From Alphaproteobacteria bacterium (lineage in GTDB: Bacteria > Pseudomonadota > Alphaproteobacteria > Micropepsales > Micropepsaceae), in the NCBI GenBank assembly GCA_028871795.1, contig JAGWMG010000003.1, positions 124,001 through 188,000 on the forward strand: a stretch of DNA of 64,000 nt, in the 5' to 3' direction. Made by a program: the position numbers and the translations under genes. The notes under the pieces were generated by a model. That model was given only the letters and a program-made list of their open reading frames with translations. It did not search any database and was not told the origin of the DNA. Below, piece after piece: positions 1 to 64,000 of this stretch; the first letter of the stretch is position 1, and each line of letters starts with the position of its first letter.

Positions 1-258
1 TTGCAGCTCAAGGCATTGCTCGCAGCGCAGATTGTGCATGCCCTTGATGAAACTGGCCTCACCGTGCGGGGCGCAGAAAGTATCACGGGCAATGCGGCGG
101 CCGATTTTTCGCGAATCCGCAACGCCGACCTTGGCCGGTTCACGGTGGACCGCTTGATGACGATCTTGAGCCGCTTGGGGCGCGAGGTGGCCGTCACCGT
201 CACGGTGCGCGGGCGCAAGAGTGCCGCCCGCGGGTACGCCGTACCGGCCGGGGTCTGA
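1..258 (+). CDS. HigA-like XRE helix-turn-helix protein, 5' end outside the window
   Basis: This is a small DNA-binding protein of the XRE/HigA antitoxin type. The frame is open from base 1, so the first visible codon (TTG, Leu or start) is probably not the true start and the gene is likely cut by the window edge. The visible 85 residues show the usual layout: LKALLAAQIV helix, a turn helix around LTVRGAESITG, the SRI recognition segment, then FTVDRLMTILSRLG and a beta strand (EVAVTVTV) with a basic tail. The same layout is seen in the HigA at 43721-44065. A toxin partner would lie upstream, outside the window. It could also be a solitary regulator. It lies on the 3' side of tRNA-Phe. Confidence 0.6.
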   Translation: MQLKALLAAQIVHALDETGLTVRGAESITGNAAADFSRIRNADLGRFTVDRLMTILSRLGREVAVTVTVRGRKSAARGYAVPAGV

Positions 259-335
259 CAGGGCGAGACAAGCGGATGGAGTTGGACAACTCGTCCGACT
301 ACGAATCAAAATTCGCCCTAACCCATTGAAAGTAA

Positions 336-411
<76 letters not shown>

Positions 412-594
412 GGCTTTGCGGTCTGACCGCAAAGGAACGGCTTTTTAGGCAAGCGGGGCGCCGCTGTCCAGCGGCCAAACCCAACGCCGCCCTCCCCTGG
501 GCGACCGCCTCGCGCCAAACCCCGATCCCGACGGCGCAAACATGGACGAGGCAACGGCATAATGGCGAGCACCTACGCCACAATGGACGTTCGT

Positions 595-756
595 TCATCG
601 CCGGTTGCGGTGAACTTCATGGTCCGGTCCGTTGACCTTGCCGGTGCACGCCAAATCCGCGCCGAGCGTCTGTCCGGTCGCTTTCGCATCGGTCGCTTTG
701 CAATAGGGGTTGCGCGGCCCGTTGAGCTTGTCGCTGGCGACATCGGCTATCGTCAT
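595..756 (-). pseudogene. possible remnant of a DUF3617-type periplasmic protein
   Basis: A 53-codon minus-strand frame begins MTIADVASDKLNGPRNPYC and continues with CKATDAKATGQTLGADLAC, then CTGKVNGPDHE, ending at TGA. The spacing of the cysteines and the C-K-x-T-D...G..L.ADL.CTG pattern resembles the C-terminal half of small secreted DUF3617 proteins. The frame stays open upstream but reads into arginine-rich sequence without a signal peptide. The expected last beta strands are missing after GPDHEVH. I read it as a frameshifted or truncated remnant between tRNA-Phe and the Yip1 gene. The match is by eye only, and it could be chance coding in GC-rich DNA. Confidence 0.3.
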
Positions 757-893
757 ACAGCGACGGCCTGTATTTCTGCAGGTCTTCGCGCGGCACCGGA
801 TTGCATTGTGAGAATCGAGCGGCGCTAACCATATTCTGCTATGAATATGGCCGGCGAGATTCGCTGCGGCCTTTCCCGAGCAGGAGCTTCACC

Positions 894-2357
894 ATGAACT
901 GTCCAAAATGCGGTACATCCAATGGCGATGGCGCGAAGTTCTGCGCGAGTTGTGGCGCGGCCATGGCGCCCTCTGCCGCCTCCCCGCCTCCGGGAGGCGC
1001 GGCGCACGGTCCCGGCATTCCGGATTTCGCCAAGAACATCGTCACTCCGGGCCTGATCGCCCGCGTGAAGAACATCATCCTCACGCCGGCAAGTGAATGG
1101 CTGGCGATCGACGCCGAGGCTTCGTCGCCGCGCGCCATCTATCTTCAATATGTCGCCCCGCTCGCGGCGATCGGTGTTATCGCAGGCTTCATCGGCCGAT
1201 CGATCGTCGGCGTCAGCATTCCATTCCTCGGAACCTACCGCACACCGTTCGTGTCTGGCCTCGTGATGGCGGTGGTGATGTATGCGCTGACGTTCCTCGG
1301 CGTGTTCGTCATCGCATTCATTGCCGACGCGCTGGCGCCCACCTTCGGCGGGCAGAAAGATTCTGTGCGCGCGCTGAAGGTTTCCGCCTACAGCTACACG
1401 CCCGCCTGGATCGCGGCCGTGTTCCAGATCATTCCGTCGCTCGGCATCATCGGCGCGCTCGCGGGACTTTACGGAATCTATCTTCTCTTTCTCGGACTGC
1501 CGGTGCTGATGCGCAGCCCGAAGGATAAGGCGGTCGCCTACACCGCCGTTCTGTGCCTCTGCGCCATCGTACTGTACGTAATCATCGGCGCGATCGGTGC
1601 AAGCGTGATCGGCGGCACAATGCTGGGCTCGTTCGGGCCGGGCGCGGCGCTCTCCGGGCCGGGCGACAGTTCCTCCACCAGCGGCGCGGCCGCCGTGCTG
1701 TCGAGTATATTCGGCGGCAAGACCGATGCGGACCGCCAGCGCGTCGACAATTCCCTGCAGGCCCTGGCAAAAATGGGGCAGCAGGCCGAACAGGCGGAGA
1801 AGGCGGCGCGGGCCTCCGGCGGCAATCCGGATGCGGCGGGAGCCAAGGCGGTCGACATCGGCACCGCGCTCGGCGCCATCGGCACGGTCGTCACGGGCGG
1901 CGATAAGACCAAGCCCGTCGACTTCCACGCGCTCAAGGCGTTGCTGCCGGCTTCGCTTCCGGGCATGAAGCGCGACGATGCATCGGGCGAAAGCAACCAG
2001 GCAATGGGCATCGCGGCCGCCAACGCCACCGGCCATTACAGCGACGGCAACGGCAAGAGCGTGACCGTGGAGATCACGGACATGGGCTCGCTTTCGGGGC
2101 TCGCGGGCCTCGCCTCGAAGTTCGATCCGAACCTCGAGAAGGAAACCGACACCGGCTACGAGCGCACCACGCACGTGAACGGGCAGCTCATTCACGAGCA
2201 ATACGACAACCACTACAAGAGCGGCCAGGTCGATATAATCGCCGGCAATCGCTTCAGCGTGACCGTGAGAGGCAATGGCGTGGACATGGATTTTCTCACC
2301 AACACGCTGAAGCAGGTTGATTTTCAGAGTCTCGCATCGCTTGGCGCAGGGAAGTAG
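894..2357 (+). CDS. zinc-ribbon and Yip1-domain membrane protein
   Basis: The protein has 487 residues, starting at the ATG preceded by AGGAG (882-886) rather than at the upstream in-frame start at 801. The N-terminus is a zinc ribbon with Cys3, Cys6, Cys17 and Cys20. A Pro/Ala/Gly linker leads to a Yip1-like multispanning domain at about residues 45-235 with about five hydrophobic segments. A low-complexity Ala/Gly/Ser stretch follows. A soluble C-terminal domain (about 390-487) contains GHYSDGNGKSVTVEITDMG. Bacterial Yip1/zinc-ribbon proteins are widespread inner-membrane proteins of unknown role. It stands alone, convergent with the outer-membrane protein gene at 2462. No function beyond membrane location can be claimed. 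Confidence 0.8.
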   Translation: MNCPKCGTSNGDGAKFCASCGAAMAPSAASPPPGGAAHGPGIPDFAKNIVTPGLIARVKNIILTPASEWLAIDAEASSPRAIYLQYVAPLAAIGVIAGFIGRSIVGVSIPFLGTYRTPFVSGLVMAVVMYALTFLGVFVIAFIADALAPTFGGQKDSVRALKVSAYSYTPAWIAAVFQIIPSLGIIGALAGLYGIYLLFLGLPVLMRSPKDKAVAYTAVLCLCAIVLYVIIGAIGASVIGGTMLGSFGPGAALSGPGDSSSTSGAAAVLSSIFGGKTDADRQRVDNSLQALAKMGQQAEQAEKAARASGGNPDAAGAKAVDIGTALGAIGTVVTGGDKTKPVDFHALKALLPASLPGMKRDDASGESNQAMGIAAANATGHYSDGNGKSVTVEITDMGSLSGLAGLASKFDPNLEKETDTGYERTTHVNGQLIHEQYDNHYKSGQVDIIAGNRFSVTVRGNGVDMDFLTNTLKQVDFQSLASLGAGK

Positions 2358-2461
2358 GCGGCATCGGCCAGATCGATCGGCTCGGCGGAAAGCACCGGCG
2401 TTCTCCGCGGAGTGCCTCGCAGCGGCCCATTTCAGCCCATGCGCCGCCTCCGGCGTATCGC

Positions 2462-3343
2462 TCAGTAAGATATTTTCACGCCGAACGTGAACCGTTGCGA
2501 GGCATGGCCGCCCATGCCGGCGACGTTGTTCTCATACGCCAGAACGGGTTCGATGCTGTCGGTCAAATGGAACTTCGCTTCGATTCCCAGGCGCAGGAGA
2601 TTGTAGAGTTCGCCGCGGTCGCGCAGATCGTTATAACCGCCCATTCGCGCGCTGCGCACGAAGAACAGTACTCCGGCCAAGCGCACACGCTGTATAGCCG
2701 GTACGCTGATTTCAAGATGGGTGCGGAACTGCGTCACTCCGCCATCAAGAAAGATGCGCGGTTCGACATCGAGGTTGCCCGACAGTTGCCAAAGGCCCGG
2801 ATTGAAGCCGATGCGGTACATCGGCTCGACGGCCCAGTGGCCATTGTCGAGCGCCGGACTCTTCGCGGCCGAACTGCCTGGAAAAACCACACCGAGCCCT
2901 ATGGAATCCGCAAAATCCTTGTCTTGGGTCAGCCCGTAGTTCAGCCCGATGCGTTGCTCCTGCAGCCCGTCATTGGTGTCGACGACGGTGACGCCGTTCT
3001 TCACCTTTGAGCTATATAGAAAGCCATACCGCAGATCGTAATCGAGCGAGAATCCGTCCCCCAGTCCGTGCTCGCCGAGGAGGCGGATTTGGGTTCCGTG
3101 CTCCTTCGTACTCGGAAGCGTGGCGGTGGAGAACGAGTCCTGCGGAAAAGACTGATCGGCGAAAAAATAACGCACCATCGGCTCCAACTCGCCGGCGCCG
3201 GCCGCGGGAATCCACGCGCCGGCACGGGCGGGGCCGCAGATCAGTGCGGGCAGTGCCGCACAGACAGCAGCCGTTATGCGCAGGAAGCGCAACAAATCGT
3301 AAGCGGCGTTGCGCGCCTCGGCATATTCATAAAGAGTAACCAT
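2462..3343 (-). CDS. outer-membrane beta-barrel protein at the end of the glycan operon
   Basis: This 293-residue protein has an N-terminal extension of about 20 residues followed by a hydrophobic signal segment (RITAAVCAALPALICG) with a likely cut near ARAGA. The rest is alternating amphipathic strands with many Tyr/Phe/Trp residues, and the protein ends in Tyr (FTFGVKISY), as outer-membrane barrels do. I do not recognise a named family. The start abuts the TAG of the ABC exporter gene upstream (stop 3344-3346), with a GAGGAT ribosome-binding site inside that gene's end. The position as last gene of the glycosyltransferase/exporter operon suggests it may help a glycan or glycolipid reach or cross the outer membrane. 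That role is inference. Confidence 0.7.
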   Translation of the reverse strand: MVTLYEYAEARNAAYDLLRFLRITAAVCAALPALICGPARAGAWIPAAGAGELEPMVRYFFADQSFPQDSFSTATLPSTKEHGTQIRLLGEHGLGDGFSLDYDLRYGFLYSSKVKNGVTVVDTNDGLQEQRIGLNYGLTQDKDFADSIGLGVVFPGSSAAKSPALDNGHWAVEPMYRIGFNPGLWQLSGNLDVEPRIFLDGGVTQFRTHLEISVPAIQRVRLAGVLFFVRSARMGGYNDLRDRGELYNLLRLGIEAKFHLTDSIEPVLAYENNVAGMGGHASQRFTFGVKISY

Positions 3344-5200
3344 CTAAGCGATCCTCGCCCGGCTCGGCACGGCAGTTACATCGCCTGCTCCTGATGCCGC
3401 CGCTCCGCCGGCAAGGCTGAGCCAGAGCCTCTCATATACCCCCGCCTCCTTCAGCAGCTGCGCATGGCCGCCGCGCTGCACGATACGGCCCTGGTCGAGA
3501 ACCAGGATTTCATCGGCTTCGCTCACGGTTTTCAGACGGTGCGCGATGATAAGTGCCGCGCGATTGGCCGTCAAACGTTTCACGGCGGCCATCAACCGGC
3601 GTTCGGTCACTGCGTCAAGATTGCTGCTCGGTTCGTCCAAGATCACGATGGGAGCGTTGCTCAACATCGCGCGTGCGATTGAGATGCACTGGCGCTGGCC
3701 GCCGGACAGCGTCTGACCGCGCTCGCTGATGATACAATCATAGGCGCCGGTCAAGCGCTTGATGATCTCGTCGACGCCCACGGCTTTGGCGGCGCGAATG
3801 GCGTCGTCGCGGCCGGCACCCTCCAATCCGTAACAGATGTTTTCCCAGACACTCGCCCGGAAGATCACCGGCTCCTGCAGCACCAACGCAACCTGCCGGC
3901 GCACGAAACCCAGGTTGAGCCCGCGCACGTCGCGCCCGTCAAGCAGAACGCGGCCCAGCACCGGATCGTAGAAGCGCGAGATCAAGCCCGCGATTGTGCT
4001 CTTGCCGGCGCCTGTGGGTCCCACCAATGCGACGGTCTTGCCGGCCTCCAGGCGGAACGAAATATCCTTCAGGATGTTGGGTCCAGGCTTGTAGCCAAAG
4101 GTGACGTCTTCGAATTCGATGCGCCCCGTACAGTCGCGCGGCACCAGCGCCAAAGGCGATTCGACGACGGATGGCGCCTCGAAGAGGTATTCGGCGATAC
4201 GTTCCACCGCGACGGAAGCGCGGCCGACGATGCGCGCGGTTTTCGCAATGCGGCGCGTGGGGGCGGTAAGTGACCTAAAATAGGCCAGGAACACCAACAT
4301 CTCGCCGGCCGTGATCCGCCCATCGAGCACGCGGATGGCGCCATACCAGGCGATCAATCCGGTGGCGGCGGCGACGGCGAGCGTCAGCGCCGGGGAGAAC
4401 TGCGCCTGCAGATCGTTGGTATCGCTGGAGACGCGAAAGATCTTGCGAGCACAAGCGGCAAAGCGTCGTTCCTCGTGGTGTTCGCGGCCATAGGCTTGGA
4501 CGAGCTGCACGCTGCCAAGCACCTCCTGCGCCATGCTCCACAGATCGCCCTCGAACTGGCGGACACGGCACAGAGCCCGGCGCAGCAGGCCCGAATAGAC
4601 CTGAACGATGACGAAAAGGACGGGGATGCTGACCAGCACCACCAAGCCATAGCGCCAATCGACACTCAGCATGATCGCGGTGATGCCGCCCATGACCAGA
4701 ATGTGCTGGATGAAATCGCCGCCAACGGCGGTGACGAGATCCTGCAGCTTCTGAACGTCGCCGCCCAGCCGCGACATCAGATCGCCGCCGCGGTGGCGGC
4801 GATGGAAGTCCATGGACAGTTTTTGCAGGTGCGCGAAAAGATCGTGGCGCAGCGCAAAGACCAAACGCTGGCCGGCATCGAGGAACAATCGGCTGCCGGC
4901 GTAATCGAGCAACGCATCGGCGAGGCCGAGGCCCAGCGTCAGCAGACAAAGCACGCCCAGCAGCGCCACGCTGTGCGTTCGCGCATCCGGCAGCAATCCG
5001 GCCAACGCCGGAGGCAGCGATTTCTTGTAGATGACGTTGTCGACGATGAACTTCAGCGGCCATGGCACCAACGTAAGCACCCCGGCGCGCATCGCCATGG
5101 TGACGGTTCCCACCCCGAGCGAGCGCCATTGCGGCGCCAGATAGCACAGAATCCAACGCCGATGCGCGGGGACGGCCGGGTTTTCCGATCGTGCGCTCAT
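3344..5200 (-). CDS. MsbA-like ABC exporter (fused membrane and ATPase domains)
   Basis: This 618-residue half-transporter has an N-terminal six-helix ABC type-1 membrane domain and a C-terminal ATPase. The ATPase carries Walker A (GPTGAGKST), a Q-loop (LVLQEPVIF), the signature LSGGQRQ and Walker B (IVILDEPSSNLD), followed by the switch His in IIAHRLKT. The signature and Walker regions are intact, so the pump should be active as a homodimer. The ATG at 5200 overlaps the TGA of the upstream glycosyltransferase (ATGA), favouring it over GTG at 5209. With three glycosyltransferase genes in front and a barrel protein behind, the likely cargo is a lipid-linked glycan or glycolipid. The substrate cannot be read from sequence. 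Confidence 0.92.
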   Translation of the reverse strand: MSARSENPAVPAHRRWILCYLAPQWRSLGVGTVTMAMRAGVLTLVPWPLKFIVDNVIYKKSLPPALAGLLPDARTHSVALLGVLCLLTLGLGLADALLDYAGSRLFLDAGQRLVFALRHDLFAHLQKLSMDFHRRHRGGDLMSRLGGDVQKLQDLVTAVGGDFIQHILVMGGITAIMLSVDWRYGLVVLVSIPVLFVIVQVYSGLLRRALCRVRQFEGDLWSMAQEVLGSVQLVQAYGREHHEERRFAACARKIFRVSSDTNDLQAQFSPALTLAVAAATGLIAWYGAIRVLDGRITAGEMLVFLAYFRSLTAPTRRIAKTARIVGRASVAVERIAEYLFEAPSVVESPLALVPRDCTGRIEFEDVTFGYKPGPNILKDISFRLEAGKTVALVGPTGAGKSTIAGLISRFYDPVLGRVLLDGRDVRGLNLGFVRRQVALVLQEPVIFRASVWENICYGLEGAGRDDAIRAAKAVGVDEIIKRLTGAYDCIISERGQTLSGGQRQCISIARAMLSNAPIVILDEPSSNLDAVTERRLMAAVKRLTANRAALIIAHRLKTVSEADEILVLDQGRIVQRGGHAQLLKEAGVYERLWLSLAGGAAASGAGDVTAVPSRARIA

Positions 5201-6450
5201 GCGGCACACATCGTGTCGATGTGCCGCTGGGCTTCGTCGATGACGCGGCCCGCTGCCCGCTGCCAGCTGAAATCCGAGAGCGCATGCGCACGCGCAGCCG
5301 CGCTCATGGTTCGGCGGCGTGCCGGATCGCGGACCAGATCGAGCGTCTTGGCGATGAAATCGGCTGCGTCGCCCGGCGTGAAAAGAAGACCTGTCTTGCC
5401 GTGGTCGACGAGCAGTTCGAGCTGGCCGATACGGGGAGCGATGACCGGCGTGCCGGCCGCCAGCGACTCCACCACCTTCAGCGGCGAGAAATAGAAATCG
5501 CTGCGGGTCAGATAGGGCGCCACGCTGATGTCCATTGCCGCCAGATATGAGGGAATTTCCGCATGCGGAATGCGCCCGCTGAAGACTGCGCGATCTTCGA
5601 GGCCCTGCGCGGCGATTCCTTCCTTGGCGGCTTCAAGTTCCGGTCCTTCGCCGACACAGAGCAGCCGCACTCCGCGATGCTGCCGCGCCATGGTGGCAAA
5701 GGCGTCGATCAGAAAATCGACGCCGTGCCACGGCTTGAAGCTGCCGATGAACCCTACGACGGGATCCGCACCGAGGCCCAGTTTGCGGCGAACGGCCTCG
5801 CCGCCGGCATCGGGATGGAAATGGGTCGTGTCCACGCCGTTCGGAATCGTCAGTATGCCTTCTCGCGGGATACCGCAGGAGGCGACATAGGCGGCAACTT
5901 CTTCCGAGACGGCGATGATGCTGTTGGCGCCATGGAAGGAAGCGCACTCCGATGCAGCGGCCACGGACTTCAGCACAAGGCCGCGAAACTGTTCCTGTTC
6001 GCGGATCAACGGTGCATTGACCTCGAGAAGTCTTGGTACGGCAAGCATCTGCGCCAGCGCCGCACCGGCGCAATGAAACAGAGCATAGCGTTCGTAGATC
6101 GCATCCGGACGGAAATCGATGCCGTCAAGCGCTGCTCGCACGCGCCTGCAAAAGCCGCGGTCATAACTCAGCCGCCCAAGTTCCCGGCGCAGGACCCGGT
6201 CTTCAAGTGCGGTCACAGGAAGAAACCGCGCCATACATTCACGTTCGAGCAGAAATTCGTCGGGGTCTGGGGGTATTTCAATCAGCCGTACAGGCGGCGG
6301 CGAGTTGCCCTCGCCCAAAGACGCACAGATGAGAGCAACCTCATGGCCCTGATGCGCCAGCGCGGTCACAAACTCTCGTACGTGGACCGACGCACCCTTG
6401 TCGCCTAGAACCGGAATGCCGCGATCGGGGTTCAGGTAGAGGAGCTTCAT
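5197..6450 (-). CDS. family 4 glycosyltransferase (GT-B fold)
   Basis: This 417-residue retaining-type glycosyltransferase begins MKLLYLNPDRGIPVLGDKGA, with the Gly/Ser-rich acceptor loop typical of GT4 N-domains. The C-terminal domain has VGFIGSFKPWHGVDFLIDAF, LLCVGEGPELE and the E-x7-E region SPLKVVESLAAGTPVIA that binds the nucleotide sugar. A GTG at 6459 would give a GTGA overlap with the preceding gene. I chose the ATG at 6450 because the family usually starts at MKLL; the two differ by three codons. It lies in a chain of stop/start overlaps with genes on both sides and so is surely cotranscribed with them. Sugar and acceptor are unknown. Confidence 0.9.
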   Translation of the reverse strand: MKLLYLNPDRGIPVLGDKGASVHVREFVTALAHQGHEVALICASLGEGNSPPPVRLIEIPPDPDEFLLERECMARFLPVTALEDRVLRRELGRLSYDRGFCRRVRAALDGIDFRPDAIYERYALFHCAGAALAQMLAVPRLLEVNAPLIREQEQFRGLVLKSVAAASECASFHGANSIIAVSEEVAAYVASCGIPREGILTIPNGVDTTHFHPDAGGEAVRRKLGLGADPVVGFIGSFKPWHGVDFLIDAFATMARQHRGVRLLCVGEGPELEAAKEGIAAQGLEDRAVFSGRIPHAEIPSYLAAMDISVAPYLTRSDFYFSPLKVVESLAAGTPVIAPRIGQLELLVDHGKTGLLFTPGDAADFIAKTLDLVRDPARRRTMSAAARAHALSDFSWQRAAGRVIDEAQRHIDTMCAA

Positions 6451-6455
6451 GGCAC

Positions 6456-7787
6456 TCACTCGGCTGCCTCTGCCGCAGGCCTGGTCTGCTGCGGTGAAAA
6501 ATGGATGATGTTTCCGCTTTCATGCCCGTCACCGCAGGCGCAGTCCTGCATCAGATCGCGCAACGCCTTGGTCGTTTCCCGGCAGTCGAAATCCCGTTCC
6601 AGTCGCGCGCGCGCGTTGCACGCGAGCTTGGCCCCGGTCTGCGGATTGCCGATGAGGTGGCGCAAGGCCGCGGCCAGAGCCGTTGGCGACTCGGATGGCA
6701 CGAGAAGACCCGTGATTTTGTTCTGCACCAGCTCGGGGATTCCGGATACCGACGTGGAGACGACGGGAACGCCGACCGCCATCGCTTCGGCGATCACATT
6801 GGGAATACCGTCGCGGTCGCCGTCCGCAACGATGCGCGGCGGCAGTGCGAAAATGTCCGCCTGGCGGTAGAACGCGATCAGGTCGGCGTGGGTCATCGCT
6901 CCCCTCAGGGTGACGAGACCGGAAAGACCGCGCCGCGCGATTTCGGCATCGAGAGCCTCGCGCAGGGGACCTTCGCCGACAATGGCGCAGCGGAAGCCGA
7001 TCCCGTCCTGGTGCAGTATCTGGCAGGCGGCGATCAGATCGCCAAAACCTTTCTTCGGCACCAGCCTTCCCACCGAAAGGATCAGCGGCGGCCGGCGATT
7101 GCTCTGCGCCATCGCAGGATCGGCGCGCACGGCAAAGCGAGCAAGATCGATGCCGTGATAGACAAGGCGGATCTTTCCATGATCGCGTTTCGGCAGGATG
7201 CTTTTCAAATAATCGACGTTGTAGCCGGTGCAGGTCGCGACAAACGCGGCGGCGCGGGCACGCCGGCGTATCACGCGCGGCGAGGTGAGAAACAGATCCT
7301 TCGCATGCGTGGTAAAGCTGAACGGAATGCCCGTCATGGCGCTGGCAAACCAGGCCGCTGCCGCCGGCGCATTGGCAAAATGCGCATGGATCAACATGAC
7401 CTTCCCGCGCCGGCAGCGGTCGGCGATGAATCCCGCCCGCAGGAATTGCTTCCATGGAGCGAAGGGGCGACGAGACTGCAGCGACGAATAGACGGCGCGG
7501 AACAGCGCATGGGCATAGCGTAACGGCGCGCGCCGGGCGCACGCTCCATGGGCCTGCGCCAGCAACTTTGCTTTCGCAAACACGCCGGCCGGAAGATGGT
7601 GCAGCGGCGCCTTGATCTGTCTCACCATGGGATGGTGCGGCGGCGGCTCGGGCGGCAGCAGCGAAAAGAGTTCCAGCCTCGCGCCCAACCCTTCCATCAC
7701 TGCGATCTCGTTCAGGATGAAGGTCTCGCTGAGGCGCGGATAGCGTTTCATCACATAAGCGATGCGGGGCGAAAGAGGAGCGGTCAT
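6456..7787 (-). CDS. family 4 glycosyltransferase
   Basis: This protein of 443 residues starts MTAPLSPRIAYVMKRYPRLS. The PRLSETFILNEI motif is common in GT4 enzymes of exopolysaccharide clusters. The C-domain contains LILSVGRLVPKKGFGDLI, AIVGEGPLREAL and the donor-binding segment GIPNVIAEAMAVGVPVVST. The start at 7787 is fixed by the ATGA overlap with the TGA of the upstream gene, although the open frame runs further back to 8393. The last 40 residues are Cys/Pro-rich and outside the conserved fold. It probably adds a sugar to the same glycan as its neighbours; donor and linkage are not predictable here. Confidence 0.9.
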   Translation of the reverse strand: MTAPLSPRIAYVMKRYPRLSETFILNEIAVMEGLGARLELFSLLPPEPPPHHPMVRQIKAPLHHLPAGVFAKAKLLAQAHGACARRAPLRYAHALFRAVYSSLQSRRPFAPWKQFLRAGFIADRCRRGKVMLIHAHFANAPAAAAWFASAMTGIPFSFTTHAKDLFLTSPRVIRRRARAAAFVATCTGYNVDYLKSILPKRDHGKIRLVYHGIDLARFAVRADPAMAQSNRRPPLILSVGRLVPKKGFGDLIAACQILHQDGIGFRCAIVGEGPLREALDAEIARRGLSGLVTLRGAMTHADLIAFYRQADIFALPPRIVADGDRDGIPNVIAEAMAVGVPVVSTSVSGIPELVQNKITGLLVPSESPTALAAALRHLIGNPQTGAKLACNARARLERDFDCRETTKALRDLMQDCACGDGHESGNIIHFSPQQTRPAAEAAE

Positions 7788-9097
7788 TCGGCTGCCTCCA
7801 ATTTCCCCGTCTCTGCCTGGGTGACGGCTTCGAACAGATCGCCGACGCGCGACGCGCCGTCGAGATCGAGTGCATAGCGCGGCGCGCGCGACTTTGTTCC
7901 AGCCAACGCCGTTTCGACGAGCCGAGCCAGGCGCACATCCAATTCGGGGCCCTGCTCGAGGGACAACACCAGTCCCAACTGCGCCAGCATCGCTGCGCGC
8001 ATCCGCTGTTCGGCCCTGGGCGCCGCGCGCGGCACCAGGATGGCGGGCTTTCCGCTCGCCACGATTTCGACACTGGTGTTGTAGCCGCCCATCGCGATCA
8101 CCAGATCCGCCTGTTCCAGCATGGTCGGCAGATCGGTCGTCGACGAAATGATCTCGATGTCCGGATCGCCGGCGGCCAGGGCATCCAGCGCCCGCCGCTG
8201 CGCCGCCGACATCAAAGGTCCCGTCACAATCCGCGAGCGCGCGAGACCGGCCGGCAATATCGCCAGTGCCTTGAGGTACGCCTCCATCAGGAAATAGCCG
8301 TCTTCGCCGCCGCCCGCGGTAACCAGGAATACCGGCTGTGCGCCGATCGGCGCCGACCCGGCGCGCTTGCGCGGTCGTGCGACATAGCCGCAATAGCTGA
8401 GCTTCGCGGCGACGCGCGCCGGAATGCCGTAATTCTCCACGACGTCGAAGAGCAAGCGGCTACCGTAGACGAGTATGCGGTCGTACAGATTTTCCAGCAG
8501 CGGGATAATGCCCTGCTGATCCCAGATTTCACGAACCGTTCCGGGGCTATCGATGATGTCGCGCAAGCCCAGCATGACCTGCGTGCCGGGAATCTCCCGG
8601 CGGATAAAAGCCAATGTCGACAGCAATTCGGCGTTCATGCCCGCAGGCGCATGATCGACGAGGAAAATGTCGGGGCGTTCTGCGATGACGGCTCCCAGAA
8701 TCAGCGCCTCGCGATAGGCCTTCACCAAGCCGAAGGGCAGGGTCGAATCGCGCGGCGCATAAGTCTCCACGCCCGTCTTCACCACCGGCGGAAGGGCGGT
8801 GACATCGAGCCCTTCAGGCAGCGTCCACGAACCGATCACCGGCGAGCCCGTGAGGAGGCGGACGGAGAAAGCCGGCTCGCGGGCGAGCAGATGTTCGGCG
8901 ATCGCCAGATTGCGACGCAGATGACCCAGACCATAGGTGTCGTGCGAATAGAGAAACACTCTGGGCGGGCGCGCCAGCGGACGGCGGTGCGGCCTGCCAT
9001 TCCGGACTTCGCCGATTTCGCATCTGCGGGGGCGGAGATAATCGTCGTTCCCGCTGTCGCTCACGAGCCGGTGGTCCATCACGAGAAGTAACCTCAT
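7784..9097 (-). CDS. predicted glycosyltransferase, MurG/GT28-like, first gene of the glycan operon
   Basis: From ATG 9097 the protein has 437 residues. It shows the RVFLYSHDTYGLGHLRRNLA motif of the predicted glycosyltransferase group related to MurG/GT28, and near the C-terminus the donor site ADLVIAMGGYNTSVEI followed by GKPAILVPRAAPRAEQRMRA. The start is uncertain. A GTG at 9235 is in frame, and homologues often begin only just before RVFLYSHD; none of the candidates has a good ribosome-binding site. It leads the operon running to 2462. The two-component genes at 9343-11477 lie just upstream in the same direction and may or may not share a transcript. Confidence 0.8.
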   Translation of the reverse strand: MRLLLVMDHRLVSDSGNDDYLRPRRCEIGEVRNGRPHRRPLARPPRVFLYSHDTYGLGHLRRNLAIAEHLLAREPAFSVRLLTGSPVIGSWTLPEGLDVTALPPVVKTGVETYAPRDSTLPFGLVKAYREALILGAVIAERPDIFLVDHAPAGMNAELLSTLAFIRREIPGTQVMLGLRDIIDSPGTVREIWDQQGIIPLLENLYDRILVYGSRLLFDVVENYGIPARVAAKLSYCGYVARPRKRAGSAPIGAQPVFLVTAGGGEDGYFLMEAYLKALAILPAGLARSRIVTGPLMSAAQRRALDALAAGDPDIEIISSTTDLPTMLEQADLVIAMGGYNTSVEIVASGKPAILVPRAAPRAEQRMRAAMLAQLGLVLSLEQGPELDVRLARLVETALAGTKSRAPRYALDLDGASRVGDLFEAVTQAETGKLEAAE

Positions 9098-9342
9098 CTG
9101 ACGCCGCAAGGGCGCATCGAAACATTGCAGGATCGCAAGATCCGGCGTGGCTTTCGGCGATGCGGCGGTGTTTTCCGATTGGCTATCAGCCGCGATCCAT
9201 CCGCGAACAGGGATAGAGCGATCCGCTGACGGCACGCTGACGGAGGAGGTTACAGTGTTGTAAACCGACGAACGCGATGTATAGCTCGTCGCTCACGTGA
9301 CTGGAATTTGATGCAAATGTTACGCGAGCCGCATGACCGCGG

Positions 9343-10803
9343 TCACGCGACGTAAACGTCCTGTGACGGATTGCGTACGGCGCGCGAACGCGCAAGGCCC
9401 AGGATCAGCCGCGTGCCGCCGTTCGGGCGATCTTCCAGATGCACGCTGCCGTCATGGAGCTGGGCGATGCGGCGCACCAGCGCAAGGCCCACACCGGCGC
9501 CATTGCCGGTTCGATGGTCGGCACGCCAAAAACGTTCGAACACAACATCGCGCTGCGCGGGGGGGATGCCGGGCCCGCAATCTTCGACAATGACCGTCGG
9601 CCCTGGATCGACCTTGACCGTGACCGTTGTATTCGGATGCGAATATTTGAGTGCATTGTCGACGAGGTTACGGATCGCAATCTCAATCAGAGCGGCGTTT
9701 CCCGGTATGATCATCTGGGAAGCTGCGCAATCGAACTCGATCAGCCGGTCGTGCGCAATCGCCTTGACGACGGCGTCCTCGCAAACCTTCCGAGCCGCGG
9801 CGACGACGTCGACATCATCGAGTTCGTGCGCCATGACGTCTTCCGCTTGAGCAAAATGTAACAGCTCGTTTACGAGACGGCCAAGTTCCTCCATCTCGGT
9901 CTTGATCCGCTCGCGCGCCGGACCGTGGGGCAGCTGCGAAGCCTCCAACAACAGCACCGCCAGCGGCGTGCGCAGTTCGTGCGCGGCATCGGAGGCGAAC
10001 TGCTTTTGCTGTTGAAGCGAGCGCTCGAGCTTCTCCAGCATGGAGTTGATCGCGGCCGCGACATCGGCAAACTCCTGTACCATGCCCTGCTCGGAAACCG
10101 GCATCAGCGTCTGTCCGCGCGCCACCGCCGCCCCTATCAGGTTGGCGTCCCGGGAGAGCAACCGCAGCGGCCGCAGAGCTGCGCGCGTCGTCAGAAATAT
10201 CGCCAATGTCAGCGCCGGCACGATAAAGAGCACGGGAAACAGGACATGGCTCATCAACTTGCCGACAATGATGCCGGCACCGGCCCAGGCGGGATCGCCG
10301 ATCATATAGACCTGCACCCAGTATTTGTGCCCGGAGAGAACGACACGATGGATCAGCAACGAAACGACGTGATTTCCCGACAGGTGCGCCGGTCGAAAAC
10401 GCTCGAAACCCTCCAGAAGGTCGCTGCCCACGGCTTGCACGTCGTGATCGGCGTCGTGATCGGAGTCGATCGGCGCCGCGTATTGCACCGCCGGCAACCA
10501 GCGCGCGTTCGCAGAGGCAAGAATGCGGCGCCTGCTCAGCAGGCGGCGGTCAAACACGCGGAATCCGTACGCCTGCGGATAATCGCGATAGAGCGGAAGC
10601 TCTGCGGGATTTTTGCCTTTAACGAGAGCTCCGGCGATTGCGAGCGCGTTGGCATGCAGCGTGGCTTCGCGTAGCTGCGGCGTAGCGGATATATAGCGGA
10701 CGAAAAATACGAACGTCAGCAAAAGGGAGACGGACACGGAGACCGCAGCCATGCGAACGGCCAGAATACGCGACAGCGATGTCGGTACTGTGCGCTTCAG
10801 CAC
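9343..10803 (-). CDS. sensor histidine kinase (EnvZ/QseC-type)
   Basis: This inner-membrane kinase has 486 residues from a GTG start that overlaps the last codons of the response regulator gene (stop at 10797-10799). Membrane segments lie at about 14-38 and 186-206, with a periplasmic sensor region of about 145 residues rich in Asp/His around 113-121 (SDHDADHDV). A HAMP-like region follows. The dimerisation box SDAAHELRTP holds the phosphate-accepting His275. The ATP-binding lobe has the N box (NLVDNALKYS), G1 (EDCGPGIP) and G2 (GNGAGVGLALV). All catalytic motifs are present. The Asp/His cluster could bind a metal ion, which is speculation. The partner is the regulator immediately upstream. 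Confidence 0.93.
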   Translation of the reverse strand: MLKRTVPTSLSRILAVRMAAVSVSVSLLLTFVFFVRYISATPQLREATLHANALAIAGALVKGKNPAELPLYRDYPQAYGFRVFDRRLLSRRRILASANARWLPAVQYAAPIDSDHDADHDVQAVGSDLLEGFERFRPAHLSGNHVVSLLIHRVVLSGHKYWVQVYMIGDPAWAGAGIIVGKLMSHVLFPVLFIVPALTLAIFLTTRAALRPLRLLSRDANLIGAAVARGQTLMPVSEQGMVQEFADVAAAINSMLEKLERSLQQQKQFASDAAHELRTPLAVLLLEASQLPHGPARERIKTEMEELGRLVNELLHFAQAEDVMAHELDDVDVVAAARKVCEDAVVKAIAHDRLIEFDCAASQMIIPGNAALIEIAIRNLVDNALKYSHPNTTVTVKVDPGPTVIVEDCGPGIPPAQRDVVFERFWRADHRTGNGAGVGLALVRRIAQLHDGSVHLEDRPNGGTRLILGLARSRAVRNPSQDVYVA

Positions 10804-11477
10804 GTCGCACGCTCCGTCAAAAGATAGCCGATGCCGCGCATTGCGACGATACCCACGGTCGCGCCGGCAACCTCCAAGCGCCGGCGCAATCGCGAAACCG
10901 CAGCCTCTACGGCGTTGTCCGTAACTTCGCTGTCGAGCGAATAAACGGCCGAGTCCAGTTTTTCCCGGCGCAGAACCCGCCCTTGCTGCGACAGCAGCGC
11001 TGAAAGCACGCTCAATTCCCGGCGAGGAATGGCGACCGCCCGACCTGCAACCGTCAAGGTCAGCGAACCCGTGTCCAAGCGAACATTGCCCGCGGTCAGG
11101 ACGTTGTCCCGTATTTGGCGGGAACGGCGGCCGAGGGCCCGGACCCGCGCAATCAGTTCGTCGTCCGAGAACGGCTTGACGATATAGTCGTCGGCGCCTG
11201 CGTTCAGTACCTGCACGCGGTTGACGACGTCGCTGCGCGCGGTCACGACAAACACGACGGCATCGCTTTGGCTGCACCGGATCGCATTGAGAACGTCGCG
11301 GCCGTCGCCGTCCGGCAATGACAGGTCCAATAGCACGATGTCGTAATCGACGAGGCTGAGCGCCGCGCGTGCTTCCTCGATGCTGCCCGCAGCATCGACG
11401 ATATGCCCGCTGTCGGCCATGAGCTTCACCATCAGTGTCGCCAGCCGCGCGTTGTCTTCGATTATCAATAACCGCAT
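10797..11477 (-). CDS. OmpR/PhoB-family response regulator
   Basis: The protein has 226 residues starting MRLLIIEDNARL at ATG 11477; the frame extends upstream to 11537 but the added residues are not family-like. The receiver domain has the acidic pair Glu7/Asp8, phosphoacceptor Asp51 (IVLLDLSLPDGDG), Thr79 and Lys101 (YIVKPF). The C-terminal winged helix spans about 125-220 with the RRELSVLSALL and TDNAVEAAVSRLRRRL helices. It should bind DNA when phosphorylated by the kinase encoded in the overlapping downstream gene. A TATAAC hexamer on the minus strand (11493-11488) may be its -10 element, implying a very short leader. Targets are unknown; the glycan operon beyond the kinase is one candidate. 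Confidence 0.94.
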   Translation of the reverse strand: MRLLIIEDNARLATLMVKLMADSGHIVDAAGSIEEARAALSLVDYDIVLLDLSLPDGDGRDVLNAIRCSQSDAVVFVVTARSDVVNRVQVLNAGADDYIVKPFSDDELIARVRALGRRSRQIRDNVLTAGNVRLDTGSLTLTVAGRAVAIPRRELSVLSALLSQQGRVLRREKLDSAVYSLDSEVTDNAVEAAVSRLRRRLEVAGATVGIVAMRGIGYLLTERATC

Positions 11478-11928
11478 AGACAACGAGGTTATAGAATGCG
11501 TCGAATTAGCAAAAGCAAAAAAAGCGCTCCGGCCCACTTTTTTTCAAGATAGGTTCCGTAGCGGAAGAAACGTTTGCACGGCTGGTTATCGGCCACCTCG
11601 AGCCCAAGCACATGACGTGCAGTCGGTGAGCACTTCGAGATACGCCCAAGTCAGGAACTGCTCGCGCGCAACCGACTGCACCAACGTCGTACTGCCAAAA
11701 GAAGACGGCCAACCCGCCGGGTCGACAAAATAGAACCGTCGGTATGTGCCAAGATGGGTCATCGCGGCAATGGCGGAATTCGGCCGCACGCTGTGAGACA
11801 CGTCCGATCCGCGAATTTCAAGGGACGACACCGCCGGCACCGCCGGCGATACGGGAACCGCCGGTCCCCGTATCGCCATTTGCGCCTGGCCCGCAGACCG
11901 GCCTGCGGCGTCAGCGTTGGTCGGCGTC
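11478..11928. other. intergenic stretch without a convincing gene
   Basis: These 450 bases separate the response regulator and the anchor-C protein. Short open frames occur on both strands, but none has a credible start, ribosome-binding site or recognisable product. The part next to 11477 should hold the regulator's promoter. The part next to 11929 holds an inverted repeat described separately. Confidence 0.6.
11845..11877 (-). terminator. GC-rich hairpin downstream of the anchor-C gene
   Basis: GGCGATACGGG (11845-11855) and CCCGTATCGCC (11867-11877) form a perfect 11-bp stem around an 11-nt loop. It lies 52 bases after the stop of the minus-strand gene ending at 11929. No T-run follows on either strand, so intrinsic termination is uncertain. 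It may instead protect the transcript end. Confidence 0.35.
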
Positions 11929-12495
11929 TCAGTTACAGGACACCATCTTTATGCTCACGTTGTCGATCTCCGGTCCTGCCCCCGCCGGATTGGCATTGGT
12001 GGTGCTCTTGAACGTGATCGTTGTCGTCGGAGCAACGCCAACAAAGGTGAAATACTCAGGCACCCACGTGCCGGGTGCGATCGGCGGGCTATGCGTAAAG
12101 GTGAATGTTTGGCTGCCGGCGAGAGCTACCAGCGTGGCCGATTGCTTCTGCAGCATGCGGTGGCGCGACATCGAAAAATCCACCCGGTATGTCGGCTTAC
12201 AGGTGTCGAAGGTCTGGCTGATCGCTCCTATGCCCGTGCCGTTCAGATCGACGCAATTGCCGCCCATGGTCTGACAATTTGTTTGGGCTGGGGCGGTGCC
12301 GTAATCGACATTTCCGACAGTCACTTTCCATGGCCCTATGGTTCCGTTGGTCAGGATGTTCACGTAGCCGGAATGGCCTGGGGTCTCGAAATTCCCATCG
12401 GCAAACGGAGCCGCCATGGTGGCGTTCGGGACGCTCAGGGCCGTGATAAAAACAGCCCACGCGGCACCGGAAAGTAGAATGGAATATCTGCGCAT
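11929..12495 (-). CDS. secreted choice-of-anchor C family protein (DUF642-like)
   Basis: The protein has 188 residues. It begins with a signal peptide (MRRYSILLSGAAWAVFITAL, likely cut after TMAA). The mature part starts FADGNFETPGHSGYVNI and shows the galactose-binding-like beta-sandwich pattern of choice-of-anchor C/DUF642 proteins: GPWKVTVGNVDYG, CVDLNGTGIGAISQTFDTC, YRVDFSMSRH and a final PEIDNVSIKMVSC strand. Four or more cysteines could form disulphides. No PEP-CTERM or other anchor is visible at the C-terminus. The family is linked to extracellular carbohydrate or surface structures, but the ligand is unknown. It is a single gene running away from the DUF2946-like gene. Confidence 0.75.
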   Translation of the reverse strand: MRRYSILLSGAAWAVFITALSVPNATMAAPFADGNFETPGHSGYVNILTNGTIGPWKVTVGNVDYGTAPAQTNCQTMGGNCVDLNGTGIGAISQTFDTCKPTYRVDFSMSRHRMLQKQSATLVALAGSQTFTFTHSPPIAPGTWVPEYFTFVGVAPTTTITFKSTTNANPAGAGPEIDNVSIKMVSCN

Positions 12496-12911
12496 ATGAT
12501 TTTCCTCGGCCTGTTATGGCGTGACTGATAACCGGGCCCATCGCCTGTTCGTCGATCCCACCTGCAAACGACTAGACGCCTCCCAAGACGAAGTTGCAAA
12601 TTAACCTGGACCGCGTATGAAATAGCAAATGAACCAAGGCATTGCGTAGTCAATATCTATGATCCGGCAAAATGTATACTATTTATGCGTGCCGTTTTTT
12701 CTTGGCGTCATGCTGGGATTACTTGCCCACCGCCGCGCGGCTCCGGGTTCCGGCAGGTGTGCCTGCTGCATGACATCGCAAATTTTGAGTCCGACCGGTT
12801 GGCATTGAGCTTGCTGCGCCGATGGTTAAGCAGCCGACCCGACTGTTGTGCAAGCGTGCGAAATTGAGTCTAGAATACCACAGCAAAATCGTCAGCGATC
12901 CGGATTGGCAG
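12496..12911. other. divergent intergenic region
   Basis: About 415 bases lie between the anchor-C gene (minus) and the DUF2946-like gene (plus). The stretch 12590-12710 is richer in A+T than its surroundings and probably holds the two divergent promoters. I found no RNA gene or long repeat in it. The small frames here lack support. Confidence 0.5.
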
Positions 12912-13334
12912 ATGTCTTTGAAGACGTCTCGAATAAGCGCGATGCGGCGGCAAGCGGTGCATAAGTCCGCACCGCCGCTGGCGATAACGCTGTTCGTCCT
13001 TCTCGCTTTTGTACTCCAGAGCTATGCCACCCAAACCCATGTGCACTTTTCCGGCGAGCGCGATTTTGCCGTCGGCGCTGGCGGCGCCGGCGAATTGGCA
13101 AAGGATTCGCGTTCGCAAAAAAACGAGCCCCAAAAGGCGCCGTCCAAAGGCGATCCGGAAAATTGTCCGCTGTGCCAGCAGATCACGATTGCGGGTGCGT
13201 TCATTTCTCCAGCCGCCCTCGCGCTGTTGTTGCCGGTACAGATTCCGTACGCCGCACCGGCCGCCGCCGCGGTAGCGGTCCTGTCTAGATCGGTCTCGCA
13301 TAGCTGGCACGGGCGCGCGCCGCCGGCAGTCTAA
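12912..13334 (+). CDS. DUF2946-like periplasmic or membrane protein
   Basis: About 140 residues from ATG 12912; ATG 12942 and an upstream start at 12822 are also possible, none with a strong ribosome-binding site. One hydrophobic segment (LAITLFVLLAFVLQ) is followed by a periplasmic part with THVHF, a conserved NCPLCQQ motif, a second hydrophobic stretch (ISPAALALLLPVQIP), and the C-terminal SHSWHGRAPP that is typical of small proteins encoded next to TonB-dependent receptors. The His and CxxC residues suggest metal handling, which is inference. It lies 129 bases upstream of the receptor gene on the same strand, so the two may be cotranscribed. Confidence 0.6.
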   Translation: MSLKTSRISAMRRQAVHKSAPPLAITLFVLLAFVLQSYATQTHVHFSGERDFAVGAGGAGELAKDSRSQKNEPQKAPSKGDPENCPLCQQITIAGAFISPAALALLLPVQIPYAAPAAAAVAVLSRSVSHSWHGRAPPAV

Positions 13335-13463
13335 CTTCCAAAAGCAAAGAGTTCGAACGGATCGGCATCTCTCAATGGAGGTGGCGTGGTCTCGTTCCTC
13401 GCAAAGCGACTTCCGACGTGTTTGCGGAAGCTCGACCTGCAATCTCGAATAGTTGGAGTGGCA

Positions 13464-15707
13464 ATGCTTCGTTCTTTCCTGCCGTCCTCGGTCGCGGCGG
13501 CGGCGGTTCTGATCGCCGGCACTTCCGCCGAAGCGCAACAAGCGACGCAGCCGCAGCAGTTTTACAGTCCAGCGTCGTCCGGGAATGTCGAGACCGTCAC
13601 GATCACGGCGCAGAAACTGGCCGAGGCGCGCGTCGGCATTCAGACGCAACTCGGCGCCTCGACCTATACGATTTCCTCGGACGACATCAAGGCGACGCCC
13701 GGCGGCGACAATACGCTGCTCAACCAGGTTATCCTGCAGGCTCCCGGCGCGGCGCAGGATTCCTTTGGCCAGTTGCACATCCGCGGCGAACACAATGGCC
13801 TGCAATACCGGCTGAACGGCATCATCATCCCGGAGGGCATTTCGGTCTTCGGCCAGACGCTCGACCCCAGACTCGCCGACAGCGTCCAGCTCATCACCGG
13901 CGCACTGCCGGCGGAATATGGCGACCGCACGGCCGGCATCATCGACGTCAGAACAAAAACCGGGCTGTTCAATCCCGGCGGCGAGATCAGCATGTATGGC
14001 GGCAGCCATGGCGAACTTGCGCCGAGTCTTTCCTATGGAGGTTCGGCGGGAAATTTCAATTATTTCGTCTCGGGCGATTATCTGACCAACACATTGGGCA
14101 TCGAGTCGCCGGACGGCAAGAACGACCCGAGCCACGACCGCACCAAGCAATGGCACGGCTTCGCTTATCTGCAGGACATTCTGGACCAGCACAGCTCCGT
14201 AACCGCGGTCCTCGGCACGTCCAACGACGTGTTCCAGATTCCGAACCGGTCGGGCCTGCAGCCTTCAGGGATCGGCGGCATCGTCGGATTGGGTCCAATG
14301 GACCCCGGCAGCGGCACTTTCGTGCTCCGGGCAAACGGGCGGACAACCTTTCCTTCCGTGCAACTTGACGAACGGCAGCGCGAAATCACGCACTACGCAA
14401 TCGTCAGTTATCTGCGCTCGCAAGGCGCCTTCGATTATCAGGTGTCGGTGTTCGGGCGCTATTCGAGCCTGAGCTTCACGCCGGGCGCAAATGTCGGCGA
14501 CGTCCTTTACAATGGTCTGGCGCAGACGGCCTACAAGCGCGACGCGGCTTACGGGCTGCAGGTCGAAGGCGCTTATCATTTCGGCGACACGCACACGATC
14601 CGTTTCGGCGCCGTCTATCAAGCCGACGACCTCGCAAGCAATACGTCGTCGCTGGTGCTGTCGACCGCGCCGGGCTCCGCCGCCAATCCCAATCCGAACC
14701 CTTTGTGCGCCGATCCGGCGAACACCTGTCAGATTTCCGATGTTCCGCTCTCGATCATCGACAATGGCACGAAACACGCGTGGAGCTACGGGCTTTACGT
14801 CCAGGACGAGTGGAAGATCCTGCCGGCCGTCACCATCAACTATGGCCTGCGCTACGACCGGTTCAGAGCCTTCGACGCGGAAAACCAAATCAGCCCCCGC
14901 GCCAACGTGGTTTGGACGCCGTCGGACACGACGACAATTCACGCGGGCTACGCCCGTTATTTCTCGCCGCCGCCGATCGAATTGGTCGCGGCGACGGATA
15001 TTGCGCTGTTCGACAACACGACGGCGGCCGCCAGCCACACCGATACCACGCCCAAGGCCGAACGCGCCGACTACTACGACGCCGGCATCAATCAGACGCT
15101 GTCCGAAGCCGTATCCCTGGGCTTGGACGGCTTTTACAAGGCGTCGCACGACCTGATCGACGAGGGCCAGTTCGGCGCGCCGATCGTCCTGACCCCCTTC
15201 AACTACAGGAAGGGACGCCAATACGGGCTTGAATTCACCGCAACCTACGACAGCGGCGATTTCTCGAGCTATCTCAATGCCGCTTACGAGCGCGCCGACG
15301 GCACGAACATCGTGTCCAGCGAATTCAATTTCAGCCCCGGCGATCTCGGTTACATTGCGGCGCACACCATTCCGCTCGATCACCAGCAGATCGTATCCGT
15401 GTCGGCGGGCGCGTCGTACAAGTTGCGGGAGGACACGCGGATCAGCGCCGACCTCCTCTACGGCTCCGGTCTCAGAACAAGCCTGGTCCATCCGAACGAC
15501 AGTCACGTGCCAGACTATGCGCAGGTCAATCTCGGCGTGAGTCACGACTTCAAGCTCGACTTCGCCGGAGGCTTCACCGCGCGCTTCGATGTCATCAACG
15601 TCTTCGACGAGAAATACGAAATCCGCGACGGAACGGGTGTCGGCGCCGGCGCGCCGCAATTCGGTCCCAGGCGCGGTTTCTTCGTCGGCCTGTCAAAGGC
15701 TTTGTAA
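13464..15707 (+). CDS. TonB-dependent outer-membrane receptor
   Basis: The protein has 747 residues starting MLRSFLPSSVAAAAVLIAGT, with GGAG upstream; the frame opens earlier, at 13386, but lacks a signal there. A signal peptide ends near AEAQQ. The plug domain contains VETVTITAQK (TonB-box-like), DNTLLNQVILQAPG, LHIRGEHNGLQYRLNG and LITGALPAEYGDRTAGIIDV. The rest is a 22-strand-type barrel with recurring GLRYDRF, HAGYARYFSPP and VINVFDEKYEIRDG motifs. It ends in Leu rather than Phe. Substrate cannot be deduced. The upstream DUF2946-like protein points to a metal complex, whereas the following galTK genes would fit a galactoside. Confidence 0.93.
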   Translation: MLRSFLPSSVAAAAVLIAGTSAEAQQATQPQQFYSPASSGNVETVTITAQKLAEARVGIQTQLGASTYTISSDDIKATPGGDNTLLNQVILQAPGAAQDSFGQLHIRGEHNGLQYRLNGIIIPEGISVFGQTLDPRLADSVQLITGALPAEYGDRTAGIIDVRTKTGLFNPGGEISMYGGSHGELAPSLSYGGSAGNFNYFVSGDYLTNTLGIESPDGKNDPSHDRTKQWHGFAYLQDILDQHSSVTAVLGTSNDVFQIPNRSGLQPSGIGGIVGLGPMDPGSGTFVLRANGRTTFPSVQLDERQREITHYAIVSYLRSQGAFDYQVSVFGRYSSLSFTPGANVGDVLYNGLAQTAYKRDAAYGLQVEGAYHFGDTHTIRFGAVYQADDLASNTSSLVLSTAPGSAANPNPNPLCADPANTCQISDVPLSIIDNGTKHAWSYGLYVQDEWKILPAVTINYGLRYDRFRAFDAENQISPRANVVWTPSDTTTIHAGYARYFSPPPIELVAATDIALFDNTTAAASHTDTTPKAERADYYDAGINQTLSEAVSLGLDGFYKASHDLIDEGQFGAPIVLTPFNYRKGRQYGLEFTATYDSGDFSSYLNAAYERADGTNIVSSEFNFSPGDLGYIAAHTIPLDHQQIVSVSAGASYKLREDTRISADLLYGSGLRTSLVHPNDSHVPDYAQVNLGVSHDFKLDFAGGFTARFDVINVFDEKYEIRDGTGVGAGAPQFGPRRGFFVGLSKAL

Positions 15708-15791
15708 GATGCCTATTATGGCTCGCTGCTCCAACAAGAAAGGCGCGCCGCCGCGTCCGCAAACCGACCAAGCCCGACCGGCCAGCCTCCG

Positions 15792-16865
15792 ATGACGCAC
15801 GGCAAAACGATTTCCAATACCGGACGATCCACCTTCACCATGCCCGATGGGCGGATGCTGCACCTCTATGGCGCGTATTCGGGTACGCCGGCATGGCCAC
15901 TCGGAGCAGAACTTCACGAGAGAGATTTTTCGCATCGCCGTTGGCATCCCGTTCGGCGCGAATGGGTGGTCTACTCCGCCCACCGCCAGACGAGAACTTA
16001 CAAGCCCGCGTCGAACACATGCCCTCTTTGTCCTGAGGCGTCCGATGGCGAGGTGCCGGTAAAGGATTTTTCGATTGCGGTGTTCGACAACCGCTTTTCA
16101 TCGTTCCAGAAAACATGCCCGAAGCCGGATCCCATTCCGGGTCTCGATTTGTCCGTCGACAGCGCCGCGGGAAATTGCGAGGTCGTCGTCTACTCCGCCG
16201 ACCACAAGGCGTCGATGTCGACCTTGTCCCAGGATCGGCGCGAACTTCTCGTCAAAGTGTGGGGCGATCGCGTGCGCGCGCTGATGCGGATGCCCGCCGT
16301 GCAAGCCGTCATGCCATTCGAGAATCGCGGAGAAGAAGCCGGCGTCACGCTGCATCATCCGCATGGACAGATTTATGCGTTTTCCTATCTGCCGCCCGTC
16401 ATCGAGACGATGGCACAGAGTTTTCGGGAAGGCTATGAACTGTCGAAGCTGACATCCTCGGCGATGCACGAAATCGCTCAAGCCGAGAGCATGGCGGCGC
16501 TCGTACCGCCCTTCGCGCGCTTTCCCTATGAAGTCTGGATCGTTCCGAAACGGTTTCGACCGTCGCCAGGCGACCTCGGCGAAAACGAAGTCAAAGACTG
16601 CGCGCGCCTGCTGGCGCTCGTTGCGAAGAAATACGACATCTTTTTCAAACGCGCTTGCCCTTATGTGATGATCGTCTATGTCGCGCCGCGCGGCATGGAA
16701 GAATACTTCCCGTTCCATATTCAGTTCTACCCGCTTCTGCGCACCCCGCAGAAACTGAAGTTTCTTGCAGGCTGCGAGCTCGGCGCCGGTTCTTTCCTGG
16801 CGGATTTGGTGCCCGAAGAGGCCGCTCGGTCTCTTCGCGATCTAAGACTGGAGGACATCCCATGA
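15792..16865 (+). CDS. galT: galactose-1-phosphate uridylyltransferase
   Basis: GalT exchanges UMP between UDP-glucose and galactose 1-phosphate in the Leloir pathway. This 357-residue protein has the catalytic motif HHPHGQ at 188-193, where His191 is the expected nucleophile, and Cys77/Cys80 (CPLC) as zinc ligands. ERDFSHRRWHPVRREWVVYS near the N-terminus and the C-terminal EEYFPFHIQFYPLLR segment also match the family. Length is normal. The start lacks a strong ribosome-binding site. The gene ends in an ATGA overlap with galK and lies 84 bases after the TonB receptor. No galE or mutarotase gene is nearby. Confidence 0.95.
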   Translation: MTHGKTISNTGRSTFTMPDGRMLHLYGAYSGTPAWPLGAELHERDFSHRRWHPVRREWVVYSAHRQTRTYKPASNTCPLCPEASDGEVPVKDFSIAVFDNRFSSFQKTCPKPDPIPGLDLSVDSAAGNCEVVVYSADHKASMSTLSQDRRELLVKVWGDRVRALMRMPAVQAVMPFENRGEEAGVTLHHPHGQIYAFSYLPPVIETMAQSFREGYELSKLTSSAMHEIAQAESMAALVPPFARFPYEVWIVPKRFRPSPGDLGENEVKDCARLLALVAKKYDIFFKRACPYVMIVYVAPRGMEEYFPFHIQFYPLLRTPQKLKFLAGCELGAGSFLADLVPEEAARSLRDLRLEDIP

Positions 16866-17944
16866 CCGGATTCACCGCCAAGGCGCCGGCCCGCGCGAAT
16901 ATCATCGGCGAACATACCGATTACGCGGCCAATCAAGGGCATGTCCTGCCCACGCCGCTTCCGTTCCACACATGGGCCGCCGTCGCAGAGAGGGCCGGCG
17001 CTGCAGGACAGCTGAGCATTTCAAGCGAGAGTTTCGGCAACCAGCCATATGACCGACGCGCGGACGACGAGCCGCGCGGCCACTGGACGGACTACGTCAT
17101 CGGTTGCGTCCGCGTCTTCTCAAAGAAGACAAAGCTTCCGGCGCTCGAAATCAAGATCAAAAGCGATGTGCCGATCGGGTGCGGGATTTCGAGTTCCGCG
17201 GCGTTGTGTGTTGCGGTTATCCGCGCCTTGAAGGGACTCACTGGCGCCGATCCGGGGGACGCGCAGATCGCCCTCATGGCGCACGAAGCCGAGCACGATT
17301 TTGTCGGCGTTCCCTGCGGGAAGATGGACCAGTTTGCCGCATCGCTGGGGCGTCCGGGGCAAGCGCTTCTTTTGAACACGAAGACGCTGACCACCCGCCA
17401 TTATCCTCTGGCGGCCAATACCGCGATCATGCTGGTGAATTGCGGCAGGAAGCACGATCTCGCCAAGGGCGGCGGCTACAAGCAACGCGTGGCGGAGTGC
17501 ACCGAGGCCCGCAGGCTGCTGGGCGTCGGCACCCTCTGCGAGCTTGGCACCATGGACCTCGACCGTCTTTCCGCATTGCCGGATCTCACTGCGCGCCGCG
17601 CGCGCCACGTCATCACGGAGAATCTGCGAGTGCTGGAATTCGTCGCCGCCCTGGAAGCTGGCGACCTGGAACGGCAGGCCGACCTGCTTGCCGCCAGCCA
17701 CGCCTCCCAGCGCGACGATTTCGAAGTTTCGATCCCGGAGATCGATGCGCTGGTTGAATCGTCAAAGCGCTTCGGCATCCGCGGGGCGCGCATCGTCGGG
17801 GGCGGCTTCGGTGGGGCGATCATTGCGCTCGTGCCGCGCGAACAGGCGGTTGCCTGGTGGTCCTTCGTTGCGAAGGAAAATCCGAAAAGCCAGCTGATTT
17901 CGACGTACGCCCTGAAGAATGACGAAAATGAGTATGCCGCGTGA
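16862..17944 (+). CDS. galK: galactokinase
   Basis: GalK phosphorylates galactose with ATP to galactose 1-phosphate, the substrate of GalT. The 360-residue protein is a GHMP kinase. It has the galactose-binding GEHTDY motif (here followed by A instead of N), the phosphate-binding loop PIGCGISSSAAL and the C-terminal GGGFGG motif. KMDQFAASLG carries the catalytic-loop region with the Asp. The start is fixed by the ATGA overlap with galT, so the upstream open frame to 16655 is not used. The two enzymes should be translationally coupled. Slightly short compared with E. coli GalK (382) but complete. Confidence 0.94.
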   Translation: MTGFTAKAPARANIIGEHTDYAANQGHVLPTPLPFHTWAAVAERAGAAGQLSISSESFGNQPYDRRADDEPRGHWTDYVIGCVRVFSKKTKLPALEIKIKSDVPIGCGISSSAALCVAVIRALKGLTGADPGDAQIALMAHEAEHDFVGVPCGKMDQFAASLGRPGQALLLNTKTLTTRHYPLAANTAIMLVNCGRKHDLAKGGGYKQRVAECTEARRLLGVGTLCELGTMDLDRLSALPDLTARRARHVITENLRVLEFVAALEAGDLERQADLLAASHASQRDDFEVSIPEIDALVESSKRFGIRGARIVGGGFGGAIIALVPREQAVAWWSFVAKENPKSQLISTYALKNDENEYAA

Positions 17945-18441
17945 CCACGGCGCCGACCTTGTCTCCGGCGCTGCCGGCCGGGCGTCCGTCGGCGAATTTC
18001 ACGCACAGCTACTGCACCACTCCACTCCGCGGGATGCGACCACCATTCCGCCGCGTAATGTACAACGTACGCGTCGGACTCTGCGGCCGGAGCTATCTTG
18101 CCGCGACAACGTTAACGTTAAGGTGCCAAATGGAGTTTCGCGAAAAGAGTGTGCATAGAAATTAGAAGTATTCTTTATGCCGCCTTTTGCGCTGGCGTAA
18201 CAGGCGGATACCGGTATCGGCGGCTTTTCTTGGTTACCGGCGGCCCAAGGAAAACATCCTTTTACGTGCGTTTGACATGGTCAATTGCGTCGCAAAATGT
18301 TAATCGTAAACGAATGGTTTGTGCTCGGATTTAGTCGCATCGGGGTGGCGTTGCACGTTGGGGGATGGCGTGGTGGGTACAAGGCACGACGCGCGTTTGT
18401 CACCGAACGAGCGGCGGAAAACGGGACCCGGCAGGGGCTCC
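17945..18441. other. intergenic region upstream of the Sel1/beta-helix operon
   Basis: About 497 bases with no gene I can support. It becomes A+T-richer after 18100. It contains the 12-bp palindrome AACGTTAACGTT (18108-18119). A TTGACA hexamer at 18272-18277 sits within a small inverted repeat (TTGAC-ATG-GTCAA). A promoter for the downstream operon is likely here, but no good -10 at standard spacing was found, so no promoter is called. Confidence 0.45.
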
Positions 18442-20190
18442 ATGCAACTTCGGGCACTCGCGCTCGGTGCGGTCCTCGCGAGCGTGGTGCTTGCGGGATT
18501 TTTCTTCGTGACCCACGCCTCCGCGGACTATGCGGACGGATTTCAGGCCAAGCAGAGTCTCGCGCTGGAAGATGCCGTCCACGTCTGGCGCAGAGCCGCG
18601 TGGCAGCAGGACGACTTCTTTTCCCAGGTTGCCCTCGGCGACCTCTATTCGAGCGACCAGAGCTTCGCGGACCCGATCGAGGCTTACGTCTGGTACTATT
18701 TGGCTCTTAGTCCCAGCCATCTCTACGCCGTCGACGATGACGACCGCGTCGGGCGGACGATGTCCGACTACAAGTGGAAAGCCAGCAATAACATGCAGCG
18801 GCTTTTCGACTCCATGACGCTGGAGCAGCGGATGGAGGCCCGATCGCGCATCATCTACATATTGGCCAGCCGCGGCTCCGAGGGTTTCATAACGCTCGGC
18901 AAGCTGCATCGCGAATACTTTATGCCTCAAAAGGAGGTGACGCTTCCACCCGGGCTGATACTCAGGTGCCGCGACGAGGCCGAGGGTAGTAGTTTGTGGT
19001 GGCTTTGGCCGCCCAACTGGTTCCGTGAGCGGCCAAGGCCGCACAGGTACTGCTTCCCGGTCCGCGTTTCCTGGGATGAATACAACAGGTTGCTAAGCAA
19101 CACCTCGATGCTGCCCGACACCTTAGGCTCCCAGCCCAACCCGGATAGTGCAGGCGGCCAGGGGCAGAGCGTCGATATGAGTCCGAGCGGCAACGCGGGC
19201 CAAAGCGTCGGCATGAGTTCGAGCGGCAATGCGAGCCAAATCGTCGGCATGAGCTCGAGCGGCAATGCGGGCCAAATCGTCGGCACGGGTCCTGTCGCGA
19301 CCACGACGCAAAGCGGCGGCGGCTTTTATGGCGGCGGAGGAGGTGGCGGCGGCGGTGGCTATTATGGCGGCGGCGGCGGAGGAGGAGGCTATTTCAGCAA
19401 CACCGAACCTTCGGTGATCGTGCGCAACAACGTCGACGCCTTGATGTATTTTGATATTGCGGCCAGCCTCGGCCATCCTCTTGCCAGGGATTACATTGCC
19501 TCGCACGAAGCCCAGATGTCCCAATTCGGGGACATCACAGGCGTCAAGGCGGATGCCCTCGCCCGCGCCCGCAATTGGATGCCGCCCTTCGAGTATTATC
19601 CGGGCGTGACCGCCGGGGGCGCCCACCACAGCGACGAAAGCCTGCCCAGCATGGCTCAACTCCGGGCGCTGGCGCGCTGGCACGACATACCCCTTTGGGC
19701 CATCGAGGATGCCCTGGCGTTTCGCGGTTATCTGAAGGACTCGCGCTGCGCGGCGCATGCCCCGCCTTGCCCCGTCGGACTGGCGATCGCGAAGTTCGAA
19801 AGCGCGATGAATCTCCAAACCGACAGCGCCCAGGCTTCCGCCCAAGCCGTCGTGCGCTTGATCCAGATGTCAGCTGTAGACGGCAATGCGGAAATGCAGA
19901 ACCGGTTGGGCATCATGTACGCCAAGGGTATCGGCGTGCCGGCGAATTTCCCGCGCGCGGAGCAGTGGTTCACGAGGGCCGCCAACCAGCACTATGGCGA
20001 GGCTCTTTATAATCTCGGCGTGCTCTACAAGGTGGGTCCCCCGGGCGTGATGCAGGACAAGGACAAAGCATCGCGCCTGTTCGTCGAAGCCGCGCGCGAC
20101 GGCTACAATCCCGCACGCAGCGAATTGCGGGAGATGTTGACCCAGGCCGACGACGCCGACCGCACCCACGGGGCAAGGAGACAACCATGA
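18442..20190 (+). CDS. secreted or periplasmic Sel1-repeat protein with Gly-rich and 12-residue repeat linker
   Basis: The protein has 582 residues starting MQLRALALGAVLASVVLAGF, a signal peptide or anchor cut near ASADYADG. The N-part has one Sel1-like unit (YADGFQAKQSLALEDAVHVW, then QVALGDLYSSDQSFADPIEA). The middle (residues 241 to about 282) has 12-residue repeats of the form GQSVGMSSSGNA, then a run of glycines (GGGGGYYGGGGG). The C-part has classical Sel1 repeats: NRLGIMYAKGIGVPANFPRA and ALYNLGVLYKVGPPGVMQDK. Sel1 proteins are protein-binding scaffolds. The stop overlaps the start of the beta-helix gene (ATGA), so the two are translationally coupled and probably work together in the envelope. 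The function is not known. Confidence 0.85.
   Translation: MQLRALALGAVLASVVLAGFFFVTHASADYADGFQAKQSLALEDAVHVWRRAAWQQDDFFSQVALGDLYSSDQSFADPIEAYVWYYLALSPSHLYAVDDDDRVGRTMSDYKWKASNNMQRLFDSMTLEQRMEARSRIIYILASRGSEGFITLGKLHREYFMPQKEVTLPPGLILRCRDEAEGSSLWWLWPPNWFRERPRPHRYCFPVRVSWDEYNRLLSNTSMLPDTLGSQPNPDSAGGQGQSVDMSPSGNAGQSVGMSSSGNASQIVGMSSSGNAGQIVGTGPVATTTQSGGGFYGGGGGGGGGGYYGGGGGGGGYFSNTEPSVIVRNNVDALMYFDIAASLGHPLARDYIASHEAQMSQFGDITGVKADALARARNWMPPFEYYPGVTAGGAHHSDESLPSMAQLRALARWHDIPLWAIEDALAFRGYLKDSRCAAHAPPCPVGLAIAKFESAMNLQTDSAQASAQAVVRLIQMSAVDGNAEMQNRLGIMYAKGIGVPANFPRAEQWFTRAANQHYGEALYNLGVLYKVGPPGVMQDKDKASRLFVEAARDGYNPARSELREMLTQADDADRTHGARRQP
19162..19281 (+). repeat. 36-bp in-frame tandem repeat inside the Sel1 gene
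   Basis: Three full units and a partial fourth, each 36 bp, encode GQSVDMSPSGNA, GQSVGMSSSGNA, SQIVGMSSSGNA and GQIVGTG. The units start at 19162, 19198, 19234 and 19270. They diverge at a few bases. The period is a multiple of three, so copy number changes would not break the frame. They form a flexible linker between the two halves of the protein. Confidence 0.85.
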
Positions 20191-21764
20191 ACTTGATCTT
20201 CTCTTTGCCTCGCTGGCGGACGCGCTGCTGGAGCGCCATACTCTTTGCGGTCCCGTTTTGGTTTGCGTCCTCGCCGGCCGGTGCGCAGTGGTACGGCGAC
20301 CGTCCCGCCGATACGCACGGCAGCGAGACCGCCGCGCAACTCGACCCGTTCGACCCCGTTCCCGAGATCGGCCGCGACGACTGCCGCGGCGACGACTGTC
20401 GCCGTTATGGGCACCCGCACGACTTTCACCATTACCACGGGCCGGTATTGCCTCTCATCGGGGGACACCCCACGCTCATGGTCGATTGCAGCGGCCAACG
20501 TCGCGACACGTTCCCGTCGCTGGAAACGGCCGTCAGGATCGCGCCGCCGAATGCGACCATCCTTATCCTGCCGCCGAAAGAAGGAATGACTTGCCAGGGT
20601 GGCGTGCAAATCGGCGTCCCGCTTACCATCGCGACCTACGGCGGGGGCGACAGCGCGGTGATCCAGGCGCCGCCAGGGCGTCCTTGCCTCATCGCCGACA
20701 TCCCGCTCGGTGACACGCTGACCATCGAAGGTATCCGCTTCGTCGCCCGCGGCGGCGTTGCGCCCTGTGTCATGGTGCAGGCGGGCCATGTCGTGGTGCG
20801 CCACAGCTCGATCGATTCGCGCACCACGAATTGGGCCTTCGATGTCATGGAATCCGGCGAGCTGACGGTCGAGGCGACGCATGTGGAAACCGACAGGTCG
20901 GGCGTCCGCGCGTGGCGCGCGCAAGTGGACCTTCACGGCCTCGACATCGACATCGACGCCAGGCGCGTCGGAGCGCAATTGCGGCTCCGGGATGCGGACT
21001 GCACGACCGAGGACGATCCCGCTTCGAATGCGAACCGGGCTGCAACTCCGCAGGGAGCGGATGATTGGGACAGGCGCGACACCGTTCAGGGGTCGGTCGG
21101 TTTGGCGCTGCAGTGTACGGACGGCGTTGTCGACGCCGGCGAGATCAACGGCGGGGCGATCGGAATCATTGCCTCCGCCGGAACGCACGGTTTGGCGCTC
21201 AAAGACGCGCACGTGCGCAAGGCACAGACGGGCATGCTGCTGCTGCGGGGACAGGTTGGCGGCATCGACGTCGAGCGTGCGATCCTGTCGAAGAACACGA
21301 ACGGCATCATCGTCGCCCCCGGCGCGGAATCGCAGATCACCGGTGCGGCGGTCACCGACAGCGCGGATACCGCAATCGCGGTCTACGGCACCGACGCGCT
21401 GATCAGCGGAAACAAGGTTGTGGGGGCGGAAACCGGAATACAATTGTTTGCGGAGGGCGCCTTTCCGCCGCCCTATCTTGCCCTCCCGCCTCCGCGCCTG
21501 AACAGCTTCAGCGCGGATCCCCCGTTGGACAACGATGACGGCGCAAAACCGATCGTCGAAAACAATCTTGTGGCCAATACGCGTCGCGCGGCGGTGCGGA
21601 TAGACGGCCGCGTCGGCGACCATATCGTCAGGATGCGCGGCAGCGTGATCGGCAATACCTTCTACGCGCGGCAGGGAGAATGCATCGACGACAAATACGA
21701 CGACGACCCCGTCAGGACGCGTGCGAATACCTGCAACAAGTCCGGGTTTTCCTGGCCGTTCTGA
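20187..21764 (+). CDS. secreted right-handed beta-helix (pectate-lyase-like fold) protein
   Basis: The protein has 525 residues with a signal peptide (about 1-32, WSAILFAVPFWFASSPAG then AQWYG). An N-terminal Asp/His/Arg-rich stretch (DDCRGDDCRRYGHPHDFHHY) precedes repeated short beta strands of the parallel beta-helix type: TIATYGGGDSAVIQAPPG, TIEGIRFVARGG, HVVVRHSSIDSR, ISGNKVVGAETGIQLFAEG, VENNLVANTRRAAVRIDG. Such proteins include polysaccharide lyases, adhesins and periplasmic sugar epimerases. I see no identifiable catalytic set. The His/Asp stretch could bind metal. It is coupled by ATGA overlap to the Sel1 gene upstream, an unusual pairing. Confidence 0.8.
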   Translation: MNLIFSLPRWRTRCWSAILFAVPFWFASSPAGAQWYGDRPADTHGSETAAQLDPFDPVPEIGRDDCRGDDCRRYGHPHDFHHYHGPVLPLIGGHPTLMVDCSGQRRDTFPSLETAVRIAPPNATILILPPKEGMTCQGGVQIGVPLTIATYGGGDSAVIQAPPGRPCLIADIPLGDTLTIEGIRFVARGGVAPCVMVQAGHVVVRHSSIDSRTTNWAFDVMESGELTVEATHVETDRSGVRAWRAQVDLHGLDIDIDARRVGAQLRLRDADCTTEDDPASNANRAATPQGADDWDRRDTVQGSVGLALQCTDGVVDAGEINGGAIGIIASAGTHGLALKDAHVRKAQTGMLLLRGQVGGIDVERAILSKNTNGIIVAPGAESQITGAAVTDSADTAIAVYGTDALISGNKVVGAETGIQLFAEGAFPPPYLALPPPRLNSFSADPPLDNDDGAKPIVENNLVANTRRAAVRIDGRVGDHIVRMRGSVIGNTFYARQGECIDDKYDDDPVRTRANTCNKSGFSWPF

Positions 21765-22063
21765 CCGCGCCGAATAAACTTGCCCTAGGTGCAACGGCGA
21801 AGCGGCACCCGTTAACCTCTGCTTCCTGCCCCGAAGCCGAAAAATGGGCCGTTCGGCGGCGGCCGGCAAACCCGGGGATTCACCGACAAATATCGCAAAT
21901 CCGCTGCCTCGGGGCTGGCGTCCGTCACGGCACGCCGAATGCCGGCCGCTTGCAGATTCGCGTTTCTTTTAGGCATGATGTCAGCCTGACGCATCGTACC
22001 ACGGCCGGGCGAGGCGGTGCGCTCGTGGGATCATGTCCGGCAGGTGCGGCATCGGCATAGCTC
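21765..22063. other. intergenic region upstream of the cold-shock gene
   Basis: About 300 bases. No supported gene. The 3' part should contain the promoter and the long untranslated leader that cold-shock genes often have. I did not find a clear RNA fold or thermosensor by eye. Confidence 0.4.
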
Positions 22064-22669
22064 ATGGCTAACTTCGACAATGACGGCTCGCGGTCCTTGG
22101 CCCAGGCTTCCGCGAAGGGCACGGTCAAATGGTTCAACGCGGCTAAAGGATACGGCTTCATCACCCTGGAAAACGGCGGAGACGCATTCTGTCATGCCTC
22201 GGCGCTGGCGGCGCTCGGCACGACCAATCTTCCACCGGGTGCTACAATCGTTTGCGATCTGCAGGAATCCCCGCGCGGGTTGCAGGTCGTTGTCGTCCAT
22301 AACGTGGATACCAGCACGGCGGACCCCAATCCGCCGCGGCGTCCGCGCCGCGAGTTCGGCGACGGCGGGCGAGGCGGTTTCGGCGGCGGCGATCGCTACA
22401 GCGGCGGAGATCGTTTCGGCGGGGATGGCGGCGCACGCGACCGGGACAGTGGACCGAGCGGGCCGATGGTCGAAGGCAAGGTCAAATTCTTCAATGACCA
22501 AAAAGGCTTCGGCTTCATCATGCCCGATAATGGAGGCGGGGACGTCTACATTCATGCGAGCGCCTTGCGGCGGTCCGGCGTCACGGCCCTGGAACCGGAA
22601 CAGCGCATCCGGTTCTCGACCCGCCAGGGCATGAAGGGCGTCGAGGTGGATCGCGTCGAAGTGATCTGA
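22064..22669 (+). CDS. two-domain cold-shock protein
   Basis: The protein has 201 residues with two cold-shock domains. The first (about 17-80) has KGTVKWFNAAKGYGFITLE, with the RNP1 motif KGYGFI; in RNP2 the usual VFVH is AFCH. The second (about 134-200) has VEGKVKFFNDQKGFGFIMPD and the RNP2-like DVYIHAS. They are joined by a Gly/Arg-rich linker (RGGFGGGDRYSGGDRFGG) of the RGG type. The layout, two CSDs with a disordered linker, is typical of alphaproteobacterial Csp proteins that bind single-stranded RNA and act as chaperones. The gene is single and is followed by a good intrinsic terminator. Confidence 0.92.
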   Translation: MANFDNDGSRSLAQASAKGTVKWFNAAKGYGFITLENGGDAFCHASALAALGTTNLPPGATIVCDLQESPRGLQVVVVHNVDTSTADPNPPRRPRREFGDGGRGGFGGGDRYSGGDRFGGDGGARDRDSGPSGPMVEGKVKFFNDQKGFGFIMPDNGGGDVYIHASALRRSGVTALEPEQRIRFSTRQGMKGVEVDRVEVI

Positions 22670-22684
22670 CGCCTTGACGCCGAG

Positions 22685-22708
22685 AAAACGGCCGAAAGCG
22701 GCCTTTTC
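22685..22708 (+). terminator. intrinsic terminator after the cold-shock gene
   Basis: GGCCG (22690-22694), loop AAAG, CGGCC (22699-22703), followed by TTTTC and preceded by AAAAC, so A-T pairs can extend the stem. It lies 20 bases after the stop codon. Confidence 0.75.
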
Positions 22709-22794
22709 CCGCTAGTTGAATTGTCTTCGCCGGGCGCAACGCAGTCTTGTTTCCGGGGCGTCGCTTATTGCCATTGAATTCCCACATTTTGTGC

Positions 22795-22828
22795 CGATAT
22801 ACGGTCGACCTATATCGAGCCTATATAG
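22795..22828. promoter_or_regulatory. overlapping palindromic operator sites upstream of padR
   Basis: Two inverted repeats overlap. CGATATA (22795-22801) with TATATCG (22811-22817) has a 9-bp spacer; CTATAT (22810-22815) with ATATAG (22823-22828) has a 7-bp spacer. Both sit within 50 bases of the PadR start codon in otherwise GC-rich DNA. PadR regulators commonly bind AT-rich palindromes in their own promoter. Autoregulation of padR and the efflux genes behind it is therefore likely. Confidence 0.6.
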
Positions 22829-22840
22829 CGTGGTGGGGCA

Positions 22841-23371
22841 ATGGACGTCCGTACGATTTGCCTGGGGATCCTGACCCGTGGCGACGCCACGGGATATGAG
22901 ATCAAGAAAACCGTCGAAGAGGACGGTCACCGGCATTTCGCCGAGGCCAGCTTCGGCTCGATCTATCCTGCGTTGAACAGGCTGACCGAAGAAGGCTTGG
23001 TGTCGGTGCGCGCGGAAGCCCAGGAAAAGCGGCCGGACCGCAAGGTCCATACCATCACTCGGGCTGGTCGCCGTGCGTTTGTCGCCTCGCTCATGGAACC
23101 CCTGCCGGAGGACCGCCATCGCTCGCCTTTCGTATTCGCGATGCTGTTCGCGGATCTGCTTCCCAAAGACCATGTCAGCCGGATGCTCGGTGCCTATATC
23201 GCGCATACCGAAGAAAAATTGTCTCGATTGCAGCAAGCCGATGCCAAGCCGCGGCGGGAAGGCGAGCGTTTCGCCGACGGTTTGGTTACGGCGGCCTATG
23301 CCGCCGTCCTGGATTATCTGCGCATTCAGCGCGCCAAGATCGAAACGACGGCGGCGCAAGCGGCCGAGTAA
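22841..23371 (+). CDS. PadR-family transcriptional regulator
   Basis: The 176-residue protein opens with the PadR winged-helix domain: ICLGILTRGDATGYEIKKTV, then SFGSIYPALNRLTEEGLVSV and KVHTITRAGRRAFVASL. The long C-terminal helix region (about 95-170) is the dimerisation part of the Vir_act_alpha_C type. These are usually repressors that release DNA on binding small toxic compounds. It is the first gene of a set with the RND adaptor and pump: 12 bases separate it from the adaptor, and palindromic sites precede it. The inference is ligand-induced expression of the pump. Confidence 0.93.
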   Translation: MDVRTICLGILTRGDATGYEIKKTVEEDGHRHFAEASFGSIYPALNRLTEEGLVSVRAEAQEKRPDRKVHTITRAGRRAFVASLMEPLPEDRHRSPFVFAMLFADLLPKDHVSRMLGAYIAHTEEKLSRLQQADAKPRREGERFADGLVTAAYAAVLDYLRIQRAKIETTAAQAAE

Positions 23372-23383
23372 GCGGAGCAAGTC

Positions 23384-24529
23384 GTGTTCGCAAGAATGAT
23401 GAGCTGGGTGGTCGGACTCTATGAGCGCGTCATGCCGGCTTTCTGGCTGGCGATGAAGCCGCAATATCAGTGGGCATTCGGCATCGCCATCGTCGTGGTC
23501 TTGTATCTGCTGACCGGTATCTTCCGGATCGGCGGACACGCCGGCGGCACGACCGAAGCCCAGGCGCAGCCTGCCGCCGGTGTCCCGAACGTGCGCGTCG
23601 CCGCGCTGAAAGCGGTGCTCCACGACGCCACGATCACGGTGCGCGGGCGCACACAGGCCCTGCATGAAGTGGACGTGCGTGCCGAAGTCGAGGGCGTCGT
23701 TGCGGCGCTGCACTTCGAAAAAGGCGACCGTGTGAAGACGGGCCAAGTGCTCTGCGAGATAAAGCTCAACGACCGCGGCGCACGCGCGAGCCAGGCGCGG
23801 GCGCTGGTGGCACAAGCGCAAAAGGAACTCGAAGTCGCCCAAGAGCTTTACAAGGAAGGCTTCCGCTCCAAGACCCAGTTGGCGCAGGCCACCGCTTCTT
23901 ACGAGGCTGCGAAGGCCGGCGCCGCGACGGTGGACATTCAGCTCGCCAACACGCATATCCGCGCGCCCTTCGACGGCGTGGTGGACGACCGCTATGTGGA
24001 CATCGGCGATTACATGACCGTCGGCGCCAAATGCGCCATGGTGATCGCACCCGAACCCTTCCTGGCCGTGGGCACGGTGAGCGAGGAGGAAGTCGGACAG
24101 ATCGCCGTCGGCAACAAGGCCAGCGCCACATTGGTGACGGGACAGACGGTCGAGGGCCATGTCCGCTTCGTGGCGGACCGCGCCGACCAGACGACGCGCA
24201 CGTTCCGAGTCGAAGTCGAACTGCCCAACCCCGACGCTGCGCTGCGTGACGGCGTCAGCGCGGATATTCATATCCCGGTGAAGCGGCTCTACGCCCAACA
24301 TATCTCCCCCGGCATCCTGGTGCTCGACGATTCGGGAACGGTGGGCGTGCGCACGGTGGCCAACGGCATCGTGCGGTTCCTGCCGGTGCACATCATCTCC
24401 GACGGTCCCGACGGGATGTGGATCGCCGGTCTTCCCGACCATGTGAACGTCATCACCGTCGGACAGGAGTTCGTGACGACCGGGGAGCACGTGAAGACAG
24501 TGCTCGAAAAGTCCGGGGCGGCGTTATGA
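23384..24529 (+). CDS. RND efflux periplasmic adaptor subunit (membrane fusion protein)
   Basis: The protein has 381 residues from a GTG start with AGCGGAG upstream. An N-terminal hydrophobic segment (FGIAIVVVLYLLTGIFRI, about 30-47) anchors it in the inner membrane; there is no lipobox. The lipoyl-like half-motifs VDVRAEVEGVVAALHFEKGD and ANTHIRAPFDGVVDDRYVDI flank an alpha-hairpin (ARALVAQAQKELEVAQELY). The beta-barrel segment has FLAVGTVSEEEVGQIAVG. It links the RND pump to an outer-membrane channel, which is not encoded nearby. The stop overlaps the pump start (ATGA). Confidence 0.93.
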   Translation: MFARMMSWVVGLYERVMPAFWLAMKPQYQWAFGIAIVVVLYLLTGIFRIGGHAGGTTEAQAQPAAGVPNVRVAALKAVLHDATITVRGRTQALHEVDVRAEVEGVVAALHFEKGDRVKTGQVLCEIKLNDRGARASQARALVAQAQKELEVAQELYKEGFRSKTQLAQATASYEAAKAGAATVDIQLANTHIRAPFDGVVDDRYVDIGDYMTVGAKCAMVIAPEPFLAVGTVSEEEVGQIAVGNKASATLVTGQTVEGHVRFVADRADQTTRTFRVEVELPNPDAALRDGVSADIHIPVKRLYAQHISPGILVLDDSGTVGVRTVANGIVRFLPVHIISDGPDGMWIAGLPDHVNVITVGQEFVTTGEHVKTVLEKSGAAL

Positions 24530-27500
24530 CCAGAATCGTCGAATGGGCCGCGCACAACACACGCCCCGTTCTGGCGTTGATCGCCGTCGTCATCATCGCC
24601 GGCGTCTATGCCTTCGTCTCGATCCCGAAGGAAGCCGATCCCGATCTGCCGATTCCTTATATCGCGGTTTTCGTCAATTATCAGGGCATCAGCCCGGAAG
24701 ACAGCGAACGGCTGCTGGTCAAGCCGCTCGAGGCGAACCTTCGCTCCATAGAAGGCATCAAGACGATGACCGGGCATGCCCGCGAAGGCGGCGGCGAGGT
24801 GGTCCTCGAATTCAATGCCGACTTCAACAAGCAGAAGGCCTTGGAGGACGTGCGCGCCCAGGTCGATGCCACCCGTCCGCGCCTGCCGCAGGAAGCCGAT
24901 CCGCCGGGGGTATGGGAAGCCAATACGTCTTCGTTTCCCGTCATCACCGTGGCGCTGTCCGGCGACCTTCCCGAGCGCACGCTGCTTCGCCTGGCGCGCA
25001 ATCTGCGCGACGAACTCAAGACGATCCCCAGCGTGCTCGAGGCCAACCTTTCCGGCGCCCGCGACGAGCTGCTCGAGATCACCATCGACCCTGCCAAGCT
25101 CGAAAGTTACGGCATTACCCAAAACGAGATTTTCAATGCGGTCAGCGCCAACAACAGCCTGATTGCCGCGGGCGCCATCGACACCGGACACGGCAGCTTC
25201 GCCGTCAAGGTTCCCGGCGTCATCGCCACGGCCCAGGACGTCCTCAACCTGCCCATCCGCTCGACCGCCGATTCCACGGTCACGCTCAAGGACGTGGCCA
25301 GCGTGCACCGCACTTTCTACGATGCGACCACGTACGCTCGGATGAACGGACAGCCGACCGTCGCCATCGACGTGTCGCGGCGCACCGGCACCAACATCAT
25401 CGCCAACAACGAACAAGTGCGCCAACTCGTCGCGCGCGCCCAGAAATCCTGGCCGCCCGGCGTCCACGTCAACTTCATGTTCGATCAGTCCACCTTCATT
25501 CGCGACCAGCTCGGCTCGCTGTCGGATTCGATCCTGCTCGCCATCCTGCTGGTGATGATCATCGTCGTCGCCGCACTGGGCATTCGTTCCGGCCTTCTGG
25601 TCGGCGTGGCGATTCCCACCTCGTTCCTGATGAGCTTCATGGTGCTCAACGGACTGGGGATGACCCTCAACTTTATGATCATGTTCGGAATGCTGTTGTC
25701 CGTCGGCATCCTGGTCGACGGGGCCATCATCGTGGTCGAATACGCGGACCGCAAAATGACCGAGGGCCACAGCCCGCGCCAAGCCTTCGCCGAGGGCGCC
25801 ATACGCATGTTCTGGCCGGTGGTCAGCGCCACCGCGACGATGATCGGCGCCTTCCTGCCGATGCTGCTGTGGCCGGGGATGGTGGGAAAGTACATGAGTT
25901 ACTTCCCGATCACGCTGATCGTCGTGCTCAGCTCCTCGATGGTCGTGGCGTTGATCTTTCTGCCGGTGCTGGGCGGCTTTTTCGGCAAGCCGCCGGTCCG
26001 CGACGAGGCGCACGAAAAAGCCATCGAGGCGTCCGAAACCGGCGATTGGCGGGAGATCGGAGGCATCACCGGTTGGTACGCCCACCTGGCGGCGCGCCTG
26101 ACGCGTCATCCGGGCAAGGTGATCGGCGGCGCGCTGGGCGCCGCGATCCTCATCATCACGCTATTCGTCTTCTTCAATCACGGAACGGTATTCTTCGTCG
26201 ACACCGATCCCGACATCGCGAACGTCTACGTTTCCGCGCGCGGTAATCTTTCCGCGATCGAGATGCGCAATCTGGTTATGAGCGTCGAAAAGCGCATCGA
26301 GGGCGTGGACGGGATTCAATACATCTACGTGACGTCGGGAAAATCGAACGACGACGGCGCTCCCGTCGACAATATCGGACGCGTCCTGGTGCAGTTCAAA
26401 CCCTACGAGCAGCGCCGCCCCGGATTGCAGCTCATCGAGGAGATCCGGAAAAGAACCGAAAACATGGCCGGATTGCGCGTCGAGGTGGCCAAACCGAACG
26501 GCGGCCCGTCGTCCGGCAAGGACATCGACATCGAAGTGACGTCCGACAATTACGCCGGCATGGCGCAGGTCGCGGACTCGCTTCGCCGTCACATGAACGC
26601 GCAGCCGGAGTTGCGCGACGTGGAAGATACCAGGTCGCTTCCCGGCATCGAATGGGACATGCAGATCAACCGCGAGCTGGCCAGCCGGTTCGGCGTCAAC
26701 GCGCAGCAGATCGGCACCGCCGTCCAACTTGTGACCAACGGCATCTTCATCGCCCGTTACCGCCCCGACGATTCGGACAACGAAGTCGACATCCGCGTGC
26801 GTTATCCCAGCGGGGCGCGCGGCATTCACGCGCTCGACGATCTCAGGGTCGCGACCGGCACCGGCGGCATGGTTCCGCTCAGCAACTTCGTGGCGATGAC
26901 GGCGGCCAAGGAAACCAACGCCATCGAGCGCAAGGACATGCACAGAGTCTACCACGTGCGCGCCAACATGAAGCCGAACACGATGCTTCCGAGCGCCGAA
27001 ATCGCCAAGCTGCAAGGCTGGATGGGCAGACAGTCGTTCCCGAGCGACGTGCGGGTGAGTTTCGGCGGCGCCAGCAGGGACTCCGACGAGACCGCCGCCT
27101 TTCTGCCCGTGGCCGCCTTCATGGCGCTGTTCTTGATCGCCATGGTGCTGCTGGTGCTGTTCAACAGCTTCTATCACACCTTCCTCATCCTGGTCGCCGT
27201 CGTGATGGCCGTGATCGGCGCCTTCCTCGGCATGCTGGTGATGGGTCAGACTTTTTCGCTGATTATGACGGGCACGGGTATGCTGGCGCTCGCCGGCATC
27301 GTGGTGAACCACAACATCGTGCTGATCGACACCTATCACCGGCTCAGGTTGTCGGGCATGGAGCCGATCGAGGCGGTGATCCGTTCGAGCGCCCAGCGCT
27401 TGCGCCCGGTGTTTCTCACCACGATCACCGCGATCGGCGGATTGCTGCCGATGATGTTCGCCGTCGAAATCAACTTCTGGGACCGCAGCGTGACCATGGG

Positions 27501-27756
27501 GGCGCCCACGCCTCAGATGTGGGTCCAGCTTTCGACGGCGGTCATCTTCGGGCTGGCGTTCTCGAAGATGATCACGCTCGGCCTGGTGCCGGCGATGCTC
27601 GCCGCGCCACAGCGTATTCGCGAAACCAACCGCGGCTTCCGCTGGCTGATGGGCGCAATCCTGAACGCAATCGCAAGCGCGTTCCGGTTTTTGTGGCGTT
27701 TATTGCGCCGTCTCGCCGGCCGCGCCCCGCAGCCTGACTTCGAGCCCGCTGAATAG
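24526..27756 (+). CDS. RND-family inner-membrane efflux transporter
   Basis: The protein has 1076 residues starting MTRIVEWAAHNTRPVLALIA. It has the RND layout: a first membrane helix, a large periplasmic loop, helices 2-6, a second loop and helices 8-12. TM4 carries an acidic proton-relay residue in SVGILVDGAIIVVEYADRK. The second half has MVLLVLFNSFYHTFLILVAV and TGTGMLALAGIVVNHNIVLI. The N-terminal pattern IPKEADPDLPIPYIAVFV is that of the AcrB/HAE-1-like superfamily rather than CzcA, but substrates cannot be assigned. The ATGA overlap couples it to the adaptor. Its stop codon directly abuts that of the convergent ABC transporter. Confidence 0.95.
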   Translation: MTRIVEWAAHNTRPVLALIAVVIIAGVYAFVSIPKEADPDLPIPYIAVFVNYQGISPEDSERLLVKPLEANLRSIEGIKTMTGHAREGGGEVVLEFNADFNKQKALEDVRAQVDATRPRLPQEADPPGVWEANTSSFPVITVALSGDLPERTLLRLARNLRDELKTIPSVLEANLSGARDELLEITIDPAKLESYGITQNEIFNAVSANNSLIAAGAIDTGHGSFAVKVPGVIATAQDVLNLPIRSTADSTVTLKDVASVHRTFYDATTYARMNGQPTVAIDVSRRTGTNIIANNEQVRQLVARAQKSWPPGVHVNFMFDQSTFIRDQLGSLSDSILLAILLVMIIVVAALGIRSGLLVGVAIPTSFLMSFMVLNGLGMTLNFMIMFGMLLSVGILVDGAIIVVEYADRKMTEGHSPRQAFAEGAIRMFWPVVSATATMIGAFLPMLLWPGMVGKYMSYFPITLIVVLSSSMVVALIFLPVLGGFFGKPPVRDEAHEKAIEASETGDWREIGGITGWYAHLAARLTRHPGKVIGGALGAAILIITLFVFFNHGTVFFVDTDPDIANVYVSARGNLSAIEMRNLVMSVEKRIEGVDGIQYIYVTSGKSNDDGAPVDNIGRVLVQFKPYEQRRPGLQLIEEIRKRTENMAGLRVEVAKPNGGPSSGKDIDIEVTSDNYAGMAQVADSLRRHMNAQPELRDVEDTRSLPGIEWDMQINRELASRFGVNAQQIGTAVQLVTNGIFIARYRPDDSDNEVDIRVRYPSGARGIHALDDLRVATGTGGMVPLSNFVAMTAAKETNAIERKDMHRVYHVRANMKPNTMLPSAEIAKLQGWMGRQSFPSDVRVSFGGASRDSDETAAFLPVAAFMALFLIAMVLLVLFNSFYHTFLILVAVVMAVIGAFLGMLVMGQTFSLIMTGTGMLALAGIVVNHNIVLIDTYHRLRLSGMEPIEAVIRSSAQRLRPVFLTTITAIGGLLPMMFAVEINFWDRSVTMGAPTPQMWVQLSTAVIFGLAFSKMITLGLVPAMLAAPQRIRETNRGFRWLMGAILNAIASAFRFLWRLLRRLAGRAPQPDFEPAE

Positions 27757-29631
27757 TCAATCGGCCGCGGCGACCGGCGCCTCGCGCGCGACGTCCGGCG
27801 CCACGGCCGGATCGTTCTCGACTTCCTTGAGCTGTTCGCGAACCGCCGCCGCCTTCTTCTGCTTGTTCCACATGGCGGCATAAGCCCCGCCGCGTGCGAC
27901 CAGGTCGCCGTGCCGGCCGCGCTCCACGATCTCGCCGTGGTCGAGGACGAGGATTTCGTCCGCGTCCACGACGGTCGACAGACGATGGGCGATGACCAGC
28001 GTCGTGCGATTCTTGGAGACCTCCTGCAGAGCGCTCTGGATTTCGCGCTCGGTGTGCGTATCGAGGGCCGACGTTGCCTCATCCAGCAGCAGGATCGGCG
28101 GATTTTTGAGGATCGTGCGTGCGATCGCCACCCGCTGTTTCTCGCCGCCCGAAAGTTTCAGGCCGCGTTCGCCTACCATCGACTCGTAACCCAGCGGCAA
28201 CTCGCGGATGAACTTGTCGATCCGGGCGTGGTGCGCCGCTTCCTTGATTTCCGCTTCGTTGGCGCCGATGCGTCCGTAAGCGATGTTGTAAAGCACCGTA
28301 TCGTTGAACAGCACGGTGTCCTGCGGAACGATGCCGATCGCGGCCCGCAGGGAAGCCTGGGTCACGTCGCGGATATCCTGCCCGTCGATCGTCACGCTGC
28401 CGCTCTTGATGTCGTAGAAGCGGTAGAGGATGCGCGAAATCGTCGATTTTCCCGCACCGGAGGGGCCGACGACGGCGATCGTCTTGCCCGCCGGAACCGA
28501 GAAGCTGACGCCCTTGAGCACCGTGCGCGCCTCCTCGTAGGCGAACACGACGTCTGCGAAGCGTATTTCGCCGCCGGAAACCTCGAGCGGCTTGGCGTCC
28601 GCCCTGTCCTTGACTTCCTGCGGCTGATGCAACAGGCGGAACATGGCGTCCATGTCCACCAGCGCCTGAACGATTTCGCGATAGACGGTGCCCAGCAGGT
28701 TGAGCGGCACGTAAAGCTGGATCAGGTACGAGTTGGCCATCACCAGATCGCCGACGGAGAGACGGCCGTGGGCGACGTCCACCGCGGCCAACGCCATGAT
28801 CGCCGCCAATCCCAGCGCCACGATCACGGCCTGGCCGGTATTGAGCACCGAGAGCGAAATTTGCGTCTGGATCGAGGCGTCGGCGTATTTCTTCATCGAG
28901 ACGTCGAAGCGGCGGGTCTCGTGCTTTTCGTTGTTGAAGTACTTCACCGTCTCGTAATTGAGCAGGCTGTCGACCGCCTTGGTGCTGGCGTCGGTATCGC
29001 TCTCGTTCATAATCCTGCGGAATTGAATGCGCCAGCGCGTGATGACGAATGTGAACCAGATATAGGCGACGACCATCGCCAGCGTCGTCAGCGCGAACCA
29101 GGCGTTGAATTTCCACAGCATCACGGCGGTGACGAAAGCCAGCTCCAGAATCGTCGGGAAGATCGAGAAGATGGCGAAACTCAACAGCGTGTCGATGCCC
29201 TTGGTGCCGCGCTCGATAACCCGCGAAAGCCCGCCCGTCTTGCGCTCCAGGTGAAAGCGCAAGGACAGAGTGTGGACGTGCGCGAACGTGGCAACGCCCA
29301 CCTCCCGCAACGCGTGATAGGCCACCCTCGCGAAGACCCCGTCGCGAAGCTGGGCGAATGTCTGCATCATAATCCGCGCCAGCGTGTAGGCGGCGATAAG
29401 GGCGAGTGCCACGGCAGCGGCTTTCAGCGGACCGTTCAGCGAATCCACAATGCGGCCGAACAGGAACGGCACAAACACCGTCGCGATCTTGGCCGCCACC
29501 AGACAGAGCACCGACGCAAAAACGCGCGTCTTGAGGTCCCAGCGTCCTTTGGGCCACAGATAGGGCAGAAGCATGGTGAGCGGGCGGAATGAAGGAGCGC
29601 CGTCGCCCTCCTCGGTCAGCGGTCTTGCCAT
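27757..29631 (-). CDS. ATM1/HMT1-like ABC transporter
   Basis: From ATG 29631 the protein has 624 residues; a TTG at 29658 would add nine. The membrane domain has the ATM1-type signatures HTLSLRFHLERKTGGLSRVI and NYETVKYFNNEKHE, which in the mitochondrial Atm1 group line the glutathione site. The ATPase has Walker A (GPSGAGKST), signature LSGGEKQRVA, Walker B (ILLLDEATSALD) and the H-loop IAHRLST. Bacterial members export glutathione-metal or persulfide compounds and are linked to metal tolerance and iron-sulphur biology. Its start is one base after the stop of a 43-residue membrane protein, so the two form an operon. Confidence 0.93.
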   Translation of the reverse strand: MARPLTEEGDGAPSFRPLTMLLPYLWPKGRWDLKTRVFASVLCLVAAKIATVFVPFLFGRIVDSLNGPLKAAAVALALIAAYTLARIMMQTFAQLRDGVFARVAYHALREVGVATFAHVHTLSLRFHLERKTGGLSRVIERGTKGIDTLLSFAIFSIFPTILELAFVTAVMLWKFNAWFALTTLAMVVAYIWFTFVITRWRIQFRRIMNESDTDASTKAVDSLLNYETVKYFNNEKHETRRFDVSMKKYADASIQTQISLSVLNTGQAVIVALGLAAIMALAAVDVAHGRLSVGDLVMANSYLIQLYVPLNLLGTVYREIVQALVDMDAMFRLLHQPQEVKDRADAKPLEVSGGEIRFADVVFAYEEARTVLKGVSFSVPAGKTIAVVGPSGAGKSTISRILYRFYDIKSGSVTIDGQDIRDVTQASLRAAIGIVPQDTVLFNDTVLYNIAYGRIGANEAEIKEAAHHARIDKFIRELPLGYESMVGERGLKLSGGEKQRVAIARTILKNPPILLLDEATSALDTHTEREIQSALQEVSKNRTTLVIAHRLSTVVDADEILVLDHGEIVERGRHGDLVARGGAYAAMWNKQKKAAAVREQLKEVENDPAVAPDVAREAPVAAAD

Positions 29632-29632
29632 A

Positions 29633-29764
29633 TCATGGTCCCATATTGGCGCCGCCAAACATCAGGAACCCTGCGATCAGGGCCCCGAGCGCTATCAATC
29701 CGATAATGATAACCGAGCGCGGCACGTGCTTAACCTCTTCTTGGGGTGTTTTTGGCGTGGTCAT
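29633..29764 (-). CDS. 43-residue single-span membrane protein upstream of the ABC transporter
   Basis: A short frame codes for a protein beginning MTTPKTPQEEVKHVPRS, then a 20-residue hydrophobic helix (VIIIGLIALGALIAGFLMF), then a short GGANMGP tail. The charge pattern suggests the N-terminus stays in the cytoplasm. Its TGA (29635-29633) is one base before the ATG of the ATM1-like gene (TGATATG), a spacing typical of coupled genes. No strong ribosome-binding site is visible. I know no named family for it. It may be an accessory subunit or assembly factor of the transporter. The evidence is the composition of the helix and the tight junction, so moderate confidence. Confidence 0.55.
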   Translation of the reverse strand: MTTPKTPQEEVKHVPRSVIIIGLIALGALIAGFLMFGGANMGP

Positions 29765-29819
29765 TCTTCGAAAACCTGTTTAGGAATATAGATGCTTCTC
29801 CGCAACCCCAACCTGCCTC

Positions 29820-30395
29820 ATGGATAAAAATTCCAATCCCGTCATTTGCGTGTTCTGCGGTTCGTCATCAGGGTCCGACCCGCAATACGCGGCCGTTGCG
29901 CGGACGCTGGGCCGGCTGATCGCCGGGCGGGGCTTTTCGATGCTCTACGGCGGCGGCGGGCTTGGCCTGATGGGGGAAACCGCCCGTGCCGTGCGCGAAG
30001 GCGGGGCGCACGTGGTCGGCATTCTGCCGGACTTCCTGCGCCGGGTCGAGCAGCCGCCGGAGTGGGAGAAAGACCTGATCGTCACGCCGGATCTGCAGGA
30101 CCGCAAGACGCGCATGTTGACCATGGCGGACGCCTTCGTCGTCTTGCCGGGCGGTGCGGGGACGATGGACGAGTTCTTCGAAGTGGTGACGTCCGCCTCG
30201 CTGGGTGTCCTGGCCAAGCCGATCCTGGTCGTGAACACGGGCGGCTATTTCGCAACTCTGAAACGGCTGATGGACCACATTGTCCGCGAGGGCTTCGCCC
30301 GGCCGGAAATCCTGGGAGTCTACAGGGTCGTGGACACCCCCAAAGAAGCCATGGATGCGATCGCGGACGAGCTAGGACTCTTGACGCGCAAGTGA
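29820..30395 (+). CDS. LOG-family protein (TIGR00730, nucleoside 5'-monophosphate phosphoribohydrolase-like)
   Basis: The 191-residue protein has the Rossmann-like LOG fold: VICVFCGSSSGSDPQYA at the N-terminus, MLYGGGGLGLMGETARAV, the DRKTRMLTMADAFVVLPGG segment and the catalytic PGGAGTMDEFFE motif. Plant and bacterial homologues release the base from cytokinin riboside monophosphates or from AMP. The in vivo substrate in this bacterium is unknown. It starts 55 bases after the divergent microprotein gene. Its last 24 bases overlap the end of the convergent rarD. Confidence 0.93.
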   Translation: MDKNSNPVICVFCGSSSGSDPQYAAVARTLGRLIAGRGFSMLYGGGGLGLMGETARAVREGGAHVVGILPDFLRRVEQPPEWEKDLIVTPDLQDRKTRMLTMADAFVVLPGGAGTMDEFFEVVTSASLGVLAKPILVVNTGGYFATLKRLMDHIVREGFARPEILGVYRVVDTPKEAMDAIADELGLLTRK

Positions 30396-31286
30396 GCGCA
30401 TGAGCTGCCCTTCCAGGCCGACTAGGATCAGCGCCACCCAGACGCAGCCGAACGCCGCCGCATCGGCCGCGGTGAATTTCTCCTGCAGGATCAGCGTCGC
30501 CACCATGAGCGCGATCGTCGGCGAGAGATATTGCAGGAAGCCCAGCGTGGTCATGCGCACGCGGCGCGCCCCGGCGGCGAACATGGCGAGCGGAACGGCG
30601 GTGACGGGGCCGGCAAACAGCAGCAGCGCGTTGATCGAGAAATGCGCCGACGGGAACGCTCCGGTCCCGCGCCACGCCCAGAACGATACGGCGGCCAGCG
30701 TCACGGGGAAAAGCATACCGGTCTCGATCGTCAAGCCGTCGAGCGCATCGACCGGGATGTGCTTGCGCATGTAGCCGTAGAATCCGAAGCTCAACGCCAA
30801 GCCCAGGGCGATCCACGGGAAATGGCCGAGTCTCACCGCCAGAACCCCGACGGCGATGGCGGCGAGAACAAGCGCAATCAGCCTGAACCGCGACAGCTTT
30901 TCGCCCAGCATGGCGACGCCCAAGGCGATCGAAAGCAGCGGCGTGATGTAATAGCCCAGCGACGCCTCGACCAACTGGTGCGTGGCGATGCTCCAGATAT
31001 AGATCGTCCAGTTGACCGCAATCAGCGTGCCGGACAACGCCAGCGACGAGATCAGCCGCTTGCTTCGCACGATGTTCCCGACGATCCTGAGCCGGCGTCG
31101 CGCGGCGGTCACCCCGGCCGCGAAAATCGCGCACCACAACATGCGGTGGATCACCAGTTCGATGGGCGGCACGGCCGCAAGCAGCCACCAGTACAGCGGG
31201 AAGACGCCCCAGATCGCATAGGCGGCGCCGGCAAGCAGGATGCCTGCCGCCTCGTTCGGCGGTGCGTTGTCAGCCGTGTCGGACAT
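30372..31286 (-). CDS. rarD: RarD-type EamA-family permease
   Basis: The 304-residue inner-membrane protein has about ten transmembrane helices in two EamA halves. Family signatures include the N-terminal AYAIWGVFPLYWWLLAAVPP, HRMLWCAIFAAGV, and NWTIYIWSIATHQLVEASLG. RarD proteins are drug/metabolite-superfamily permeases first named for a chloramphenicol-sensitivity phenotype; the transported compound is not established. It ends inside the convergent LOG-family gene (24-bp overlap). It begins 4 bases after the stop of cimA on the same strand, so it is probably cotranscribed with cimA. Confidence 0.9.
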   Translation of the reverse strand: MSDTADNAPPNEAAGILLAGAAYAIWGVFPLYWWLLAAVPPIELVIHRMLWCAIFAAGVTAARRRLRIVGNIVRSKRLISSLALSGTLIAVNWTIYIWSIATHQLVEASLGYYITPLLSIALGVAMLGEKLSRFRLIALVLAAIAVGVLAVRLGHFPWIALGLALSFGFYGYMRKHIPVDALDGLTIETGMLFPVTLAAVSFWAWRGTGAFPSAHFSINALLLFAGPVTAVPLAMFAAGARRVRMTTLGFLQYLSPTIALMVATLILQEKFTAADAAAFGCVWVALILVGLEGQLMRSLARQES

Positions 31287-31290
31287 GACC

Positions 31291-32964
31291 TCAATCTAGA
31301 TAATCGCGCGCCGCTTGGCTCGCCCTGAATTTCAAACCAGCCATGCAATCCCGGCTTTGCCCGCCCGAAGCCGGCACCCTATCCCGCAACAATTTGTAAG
31401 TGATGGAATCGACCAGCGCCGCGAACGAAGCGTCCACGATGTTCTCCGACACGCCGACCGTAGACCAGCGCGCGCCCTTGCCGTCCTTGCTTTCCACCAT
31501 GACGCGGGTGATGGCGTCGGTGCCGCCGTTCAGGATGCGGACCTTGTAGTCGACAAGCTCCAAGTCGGCGAGGGCGGCGGAATACCGCCCCAAATCCTTG
31601 CGCAGGGCATCGTCCAGGGCATCGACCGGACCGTTACCCGTGCCGACATTGTGGAGAATTTCCCCATCCACTTTCACGCGCACCGTCGCTTCCGAGACGG
31701 TGACCTGCTCGCCCAGCGCGTTGTGGCGCTTTTCGACGATCACGCGGAAGCTGTTGACGTCGAAATAATCCGGCACCTCGCCCAGCGCGCGCCGCGCCAG
31801 GAGCTCGAAGGAAGCTTCCGCCCCGTCGTAGGCGTAGCCGAGGAACTCGCGCCGCTTGACCTCCTCCAGCAGGCGCGCCAGGCGCGGGTCCTTGGCGTCC
31901 GCGTCGATGCCGGCATCGGCCAAGCGTGCCAGCAGATTGGAACGTCCCGCCTGGTCCGAGACCAGGATCTTCCGCGCGTTGCCGACCGTTTCCGGCGGGA
32001 TGTGTTCGTAGGTGCGCGTGTCCTTCAGCATGGCGGACGAGTGCAGCCCGCCCTTGTGCGCGAAGGCCGACGGCCCGACATAGGGTGCGTGGCGGCTGGC
32101 GGCGCGGTTGAGGATTTCGTCCAGCAGCCGCGAGGTATGCGTCAGTTGCGCCAGCTGTTCCTTGGTGATGCCGATGTCGAATTGCGAGGCGAAGGGCTCC
32201 TTCAGCATCAGCGTGGGCAGCAGCGAGCAGAGATTGGCGTTGCCGCAGCGCTCGCCCAAGCCGTTGAGCGTGCCTTGCACCTGCCGCGCGCCGGCGCGCA
32301 CCGCCGCCAGGCTGACGGCGACGGCCTGCTCCGTATCGTTGTGCGCGTGGATACCGAGCGCGGCCGCGGGCAGCTTGGCCTTCACCTCGCAGACGATGCG
32401 TGCGACGTCCTCCGGCATGGAACCGCCATTGGTGTCGCACAGCACCAGCCAGCGCGCGCCCGCCTGGTGCGCCGCGCGCAGGCACTCCAGCGCGTAAGCG
32501 GGATTGGCCTTGTAGCCGTCGAAAAAGTGTTCGGCGTCGAACAGCGGCTCGCGGCCCTTCGCCTTCACCGCCGCGATGGACCCTGCGATGCTCTCCACGT
32601 TCTCGGAGCGCGGGATTTCGAGCGCGACGTCGACCTGGAAATCCCAGGTCTTGCCGACGAGGCAGACCGCGTCCGTATCGGCGTCGAGGACCGCCGCGAA
32701 GCCGGGATCGTTGGAGAGGCTGCGCCCGGCGCGCTTGGTCATGCCGAAGGCGGTGAAGCGGGCGCGGGAGAGCGGCGGGCGTTCGGCGAAGAAGGCGGTG
32801 TCGGCGGGATTGGCGCCCGGCCAGCCGCCCTCGATGTAATCCACGCCCAGCGCGTCGAGGGCGAGCGCGATCTGGCGCTTGTCTTCCACCGAGAAATCGA
32901 CGCCCTGCGTCTGCGCCCCGTCCCTGAGCGTGGTGTCGAAGAGGAAGAGGCGGTCGCGGGTCAT
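31291..32964 (-). CDS. cimA: citramalate synthase (CimA family)
   Basis: CimA condenses pyruvate with acetyl-CoA to (R)-citramalate, the entry to threonine-independent isoleucine synthesis. From ATG 32964 (GGTGGGGG upstream) the protein has 557 residues. The HMGL-like barrel has FDTTLRDGAQTQGVDFSVED, with the metal and catalytic residues, and GIHAHNDTEQAVA. FAHKGGLHSSAM follows, with the second metal site nearby. The C-terminal LeuA-type allosteric domain (about 420-540) contains VDYKVRILNGGTDAITRVM. This matches the TIGR00977 form rather than LeuA. A GTG four codons upstream is an alternative start. Confidence 0.93.
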   Translation of the reverse strand: MTRDRLFLFDTTLRDGAQTQGVDFSVEDKRQIALALDALGVDYIEGGWPGANPADTAFFAERPPLSRARFTAFGMTKRAGRSLSNDPGFAAVLDADTDAVCLVGKTWDFQVDVALEIPRSENVESIAGSIAAVKAKGREPLFDAEHFFDGYKANPAYALECLRAAHQAGARWLVLCDTNGGSMPEDVARIVCEVKAKLPAAALGIHAHNDTEQAVAVSLAAVRAGARQVQGTLNGLGERCGNANLCSLLPTLMLKEPFASQFDIGITKEQLAQLTHTSRLLDEILNRAASRHAPYVGPSAFAHKGGLHSSAMLKDTRTYEHIPPETVGNARKILVSDQAGRSNLLARLADAGIDADAKDPRLARLLEEVKRREFLGYAYDGAEASFELLARRALGEVPDYFDVNSFRVIVEKRHNALGEQVTVSEATVRVKVDGEILHNVGTGNGPVDALDDALRKDLGRYSAALADLELVDYKVRILNGGTDAITRVMVESKDGKGARWSTVGVSENIVDASFAALVDSITYKLLRDRVPASGGQSRDCMAGLKFRASQAARDYLD

Positions 32965-33011
32965 TACTGCCCCCACCTTTCTTCGTCATGGCCGCCGCAA
33001 CACACCACTCT

Positions 33012-33158
33012 TGCTTCGTCATGGCCGGGCTTGACCCGGCCATCCAGCAACAATGCACGCGGAGGCGCGGAAGCCGCGAAGATACTTTTCCACTCCGCGT
33101 TCTCCGTATCTCCGCGTGGTAATCTGGATGGCCGCCTCAAGGGCGGCCATGACGAATA
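33012..33158. repeat. pair of inverted REP-like palindromes enclosing an imperfect hairpin
   Basis: Two 23-bp palindromes share the frame TTCGTC-ATGGCCG..CTTGA..CGGCCAT-CCAG in opposite orientation. ATGGCCGGG/CCCGGCCAT lies at 33021-33043 and ATGGCCGCC/GGCGGCCAT at 33128-33150, each with a 5-nt loop. Between them 33056-33081 and 33093-33118 form an imperfect 26-bp stem (both start from CACGCGGAG). A third half-copy, CTTCGTCATGGCCG, precedes at about 32982. This arrangement resembles the intergenic palindromic repeats of alphaproteobacterial genomes. It sits between the cysS stop and the cimA start. Confidence 0.7.
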
Positions 33159-33166
33159 GGGTGCGC

Positions 33167-34783
33167 TCATCGCTTCACCTCCCAGGTCGTCGTCCCATCG
33201 GCGTTGTCCTTCAGCACGATCCCCTTCGCCAGAAGCTCGTCGCGGATGCGGTCGGATTTTTTGAAGTCCTTTGCCTTGCGCGCGGCGTTGCGCGCTTCAA
33301 TTGCCTCTCGGATCTCATCCCCTTTATGGACCTGACCAATTTGCAATGGCTCCAAGATTACCGCACCTTGATGATAAGCCGCCTTCAGGTTTCGCTTCTC
33401 AAGCGCTTGCTCAAGTTGGGTCTTAAACTCTTCGTCGTTATTCAACAAAGCGGTCTTGAGTTGTTCTGCTAACGCAAAATTCTCGAGTAACTCTTGGTCC
33501 GTAACGTCACCTGATGCGCTTACGCCTTGTTTGTATGCAGACACGAGTTCCGGTTTGAGTAATCCTAAGAAGAATAGGCTGCGGCCCAACGATCGAGCCG
33601 CTTGACGGTCACCTCGGCTCGCTGCGCGGTGCAAGCTGTGTAGTACGGTGATTGTCTCAGGTGTTCCCAAATCATCGGAAAGCGCAGAAACAACGTCTTT
33701 ATTTGGGACCGTTGTCGAGCAGTTTGGATCAAATTCTTCGCAAATGCGAAACCGCTCAATCGGAGCGAGCCAACTTGAGAGCTCGCGTTTCGATTCGTCG
33801 AGTGTCCTAAGGCTCCAATTTATCGGTTGGCGATAATGCGTCTTTAGCATAGCCAACCGAAGAACTGAACCACTCCATGCTTGATCCCGCCATCCTCGCA
33901 GCAAATCACGGATCGTCACGAAATTCCCCAGGCTCTTCGACATCTTCTCGCCCTCGACCTGGAGGAAGCCGTTGTGCATCCACACCCGCGCCAGGGGGTG
34001 GCCGCGGTGGGCGCTTTCGCTCTGGGCGATTTCGTTTTCGTGATGAGGAAACATCAGGTCGATGCCGCCGCCGTGGATGTCGAAGGTCTCGCCCAGCAGC
34101 GCGGCGCCCATCGCCGAGCATTCGACGTGCCAGCCCGGCCGGCCGCGGCCCCAAGGCGAATCCCAGCCTGGCGTCAGCGCGTCCGACGGCTTCCACAGCA
34201 CGAAATCCATCTGGTTCTTCTTGTAGGGCGCCACTTCGACGCGCGCGCCGGCGATCATCTCGTCCAGCGTTCGCCGCGCCAGCTTGCCGTAATCCGGCTT
34301 CGACGAAACGTCGTAGAGCACATGGCCGTCGGCGGCGTAGGCATGGCCGGACGCCACCAGCGCTTCGATCATCGCGATCATCCGCGGCACGTATTGGGTG
34401 GCGCGCGGCGCGTGCGTCGGCGGCAGGCAGCCGAGCGCCGCCACGTCCTCGTCGTATTGCTTCGCGGTCGCCGCGGTAATTTCGGCGCGCGCCGCTTCGA
34501 CCGTCATTCCCTTCGCCGCCGCCACCTCCGCCGCCCGCGCGTTGATCTTGTCGTCGATGTCCGTGATGTTGCGCACGTAGGTGACGTGCTCCGCGCCGTA
34601 GAGATGCCGCAGCAGCCGGTAGAGCACGTCGAACACGATCACCGGGCGCGCATTGCCGATATGGGCGTAGTCGTAGACCGTCGGCCCGCAGACATACATC
34701 CGCACATTATTGCGGTTGAAGCCGGGCAGCTCTTCGAGCGTCCGCTTTTGCTTGGTCAGCGTGTCGTAGAGGCGAAGCGTCAT
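33167..34783 (-). CDS. cysS: cysteinyl-tRNA synthetase
   Basis: CysS charges tRNA-Cys. The 538-residue protein starts [14 protein letters not shown] (GTG 34810 is a weaker alternative). The class I signature is AHIGNAR, after the zinc ligand Cys in [11 protein letters not shown]; other zinc ligands are in WHVECSAMG and [12 protein letters not shown]. The KMSKS loop is [10 protein letters not shown]. The anticodon-binding region and C-terminal [18 protein letters not shown] segment are present. Codon use changes sharply inside the gene: 33300-33870 (about residues 305-495) is near 50 percent GC while the catalytic half is near 75 percent. The reading frame is intact. Confidence 0.95.
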
Positions 34784-34806
34784 GGCACGACTCAGAAAGG
34801 TTGAAC

Positions 34807-34824
34807 GCACCCTTATAAGGGTGC
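34807..34824. promoter_or_regulatory. perfect 18-bp palindrome upstream of cysS
   Basis: GCACCCTTATAAGGGTGC is a perfect palindrome centred 33 bases upstream of the cysS ATG, in the gap between gltX and cysS. It contains a TATAAG core that could serve as a -10 element, so it may be an operator over the cysS promoter. No regulator can be named. A transcript hairpin is the alternative reading. Confidence 0.4.
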
Positions 34825-34912
34825 AACGGGAAATTTGGCGATGTAGACGAGCAACAGGGTTTTCGCGGCTGTCAGCCGCAAATCGAAATCCGGCAAATGA
34901 GGAGAGCCTGGA

Positions 34913-36253
34913 TCACGCTTTTTCCCCGTTCAGCCGCGCGAGGGCTCGCGCGCGCCCGATCAGGGGTAGCAGCTTTTTCAGCTCCGGTCCATGCTCGCGG
35001 CCGGTCAGCGCCAGGCGCAGCGGATGGTACAGCGCCCTGCCCTTGGCGCCCGTGGCCGCGGCGACCGCCCCCGTCCAGGCGGTCCAGGTGGCTTCGTCCC
35101 ACGGCTCGGGCGGCAGAAGCTCGGCGGCCTTGGCGATCAGCGGCGCGTTCTCGACGATGGGCGCAAGCGGGCCTTCGACCAGCGTCCAAAGGTCGCCGAC
35201 GTCGGAGAAGCGCGCCAGGTTCGGCTTCACCGCCTCCCAGAACGGCGCGGCATCGGCGATGCCGGCGGCGGCCAGCCTTAGCGCAACCGCCTCGAACGGC
35301 AGGGCATGTAGCAGCTTGGCGTTGAGGTTGGACAGTTCCGCCGGATCGAAATGGGCCGGCGCGCGGCCGATCTTCTCCAAGGCAAAGCCTTCGATAAGCT
35401 CGGAGATTGTGGTGTGCGGCACGATCGGGTCGGATGTGCCGGTCTTGGCCAAGTAACTCACCGCCGCCAACGGCTCGATGCCGTCCTCGCGCAGCAGGCG
35501 CAGCGACAGCGAGCCCAGCCGCTTGGACAGCGCCTCGCCGCCCGCCCCCACCAGCAGCGGATGGTGGGCGAAGGCGGGAACCGTTGCGCCGAGCGCTTCG
35601 AAAATCTCGATCTGCACCGCCGTGTTGGTGACGTGGTCCTCGCCACGGATGATGTGCGAGATGGCGAAATCCACGTCGTCGGTCACCGACGGCAAGGTGT
35701 AGAGGAAGCGTCCGTCCTCGCGGATCAGCACCGGATCGGAAAGATGCGCCGTGTCGATCTCCACCTCGCCGCGGATCAGGTCGCGCCATTTCACCTTGCT
35801 TTGCGAGAGCTTGAAGCGCCAGTGTGCCTTGCGGCCCTGCGCCCCCAGCTTGGCGCGCTCCTCGGCCGATAGGTTCAACGCGGCGCGGTCGTAGACCGGT
35901 GGGCGGCCGGATGCGATCTGGCGCTGGCGGCGCCGGTCGAGTTCCAACGCGGATTCGTAACAGGGATAAAGCCGGCCCGCCGCCTTCAGCTTCTCGGCCG
36001 CCGCGCGATGGGCCTCGGCGCGCTCCGACTGCCGCGCGAACAGATCGTGCGCGATGCCGAGCCATTTCAAGTCCTCGACGATGGCCGCTTCGTATTCCGG
36101 CTTCGACCGCTCGCTGTCGGTATCGTCGATGCGCAACAGGAACTTGCCGCCACTCTTGCGCGCGAACAGGAAATTCAGCAGCGCCGTGCGCGCATTGCCG
36201 ACGTGCAACAGGCCGGTGGGCGATGGAGCGAAGCGGACGACGGTGTCACTCAT
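34913..36253 (-). CDS. gltX: glutamyl-tRNA synthetase
   Basis: GltX attaches glutamate to tRNA-Glu. The 446-residue protein starts [24 protein letters not shown] is the HIGH-equivalent motif. [14 protein letters not shown] and the ALSKRLGS loop (in place of KMSKR) follow. The LSKR variant is common in one of the two GltX types found in alphaproteobacteria, and a second gltX may exist elsewhere. The C-terminal helical domain is somewhat short. The start overlaps the nadE stop (ATGA), which overrides the long upstream frame reaching 36667. Confidence 0.95.
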
Positions 36254-37905
36254 CTCGCATCCCGGAAGGCGTTGGTGATCGGATAGCGCCGGTCGCGGCC
36301 GAAGTTGCGCGGGCCGATCTTCACGCCCGGCGGCGCCTGCCGGCGCTTGTATTCCGAGACATAAAGCAGGTGTTCCACGCGCTTCACCGTCGCGGGCTCG
36401 AAGCCCTTGGCCACCACCTCCTCGAACGACATCTCCTTTTCCACCAGGCATTCCAGGATGCCGTCGAGGATGTCGTAAGGCGGCAGCGAATCCTGGTCGG
36501 TCTGGTTGGCACGCAGCTCCGCGCTCGGCGGCTTGGTGATGGTGCGTTCCGGGATCACCCGCCCCGGCGGCCCCAAGGCGCCCTTTGGCACCGTCCGGTT
36601 GCGCCAGCGCGCCAGGGCGAACACCTCCATCTTGTAGACGTCTTTCAGGACGTTGTAGCCGCCGCACATGTCGCCGTAGAGCGTGGCGTAACCGACGCTC
36701 ATCTCGCTCTTGTTGCCGGTCGTCAGCACCATCGGCCCGAACTTGTTGGAGATCGCCATCAGGATCAGCCCGCGGGTGCGCGACTGGATGTTCTCTTCGG
36801 TGGCGTCGGCGGCGCGGCCCGCAAACAACGGGCGCAGCGTGTCGGCGAAGGCGTCCACGGCGCGTTCGATCGGAATGGTCTCATAACTGACGTTGAGCAG
36901 TTGGGCGCATTCCTCCGCATCGTCGAGGCTGTCCTGCGCCGTGAAGCGCGAAGGCATCATCAGGCAGCGCACGCGCTCGCGCCCCAGCGCGTCGACGGCG
37001 ACCGCCGCCGACAGTGCCGAATCGATGCCGCCCGACAGCCCCAGCACGACGCCGGGAAAATGGTTCTTGTTCACGTAATCGCGCAGGCCCAGCATCATGG
37101 CGTGATAGACGGACTGCGAGCGTTCCTCCGCCGACGCGCGTTCGCCGGGCAGGCAGACCCAGCCTTCGCCCTGGCGCCGCCATTCGGTGACCGCGACCTT
37201 CTCTTCCCACGACGGCAGCGCCCACGCCACGCTGCGGTCGGCGTTGACGACCAGCGAGGCTCCGTCAAACACCAACTCGTCCTGTCCGCCCACCTGATTG
37301 AGGTAGACGAGCGGGCGGCGCGCTTCCATCACCCGCGCCGCAACCAGATTGAGGCGCACATCCTCCTTGCCGGTTTCGAACGGCGAGCCGTTCGGCACCA
37401 GCATGATCTCGCCGCCCGTTTCGGCCAGGCATTCCACGACCTCCGGCGTCCAGATGTCCTCGCAGATCGGTACGCCCAGCCGCACGCCGCGCACGTCCAG
37501 CGGGCCGGTCAGAGGACCAGGCTGGAACACGCGCTTCTCGTCGAACACGCCGTAGTTCGGCAGATCGTGCTTGAAGGTGCGCGCGGCGATGCGGCCCTTA
37601 TCGAGCAAGGCGACCGCATTGTAGAGCTTGCCGGATTCGCGCCACGGCATGCCGATCAGCACGGCGGGGCCGCCGGCGGCGGTGTCCTGCGCCAGCGCCT
37701 GGGCGGCTTCGCGCGCCTCGTCCTGCAGCGAACGCTTGAGGACCAGATCTTCCGGCGGATAGCCGGTGATGAAAAGCTCGGGGAAAAGAACGACATCGGC
37801 ATCGCCGGCGGCAGCCTGCGCGGCGCGCGCCATGGCAAGATTGCCGGCGATGTCCCCCATGCGGGGATTGAGCTGGGCCAGGGCGATGCGAAAACGATCC
37901 GTCAT
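36250..37905 (-). CDS. nadE: glutamine-dependent NAD+ synthetase
   Basis: NadE makes NAD+ from deamido-NAD, ATP and glutamine. The 551-residue protein has two domains. The N-terminal nitrilase-type glutaminase (1 to about 250) has the catalytic triad Glu in [14 protein letters not shown], Lys in [14 protein letters not shown] and Cys in [12 protein letters not shown]. The C-terminal synthetase has the P-loop [20 protein letters not shown], then [19 protein letters not shown]. An ammonia tunnel between them is expected from the family. The gene is coupled to gltX by the ATGA overlap. Confidence 0.96.
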
Positions 37906-37959
37906 CGCTGCTGTTTACAGCGCCGCGCGGCGGATAAAAAGGACCTGGCCGCTATGCGG

Positions 37960-38934
37960 TCAGTTGGCGGCGGCGTAGGCGGCCAGCTCCCGCCGGTTGC
38001 GCAGCGCCCCGGAGCGGTCTGACGCCTCGTCGATCATCAGTGCGGTTTCCAGGGCGCGGCGGGCCTGCCGCGGGCGGACCAGCGGCGCCTTACCGTTGCG
38101 CGCCGCCGCGACGAAGGCCGCCACCGATTCGGCCAGCGGATCGCCTGTCTCCAGCGCGTTGAGCGCACGCGGCGTGGTGTTGGCGATCTTGCGGGTCAGG
38201 AAGTCGATTTCCACGGCACCGTCCGCATAGACGGCGCGCATACCGCGGCGGCGCGATTCGGCGACACGGCTGGTTTCGAGCCGCGCCACGGCGCCGTTCT
38301 CGAACAGCACGGCCGCGGAGGCCTCGTCGGCAAAACCGGCCCTTTCGACGCGCCCGCGGGCATGCACGCTGCGGACCTTGCCCGGAATGAGCTGATGGAC
38401 GAGATCCAGATCGTGGATCATCAGATCGAGCACGACGCTGACGTCCGTGCCGCGGCCGGACCACGGACCCATCCGCCAGCACGATACTTCAAGGGGAGAA
38501 TCCTCGTAGTCCAGCAGTCCGGTGCGGGCGAATACGAACCGCTCCTGATGACCCACGGTCAGGATAAGACCCATTTTTTCCGCCAGCGCGATCAAGGCGT
38601 CGGCTTCCTCGATGCTCGTCGCGATCGGCTTCTCCACCAGCACATGAGCACCGGCATTGAGGAACGCGCGCACAATCTCGGCATGGGTCACGGCCGGCGA
38701 GGCCACGCTGACGACATCCACCTTGCCCAACAGTTCGCGCCAGTCGGCAACGGCGCGCACTCCGTGCGTTGCCGTAGCGCTCTTGCGCGCATCCAGCGAC
38801 GGATCGGCGATGGCCAGCAATTCGACGCCCGCCAAGCCGCGATACTTCGCGGCATGGTGACGGCCGAAAGCACCGGCACCGACGACGGCGGCCTTGAGCA
38901 GGCCATTCTGGCGAGCAAAGCGGGTGGGTAGCAC
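37960..38934 (-). CDS. Gfo/Idh/MocA-family oxidoreductase
   Basis: The protein has 324 residues from GTG 38934. The N-terminal Rossmann domain has AAVVGAGAFGRHHAAKY and the conserved VEKPIATSIEEADALI loop whose Lys helps catalysis. The C-terminal domain has DLMIHDLDLVHQLIPG, including the His used in many family members. These enzymes oxidise or reduce sugars and nucleotide sugars with NAD(P). Relatives of this shape are found beside lipid A genes (GnnA-like, oxidising UDP-GlcNAc), but no partner aminotransferase is here, so the substrate is unassigned. It lies 54 bases upstream of nadE on the same strand. Confidence 0.88.
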   Translation of the reverse strand: MLPTRFARQNGLLKAAVVGAGAFGRHHAAKYRGLAGVELLAIADPSLDARKSATATHGVRAVADWRELLGKVDVVSVASPAVTHAEIVRAFLNAGAHVLVEKPIATSIEEADALIALAEKMGLILTVGHQERFVFARTGLLDYEDSPLEVSCWRMGPWSGRGTDVSVVLDLMIHDLDLVHQLIPGKVRSVHARGRVERAGFADEASAAVLFENGAVARLETSRVAESRRRGMRAVYADGAVEIDFLTRKIANTTPRALNALETGDPLAESVAAFVAAARNGKAPLVRPRQARRALETALMIDEASDRSGALRNRRELAAYAAAN

Positions 38935-39079
38935 AGGAAAACCCCCGGAATCTCAGTGACATAAGGTCCCGAGTTTCCCCTAGGTGCGAGTCATAAAATG
39001 TTTCGGCTTGTTACACCCCCGCCCCCTGCTAGGTTTACGGCCGTTACCGACCGCCCGCCAAAATGGTTAAGGAGACGTC

Positions 39080-40108
39080 ATGGGATCGGAAAAAAACCGG
39101 GATATACGCCTTAGACAGCGCCCGTCCGGGCTGCCCAGCCCAGCCGATTTCGAGCTGGTGGAGAGCGAAATCCCTACTCCCGGCCGCGGCCAGGTCTTGG
39201 TCCGCAACCTGTTCATGTCCGTCGATCCTTACATGCGCGGGCGGATGACGAACCGCAAGAGCTACGTCGCACCGTTCCAGCTCGGCGAGGTGCTGCAGGG
39301 CGGCGCCGTCGGCAAGGTGGCGACATCCAACAACAACGACCAGTTCCAGGCGGGCGATTATGTCTTCAGCAGCAACGGCTGGCGCGAGTGGTTCGTGTCG
39401 GACGGCGCGGACCTGCAGAAGATCGATCCCGGGCCAGCGCCGATCCAGGCCTATCTCGGCATGCTCGGCATGCCGGGGCTGACGGCCTATGCGGGCCTGC
39501 TACGCATCGGCGGCCTCAAAGAGGAAGATCGCGTGTTCGTGTCGGCGGCGGCGGGAGCGGTCGGCGCGATCGCCTGCCAGATCGCCAGGAACACGGGCTG
39601 CGAGATCGTGGTCGGCTCCACCGGCTCCGAGGAGAAGCGCGCCTATCTCATCCGGGAACTGGGCATCACGGAGGCGATCAATTACCGCGAATGCGACGAC
39701 CTCGCCGCCGCGCTGGCCGACGCGATGCCCGGCGGCATCGACGTCTATTTCGACAATGTCGGCGGCACGCATCTGACGGCGGCGCTCGACAATATGCGCG
39801 TCTTCGGGCGCATCGTCGCCTGCGGGGCGATCGAGCACTACAACGCCACCGAGCCGCCGAAGGGACCGCCCAACCTCTTCCAGATCGTCACCAAGAGTTT
39901 GACGATGCGCGGATTCATCATCCTCAATCATTTCGACATGCGCGAGCGCTTCCTCGGCGACATGAACGAGTGGATCGCCGACGGCAAGATGACGCTGCGG
40001 GAAACCGTGAAGGAGGGCATCGAGAGCGCGCCGGAGGCGCTGATCGGCCTCTTCCACGGCGAGAACATCGGCAAGATGCTGGTGAAACTGGGCGAGGACG
40101 GCGCGTAG
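39080..40108 (+). CDS. NADPH-dependent oxidoreductase, zinc-free MDR family (LTB4-DH/CurA-like)
   Basis: The 342-residue enzyme has a strong ribosome-binding site (AAGGAGACGTC before ATG). The N-domain has NLFMSVDPYMRGRM, typical of leukotriene-B4-dehydrogenase-like double-bond reductases. LGMLGMPGLTAYAGLLRIG is followed by the nucleotide loop VSAAAGAVGAIACQIA and YFDNVGGTHL. No structural or catalytic zinc cysteines are seen. Such enzymes reduce alpha,beta-unsaturated carbonyls with NADPH, which suggests a detoxification role. It is a single gene, convergent with and three bases from the next gene. Confidence 0.93.
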   Translation: MGSEKNRDIRLRQRPSGLPSPADFELVESEIPTPGRGQVLVRNLFMSVDPYMRGRMTNRKSYVAPFQLGEVLQGGAVGKVATSNNNDQFQAGDYVFSSNGWREWFVSDGADLQKIDPGPAPIQAYLGMLGMPGLTAYAGLLRIGGLKEEDRVFVSAAAGAVGAIACQIARNTGCEIVVGSTGSEEKRAYLIRELGITEAINYRECDDLAAALADAMPGGIDVYFDNVGGTHLTAALDNMRVFGRIVACGAIEHYNATEPPKGPPNLFQIVTKSLTMRGFIILNHFDMRERFLGDMNEWIADGKMTLRETVKEGIESAPEALIGLFHGENIGKMLVKLGEDGA

Positions 40109-40111
40109 CGC

Positions 40112-40861
40112 CTACTTCTCGCGGCCGACGGCGAGCGCCGCCGTCATCGCGGCCAGGATCAGATAGGCGAGCAGCAGCGGCGCCAGTCCGATCAGCAGCG
40201 CGCCGGAAATATCGGCGTAGGCGCTGCACCCCAGGAACGCGAACGCGGTGCCGACGAAGAGCATCTGGATGCCGATCACCGCGGCAATGCCCAGCATGAT
40301 CGCGGTCGCCAGCGGCCCGAGCGCGTCGGGTTGTGCCGTGCGTTCCAAGCGGAGGATGCCCGCTTCCAGCTTCAGCCGCGACAGGGATGAACACAAATAT
40401 ATGATCGCCAGCAGCCAGGTGATGGCCGAAGCGAACACCCGCCCGCCGTCGAGCCCGCAGCCGCCGAGCGCTCCGACCAATGCCCGCTGACCCCACACCG
40501 CGAAATAGATCGCCGACTCGAAGCCGTCGACGACGACGCCGGAAAGATGGGCCGGCGCGAAAACGATCTGGTTGACGAAGCTCAGGCAGACGAAAGCGAG
40601 GAACACCAGGTCGTTGAAACTCGGAACGAATCGGAGCGGCTTGAGGCGCTTGAGCAGCGGCACGCCGCCTTGGCCGGAGGCGGCGCCGTAGCCCCCGACG
40701 AACAACAAGCCCATCGCCAGGAAAAGAACGAAACAGGCGATCAGAAGCGGCAGCCGGCGCAGCGGATCGCTGCCGTTCGCAAGCGCCATGTTCGCGGCGT
40801 CGGCGCCCGCGTACAAGCAGACCAGCAGCCAGACTTTGGCCAAGAGGCGGGCTATCGCCAT
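40112..40861 (-). CDS. multispanning membrane protein of unknown function
   Basis: The 249-residue hydrophobic protein has about six transmembrane helices, for example LPLLIACFVLFLAMGLLFVG, NDLVFLAFVCLSFVNQIVF and LAPLLLAYLILAAMTAAL. Short charged loops contain KRLKPLRFVPS and SRLKLEAGILRLER. No family was recognised. It lies 25 bases downstream of the DAHP synthase stop on the same strand and is probably cotranscribed with it. A functional tie to aromatic synthesis is not supported by anything in the sequence. Confidence 0.75.
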   Translation of the reverse strand: MAIARLLAKVWLLVCLYAGADAANMALANGSDPLRRLPLLIACFVLFLAMGLLFVGGYGAASGQGGVPLLKRLKPLRFVPSFNDLVFLAFVCLSFVNQIVFAPAHLSGVVVDGFESAIYFAVWGQRALVGALGGCGLDGGRVFASAITWLLAIIYLCSSLSRLKLEAGILRLERTAQPDALGPLATAIMLGIAAVIGIQMLFVGTAFAFLGCSAYADISGALLIGLAPLLLAYLILAAMTAALAVGREK

Positions 40862-40886
40862 GCGTCCGGATCCCCCTCGCCTCGCC

Positions 40887-42260
40887 TCACGCCGACGCCG
40901 CCAGACCGGCGACTTTCATCCGCTCCTCGCGCAGATTCTCGGCCATCAGGAAGGCAAGCTCCAGCACCTGGCTGGCATTGAGCCGCGGATCGCAATGGGT
41001 GTGATAGCGCTTGCGCAGGTCCTCCTCGACGATCGCCTGCGCCCCGCCGAGGCACTCGGTGACGTTCTGGCCGGTCATCTCGAAATGCACGCCGCCGGCG
41101 TGCGTCCCCTCGGCGCGATGGACGTCGAAGAAGGTTTTTGTTTCCTTGAGGATGCGGTCGAACGGCCGCGTCTTGTAGCCGGTGCCGGACTTGACGGTGT
41201 TGCCGTGCATCGGGTCGCACGACCACACCACCTTGGCGCCTTCGCGTTCGACGGCGCGGATCAGCCGCGGCAGCTTTTCGGCAACCTTGTCCGCACCGAA
41301 GCGGCAGATCAGCGTCAGCCGGCCGGGCTTGTTCTCGGGATTGAGCGCGCCGAGCAGCCGGACCAGCTCGTCCTCGCTCAGGCCGGGGCCGCATTTGAGT
41401 CCGAGCGGATTGCGGATGCCGCGGCAGAACTCGACGTGCGCGCCGTCGAGCTGGCGCGTGCGGTCGCCGATCCACAGCATGTGCGCGGAGGTGTCGTACC
41501 AGTCGCCGCTGGTGGAATCGACGCGCGTCATCGCCTGCTCGAAGCCGAGGAACAGCGCCTCGTGGCTGGTGTAGAAATCGGTCGAGCGCAGCTGCGGCAC
41601 GGACGCCGAGGTGACGCCGCACGCCGCCATGAAGTCGAGCGCCTCGGAGATGCGCTGCGCCAGGCCCTTGTACTGTTCGCCGGCCGGCGAGTCCGCGATG
41701 AAGCCCAGCATCCAGCGGTGCACGTTGTGCAGGTCGGCATAGCCGCCCGTGGCGAAGGCGCGCAGCAGGTTGAGCGTGGCCGCCGCCTGCGCGTAGGCCT
41801 CCATCAGGCGGCGCGGATCGGGCGTGCGGCTTTGGGGCGTGAACTCGATGCCGTTGATGTTGTCGCCGCGATAGGAGGGCAGCGTGACGCCGCCGCGCGT
41901 CTCGAAATCGTCGGAGCGCGGCTTGGCGAACTGGCCGGCGATGCGCCCCACCTTCACCACCGGCATGCCGGCGGCGAAGGTCAGCACCACCGCCATCTGC
42001 AAGAGCACGCGGAAGGTGTCGCGGATGTTGTCGGGATGGAACTCGGCGAAGCTCTCCGCGCAATCGCCGCCCTGCAGCAGGAAAGCCTTGCCCTCCGTCA
42101 CCTGGGCCAGCCCCGCCTTGAGATTGCGCGCCTCGCCGGCGAACACCAGCGGCGGGTGGCGCTTCAGGCGCGTCTCCACGGCCTCGAGCGCCGCCGCGTC
42201 CGGATAGACCGGAACCTGGCAGATCGGCTTGCTGCGCCAGCTTTGCGGCGACCAGGCCAC
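40887..42260 (-). CDS. class II 3-deoxy-7-phosphoheptulonate (DAHP) synthase
   Basis: DAHP synthase joins phosphoenolpyruvate and erythrose 4-phosphate in the first step of aromatic amino acid synthesis. The 457-residue protein starts at GTG 42260 with an excellent GAGGAGG site ([17 protein letters not shown]); longer upstream frames are not needed. Class II signatures are clear: [15 protein letters not shown] (Cys metal ligand), [45 protein letters not shown] and [12 protein letters not shown]. Length matches plant and actinobacterial class II enzymes. No separate regulatory domain is present. Confidence 0.95.
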
Positions 42261-42628
42261 GCGAAACCTCCTCGGTTGGGGCACGGATATAGGCGAACGG
42301 GGCGGCGTTTGGAAGCGACGGAGCGGCGCGTGGTGAACGGGGTGCGGGTGGTTGGGGTACAGGATACAGTGGCCGTGTGTGCGGCGGCATACCACGAATT
42401 GTTTTCGACTTGGCGATTGGGGGGTGTCCCCTCGCCTTCGCTTCCGCCGCCCGGCTTCAGCGAAGCCGGCAGCAGCGATTATACGGCTACCCCGACGATG
42501 TGGGATAGCGAGCGAGACGCAGTCGCGATCAACGACACATAGCGGGAGTATGTTCAGCGGAGGAAGCGGGAATCGCCGTCGAAGCAATTAATTCACTCTG
42601 ACCCCGTTTTTTCCGCGAACACACTGGG
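42261..42628. other. non-coding stretch at the edge of the accessory patch
   Basis: About 370 bases with no supported gene. Promoter elements for the DAHP synthase gene should lie at its left side. At 42587-42606 is an ATTAATTCACTCTGACCCCG motif, and a related form occurs at 43710-43731. Confidence 0.45.
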
Positions 42629-43399
42629 CTAGGTGGGAAACTCCTGTAGACAACCGACCGTCTCCACGTCGATCCGGCACCATGCATCGATCAGTGAGCG
42701 GAAGCGTTGCTGATACAGGCCTCTTCTATCATACATTCGGTCATAGTGGTTGTTCCACTCGTGAATCCGGCTGCTTCGCGCTGTTGCTGCCAGCGTATTC
42801 GGCGCCTCATTCCTGAATCTTGCCTTGTCGAATTCGATTTGCTCGTTCAAGCAGTTTAGGAATTGCCTATAATGCTGAAACTGCCTACTTGTTGCGCTTA
42901 ACGTATCACGGGCTTTAGAAGGCGGGATGCTCTGCAAATAATCCAGGCTTGGAATCGTGATGACAGGATCTTCCTGTTCGCAGTTGAGCGGTTGTTCAAG
43001 AGCAGTAGATAGAGCGTGCGGATTGCCGCCATTGTTGGTGGCTGGCGATACCGCAAAATAGAGAGCCAAGAAAATGATAACTACAGCCCCAACCACGAAT
43101 AGAACTAGAGCCAGTTTTGTTCCCAGTGCCGAGAGCATCGCCGCCGCTGCGGTTTGAATGAAACTCACAGCTCTGATCACAAGACCGTTATGTGGATCAG
43201 CATGGAGTAATAATTCTCCAACGAAAAAAAGTAGTAAGGCTAGTAAGGCGCCGACCCCGCCAGCCCAAAGTTCGCTTACGGCGGTCGATTCAACAAACGT
43301 CGTCGCCCCCACAAGCGCACTTGCGCCAATCGTACCCGCGCCAATCGTCCGTTGCAGCGTCAAGGCAGAACGCGTCTTCCCCCTATCAGGCAATTCCAT
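42629..43399 (-). CDS. low-GC membrane protein of unknown function
   Basis: The 256-residue protein has an N-terminal half with three hydrophobic segments (ASALVGATTFV region, GVGALLALLLFFVGELLL, LALVLFVVGAVVIIFLALYF). The C-terminal half is soluble and rich in Asn/Gln/Arg (SRQFQHYRQFLNCLNEQIEF, RSSRIHEWNNHYDRMYDRRG) and may form helices. A sampled 60-base line (42841-42900) is 43 percent GC, well below the neighbours, suggesting transfer. No family recognised. It ends an accessory patch that also holds the HigBA module. The start fits the only long frame; the ribosome-binding site is weak. Confidence 0.65.
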   Translation of the reverse strand: MELPDRGKTRSALTLQRTIGAGTIGASALVGATTFVESTAVSELWAGGVGALLALLLFFVGELLLHADPHNGLVIRAVSFIQTAAAAMLSALGTKLALVLFVVGAVVIIFLALYFAVSPATNNGGNPHALSTALEQPLNCEQEDPVITIPSLDYLQSIPPSKARDTLSATSRQFQHYRQFLNCLNEQIEFDKARFRNEAPNTLAATARSSRIHEWNNHYDRMYDRRGLYQQRFRSLIDAWCRIDVETVGCLQEFPT

Positions 43400-43492
43400 G
43401 CGTCATCCCCCGTCTATCGCAGCGACAAGGTTGAGCAGCGATTGGGGCCAAAACGTGGCCCCAGGACAATCGAAGGTCGCGTAATTGGGACC

Positions 43493-43681
43493 AGAGTCGA
43501 CATATGGACCCCGCCGCGCGGTTCTGCGGTTCGCATCATGGCACGTCTTCGCGCGCCCCGCTTTCGCGCCGCGGATCGTCTGCTCCGCACACGGATGATA
43601 TTGCCTCTCATTCGCCCACATTAAATCTCTCGCGCACCTCTTGAATCGCCGTATTCGTTCCCCATTTATCCCAAGTGAACA
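43493..43681. repeat. direct repeat, copy 1, downstream of higA
   Basis: This segment runs from AGAGTCGACATATG to CCCAAGTGAACA. It matches 44512-44692 over nearly its whole length in the same orientation, with scattered substitutions and one extra block of about 8-10 bp (GCGCGCCCCG near 43550). Shared stretches include TTCTGCGGTTCGCATCATGG and GGATGATATTGCCTCTCATT. The two copies start 1019 bp apart and bracket the HigBA module. Confidence 0.88.
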
Positions 43682-43720
43682 CAGCGAGGAAGTATCCGGG
43701 TCAGAGGCGATTAAATTCGC

Positions 43721-44065
43721 TCACACCCCTGCTGCCTCACCCGACGCGAAAATAATCCGGCCCGCCTTCCCCGCCCTTTTATGCCGGCGGACGACGATCT
43801 CCACGTCGCGGTCGAAGGCGGTGAGGAACCCCATCAGCCGCTCGATGGAGTATTCGCGGAAATGGCCTTTGAACAGACGCGAGACTTCCGGCTGGCTGAT
43901 GCCCATGCGCTTGCCGGATTCCGCCTGCGTCAGCTTGCGCGCGTTCGCCAAGCGGTAAATCTCCGACACGATCTGCGCCTTGAGGAAATGCGTTTCGGCG
44001 TCGGGCAGCCTAAGATCGGCGAAGATATTGGTGCCGCCCGTTTCGATTTTCGCCTTGCGTGTCAT
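43721..44065 (-). CDS. higA: HigA-type antitoxin (XRE helix-turn-helix)
   Basis: The 114-residue protein starts MTRKAKIETGGTNIFADLRL at the ATG overlapping the toxin's TGA (ATGA). An N-terminal segment of about 28 residues precedes the helix-turn-helix: FLKAQIVSEIYRLANARKLT, QAESGKRMGISQPEVSRLFK. Then YSIERLMGFLTAFDRDVEIV follows. It should neutralise the toxin encoded just upstream and repress the shared promoter, where an 8+8 bp inverted repeat is present. The toxin-first order is that of higBA. The helix-turn-helix layout is like that of the gene at 1-258. Confidence 0.88.
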   Translation of the reverse strand: MTRKAKIETGGTNIFADLRLPDAETHFLKAQIVSEIYRLANARKLTQAESGKRMGISQPEVSRLFKGHFREYSIERLMGFLTAFDRDVEIVVRRHKRAGKAGRIIFASGEAAGV

Positions 44066-44457
44066 AACCTCTTCTCCGCAACAAAACGCGCCGTATGATC
44101 GGATGCCGCATCTCGCAGGCGGCGCTTGATCAAATCGATGTCGCCCTTCGGCGTCGCGATGCCGCGCTTCGACTTCTTCTTGAAGGCGTGCAGCACATAG
44201 ACCGCTTCCGCAAAACGCACCGTATAGACGGCGCGATACGTGTCTCCGTCGAAATCCTCGACCAGTTCTACCGTTCCGCCGCCAAGGCCCTTGAGCGGTT
44301 TGGCCGAAGGCGGATGCTGGCCCGTCTGCGCCAGGAACAGCTCGAACCCGAGGCCGTCCTGCACGCGCGGTGGAAAATCCCGATAATCGCGCTTGCTCGA
44401 TCCGACCCAAAGCAACGGGCGCAGCGGCCGGGCGAGGTTTCGTGTATCAACGGGCAT
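44062..44457 (-). CDS. higB: HigB-type toxin (RelE/Gp49 superfamily)
   Basis: A probable ribosome-dependent mRNA interferase. The frame from ATG 44457 gives 131 residues. The family core starts at LLWVGSSKRDYRDFPPRVQD and includes LAQTGQHPPSAKPLKGLGGG, DGDTYRAVYTVRFAEAVYVL, HAFKKKSKRGIATPKGDIDL and IKRRLRDA. The conserved basic and aromatic residues expected for the active cleft are present. The ATG lies under the predicted -10 element, so the true start is probably further in; TTG 44415 (LLWVGSS) would give 117 residues. It is coupled to higA by ATGA overlap. Confidence 0.88.
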   Translation of the reverse strand: MPVDTRNLARPLRPLLWVGSSKRDYRDFPPRVQDGLGFELFLAQTGQHPPSAKPLKGLGGGTVELVEDFDGDTYRAVYTVRFAEAVYVLHAFKKKSKRGIATPKGDIDLIKRRLRDAASDHTARFVAEKRL

Positions 44458-44484
44458 TATGAGTATTTACTCATACAATGTCAA
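44456..44484 (-). promoter_or_regulatory. higBA promoter with operator between -35 and -10
   Basis: On the minus strand TTGACA (44484-44479) and CATAAT (44461-44456) are separated by exactly 17 bases, a near-consensus sigma-70 promoter. TATGAGTA and TACTCATA (44458-44465 and 44468-44475) form a perfect inverted repeat with a 2-bp centre between the two hexamers. This fits binding of a HigA dimer that blocks RNA polymerase. Confidence 0.8.
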
Positions 44485-44511
44485 GAAGCGAGCGAGACGT
44501 GATCGGAGGTT

Positions 44512-44692
44512 AGAGTCGACATATGAAATCCGCCGCGCGGTTCTGCGGTTCGCATCATGGCACGTCTTCCGCTTTCGCGCCGCGGATCGCCTGCTCCGCA
44601 TACGGATGATATTGCCTCTCATTCGCCAACATTAAATCTCTCGCGGGTCTCTTGAATCGACCGAACCGTTCCCCATTTGTCTCACGTGAACA
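44512..44692. repeat. direct repeat, copy 2, upstream of higB
   Basis: This is the partner of 43493-43681: the same order of blocks from AGAGTCGACATATG through GCGCCGCGGATCGCCTGCTC to CACGTGAACA. It begins 27 bases beyond the -35 hexamer of the higBA promoter. The repeat contains no credible gene. It could be a mobile repeat, a recombination site or the scar of a local duplication. Confidence 0.88.
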
Positions 44693-44981
44693 GTTTGGGA
44701 AACACAACCGAGGCAGGCTCAAGATTTCGAAACGAAGCTGACGCGTGACCATACAGGGCTTGGGTGCGATCCGCGTGCACCCGCGTGACGTGAGCTAGCG
44801 ATGGCGCCGCCCAAGCGCGGCCGAAGCAGAACGCCCGCTGTGCGAAGCCCGAGGCGAAGCAAAGGTGCTCGCGGATTCCGCCCGAAAAACGGGAACCGCT
44901 GGCCCGCCGTAGCTTCGAACCGAAGGCGGGTTCGCCGGGCGCATTGCAGAAAGACAGGCCCGCGCGCGGCCCGCCTTCTGT
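44693..44981. other. GC-rich non-coding stretch between the repeat and the OmpA gene
   Basis: About 290 bases. The plus-strand frame of 78 codons here is arginine-rich and lacks a ribosome-binding site, so I do not call it. CCCGCC and GGCGGG around 44903-44930 can pair, and GC-rich inverted sequence just after 44982 may act in ending the OmpA transcript. Confidence 0.4.
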
Positions 44982-45596
44982 TTATCCCGGCTTGGCGACG
45001 ATGCGCAGTTCGATGCGCCGGTTGCGCGGTTCGCTGACCTGGTCGCCGGTGGCGATCTTGAGATTGGATTCGCCCAGACCGTGCGTCTCGATCCGCTCGG
45101 CCGCGACGCCGGCCTGCGCCAGCGCGGCGCCGACCACAGCCGCGCGCCGCCGCGACACCTCCAGGTTCTGCGCGACGCTTCCGCTGGTGTCGGTGTAGCC
45201 GCTCACCAGCACCCGCGTGCGATCGTGGATGCGCAGCGCCATTGCCACGCTGCCAAGCAGGCCCAGTCCGGCGCCGCTGAGCCTCTCGTTCGCGAACAGC
45301 TTGGCGTCGGGCACGCTGACGAGCATGTCGTCGCCCCGGCGCGCCACGACGACGCCGCGGCCGCGCAGCCGCGCGCGCAAGTCGCGCTCCAGCGCGTCCA
45401 TGTAGCGCCCGACGCCCGACGGCGTCAGCGGACCGGCCGTCGCCACTTGAGCCGGCGGCGCCACGGGAGTAGTAGGCTGCGCGACCGGATGGGGACCGTG
45501 CGGCCTCGGCGACGGCAGCGGCCACCTGGTCTGGCAGCCGGCAAGCGTCAAGGCGGCGAACGACGTTGCGGCAAGCAAGAAGAAACGGGAACGCAT
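44982..45596 (-). CDS. OmpA-family lipoprotein
   Basis: The 204-residue protein has a lipoprotein signal (MRSRFFLLAATSFAALTLAG then Cys) preceded by GGGAG. A Pro-rich linker (PLPSPRPHGPHPVAQPTTP) follows. The C-terminal OmpA domain (about 90-204) has VSVPDAKLFANERLSGAGLG, VLVSGYTDTSGSVAQNLEVS, RRRAAVVGAALAQAGV and NRRIELRI. The Asp and Arg that bind diaminopimelate in peptidoglycan are in YTDTSG and EPRNRRIEL. It probably tethers the outer membrane to the cell wall. It diverges from the SDR gene, with 62 bases between the starts. Confidence 0.92.
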   Translation of the reverse strand: MRSRFFLLAATSFAALTLAGCQTRWPLPSPRPHGPHPVAQPTTPVAPPAQVATAGPLTPSGVGRYMDALERDLRARLRGRGVVVARRGDDMLVSVPDAKLFANERLSGAGLGLLGSVAMALRIHDRTRVLVSGYTDTSGSVAQNLEVSRRRAAVVGAALAQAGVAAERIETHGLGESNLKIATGDQVSEPRNRRIELRIVAKPG

Positions 45597-45658
45597 GGCA
45601 TTCTCCCGGGTCGCCGCCCGATCGCAGCCGTGCCATGATCGAGGCGGGGAGGCAAACA

Positions 45659-46432
45659 ATGCATTTGTTCGATTTGAGCGGCAAGGTCGCGCTCGTCACC
45701 GGCTCCAGCAAGGGCATCGGCGAGGCCATCGTCCGCCGGCTGGCCGAACACGGCGCCCGGGTCGTGGTGTCGAGCCGCAAGGCCGAGGCCTGCGAAAAAG
45801 TCGCCGCCGATCTCAACGGCAAATACGGCGGGGGCAAGCAGATCGCGCTGTCCGCGCCCTGCAACATCAACGACAAGGCGCAGTTGCAGGCGCTGGTCGA
45901 GGCGGCGCGCGGGAAATTCGGCAAGATCGACGTGCTGGTGTGCAACGCCGCACTCAACCCCTATTTCGGGCCGGGCATGGCCATTCCCGACGAAGCCTTC
46001 GACAAGATCATGGGCGCCAACGTGCGCTCCAATCACTGGCTGTGCCAGATGGTGCTGCCGGAGATGGCGCAGCGGAAGGACGGCGTCATCGTGATCGTCT
46101 CCTCGATCGCGGGCCTGAAGGGAACGCCCATGATCGGCGCCTACGGCATCTCCAAGGCGGCGGACATGCAGCTGGCGCGCAACATCGCGGTGGAATACGG
46201 GGTGCACAATATCCGCGCCAACTGCATCGCGCCCGGTCTGGTGAAAACCGACTTCGCACGCGCCCTGTGGGACACGCCCGAAGCCGAGAAGCGGTCGTCG
46301 TTCGGCAATCCGCTGCGCCGGCTGGGCGTGCCCGACGACATCGCGGGCGCCGCGGTTTTCCTCGCTTCGCGCGCGGGCGCCTGGATCACCGGGCAGACCA
46401 TCGTCATCGACGGAGGTGCCACGATCGCGTAA
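45659..46432 (+). CDS. short-chain dehydrogenase/reductase (SDR)
   Basis: The 257-residue classical SDR starts MHLFDLSGKVALVTGSSKGI, with GGGGAGG upstream. It has the cofactor loop TGSSKGIGEA, VLVCNAALNPYFGPG (NNAG-like variant), the catalytic Ser in VIVSSIAGLKGTP, and Tyr/Lys in YGISKAADM. The Arg in VVSSRKAEA favours NADP. It ends with GQTIVIDGGATIA. Many relatives act on 3-oxoacyl or acyl-CoA/alcohol substrates; nothing here fixes the substrate. It is followed 29 bases later by the LprI-like gene on the same strand. Confidence 0.93.
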   Translation: MHLFDLSGKVALVTGSSKGIGEAIVRRLAEHGARVVVSSRKAEACEKVAADLNGKYGGGKQIALSAPCNINDKAQLQALVEAARGKFGKIDVLVCNAALNPYFGPGMAIPDEAFDKIMGANVRSNHWLCQMVLPEMAQRKDGVIVIVSSIAGLKGTPMIGAYGISKAADMQLARNIAVEYGVHNIRANCIAPGLVKTDFARALWDTPEAEKRSSFGNPLRRLGVPDDIAGAAVFLASRAGAWITGQTIVIDGGATIA

Positions 46433-46461
46433 AGTGCGCGGCTTTCCTGGGGGGATCAGTT

Positions 46462-46866
46462 ATGTTCCGTTCACTGATTATCGCGATACCGCTGGTTCTG
46501 TTTACCGCTTCGGCCACGGCCGGCGAAGCCGACGGCATCGACTGCAACCATGCGATCACGCAGATCGACATGGATATGTGCGCGCACAAGGATTATCAAG
46601 CGGCCGACAAGAAGCTGAACGACGTCTATCGCGCGGTGATGGCCGCGCTGGACGACGCCGGTTATCAGGCCAAGCTCAAGACCGCGCAACGCGCCTGGAT
46701 CCAGTTCCGCGACACGGAATGCACCTTCGAGGTGGCGCAGAACGAAGGCGGCACGATTTATCCGCTGGCCTATACGGGATGCGTGACGAAGCTGACCGAG
46801 GCGCGCACCAAGGAGTTGCAGGCCTATCTTGCCTGTTGGAAAGATGCCGCCAAATGCGGCGGTTAG
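46462..46866 (+). CDS. secreted LprI/DUF1311-family protein
   Basis: The 134-residue protein has a signal peptide (MFRSLIIAIPLVLFTASATA). The mature part has the DUF1311 pattern with paired cysteines: DGIDCNHAITQIDMDMCAHK, DKKLNDVYRAVM, AQRAWIQFRDTECTFEVAQN and the final CVTKLTEARTKELQAYLACW. LprI in mycobacteria inhibits lysozyme; most other members have unknown roles. The ribosome-binding site is GGGGGGATCAG. It ends six bases from the end of the convergent ald gene. Confidence 0.88.
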   Translation: MFRSLIIAIPLVLFTASATAGEADGIDCNHAITQIDMDMCAHKDYQAADKKLNDVYRAVMAALDDAGYQAKLKTAQRAWIQFRDTECTFEVAQNEGGTIYPLAYTGCVTKLTEARTKELQAYLACWKDAAKCGG

Positions 46867-46872
46867 CGGCGG

Positions 46873-47991
46873 CTACAGCCCCAGCACGGTTTCCGCGCTC
46901 TTGAACGGCAGCTTCTGCGCCTCGGCGACGGCTTTGTAGGTCAGCGCGCCCTTGTAGACGTTGAGCCCCGCGCGCAGATGCGCGTTCGCCCGCATCGCCT
47001 TCTCCGCGCCCTGATCCGCCAGCGCCAGCGTGAAGGGCAGCGTCGCATTGTTGAGCGCGAGGGTGGAGGTGCGCGCCACCGCGCCGGGCATGTTCGCCAC
47101 GCAGTAATGCACGACGTCGTGCACGCGGTAGGTGGGATCGGCGTGCGTGGTGGCGTGCGAAGTTTCCGCGCAGCCGCCCTGGTCGATGGCGACGTCGACG
47201 ACCACCGAGCCCTTCTTCATCTGCTTGACCATCTTCTCGGTGATCAGCTTGGGCGCCGCCGCACCCGGCAGCAGCACCCCGCCGATGACGAGATCGGCAG
47301 AGACGACCTGATCCTCGATGGCGTCAATGGTCGAGAACAGCGTGTGCAGCCGCGCGCCGAATTGCAGGTCGAGTTCGTTCAGCCGGTGCAGCGACACATC
47401 CAGGACGATGACGTGCGCTTCCAGGCCCATGGCCATGCGCGCGGCGTTCGTGCCCACGACGCCGCCGCCCAGGATCACCACTTTCGCGGACGGCACGCCC
47501 GGAACGCCGCCCAGCAGCATGCCGCGTCCGCCTTGCGCGATCTCCAGGCAATGCGCGCCCGCCTGGATCGACATGCGCCCCGCGACTTCGCTCATCGGCG
47601 CCAGCAGCGGCAGGCCGCCGCGCGCATCGGTAACGGTCTCGTAGGCAATGGCTGTCGCGCCGGAGGCGAGCAGCCCCTTGGTCTGTTCCGGGTCGGGCGC
47701 CAGATGCAGATAGGTGAACAGCGTCTGGCCCGGCTTCAGCTGCGCGATCTCGACCGGCTGGGGTTCCTTGACCTTCACGATCATGTCGGCGGCGGCGAAC
47801 ACCTCCTCCGCGTCCGGCAGGAGCTTCGCGCCCGCCCGCGCATACATCTCGTCGGTCAAGCCGATGGCGTCGCCGGCTTTGGCCTCGACATAGACATCGT
47901 GCTCCCGCGCGGTCAGTTCGCGCACGGCCGCGGGCGTGAGCCCGACACGATATTCGTGATTTTTGATTTCTTTCGGAGCCCCGATGCGCAT
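46873..47991 (-). CDS. ald: alanine dehydrogenase
   Basis: Ald converts L-alanine and NAD+ to pyruvate, ammonia and NADH. The 372-residue enzyme starts [20 protein letters not shown] (GAGGAAT upstream). It has the family signature [10 protein letters not shown], whose Lys is in the active site, [20 protein letters not shown] with its catalytic-region His, and the NAD loop [37 protein letters not shown] and [20 protein letters not shown] are highly conserved. Normal length. No regulator gene lies beside it. Confidence 0.96.
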
Positions 47992-48135
47992 CGCAATTCC
48001 TCGGAAGGGATACGGGCGCAAGCTAACAGAGGAAGATAGAGGGTCAAGGCGGCAGAATGCATCGCGGTTCGACGCGGCGCGCACGTCACACACTTGCGCG
48101 GAACGCTCCCGCTTCGACCGATTGTTTCGAGAGTC

Positions 48136-48165
48136 AAAAAAAAGCCCGGCGCCGAAGCGCCGAGC
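48136..48165 (-). terminator. intrinsic terminator with UUCG loop after the first Gly-rich gene
   Basis: On the minus strand GCTCGGCGC, TTCG, GCGCCGGGC makes a 9-bp stem (one T-G pair) with an extra-stable UUCG tetraloop, followed by eight T residues (48143-48136). It lies 22 bases after the stop of the gene ending at 48187. Confidence 0.92.
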
Positions 48166-48186
48166 CGAGGGGTTCCATTGCGATCT

Positions 48187-49335
48187 CTACGGAATATTGC
48201 TGTTGGGGCCGTTGCCGTTATGGCCGCCTTTATCCTTGCCGTTGTTGTCGTTGTTGTTGTTGCCGTTGCCATGGCCGCGGCCGCCGCCGTGACCACCGGA
48301 GCCGCCACCACCTCCGCCGCCGCCTTGGTCACCGCCTCCCGCGTTACCGCCGCCTGATGGCGGTGTGGTGATGGCGCCGTGGGAACCGAAGCCAAAGAAC
48401 GGAGTATGACCGCCGGTGTTGCCACTGCCGCCGCCTTGGCCACCGCCACCTCCTTGGCCACCGCCACCTCCTTGGCCGCCAGTGTTACCGCCCTGGCCGC
48501 CGGTCCAGTTGTTCTGGCTGCCGCCGTTGTTGCCGCGATCGTGGTGATCGTTGCCGCCGTTACCGTTGCCGCCGCCCTGGCCGTTTCCGAATCCCGGGAA
48601 GAAGCCTCCGTTGTTACCGCCGCCGTTGTTGTTGCCGCGATCGTGGTGATCGTTGCCGCCGTGGCCGCCGTTGCCGTTGCCGCCGCCCTGGCCGTTTCCA
48701 AATCCCGGGAAGAAGCCTCCGTTGTTACTGCCGCCGTTGTTGTTGCCGCGATCGTGGTGATCGTTGCCGCCGCGATTGTTCCAGAAATTTCCGCGGTCGT
48801 TGTCGTGCTGGCGGTGCCATTGGTTGATCCAATCGTTGTTTCCGCCGCCGCCGTAGCCCTGCCAGTTGTAATTGTGGGTGTAGCCGTTCCAGAAGCCGTG
48901 ATCGCGGTCATAGTCGTGGCGCCAGCGGTCACGCCACTCGTCGCGCTCTCTGAAACCGTGCGTGTCGTAGAATTCAAACCCTAGCGGCGGGCCATAGCGA
49001 TCAAGGCAGGCCCAGTCCGGGCGCGGACCGTTCCACTGGTCGCGCCGCCAATTGGAGTGGATCCAAAACCAGTACTCACCGTACATACGGCGATAGTAGA
49101 AAGGCCCGCGGTACCATTCGCCACGGAAATACACCGGGCAATAATAGACCGGGTAATCCCAGAAATCGTCGGGGCAGCCCCAATCGTCGCAATATCCTCC
49201 GCTTTCGTAAGAGAAACCGTTTCCGCCATACCCGAAGCTGAAGGAAAAACTCTGCGCGTTGGCGGGCGCCGCAGCAAGCAGCGCCGCACCGACGATTGCC
49301 GCCGCGGCTACCGTCGTTTTCAGAAGTGCTTTCAT
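48187..49335 (-). CDS. secreted Gly/Asn-rich protein with aromatic N-domain, paralogue A
   Basis: The 382-residue protein has a signal peptide (MKALLKTTVAAAAIVGAALL, cut near ANAQ). The N-domain (about 30-150) is rich in Trp/Tyr/Asp: CPDDFWDYPVYYCPVYFRGE, WYRGPFYYRRMYGEYWFWIH, NWRRDQWNGPRPDWACLD. The C-terminal 200 residues are low-complexity Gly/Asn with near-identical units NDHHDRGNNNGG...GGFFPGFGNGQGGGNGNGG. The DHHD clusters might bind metal. It shares the YPVYF...WYRGP core with the gene at 49477. No known family name; role unknown, possibly structural in the envelope. Confidence 0.75.
   Translation of the reverse strand: MKALLKTTVAAAAIVGAALLAAAPANAQSFSFSFGYGGNGFSYESGGYCDDWGCPDDFWDYPVYYCPVYFRGEWYRGPFYYRRMYGEYWFWIHSNWRRDQWNGPRPDWACLDRYGPPLGFEFYDTHGFRERDEWRDRWRHDYDRDHGFWNGYTHNYNWQGYGGGGNNDWINQWHRQHDNDRGNFWNNRGGNDHHDRGNNNGGSNNGGFFPGFGNGQGGGNGNGGHGGNDHHDRGNNNGGGNNGGFFPGFGNGQGGGNGNGGNDHHDRGNNGGSQNNWTGGQGGNTGGQGGGGGQGGGGGQGGGSGNTGGHTPFFGFGSHGAITTPPSGGGNAGGGDQGGGGGGGGSGGHGGGRGHGNGNNNNDNNGKDKGGHNGNGPNSNIP
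48535..48780. repeat. near-identical tandem repeat in the Gly-rich tail of paralogue A
   Basis: Units of about 110-120 bp encoding NDHHDRGNNNGG, GGFFPGFGNGQ and GGGNGNGG are repeated twice, with a third partial DHHDRGNN unit. The DNA copies are nearly identical, including synonymous positions, which suggests recent duplication by slippage or unequal recombination. Exact edges are approximate. Confidence 0.7.
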
Positions 49336-49476
49336 CGCAAGCCTCGCTTCCTTTTCAGCCTATCTGACCATTCTCGTGCGTTTGGCGCGCAGCCGTTATC
49401 TGCAGGATCATCCCACGATGCGGTTCGGGCGGGCAAGCGCCGGAACCGTATACTCGCGTCGCTTAGAAGCGTTCGG

Positions 49477-50211
49477 CTAGCGGTGTCCGCCGTGGCCGAC
49501 GCCGTGACCTCCTTCGCCGTGTCCGCCGCCTCCGCCGCCACCGGACCAACCGTGGCCGCCGCCTCCGCCGCCGGACCAGTTGTGGCCGCCGCCACCTCCG
49601 CCACCCGAGTAAATATGGCCACCGCCGCCGGACCAGTTGTGCCCACCGCCGGACCAATTGTTGTGGCCGCCGTTGCCGCCCGACCAGTTATGGCCGCCGC
49701 CGCCATTGCCCGACCAATTGCCGCTGTTGACGGACCAATTGTTGTGGCCGCCGCTGCCGCCCGACCAGTTATGGCCGCCGCCGGAGTAATAGGAACGGTT
49801 GTGATCGTAACCGCCGCGGCCCCAATTGCGTCCATGTCCCCAGCCGCCGCGGTCTTCCCAACGGATCTCCGGCCGCGAACCGCGCCACTCGTCGTGACGC
49901 CAGCCGCCATTGAGCCAGAAGAGACGCTCGCCGCCGTACCAGCGGGAATAGATCGGCCCGCGATACCATTCGCCGCCCCAAAACACGGGTTCGAAGTACA
50001 CCGGATAGTCGCAGTAATCCGGCGGCAAGCCCCACGGCGGCGGCTCGTCGTAGTAATCGTAGTAGGCGCACGGGTCGCTGTAGGGAACGAAGCCCGGACC
50101 GTACCCGAACGAAATGCCGACGTCGACTTGCGCAGAGGCGGGCGTCGCCGTCAGCATCGACGCACCGGCGAGCATCAGCGCGCTCATCGCAACTTTGCCG
50201 AAATTTCTCAT
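49477..50211 (-). CDS. secreted Gly/Trp/His-rich protein, paralogue B
   Basis: The 244-residue protein starts MRNFGKVAMSALMLAGASML (signal peptide, cut near ASAQ), with GGGAGAG upstream. The N-domain has GYGPGFVPYSDPCAYYDYYD, CDYPVYFEPVFWGGEWYRGP, IYSRWYGGERLFWLNGGWRH and DEWRGSRPE, clearly related to paralogue A. The tail consists of GGHNWSGG and GHNNWSGG units, ending GHGGHR. The upstream open frame to 50424 is a false extension. Its start is 38 bases after the end of paralogue C. A structural or metal-binding envelope role is a guess. Confidence 0.75.
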   Translation of the reverse strand: MRNFGKVAMSALMLAGASMLTATPASAQVDVGISFGYGPGFVPYSDPCAYYDYYDEPPPWGLPPDYCDYPVYFEPVFWGGEWYRGPIYSRWYGGERLFWLNGGWRHDEWRGSRPEIRWEDRGGWGHGRNWGRGGYDHNRSYYSGGGHNWSGGSGGHNNWSVNSGNWSGNGGGGHNWSGGNGGHNNWSGGGHNWSGGGGHIYSGGGGGGGHNWSGGGGGGHGWSGGGGGGGHGEGGHGVGHGGHR

Positions 50212-50249
50212 GGTCTCACTCTCCCAAAGCCCTCGTTCGACCGGATGAT

Positions 50250-50612
50250 TCAGCGGCGATGTTCGCCGCCGTGCCAGCGGCCGCCGTGTTCGCCCTCGCC
50301 GCCGTGCCAGCCGCCGTGGACCCAATATTCGCGCTCGCCGTGCCAGTTGCGATAGCGACCGCTGTCGAACCAGATTCCGTCGACGAAGATCGGCGGGCCG
50401 TAATAGTCGTCGTAATCGCCGCAATAGTACGGATCGTAGAAGCGGCTATAGGGATTGCAGCTCGCGTAGTACCGCGGGGGCGGTCCGTAGTAACCCGGCC
50501 CGAATCCGAGCCCGATTCCGAACGAGACATGGGCTGCGGCCGGCGCGGCCACACCGATTGCGGTACCGGCCAGCATCAGCGCGCCTAGAGCAATTTTGGC
50601 GATTCGTTTCAT
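50250..50612 (-). CDS. secreted small aromatic/Gly-rich protein, paralogue C
   Basis: The 120-residue protein has a signal peptide (MKRIAKIALGALMLAGTAIG, cut near AAAH). The mature part HVSFGIGLGFGPGYYGPPPR, CNPYSRFYDPYYCGDYDDYY, GIWFDSGRYRNWHGEREYWV, HGGWHGGEGEHGG matches the start of paralogue B (VDVGISFGYGPGF) and its aromatic core, but the Gly-rich tail is very short. It is the first of the three on the minus strand and probably drives cotranscription with B. Confidence 0.75.
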   Translation of the reverse strand: MKRIAKIALGALMLAGTAIGVAAPAAAHVSFGIGLGFGPGYYGPPPRYYASCNPYSRFYDPYYCGDYDDYYGPPIFVDGIWFDSGRYRNWHGEREYWVHGGWHGGEGEHGGRWHGGEHRR

Positions 50613-50843
50613 GGTTCCGTCTCCTTCTTCGCCAAATCATTTTCTTGGCCTGAGTCTGGAACCCGGCGTCTGAACCGCACATGAACGATATTGTCAGTTT
50701 CGTGAAACCGCAGCGGCGAATTGCCCCGCCGAGCGGGGTGTGCCTTCAATCGGCCATATTCTGCCGAGCTTTTCCGCGCGCAACGTGATAGCAATCGTGG
50801 AGAATGACGTTACCGCCAGCGCGAATATGCTACAAATGCCCCG

Positions 50844-51881
50844 ATGAAGACCTTCTATTCCCCCGCCCATCTGGATCACGACCCGCTGTTGCTGTTCGAA
50901 CGCGGCGAGCTTCTGCCCGCCGTGGAAATTCCGGTGCGCGCCGAGCGCGTCAAGACGGAGATCGCGGCGCGCAAGATCGGGCCGGTGCTGACGCCCGCCA
51001 CCTTCGACGATGCGCCGATCCTGCGCGTGCACGACGCGGGACTGGTGGCGTTCCTGGCCGAGGCGCACGCCGAATGGCGCAAACGCTACGGCGAGAACGC
51101 GCCCGCCGCGATGCCTTCCGCCTGGCCGGCGCACAGCTTGCGCGACGGACGCGGGGGCGACATCGAATCCAAGCTCGGCAGCTACGCCTTCAGCGCCGAC
51201 ACGCCGATCATGCGCGGCACCTGGCAGGCCGCGCGCGAGGCCGTGAACGTGGTGCTGTCGGCGGCGGCGGCCATCCGCGCCGGCGACAACGGCGCCTTCG
51301 CGCTGACGCGCCCGCCGGGCCATCACGCCGCGAACGACGTGTTCGGCGGCTTCTGCTATCTCAACAACATCGCCATCGCCGCGCAATGGTTCGCCGACGC
51401 CGGGATGCGGCCCGCGGTTCTCGACGTCGATTATCATCACGGCAACGGCACGCAGACGATCTTCTACAACCGCGCCGACGTGTTCTTCTGTTCGCTGCAC
51501 GCCGATCCGCATTTTGCCTATCCCCATTTCCTCGGCTTCGCCGACGAACATGGCAACGACGCAGGCGAAGGCGCGAACCTCAACCTGCCGCTGCCCGCCA
51601 ACACCGATTGGCCGCATTACGAGCAGGCGCTGGCGCGGGCCATCGCGGCGGTGGATGCGTTCGGGCCGGACGTGATGCTGGTTTCGCTCGGGCTCGACAC
51701 CTTCATCGACGATCCCATCGCCGCGTTCCGGCTCAAGGCGGCCGACTATCTGCGCCTGGGCGAGAAGATCGCCGCGCTCAAGCGGCCGACCCTGTTCGTC
51801 TTCGAAGGCGGCTATGCGCTCGAGGCGCTGGGCACGATCACCGTGAACGTGCTGGAAGGGTTTGAGAGCCAGCAGAGCTAA
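50844..51881 (+). CDS. histone deacetylase-like amidohydrolase
   Basis: The 345-residue zinc hydrolase is of the HDAC/acetylpolyamine-amidohydrolase fold. Motifs in order: [20 protein letters not shown] (tandem His), [33 protein letters not shown] (zinc Asp and His), [27 protein letters not shown] (zinc Asp) and [11 protein letters not shown] (catalytic-site Tyr). All zinc ligands are present, so it should be active. In bacteria such enzymes act on acetylated polyamines or other small amides; the substrate is unknown. It begins in a 231-base gap diverging from the Gly-rich genes. Confidence 0.93.
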
Positions 51882-51888
51882 AGCCCCT

Positions 51889-51916
51889 TGACGCCCAGGC
51901 CTGCCCCGCCTATATG
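51889..51916 (+). promoter_or_regulatory. groESL promoter
   Basis: TTGACG (51889-51894) and TATATG (51911-51916) with 16 bases between fit a vegetative sigma factor promoter. Transcription would begin around 51923, just before the CIRCE element. Confidence 0.6.
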
Positions 51917-51929
51917 CCCCACTATGGCT

Positions 51930-51956
51930 TTGGCACTCCGCTTGGCCGAGTGCTGC
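51930..51956 (+). promoter_or_regulatory. CIRCE operator (HrcA binding site)
   Basis: TTGGCACTC, nine bases, GAGTGCTGC. The consensus is TTAGCACTC-N9-GAGTGCTAA; the inner GCACTC/GAGTGC arms are perfect and three outer positions differ. It lies in the groES leader, 48 bases before the start codon. HrcA repression relieved by heat is expected. Confidence 0.88.
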
Positions 51957-52003
51957 CAGGAAAAATTGTCCATTTACATCAATGCTCTAGGAGGCGAGAA
52001 ACC

Positions 52004-52318
52004 ATGAAATTCCGTCCGCTAGGCGACCGCGTGGTCGTCCGCCGCGTCAAGGAGGATCAGAAAACCCCCGGCGGCATCATCATTCCCGATACCGCGCAGG
52101 AGAAGCCGCAGGAAGGCGAAGTCATCTCCGTCGGTCCGGGCGCGCTGGACGAACACGGCAAGCGCGTCGTTCCCGAGGTGAAGGCCGGCGACCTCGTGCT
52201 GTTCGGCAAGTGGTCGGGCACCGAAGTGAAAGTCGACGGCGAGGAACTCCTGATTATGAAGGAGTCCGACATCATGGGCATTCTCGAAGGCCGCAAGGTC
52301 TCGAAGAAAGCGGCCTAA
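52004..52318 (+). CDS. groES: co-chaperonin GroES
   Basis: GroES caps the GroEL cage during protein folding. The 104-residue protein has a GGAGG site upstream. [20 protein letters not shown], the mobile loop [20 protein letters not shown] and the roof/dome region [20 protein letters not shown] are all canonical. The upstream frame to 51914 overlaps the CIRCE element and is not coding. It forms an operon with groEL, 39 bases downstream. Confidence 0.98.
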
Positions 52319-54007
<1,689 letters not shown>

Positions 54008-54032
54008 GTCGGTCGTTCAGTTAAAGTACGCG

Positions 54033-54061
54033 AAGGGGCTGGAGCAATCCGGCCCCTTTTC
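54033..54061 (+). terminator. groESL terminator
   Basis: AAGGGGCTGG (54033-54042), loop AGCAAT, CCGGCCCCTT (54049-54058), with a run of T. The stem is 10 bp with one T-G pair. It also lies at the end of the convergent gene at 54063 and could serve both directions. Confidence 0.88.
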
Positions 54062-54062
54062 G

Positions 54063-54716
54063 TTACCTGTTCATACGCTTTGCGTGGAAGATGAGTTTTA
54101 GCGCTTCCTCCACATCATCTTCTTTGGTCACTTTGAATCGCGTGTTCCCGCGATCGTCAAGTATCGGGAGAGTGCTCATACCATGGAAGTGCTGCAGATC
54201 ACCCCGAACAGTTATTTGCAGATGCTCGACCTGTGGCTGGACAATGACATACCAAAAATTGTCCGGTGTCTCCGAGAAGTTCCTTGCCTTTCCTCGCTTG
54301 AGATCCCCAGAAGATCGATGGCGCACTTTTTCGAGAAGCAATAAGGCTGCCCTTTTCATATGCTCAGGCATGAGTTCGTTGACCAGATTGAGGAACGCTC
54401 TATCTCCTGGGCCGTATGAAATGTTGCCGGACTTCGCGGCGATAACCGGGGACAACTTTTTCGCCACAGGTGAGTCAACGCCAACTGCGACTGTTTCTGT
54501 AAGCGTTCCGATATTCAAGGTTGTCACATCGTCCGCATCGAATTTGAGACTCTTGGTTTTGTCGTCGTATTGAGCATTCTTGATAGCGATTACGCTGCGC
54601 GCGCCGCAGGACTGCGTACCGCCTCCAAAAAATCGAAGTTGATGAGGGGGCAAGTCCACAAGCCAAATATTCTCGCCCAACGCCATAGCTCCACTCGTCG
54701 CGATAGTCAGACCCAT
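54063..54716 (-). CDS. unknown accessory protein divergent from parDE
   Basis: The 217-residue protein starts MGLTIATSGAMALGENIW, with GGAGAGGAGAGG upstream (the frame reaches back to 54815). No signal peptide or membrane segment is seen. Notable parts: LPPHQLRFFGGGTQSCGARS, the alpha/beta segment TLNIGTLTETVAVGVDSPVA, then SSGDLKRGKARNFSETPDNF and WYVIVQPQVEHLQITVRGD, and a Lys/Glu-rich end. The C-terminal part (RNFSETPDNFWYVIV...) looks like a compact alpha/beta fold but I cannot assign a family. It reads away from ParDE and ends just behind groEL. The promoter and a 20-bp palindrome precede it. Confidence 0.65.
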   Translation of the reverse strand: MGLTIATSGAMALGENIWLVDLPPHQLRFFGGGTQSCGARSVIAIKNAQYDDKTKSLKFDADDVTTLNIGTLTETVAVGVDSPVAKKLSPVIAAKSGNISYGPGDRAFLNLVNELMPEHMKRAALLLLEKVRHRSSGDLKRGKARNFSETPDNFWYVIVQPQVEHLQITVRGDLQHFHGMSTLPILDDRGNTRFKVTKEDDVEEALKLIFHAKRMNR

Positions 54717-54745
54717 TGCCCTCTCCTCTCCAAAATTGCTTTGTG

Positions 54746-54791
54746 CTGTACAGCATGCTGTACAGATAGTACTGCAGCATGATATTGTCAA
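54746..54791 (-). promoter_or_regulatory. promoter with perfect 20-bp palindrome
   Basis: On the minus strand TTGACA (54791-54786) and TATCTG (54768-54763) are 17 bases apart. CTGTACAGCATGCTGTACAG (54746-54765) is perfectly palindromic and made of two CTGTACAG units around CATG. It overlaps the -10 and start point, so it is a likely repressor site for the gene at 54063-54716. ParD or an unlinked regulator could bind it. The spacing does not fit the LexA CTGT-N8-ACAG box. Confidence 0.6.
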
Positions 54792-54850
54792 GATATGACC
54801 AAGCTTGAGGTACATAACAAGTATGATAAAGTATGTGTAGGAGAATCACC

Positions 54851-55138
54851 TTGTCCGAAATCGAGCGCCTGACCATCACCCTGCCCGCCGAAATGGCCGC
54901 GACCGTCAAAGGGGCGGTTGAGGGAGGCGATTATGCATCGAACAGCGAAGTTATCCGCGAAGCGCTGCGTGACTGGAAGGTAAAGCGCGCTTTGCAGCTT
55001 CAAGAACTTGCTGGGCTGAAAGCTGACATCGACAAGGGCCTGACCGACCTTGCCGAGGGCCGCGTGCAGGATTTCAATGCCGACCGAATTATCGAACGGG
55101 GGAAGAAGCTATTACGAGGCCGCTCGCCCTCCGCCTGA
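54851..55138 (+). CDS. parD: ParD-type antitoxin (ribbon-helix-helix)
   Basis: The 95-residue protein starts at TTG 54851, which has AGGAG seven bases before it; ATG 54833 lies in front of that site and is less likely. SEIERLTITLPAEMAATVKG forms the ribbon strand and first helix, SNSEVIREALRDWKVKRALQ the second helix, followed by a C-terminal segment (LKADIDKGLTDLAEGRVQDF) that wraps the toxin. This is a classical type II antitoxin that also represses its own promoter. It overlaps parE by 28 bases. Confidence 0.9.
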   Translation: MSEIERLTITLPAEMAATVKGAVEGGDYASNSEVIREALRDWKVKRALQLQELAGLKADIDKGLTDLAEGRVQDFNADRIIERGKKLLRGRSPSA

Positions 55139-55428
55139 CCGACGCGGCCGAATCCGACCTCGCCGAAATCTGGGCCACATTGGCGACTGATGCTTCGGAA
55201 GCGGTCGCGACACGTTTTCTCACCGCATTGGAAGCGCATTTCGAACCGCTGCTGCACTTCCCACTGTCCGGCGCCGCGCGCGAGCACCTCGCGCCCGATC
55301 TACGCGTCACATTCCACCACCCTTATGCGATCTATTACCTGCCTCTTCCAGATGCTGTCGTGATCGTCCGCGTCATTCATGGAGCGCGCGACATAGCAGC
55401 GATTACGGAGAGTGGTGGCTTCCCGTAA
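55111..55428 (+). CDS. parE: ParE-type toxin, start codon uncertain (possibly ATT)
   Basis: A RelE/ParE-superfamily toxin, probably acting on DNA gyrase. The homologous frame begins TRPLALRLTDAAESDLAEIW, so the expected start is at or near 55111, where the codon is ATT; the first ATG (55180) would remove the first strand and helix. EAHFEPLLHFPLSGAAREHL, RVTFHHPYAIYYLPLPDAVV and IVRVIHGARDIAAI complete the fold, with the usual C-terminal RxxR-like RVIHGARD. An ATT start with GGGGGAAG upstream would give low translation. From 55111 the length is 105 residues, normal for the family. Confidence 0.85.
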   Translation: MTRPLALRLTDAAESDLAEIWATLATDASEAVATRFLTALEAHFEPLLHFPLSGAAREHLAPDLRVTFHHPYAIYYLPLPDAVVIVRVIHGARDIAAITESGGFP

Positions 55429-55483
55429 TTGATATGTCAGACTTGCAGGGACTGGTGCATCCCAATCCGCCTCGGTGGCGAGA

Positions 55484-55990
55484 CTATTTCTTGTCCGCGT
55501 CCGCGAGACTCCACACCACCTGCGCCGTCCAGGGGACGTCCGCGAGCTTGCCGTCCTTGATCGCCGGGAGGTAGTGCCACTTCGCCACGCAGCCCGCTGC
55601 GGCATGGTCGAGCCGGTCCGAGCCGCTGGACTTCGCCACGGTCACATTGTCCACGGTGCCGTCGGCCAGGACATGAAAGGCAAGCTCCGTGGTTCCTTCC
55701 GTGCCGAACAGCCGCGCCCAGAAAGGATAGTCCCCGTGGCAGTCTCCCGCCTTCGACAGCGACGGCGGCTGCGAAATCTTCTGCAGCACGGGTACCCGCA
55801 CCTTGACGATCCGGGGCGGCGGCACGGCCGCATGCACCGTGAACATGGCTCCGAGATGGTAGACGAACAGCAGCGAGGAAGCGGTGGCGACCGCACCCGC
55901 CGTCAGCCATGCATAGCGATTGCCGCGAAAGCGCTCGTTGAAGAAAAGCCCCGACGAAACGACGAAAACCAGAAACTCGATGATAATCAT
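55484..55990 (-). CDS. TonB-like energy transducer or TonB C-terminal domain protein
   Basis: The 168-residue protein has two N-terminal hydrophobic segments (MIIIEFLVFVVSSGLFF and AWLTAGAVATASSLLFVYHL), a short Pro-containing linker (AAVPPPRIVKVRVPVLQ) and a C-terminal TonB-type domain: GTTELAFHVLADGTVDNVTV, AKSSGSDRLDHAAAGCVAKW and HYLPAIKDGKLADVPWTAQV. GAGGATGAAGT precedes the ATG. The linker is too short for a normal periplasm-spanning TonB, so it may serve another role. No exbB/exbD genes are adjacent. It is convergent with parE. Confidence 0.75.
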   Translation of the reverse strand: MIIIEFLVFVVSSGLFFNERFRGNRYAWLTAGAVATASSLLFVYHLGAMFTVHAAVPPPRIVKVRVPVLQKISQPPSLSKAGDCHGDYPFWARLFGTEGTTELAFHVLADGTVDNVTVAKSSGSDRLDHAAAGCVAKWHYLPAIKDGKLADVPWTAQVVWSLADADKK

Positions 55991-56257
55991 ACTTCATCCT
56001 CGGCGCGGCGCCGTCAGCAGCCCGCCCGTTTTAGCGCGGTCGGCCCGGCGTGAGAACACGCGCCCGGTCAGACAATTTGCCGCCCGCACGGTTCGGAAGC
56101 GTGTCGCTCACGGTCAAAGGCCTTCCCGGCATCGGGGCTTTCCGACCCGCGTCATAAACGATGGCGACCTGTATTCCAACGCGCGTTTTCAAGACTTGAT
56201 CGGCGGCGGATTTGATCGTCCACTGTGCGCCCGCCACCCCAATTCACGGAGCCGTCC

Positions 56258-56761
56258 ATGAAATTTTCGATGTACGAGGCGTCCATCCCGCCGATGATCC
56301 GCACGCTCAAGAACCTGTCGAACATTTTGGCCAAAGCCGTGGCGCAGGCAAAGGACGAGAAGATCGATCTTGCGACGCTGCTGGAAGCGCGATTGGCGCC
56401 GGATATGTACCCGCTGACACGGCAAATCCAGATCGCCAGCGACGGCGCCAAAGGTTGCGCCGCGCGGCTCACCGGCCAGGAGCCGCCGAAATTCCCCGAC
56501 ACCGAAACCACCTTTCCGCAATTGCAGGAGCGCATCGCCAAGACGATCGCCTATCTCGAAAGCGTCAAGCCGGAACAGTTCGCGGGCTCCGAGAATCGCG
56601 CGATCACGCTCAAATCCCCCAGCCGCACGCTCGAATTCAACGGCTGCGAGTACCTCACGGGCTTCGTGCTGCCCAACTTCTATTTCCACGTGACGACGGC
56701 CTACGGTCTGCTGCGGAGCAAAGGCATCGCCATCGGCAAGATGGATTTCCTCGGCGGCTGA
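56258..56761 (+). CDS. DUF1993-family protein
   Basis: The 167-residue helical protein starts MKFSMYEASIPPMIRTLKNL. It has the DUF1993 features: a central DMYPLTRQIQIASDGAKGCA segment, the KFPDTETTFPQLQERIAKTI stretch and the C-terminal NFYFHVTTAYGLLRSKGIAI followed by GKMDFLG. The fold is DinB-like with possible metal-binding His, but no activity has been established for the family. Single gene, followed by a hairpin at 56783-56812. Confidence 0.9.
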   Translation: MKFSMYEASIPPMIRTLKNLSNILAKAVAQAKDEKIDLATLLEARLAPDMYPLTRQIQIASDGAKGCAARLTGQEPPKFPDTETTFPQLQERIAKTIAYLESVKPEQFAGSENRAITLKSPSRTLEFNGCEYLTGFVLPNFYFHVTTAYGLLRSKGIAIGKMDFLGG

Positions 56762-56782
56762 GGCTGCGGTCGCTGAATACGG

Positions 56783-56812
56783 AGAGGCCCGGGAGCGATT
56801 CCGGGCTTTCTC
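56783..56812 (+). terminator. terminator hairpin after the DUF1993 gene
   Basis: GCCCGG (56787-56792), an 8-nt loop and CCGGGC (56801-56806), followed by TTTCTCTC. Flanking GAGAG and TTTCTC add weaker pairing. It ends at the border of the convergent gene at 56813. Confidence 0.65.
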
Positions 56813-57682
56813 TCATTCCGCCTTCAACATCCCCACCGTGTCGAGCCAGTTGTAAAAGAGCGTCGTCCAAATCTCGACGTGCGGCGGGTTCGTCGGACGG
56901 ATGCCGAAGCCGTGGCCGACACCGCTCAGCATATGCAGTTCAGCCGGCACGCCCGCCCTTTCAAGCGCCAGATACAACTCCGGCAGCGGCCGGGAGATTT
57001 CATCCTTCTCCCCGCCCAGCAAAAACGCCGGCGGCGTGTCCTTGGTCAGTGTCACGGACGTGGGGAATATCCGGCCCACATAGGGGTAGATCAGGCCCAT
57101 GAAGGCGGGGCGCGAACTTTCGCGGTCGATGGGGTCCGGCGCGTACTGGTTGCCCGCGTCGAAGCGCGTGCCGGCGAGCGCGGCCAATTCTCCGCCTGCG
57201 GAAAATCCCATCACGCCGATGCGGTCGGGGGCGATGTTCCACTCGACGGCGTGCGAGCGCACCAGGCGAATCGCGCGCTGCACGTCGGGCGCGGAATCGC
57301 CCGTCAGCGTGTAGGTGGAACCGGGCGCCTCCGACAGGCGGTATTTCAGCACGAAGGCGGCGACGCCGCGACCGGCGAGGAATTGCGCCACGCGATAGCC
57401 TTCGTGGGTAATCCAGATTTCGCGATGCCCGCCGCCGGGAACGACGATCACGGCCGCGCCGTTCGCATTGTCCGGATAGGGAAGATACGGCGTGATCGAC
57501 GGGAAATTAATGTTGGAGATCACCTGCTCGTCCGGCGGATAAATGCGAACGGTCTCCGGCGAGGTCTTGCCTTCCGACCCCGGCGCGCCTTTCGGCCATA
57601 GCAATATCGGCTGCGGCTCCGCCGCGAACGATGCAGCGGCAAACAACGCCGCGGCGCAGAATCCGGCAAACAGCGATTTCAT
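56813..57682 (-). CDS. secreted alpha/beta hydrolase (BD-FAE/esterase-like)
   Basis: The 289-residue protein starts MKSLFAGFCAAALFAAASFA (signal peptide), with GGAGGGGGC upstream. The fold motifs are the oxyanion-hole segment IVVPGGGHREIW, nucleophile Ser in GVMGFSAGGELAAL, Asp in FLLGGEKDEISRPL and His in MLSGVGHGFGIRP. The sequence LWPKGAPGSEGKTSPETVRI at the start is typical of periplasmic esterases that act on acylated sugars or xylan fragments. The triad is complete. Substrate is unknown. It diverges from thrS. Confidence 0.9.
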   Translation of the reverse strand: MKSLFAGFCAAALFAAASFAAEPQPILLWPKGAPGSEGKTSPETVRIYPPDEQVISNINFPSITPYLPYPDNANGAAVIVVPGGGHREIWITHEGYRVAQFLAGRGVAAFVLKYRLSEAPGSTYTLTGDSAPDVQRAIRLVRSHAVEWNIAPDRIGVMGFSAGGELAALAGTRFDAGNQYAPDPIDRESSRPAFMGLIYPYVGRIFPTSVTLTKDTPPAFLLGGEKDEISRPLPELYLALERAGVPAELHMLSGVGHGFGIRPTNPPHVEIWTTLFYNWLDTVGMLKAE

Positions 57683-57866
57683 CTTCGCCCCCTCCGATTT
57701 TCCCCAAGTATGACGCGGCGGCCGGACCGGCGAAAGCGCCCTCGCCGCCACGCTCGCGCCGGGCGCAAAAACGGCAACCGTATTCGACGCAGGATGGCCT
57801 CATACCTTGACTTCCTATCGGCGGTGGGAAGATTGTCCGGCCGCATTTCGTTCCCGGAGAAAGCCC

Positions 57867-59852
57867 GTGTCCGCTCCCGCCTCCGCACCGCAAATCGTCA
57901 TTACTTTGCCGGATGGCAAGACGATGACGTTTGCCCGCGGCGTGACGGGCGGCGAGATCGCGGCGGCCATCGGCCCCGGCCTCGCCAAGGCGGCGCTGAT
58001 TGTGGAAGTGGACGGTCAGGAATGGGACCTGTTCCACCCCATCGGGCAAGATGCCCATGTCCGCATCGTCACCAAGAAGGACGACAAGGCGCTGGAGCTG
58101 ATCCGTCACGACGCCGCGCATGTCCTCGCCATGGCGGTGCAAGCGCTTTACCCCGGCACCCAGGTGATCATCGGTCCGGCCATCGACGACGGCTTCTATT
58201 ACGATTTTGCCCGCGACACCCCGTTCACGCCCGACGATCTGCCCAAGATCGAAGCCAAGATGCACGAGATCGTCAAGGCGGACCTTACGACGCGCCGCGA
58301 AGTGTGGCCGCGCGACAAGGCGATCGGGCATTTCAAGTCCATCGGCGAGGCCTACAAGGCGGAACTGATCGAATCCATTCCCGAGGGCGAGGACGTCTCG
58401 ATCTACTGGCACGGCGACTGGCACGACCTCTGCCGCGGACCGCATTTCGTCACCACCGGCAAGATCGGCGACGCCTTCAAGCTGACCAAGATCGCCGGCG
58501 CCTATTGGCGCGGCGACTCCAGCAAGGCGCAGCTCCAGCGCATCTACGGCACCGCCTGGCGGGACCAGAAGGAACTCGCGGAATACCTGCACCGTCTCGA
58601 AGAGGCGGAAAAGCGCGACCACCGCCGCATCGGCAAGGAGATGGACCTGTTCACCTTCTCGCCCGACGTCGGCGCTGGCCTGCCGCTGTGGATGCCGAAC
58701 GGCATGGTGATCCGCCAGGAGCTGGAATTCCTCGCCCTGCAGGAGGAGCGGAAGGACGGCTATTTCCGCGTGGCTACGCCGCACATCACCAAGGAAACGC
58801 TGTACCTGCGCTCGCGCCATCTGCCCTACTACAAGGACGATATGTACTCGCCGCTCGATATAGACGGCGAAAACTACTACCTGCGGCCGATGAACTGCCC
58901 GCACCATCACATGATCTATCTGGCGACCCGCCATTCCTATCGCGAGCTGCCGATCCGGCTGGCGGAATACGGCCAGGATTACCGCTACGAAGCGTCCGGC
59001 GGATTGTCGGGCCTGATGCGCGTGCGCGGCTTCTGCATGAACGACGCGCACATCTACTGCCGCTATGACCAGGCCAAGGACGAGTTCCTGCGCGTGATGC
59101 GCCTGCACGCGCGCTATTACGACCTGATGAACATCAAAGAATACCACATGCGGCTGTCGCTGCCCGACCTCGGAAAGTTGGAGAAATATGTCGACCAGCC
59201 GGAGAAATGGCTGGCCGCGCTCGCCATTATCCGCGAGGCGATGAAGGAATCGGGCTTTGCCTATGTCGAAGCCAAGGGCGAGGCCGCCTTCTACGGCCCC
59301 AAAGTCGATTTTATGGTCAAGAGCGTGATCGGCACGGAATACGCGATCTCGACCAATCAGCTCGACTTCCTGGCCACGCAAACCTTCGGCCTGACCTACA
59401 TCGGCGAGGACGGCGCAGAGCACCCCGTCTATGTCATCCACCGGGCGCCGCTGGGAACCCACGAGCGTTTCACCGCCTTCCTGATCGAGCACTATGCAGG
59501 GGCATTCCCGACATGGCTGGCGCCGATCCAGGCCCGCATCGTCCCGATCAGCGAAAAGGCCAACGAGTACGCGCAGAAGGTGCGCCAAAAGCTGTTCGAA
59601 GTACCGGTCGTCAACGGCACGGCGGGCCTGCGCGTCGACGTCGACCTCACCGCCGAGCGCATGCAGAAGAAAATCCGCGACGCCCAGTTGCAGAAAATCC
59701 CCTACATGCTCGTGGTCGGCGAACGGGAGGCTGCCGAGGGTAAAGTCGCCGTCCGTCTGCGTTCAGGCAGGGATCTGGGCCCGATGCCGCTCGAAACCTT
59801 CATCGCCCGGATCAAGGGCGAGGTGGAATCCCGCCAGGATGTGGCGGAATAG
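57867..59852 (+). CDS. thrS: threonyl-tRNA synthetase
   Basis: ThrS charges tRNA-Thr. From GTG 57867 (GGAGA upstream) the protein has 661 residues. Domains: TGS (about 1-70, VITLPDGKTMTFARGVTGGE), the editing domain with HDAAHVLAMAVQALYPGTQV and DFYWHGDWHDL-like metal residues (here SIYWHGDWHDLCRGPHF), the class II core with zinc Cys in YLRPMNCPHHHMIYL and motif 3 around HRAPLGTHERFTAF, and the anticodon-binding domain. All key residues appear intact. An upstream ATG at 57807 gives an unlikely extension. Confidence 0.97.
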   Translation: MSAPASAPQIVITLPDGKTMTFARGVTGGEIAAAIGPGLAKAALIVEVDGQEWDLFHPIGQDAHVRIVTKKDDKALELIRHDAAHVLAMAVQALYPGTQVIIGPAIDDGFYYDFARDTPFTPDDLPKIEAKMHEIVKADLTTRREVWPRDKAIGHFKSIGEAYKAELIESIPEGEDVSIYWHGDWHDLCRGPHFVTTGKIGDAFKLTKIAGAYWRGDSSKAQLQRIYGTAWRDQKELAEYLHRLEEAEKRDHRRIGKEMDLFTFSPDVGAGLPLWMPNGMVIRQELEFLALQEERKDGYFRVATPHITKETLYLRSRHLPYYKDDMYSPLDIDGENYYLRPMNCPHHHMIYLATRHSYRELPIRLAEYGQDYRYEASGGLSGLMRVRGFCMNDAHIYCRYDQAKDEFLRVMRLHARYYDLMNIKEYHMRLSLPDLGKLEKYVDQPEKWLAALAIIREAMKESGFAYVEAKGEAAFYGPKVDFMVKSVIGTEYAISTNQLDFLATQTFGLTYIGEDGAEHPVYVIHRAPLGTHERFTAFLIEHYAGAFPTWLAPIQARIVPISEKANEYAQKVRQKLFEVPVVNGTAGLRVDVDLTAERMQKKIRDAQLQKIPYMLVVGEREAAEGKVAVRLRSGRDLGPMPLETFIARIKGEVESRQDVAE

Positions 59853-59946
59853 CTCTTGCGAAATGTGCGGTTATTCCTATTCTTAAGCCCGTCAGCGGTC
59901 CCGTGCGGCCCGTTCTGGAGGAATTTGCCCTGCGCTCATAAGTCGA

Positions 59947-59989
59947 AACACGTTTCGCGAGGCAGGATAATCCTCGCGAGATACGTGTT
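59947..59989 (+). promoter_or_regulatory. stem-loop in the infC leader
   Basis: AACACGT, TT, CGCGAGG (59947-59962) can pair with CCTCGCG, AGAT, ACGTGTT (59972-59989), giving 14 base pairs with an asymmetric internal loop and a 9-nt hairpin loop. It lies 30 bases upstream of the infC start. It could be a control element or the end of the thrS transcript; no T-run follows, which argues against a terminator. Confidence 0.55.
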
Positions 59990-60019
59990 CGCGCGCGATC
60001 CAATCAAGAGGAGAGAGTC

Positions 60020-60565
60020 ATAGTACCAAGACGTTTTGCATCGCAGGCGCCGGCACCCGCCAAGGACGGTCCCCGCGTCAACGAGGAGATCTTCGCGCGC
60101 AGCATTCTTCTGATCGGCGACGACGGTCACAAATACGGTGAAATCGGCACCGAGGATGCCCGCGCCATCGCGGAAGAGAAGGGTTACGACCTGGTCGAGG
60201 TCTCGCCCGACGCCAAACCGCCCGTGGTCAAACTGATGGACTACGGCAAATACAAATACGAACAACAGAAAAAGGCTGCCGAGGCGCGCAAGAAGCAGAA
60301 GGTCATCGAGATCAAGGAGATCAAGATGCGCCCGACCATCGACGACCACGATTACGACGTGAAGATGCGCTCGATGCGCCGTTTCTTCGACGACGGCGAC
60401 AAGGTCAAGGTCACGCTGCGCTTTCGCGGCCGCGAGATGGCGCACCAGCACCTGGGCATGGAACTGCTCAACCGCATCACGAAGGATACGGAAACTTTCG
60501 CCAAGATGGAGCAGTGGCCCAAGATGGAAGGCCGCCAGATGATGATGGTGCTGGCGCCGCGGTAA
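60020..60565 (+). CDS. infC: translation initiation factor IF-3 with ATA start codon
   Basis: IF-3 binds the 30S subunit and checks start codons. The frame starts at ATA 60020 (then GTA CCA AGA CGT), with GAGGAG eight to twelve bases upstream, giving 181 residues. [20 protein letters not shown] opens the N-domain. [60 protein letters not shown] and [20 protein letters not shown] follow. Rare ATT/ATA/ATC starts in infC are known to let IF-3 limit its own synthesis. It follows thrS, as in many bacteria, but rpmI and rplT are not downstream. Confidence 0.95.
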
Positions 60566-60605
60566 GGGGCTAACACGCTGCGCTAAGGGACGCGCGCCGA
60601 CAAAA

Positions 60606-60643
60606 CAAAACCCTCATGCCATCGCTTGAGGGTTTTGTCTTTC
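60606..60643 (+). terminator. infC terminator
   Basis: CAAAACCCTCA (60606-60616) and TGAGGGTTTTG (60627-60637) form a perfect 11-bp stem with a 10-nt loop, followed by TCTTTC. A-rich on one side and T-rich on the other, so it can act for the convergent lipoprotein gene as well. Confidence 0.9.
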
Positions 60644-60662
60644 AGACTGAGCGAATTTCGTC

Positions 60663-61280
60663 CTACAGGAAGCGCGATGCGGCTTGGACGGCGGTGTTGC
60701 CGATGTCCTGCAGCGGACCCAAGGGCTGAATCGTGTCGTGCATGTCTTCGATGCGGGGCCGGCCCGACATCAGCTTGTAGGCGACGTGTCCGTCCTGCAT
60801 CAGCAGAACGATCTCGGCCGACCAACCGGTATCGTAGGTCTCCCGCTCGAAGCCGAACAGATCGAGAAAGAAGTTGCCCAAGCGGCGCGATTCGACATGC
60901 TGCGGATGGAACACGAAAGCGGAGCAGCGATCTTGCGCCTCGATGCAGGCTTGCACCGGCGCCGCCAGACGATCGAACGTCATACTGTTGCGCGGCATGA
61001 AGCGTTCGATGACGCCCAGATACGAAAGAATCTCGACGTTCGGAGTGGTCACCGTGTCGAAGCCGAGCTTCGGCAAATCCGACATGCGCGTCTGACCGGG
61101 AACGATGTCGGTGTAGGCGACCGTGACCTGATCGTACGTCTGGAAATTCTGCGCCGATGTCAGGTGAACATCGTGAGGCAGGAGCCCGAGCCCGCCGCAG
61201 CCTACGAGCGAAAGCATGAATGTTGCGCTGACGATAATTCTTGCCGTGCGGCGAGTTCCGCCGTCTGCCCCGTTTTGCAT
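60663..61280 (-). CDS. lipoprotein of unknown function
   Basis: The 205-residue protein starts at ATG 61280 (TTGGGGCAA upstream). The signal IIVSATFMLSLVG ends in a lipobox Cys (LVGC). The mature part has QTYDQVTVAYTDIVPGQTRM, then SDLPKLGFDTVTTPNVEILS and a segment CIEAQDRCSAFVFHPQHVES. FGFERETYDTGWSAEIVLLM and HVAYKLMSGRPRIEDMHDT follow; this resembles the short SmpA/OmlA-like beta-rich modules (the PGQTRMSDL...LGFD pattern), but the match is weak. Function unknown. Convergent with infC. Confidence 0.75.
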   Translation of the reverse strand: MQNGADGGTRRTARIIVSATFMLSLVGCGGLGLLPHDVHLTSAQNFQTYDQVTVAYTDIVPGQTRMSDLPKLGFDTVTTPNVEILSYLGVIERFMPRNSMTFDRLAAPVQACIEAQDRCSAFVFHPQHVESRRLGNFFLDLFGFERETYDTGWSAEIVLLMQDGHVAYKLMSGRPRIEDMHDTIQPLGPLQDIGNTAVQAASRFL

Positions 61281-61401
61281 TTGCCCCAACCCAGTTGAAC
61301 CCAGCGGAACGTTTACGTTTCCTTATTCCTAACGGTAGCGAATTTTCGGTGCTTTGAAAAGGACTGCCCTTGCTTGTGGTAACCGCCGCGGCGCGTCATG
61401 G

Positions 61402-62382
61402 TTACCGGGCTCGCGCGCACGCTTCCGCAATAACTGAAAAATCGCAGTTTGCACCGGTCAAAACCACCGCCACGGCGCTTCCGTTTGTCGGGTATTTGGC
61501 GGAAATCAAGGCCGCCAGCCCTGCCGCACCGCTCGGTTCCACGATCAATTTGAGCACCCGCGCAGCATACGCGACAGCATCCGCGAGTTCGGTGTCGCAG
61601 GCGGTCAATGCGTCAGTAATATGACGCTTCGCAACTGCGAAAGGAATTTCGCCAGGAATCGGCGCCATCAAACCGTCAGCAATCGACTCAGCCCCGCCCG
61701 GCGCCAAAGTGCGCACACCCGCCGCCAGCGACCTTCTCATGCCGTCGAAATTCTCGGGCTCGATGCTGACAATGCGGGTTGCGGGGCTCAGGGCGGCAAA
61801 CGCCAAAGCGATGCCGCTGATCAGGCCGCCACCGCTGCACGGTGCGAGGACGGCATCCAGCGCGACACCGCGCAGGGCGGCCTCGTGCGCGATCTCCAGT
61901 CCCACGGTGCCCTGCCCAGCCACAATGTCGCGATCGTCGAAGGGACGGACAAGCGTGGCGCCGCGTTCTTCGCACAGGACCAGCGCCATCGCCTCGCGGT
62001 CATCCTTGGCGCGATCGTAAAAAACGATCTCGGCGCCATAAGCCCGCGTGCCCTCCACTTTGGCGCGCGGCGCATCCTTCGGCATGACGATCAGCGCGGG
62101 TGTGTCGAACAAAGCGGCGGCGGCGGCCACTCCCTGCGCGTGGTTGCCCGAAGAAAACGCCACGACCCCTTTGGAGCGGTCGGCGATCCGGCTGATGCGG
62201 TTCAGCGCGCCGCGGAATTTGAAGGAGCCCGTCCGCTGCAGGGTCTCCAGCTTCAGCAGAACCCGTGCGCCAAGTTTCCTGTTGAGGTCGGCGTTCTCGA
62301 TCAGAGGCGTCTTGAAAGCGAAGGGCGCGATTCGCTCAGCGGCGGCCTCGATGTCGGCGAAGACCGGTGGGTTGACAGCCAT
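61402..62382 (-). CDS. threonine/serine dehydratase-family PLP enzyme
   Basis: A fold type II PLP enzyme of 326 residues. The PLP Lys is in RTGSFKFRGALNRI, the phosphate loop in LAPCSGGGLISGIALAFAAL, and AFSSGNHAQGVAAAAALFDT is the substrate Asn/Gly loop. No C-terminal ACT regulatory domain is present, so it is the short, catabolic-type or EutB-like form. Possible reactions are threonine or serine ammonia release, serine racemisation or hydroxyectoine-derived substrates. It diverges from the ZnuA-like gene, with only 37 bases between the starts. Confidence 0.88.
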   Translation of the reverse strand: MAVNPPVFADIEAAAERIAPFAFKTPLIENADLNRKLGARVLLKLETLQRTGSFKFRGALNRISRIADRSKGVVAFSSGNHAQGVAAAAALFDTPALIVMPKDAPRAKVEGTRAYGAEIVFYDRAKDDREAMALVLCEERGATLVRPFDDRDIVAGQGTVGLEIAHEAALRGVALDAVLAPCSGGGLISGIALAFAALSPATRIVSIEPENFDGMRRSLAAGVRTLAPGGAESIADGLMAPIPGEIPFAVAKRHITDALTACDTELADAVAYAARVLKLIVEPSGAAGLAALISAKYPTNGSAVAVVLTGANCDFSVIAEACARAR

Positions 62383-62419
62383 GCTATGATTCCCTGAGAT
62401 CCGATACAATCTACCCGAA

Positions 62420-63343
62420 ATGACGATCCCAAGACCGAGAGATTTCTGCGCAGCCGCTGTCTTGTTGTTGTGTGTGATGCCGGCCGCCGCCGCCCCCGAT
62501 GTGCTGGCCACCATCAAACCGATCCATTCGCTGGTCGCCGCCGTGATGCGGGGCGTGGGCACGCCCGACCTTTTGATCGGCGGCGCTCTGTCCGTGCACG
62601 AATATGCCCTCAAGCCGTCGGATGCCCGCAAGATCGAGCGCGCGGCGGCGATCTTCGAGGTCGGGCCGAACATGGAGACCTATCTGACGGCCCCGCTTGC
62701 CACGCTTGGCGGCCATGGCGAGGTCGTCGCGCTGGAGCGCGCCCCGGGCGTGACTCTTCTCCCGGCCAGGCGCGGTGGGCTTTGGGAAGAAGAAGGCTCC
62801 TCCGGCGAGGGACCGACCGACCCGCATTCCTGGCTCGATCCGCAGAACGCCATCGCCATGACGCGCGCTATCGCCACGATGCTGGCGAAGATCGACCCGG
62901 CGCACGCGGGCGCCTACCGCACGAATGCCGGGCGCGAGGTCGCCGCACTTGCCGCCCTCGACAAGGAGCTGGCGGCAAAACTCGCGCCTCTGCACGGCCG
63001 GCCCTATATCGTCTTCCACGACGCCTACCACTATTTTGAGATCCGTTACGGGCTGACGCCGGCAGGGGCCGTGACCGTGGCCCCCGACCGTCCCGTGGGG
63101 CCGCGGCGCATCGCAGCCCTGCGCGCGGGCATTCTTCAGGGCCATGTCACCTGCATTTTCCGGGAGCCGGAATTCCCGCCCAAGCTGATTGAGACGCTCA
63201 GCGAAGGCAGGCATATGCGCACCGGCGTGCTCGACGAAGTCGGCGCCGAGCTTACGCCTGGACCGGCGCTCTACCCCAGCCTGTTGCGCGAACTGGCGCG
63301 GTCCTTGACAAGCTGCCTCGGGCAGGCCGGCAAGAACGGTTAG
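62420..63343 (+). CDS. znuA: zinc ABC transporter substrate-binding protein (ZnuA-like)
   Basis: The 307-residue periplasmic protein has a signal peptide (FCAAAVLLLCVMPAAAA). The cluster A-I metal-binding fold is shown by VLATIKPIHSLVAAVMRGVG, VHEYALKPSDARKIERA (first His), TDPHSWLDPQNAIAMTRAIA (second His) and YIVFHDAYHYFEIRYGL (third His). The acidic loop near WEEEGSSGEGPTDP is short and not His-rich. The permease and ATPase genes are not adjacent. No clear Zur box was found in the 37-bp gap before it. Zinc is likely from family resemblance; manganese is possible. Confidence 0.88.
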   Translation: MTIPRPRDFCAAAVLLLCVMPAAAAPDVLATIKPIHSLVAAVMRGVGTPDLLIGGALSVHEYALKPSDARKIERAAAIFEVGPNMETYLTAPLATLGGHGEVVALERAPGVTLLPARRGGLWEEEGSSGEGPTDPHSWLDPQNAIAMTRAIATMLAKIDPAHAGAYRTNAGREVAALAALDKELAAKLAPLHGRPYIVFHDAYHYFEIRYGLTPAGAVTVAPDRPVGPRRIAALRAGILQGHVTCIFREPEFPPKLIETLSEGRHMRTGVLDEVGAELTPGPALYPSLLRELARSLTSCLGQAGKNG

Positions 63344-63415
63344 TGCGAGTCACGACGCGGCGTTATGGTCTCCGCCCCCTCTGGTTCAAGCGCAAAGGCC
63401 GGTTATAACGGGGCG

Positions 63416-64000
63416 ATGAGAAGCATCCCGCTCGGAATCGCGCTGAAGCTCGCCCAGACGCTCGCCTTCTCGCTGATGTACGCCGCGATCAAGCTGGCCG
63501 GCGCGGTTCCGGTGGGGGAAGTCGTCTTCTTCCGCGGTTTCTTCGCGCTCGCCCCGCTGCTGATCTGGTGCACCTTCACGGTGGGACCAGCGGCGGCGAT
63601 CCGGACACGGCGGCCCTTGTATCATGTCGTCCGTTCGCTCGTCGGCGTCACCTCGATGTTCGCGAATTTCACCGCGCTCAAGCTGCTGGCGCTGGCCACG
63701 GTAACGGCGTTCGGCTTCATGCAGCCGATCTTCGCCGTGATCTTGGCGGCGTTGTTCCTGCGCGAACATGTCGGAAAGTACCGGTGGGGCGCGGTGGTCG
63801 TCGGCTTCGCCGGCGTCCTGTTGATGATCGAGCCGCATGGCGGGCTCGTTTCGCTGCTGCATCTGCAGATGTCGCGCGGCGTGGGCTATGCGCTGCTGTT
63901 CTCGTTCCTGTCCGCGGTGGTCGTCGTCTGGATCCGCCAGATGAGCACGACGGAACGCAGCGAGGCGATCGTGTTCTATTTCATGGCGGCCTGCGCCGTG
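63416..64000 (+). CDS. EamA/DMT-family transporter, truncated by the window end
   Basis: An open frame from ATG 63416 runs past the window edge; 195 codons are visible. MRSIPLGIALKLAQTLAFSL, MYAAIKLAGAVPVGEVVFFR and GFFALAPLLIWCTF open the first EamA half. LKLLALATVTAFGFMQPIFA and AVVVGFAGVLLMIEPHGG match the S-adenosylmethionine-uptake/DMT-type permeases. About five helices are visible so far. The substrate is unknown. It begins 72 bases after the ZnuA-like gene on the same strand. Confidence 0.88.
   Translation, partial: MRSIPLGIALKLAQTLAFSLMYAAIKLAGAVPVGEVVFFRGFFALAPLLIWCTFTVGPAAAIRTRRPLYHVVRSLVGVTSMFANFTALKLLALATVTAFGFMQPIFAVILAALFLREHVGKYRWGAVVVGFAGVLLMIEPHGGLVSLLHLQMSRGVGYALLFSFLSAVVVVWIRQMSTTERSEAIVFYFMAACAV

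Follow-up and report, generated by a model that had tools for sequence, protein, structure and literature searches.

A conserved operon of three glycosyltransferases, an ABC exporter and an outer-membrane barrel in an alphaproteobacterium, and its probable role in glycan synthesis and export

A five-gene operon of an alphaproteobacterium of the family Micropepsaceae encodes three glycosyltransferases, a single-chain ABC exporter and an outer-membrane barrel. On balance we favour the reading that it is a self-contained and regulated pathway for the assembly and export of a short glycan, displayed at the surface or secreted and probably uronate-bearing in most relatives, and that this probably mobile gene set is switched, in the clade of this bacterium, by the adjacent two-component system. 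The operon lies in a stretch of 64,000 nucleotides (assembly GCA_028871795.1, contig JAGWMG010000003.1, positions 124,001 to 188,000), hereafter called the window, and all coordinates are counted from its first letter. The genes, their order and their strand are as an initial annotation had described them, that is, one GT28 and two GT4 glycosyltransferases, an MsbA-like exporter and a barrel joined by overlapping or abutting codons; the two-component system that it placed directly upstream is also there, with the histidine kinase (HK) and the response regulator (RR) on the same strand. The features are as follows:

10797..11537 (likely start 11477), minus strand: OmpR/PhoB-type response regulator (PF00072, 4.9e-24; PF00486, 1.1e-15)
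9343..10797, minus strand: membrane sensor histidine kinase (PF00512, 5.8e-11; PF02518, 2.5e-24; alignment of 8 orthologues)
9226..9241, minus strand: predicted operator GTCAGCGTGCCGTCAG, a direct repeat of 11-base period that lies 128 bases ahead of the GT28 start codon ATG
7784..9097, minus strand: GT28 (MurG-like) glycosyltransferase, operon gene 1 (PF04101, 2.5e-8)
6456..7787, minus strand: GT4 glycosyltransferase a (GT4a), EpsE/WcaL-like (PF00534, 4.5e-34; NF041876, 192.5 bits, below the cut-off of 400)
5197..6459, minus strand: GT4 glycosyltransferase b (GT4b) (PF13692, 1.1e-30; TIGR04063, 154.8 bits, below the cut-off of 442)
3344..5209 (likely start ATG at 5200), minus strand: MsbA-type ABC exporter, two domains in a single chain (PF00664, 9.5e-45; PF00005, 1.3e-30; TIGR02204, 408 bits, and TIGR02203, 381 bits, both below the cut-offs)
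2462..3343, minus strand: outer-membrane barrel with an N-terminal signal-like helix and a predicted 12-strand COG4313/FapF channel fold (27-sequence alignment; AlphaFold2 pLDDT 88; structural matches)

Transcription runs on the minus strand from 9097 to 2462 in the order GT28, GT4a, GT4b, ABC and barrel. The first three junctions are 4-base overlaps (ATGA for GT28/GT4a, GTGA for GT4a/GT4b and ATGA for GT4b/ABC, the last presupposing the ABC start at 5200 and not that at 5209), and the ABC stop codon directly abuts the ATG of the barrel. In the relatives, where start codons were picked automatically, 4-base overlaps were found in 37/49, 23/37, 25/37 and 14/31 of the measured junctions, in the same order; a 971-base gap in the junction row of L058 is spurious, as the GT28 start is broken there. 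For GT28 itself, a start at 9097 is preferable to that of the longest ORF at 9235, since a conserved repeat occupies 9226-9241. The protein carries the GT28 C-terminal domain (PF04101, 34.5 bits against a gathering score of 22), which places it in the GT28 family, and 23 aligned sequences share a mean column identity of 54%; the family is presumably the one named COG4671. The best-known members of the MurG-like enzyme family act on membrane lipids. In the proposed pathway the GT28 enzyme would begin by attaching a sugar to a lipid carrier, the two GT4 enzymes would extend the sugar chain, the ABC exporter would carry the product across the inner membrane, and the barrel would take it, presumably outward, either across the outer membrane or into it. 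In the window clade the adjacent two-component system would switch the operon from the sequence GTCAG-N6-GTCAG, which is conserved there.

A GT28 scan of genome contigs gave 52 loci from about 50 genomes, since L018/L021 and L031/L050 are pairs from the same metagenome-assembled genome (MAG); L001-L006 are fragments that came from whole-genome matches and are left out of the locus counts, of which L004 enters one junction count. Tblastn matches for GT28, GT4a, GT4b and ABC were obtained in 40 of the 52 loci, and all four genes are truly present in 39, as L056 has no separate GT4b by tblastn, its GT4a and GT4b matches being one gene. The barrel is found in 31 of those 40 loci, or in 31/35 after removal of the five barrel-less loci that stop at a contig edge (L009, L010, L024, L031 and L036), and a barrel of the window family was not found in L033, L041, L045 and L056. 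In L013, the ABC and barrel genes are separated by a relative of UDP-Glc dehydrogenase. Conservation of the gene order extends to other genera and classes, which is more than chance. The neighbourhood comparison proposed with the initial annotation finds the GT28-GT4a-GT4b-ABC-barrel order again in other lineages, and the barrel, which might have been unrelated, accompanies the operon there. No homologous operon already assigned to a known polysaccharide was found in the literature covered, outside which most subscription journals lie.

It had also been stated that no polymerase, Wzx flippase or sugar-nucleotide gene is present. This holds for the window ORFs scanned, since no Wzx flippase, Wzy polymerase or Wza/Wzz was detected among the seven operon and two-component proteins and 20 other window ORFs, nor any of these among the recurrent neighbours annotated in relatives, and tblastn found no relative of UDP-glucose dehydrogenase or histidine phosphatase in the window. 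The lack of a sugar-nucleotide gene, however, is true only of the window clade, whereas UDP-glucose 6-dehydrogenase and histidine phosphatase follow the operon elsewhere. Outside the window clade, a histidine phosphatase lies 3' of the barrel, or of ABC where the barrel is missing, in 30/30 proteobacterial loci with room for it, and a full-length UDP-glucose-dehydrogenase relative lies downstream in 24/28 loci with room (L014 has a fragment only, and L017, L030 and L035 have none adjacent). Within the window clade neither gene follows the barrel in the window, L008 and L011, which have room; L008 has a histidine phosphatase past the two-component system on the other strand. The source genome's own UDP-Glc dehydrogenase copy is on another contig, and a close copy is absent in 3/7 window-clade genomes examined, a set that does not include the L010 genome. 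These findings make UDP-glucuronate probable in the majority of carriers and a candidate in the window's own. That the dehydrogenase is not universal, and that the phosphatase does not adjoin the operon in the window or L011, counts against the favoured reading, as does the lack of any barrel of the window family in L033, L041 and L045. By eye, the histidine phosphatase of L038 has no evident signal peptide.

Most of the carriers bear names that point to acid habitats, the habitat being taken from record names and not measured. Thirty-eight of the 52 loci belong to Acidiphilium, Acidocella or MAGs with mine-site names; in full, the names comprise 3 Acidiphilium, 6 Acidocella, 29 of mine-site style (e.g. 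ZJ5.bin18), 7 REEB, 2 BWSM, 1 fen MAG and 4 others. The codes DBS and WY are mining areas in an acid-mine-drainage sediment study (PMC12153355), which fits five loci, and the other names of mine-site form presumably come from the same kind of sample. Several mine-site MAGs share the genus of L014 (L029, L038 and L054) or of L030 (L022, L032, L043, L046 and L047). The barrel family is infrequent and scattered, but comparatively frequent in acidophile genera: its profile matched 2/398 genomes of an even phylum sample, namely the source genome and one weak partial match; a single-sequence search of the source genus and class found it in 4/61 genomes, all in the source genus (37 genomes); and it occurs in 6/200 sampled genomes of the Acidiphilium family, in 6/13 genomes of the L014 genus and in 11/38 of the L030 genus. 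The operon is carried mainly by acid-habitat lineages, and it is therefore likely that its product would protect the envelope against acid and/or metals. Another Acidiphilium glycosyltransferase is linked to metal tolerance in E. coli in a report on Ni resistance (PMC3989265).

The tree of the operon conflicts with that of rplB. In an rplB tree of 24 genomes (those with an rplB match, of 30 searched), the alphaproteobacteria are united with support 100, and six others (L013 and L028, named Gammaproteobacteria, and L018, L027, L040 and L045) group with support of only 50. In the tree of GT28 and GT4a, a window clade (L009, L008, the window and L012; support 98) stands apart, and a clade with support 92 mixes the remaining alphaproteobacterial loci with all six non-alphaproteobacterial loci. 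Since the operon tree rejects a forced alpha/non-alpha split (cost 98.7 log units, AU p 5.1e-5), the operon probably moved horizontally between alphaproteobacteria and other proteobacteria; the tree, with support below 50 at many inner nodes, gives no direction of transfer. An old duplication with losses is a formal alternative that would explain the conflict between the operon and rplB trees.

Plasmids were considered as the present vehicle of the acid clade and set aside, a tblastn search with the barrel against 72,556 plasmids having given no match. A GT28 search of the same plasmids gave only remote relatives, all 271 records (E 1e-20) being below 60% identity and the listed ones at 30-38%. 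Among the remote relatives, the cluster of Paracoccus aestuarii p296221 opens with a divergent two-component pair, which is followed by GT28, GT4, GT4, ABC and one APH-type kinase, and E. coli pCFSAN004180G has GT28, GT4, GT4, ABC, two APH-type kinases, an Alginate_exp barrel and a nucleotide-sugar dehydrogenase between IS remnants. Both clusters have the GT28, GT4, GT4, ABC order of the operon at 31-37% identity, and they share with it, respectively, a neighbouring (here divergent) two-component system and an outer-membrane barrel together with the nucleotide-sugar dehydrogenase; they differ in that APH-type kinases replace the histidine phosphatase and that the COG4313-like barrel is replaced by Alginate_exp in pCFSAN004180G, none being seen in 17 kb of p296221. 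No functional study of either cluster was found in the literature. The stretch from GT28 to the second kinase, a query that leaves the barrel outside, is present in 18/5,426 complete E. coli genomes and is always plasmid-borne. In the Planctomycetota locus L056 the set consists of GT28, GT4 and ABC with an APH-type kinase and a barrel of the alginate-export type. Relatives in Rhizobium, Sinorhizobium, Azospirillum and Sulfitobacter combine GT28 and GT4a with different partners, which across these four genera include a histidine phosphatase, a deacetylase, an annotated polysaccharide lyase or a further GT28-like gene, and because of these other gene sets the rhizobial, Azospirillum and Sulfitobacter products may differ from that of the operon. 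In favour of a link to uronate, nucleotide-sugar dehydrogenase occurs in the E. coli and Sulfitobacter clusters, and a heparinase II/III-like gene in the Manganitrophus cluster. Single-sequence searches with the two alginate-export barrels found no relatives in the other loci up to L058.

Two barrel families, one of them polysaccharide-exporting, thus stand with the same GT-ABC core, and this is the best evidence that the window barrel would be a saccharide exit. The idea of a short glycolipid or oligosaccharide moved by a single ABC exporter and delivered via a dedicated barrel is retained as to glycan synthesis, dedicated exporter and dedicated barrel. As to the product, a secreted or surface uronate-containing saccharide is at least as likely as a simple glycolipid, because the remote relatives are adjoined by barrels of the alginate-export type, a heparinase-like gene, polysaccharide deacetylases and an annotated polysaccharide lyase. 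The earlier interpretation, partly supported in this way, is right in outline and has been improved in regulation, composition, origin and likely chemistry. A wider claim, which we put forward tentatively, is that the gene set represents a distinct mobile route of surface-glycan export, with GT28-GT4-GT4 assembly, an MsbA-type exporter and an exchangeable barrel (COG4313-like in the acid-habitat lineages and of the alginate-export type in the E. coli plasmid and Planctomycetota); this route would not depend on the Wzx/Wzy, Wzm/Wzt or synthase pathways and would have been horizontally acquired as an acid or metal shield with its own sensor. If true, one small cassette would explain a shared surface sugar in unrelated acid-habitat bacteria and would allow the adaptation of an envelope through horizontal transfer to be tested. 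The barrel-family swap in the same cassette would be a direct way to ask how MsbA-type exporters hand glycans to the outer membrane, and the single predicted operator would make the sensor signal easy to seek with a reporter.

The ABC protein is not the usual lipid A exporter. It scores 408 bits as MsbA_rel, 388 as antigen peptide transporter and 381 as MsbA_lipidA (TIGR02203, cut-off 602), all below the cut-offs; the TIGR02203 cut-off is strict, because the MsbA-like protein beside waaA also misses it with 487 bits. It resembles the MsbA and PglK lipid-linked glycan flippases and the NdvA/ChvA glucan exporter in being an ABC exporter with both domains in one protein, but it scores far below all the family cut-offs (317 against 733 bits for the cyclic glucan exporter, NF010178), and its fusion of ABC_membrane and ABC_tran sets it apart from the Wzm/Wzt capsule and O-antigen pathway, which has a separate permease and ATPase with OPX/PCP partners. 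The source genome has a separate MsbA-like gene at another site (L064), with waaA directly behind it, and therefore the operon exporter is an extra one. This finding weighs on a rather unlikely alternative, decoration of lipid A or the LPS core, in which the three enzymes would add GlcA, Man and others in place of phosphate and the ABC protein would be an MsbA paralogue. Man and GlcA do replace phosphates in the lipid A of the Acetobacteraceae Granulibacter and Acetobacter, as has been described (PMC8036547); UDP-Glc dehydrogenase is often linked to the operon; and waaA lies downstream in L033 and L041 (by Pfam), a member of the same cluster downstream in L045 and a lipid A acyltransferase gene upstream in L015. 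On the other hand, an MsbA-like gene and waaA are already present elsewhere in the genome, the barrel family occurs in just the 6/200 Acidiphilium-family genomes mentioned above (a sample which may or may not include Acetobacter and Granulibacter), and LPS has its own outer-membrane route, so that a dedicated barrel would go unexplained.

The window barrel has no Pfam and no NCBIfam match. Its AlphaFold2 model, made from 27 aligned sequences (pLDDT 88.1, pTM 0.78), has 14 strand pieces by DSSP, or about 13 if two short ones are merged. The best structural match is the COG4313 channel 4rl8 (Z 23.0, rmsd 2.9, 240 residues), followed by FapF (Z 22.2, rmsd 2.8, 234 residues), and the acidic-oligosaccharide porins KdgM and NanC match with Z of about 19 over 169-187 residues, in a match list that does not exclude families missing from it. 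The barrel is thus predicted to have the COG4313/Phenol_MetA_deg channel fold; of the 27 aligned proteins, five match PF13557 with E values no higher than 1 (best 1.5e-7), and the window protein is not among them. A WIPAAGxG segment right after the signal-like helix is well conserved in the 27-sequence alignment. The mature N-terminus of the COG4313 channel is folded into the lumen of the barrel in the solved structure (PMC4493636). With the COG4313/Phenol_MetA_deg channels (4rl8, SphA and TcpY) and FapF the window barrel has in common the fold and a conserved segment at the likely mature N-terminus, whereas the identity is 11-12% and the window barrel is genetically tied to glycan genes and not to catabolism or amyloid. 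Since COG4313 channels are described for the uptake of hydrophobic molecules (PMC4493636) and FapF for amyloid secretion, the direction of transport must come from context. Channels that share the fold move cargoes as different as hydrophobics (COG4313), an amyloid protein (FapF) and, in KdgM and NanC, acidic oligosaccharides (PMC4493636), which favours our reading; COG4313, the closest fold, is known for uptake and not for export, which speaks against it.

The same structure paper proposes lateral diffusion of hydrophobic molecules (PMC4493636), and this agrees with a doubtful second alternative, that is, a glycolipid or lipid-linked oligosaccharide retained in the membrane, of the glucuronosyl lipid or glycosylated hopanoid type, which the ABC protein would flip and the barrel would only insert in the outer leaflet by lateral diffusion. 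A MurG-like first enzyme, an MsbA-type exporter, and the lack of a polymerase or outer-membrane export lipoprotein among the recurrent annotated neighbours are also in line with it, but the alginate-export barrels, lyase and deacetylase genes near the remote relatives suggest a soluble or longer saccharide. It is very improbable that the operon tailors a hydrophobic small molecule, with the glycosyltransferases glycosylating a toxic compound and ABC and barrel expelling the product: the best solved relatives of the GT28 profile do include YjiC- and oleandomycin-type glycosyltransferases, the ABC profile is broadly multidrug-like, and an RND pump with its membrane-fusion and TolC-type components is encoded next to the barrel-less L033, L041 and L045, but three different glycosyltransferases in fixed order with a linked UDP-Glc dehydrogenase fit saccharide assembly better, and no tailoring or synthase genes are among the recurrent annotated neighbours.

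The favoured reading, a regulated pathway of glycan synthesis and export, also includes its probable control by the adjacent OmpR-type system, and such control via a conserved upstream repeat is supported by the following comparisons. RR orthologues lie upstream of GT28 in L007-L012, and in L023 the C-terminal part is present at a contig end. When the gap between HK and GT28 was aligned for the window and six loci, a single conserved block appeared, GTCAG-N6-GTCAG. Within 700 bases upstream of the GT28 core this repeat occurs in 9/51 loci (L007-L012, L023, L015 and L048), that is, in the window and in 7/7 loci with an adjacent kinase (L007-L012 and L023) as well as in two others, and the ten repeats of the window and the nine loci are all oriented with transcription. 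All the fetched loci (821,349 bases) contain 12 matches, of which a single one, in L047, lies at another site, about 3.5 kb off on the other strand; L012 has four half-sites in tandem. The shorter repeat was scanned within the window, where it has one match, and the extended motif GTCAGCKTSCSGTCAG was used for the 2.98 Mb source genome, where a single site matches exactly and three more differ at one position; when two mismatches are allowed there are 29 matches against 15 for a reversed control. A TAT-containing hexamer is seen by eye about 10 bases after the repeat in the window, L007, L009, L010 and L011.

In two genomes the repeat goes together with the sensor kinase although the two are not linked. 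No kinase adjoins the repeat in L015 and L048, yet a full-length kinase orthologue (48% and 50%) is encoded elsewhere in the genome beside a matching regulator, whereas in 25 genomes without the repeat upstream of GT28 the best kinase matches are at most 39% identical, mainly over the kinase core. The orthologue is thus present in 3/3 genomes with the repeat (L015, L048 and L023) versus 0/25 without it (Fisher p 3e-4, 28 genomes), but the three form one rplB clade (support 84) and are not independent events. The system is like PhoB/OmpR/PmrA-type regulation in its OmpR-family regulator and in an 11-base-period repeat near a possible -10 element; the half-site here is GTCAG, apparently unlike those of the PmrA and PhoB boxes. 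PmrA is the best NCBIfam neighbour of the RR, and its membership of PmrAB was rejected at 165 against a cut-off of 330. Metal sensing by a D/H-rich stretch in the periplasmic part of the HK was also discarded, as this stretch is not conserved among orthologues. In other loci, where neighbours were annotated by Pfam on one member per cluster, a TonB-type receptor lies upstream in ten, nine of these with an ECF sigma factor and a FecR-like gene, and an NtrC-type pair lies downstream in five.

Further genes recur in the vicinity of the gene for the GT28-like glycosyltransferase in other genomes, at loci of the Acidiphilium-/Acidocella-type (e.g., L029 and L043) and at the Planctomycetota locus L056. 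DUF5666 was found near it at 12 loci and DUF6502 at 8 loci; in L056 the alginate-export barrel and DUF5666 are fused in one protein. At 11 loci there is a second small protein near GT28, which is possibly an outer-membrane protein and gave no match in Pfam.

All three operons lacking the barrel gene (L033, L041 and L045) have as their back-to-back neighbor an RND efflux set, which consists, according to Pfam searches of a single member per neighbor cluster, of two RND pumps, a membrane-fusion protein and a TolC-type protein, and in L033 and L041 the same searches place waaA downstream of the operon. The TolC-type protein might stand in for the missing barrel in these three operons.

In the genome of the operon relative L015, mlaA-like and mlaC-like genes, candidates recognized by eye, adjoin the unlinked two-component system (L096), hinting at outer-membrane lipid stress as the signal.

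The remote relative of the operon on Escherichia coli plasmids, a 7.7 kb stretch of glycan genes (L132/L135), occurs in 18 of 5,426 genomes with at least 99% identity, and the sources given for the ten listed carriers are beef, lettuce, cattle and bovine feces. No function for this stretch was found in the literature, which was searched with a wider aim than the stretch alone.

In the window itself, on the plus strand at 13386-17941, a TonB-dependent receptor gene is followed by one gene that matches galactose-1-phosphate uridylyltransferase and one that matches a galactokinase-like GHMP kinase; this is perhaps a locus for galactoside uptake and use. Clustered within 18319-29658 are a gene for a Sel1-repeat protein, a gene with a weak match to right-handed beta-helix/NosD, and the following exporter:

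27757-29658, minus strand, a further MsbA/NdvA-like ABC exporter besides the operon's own

This cluster is possibly a second envelope-glycan region.
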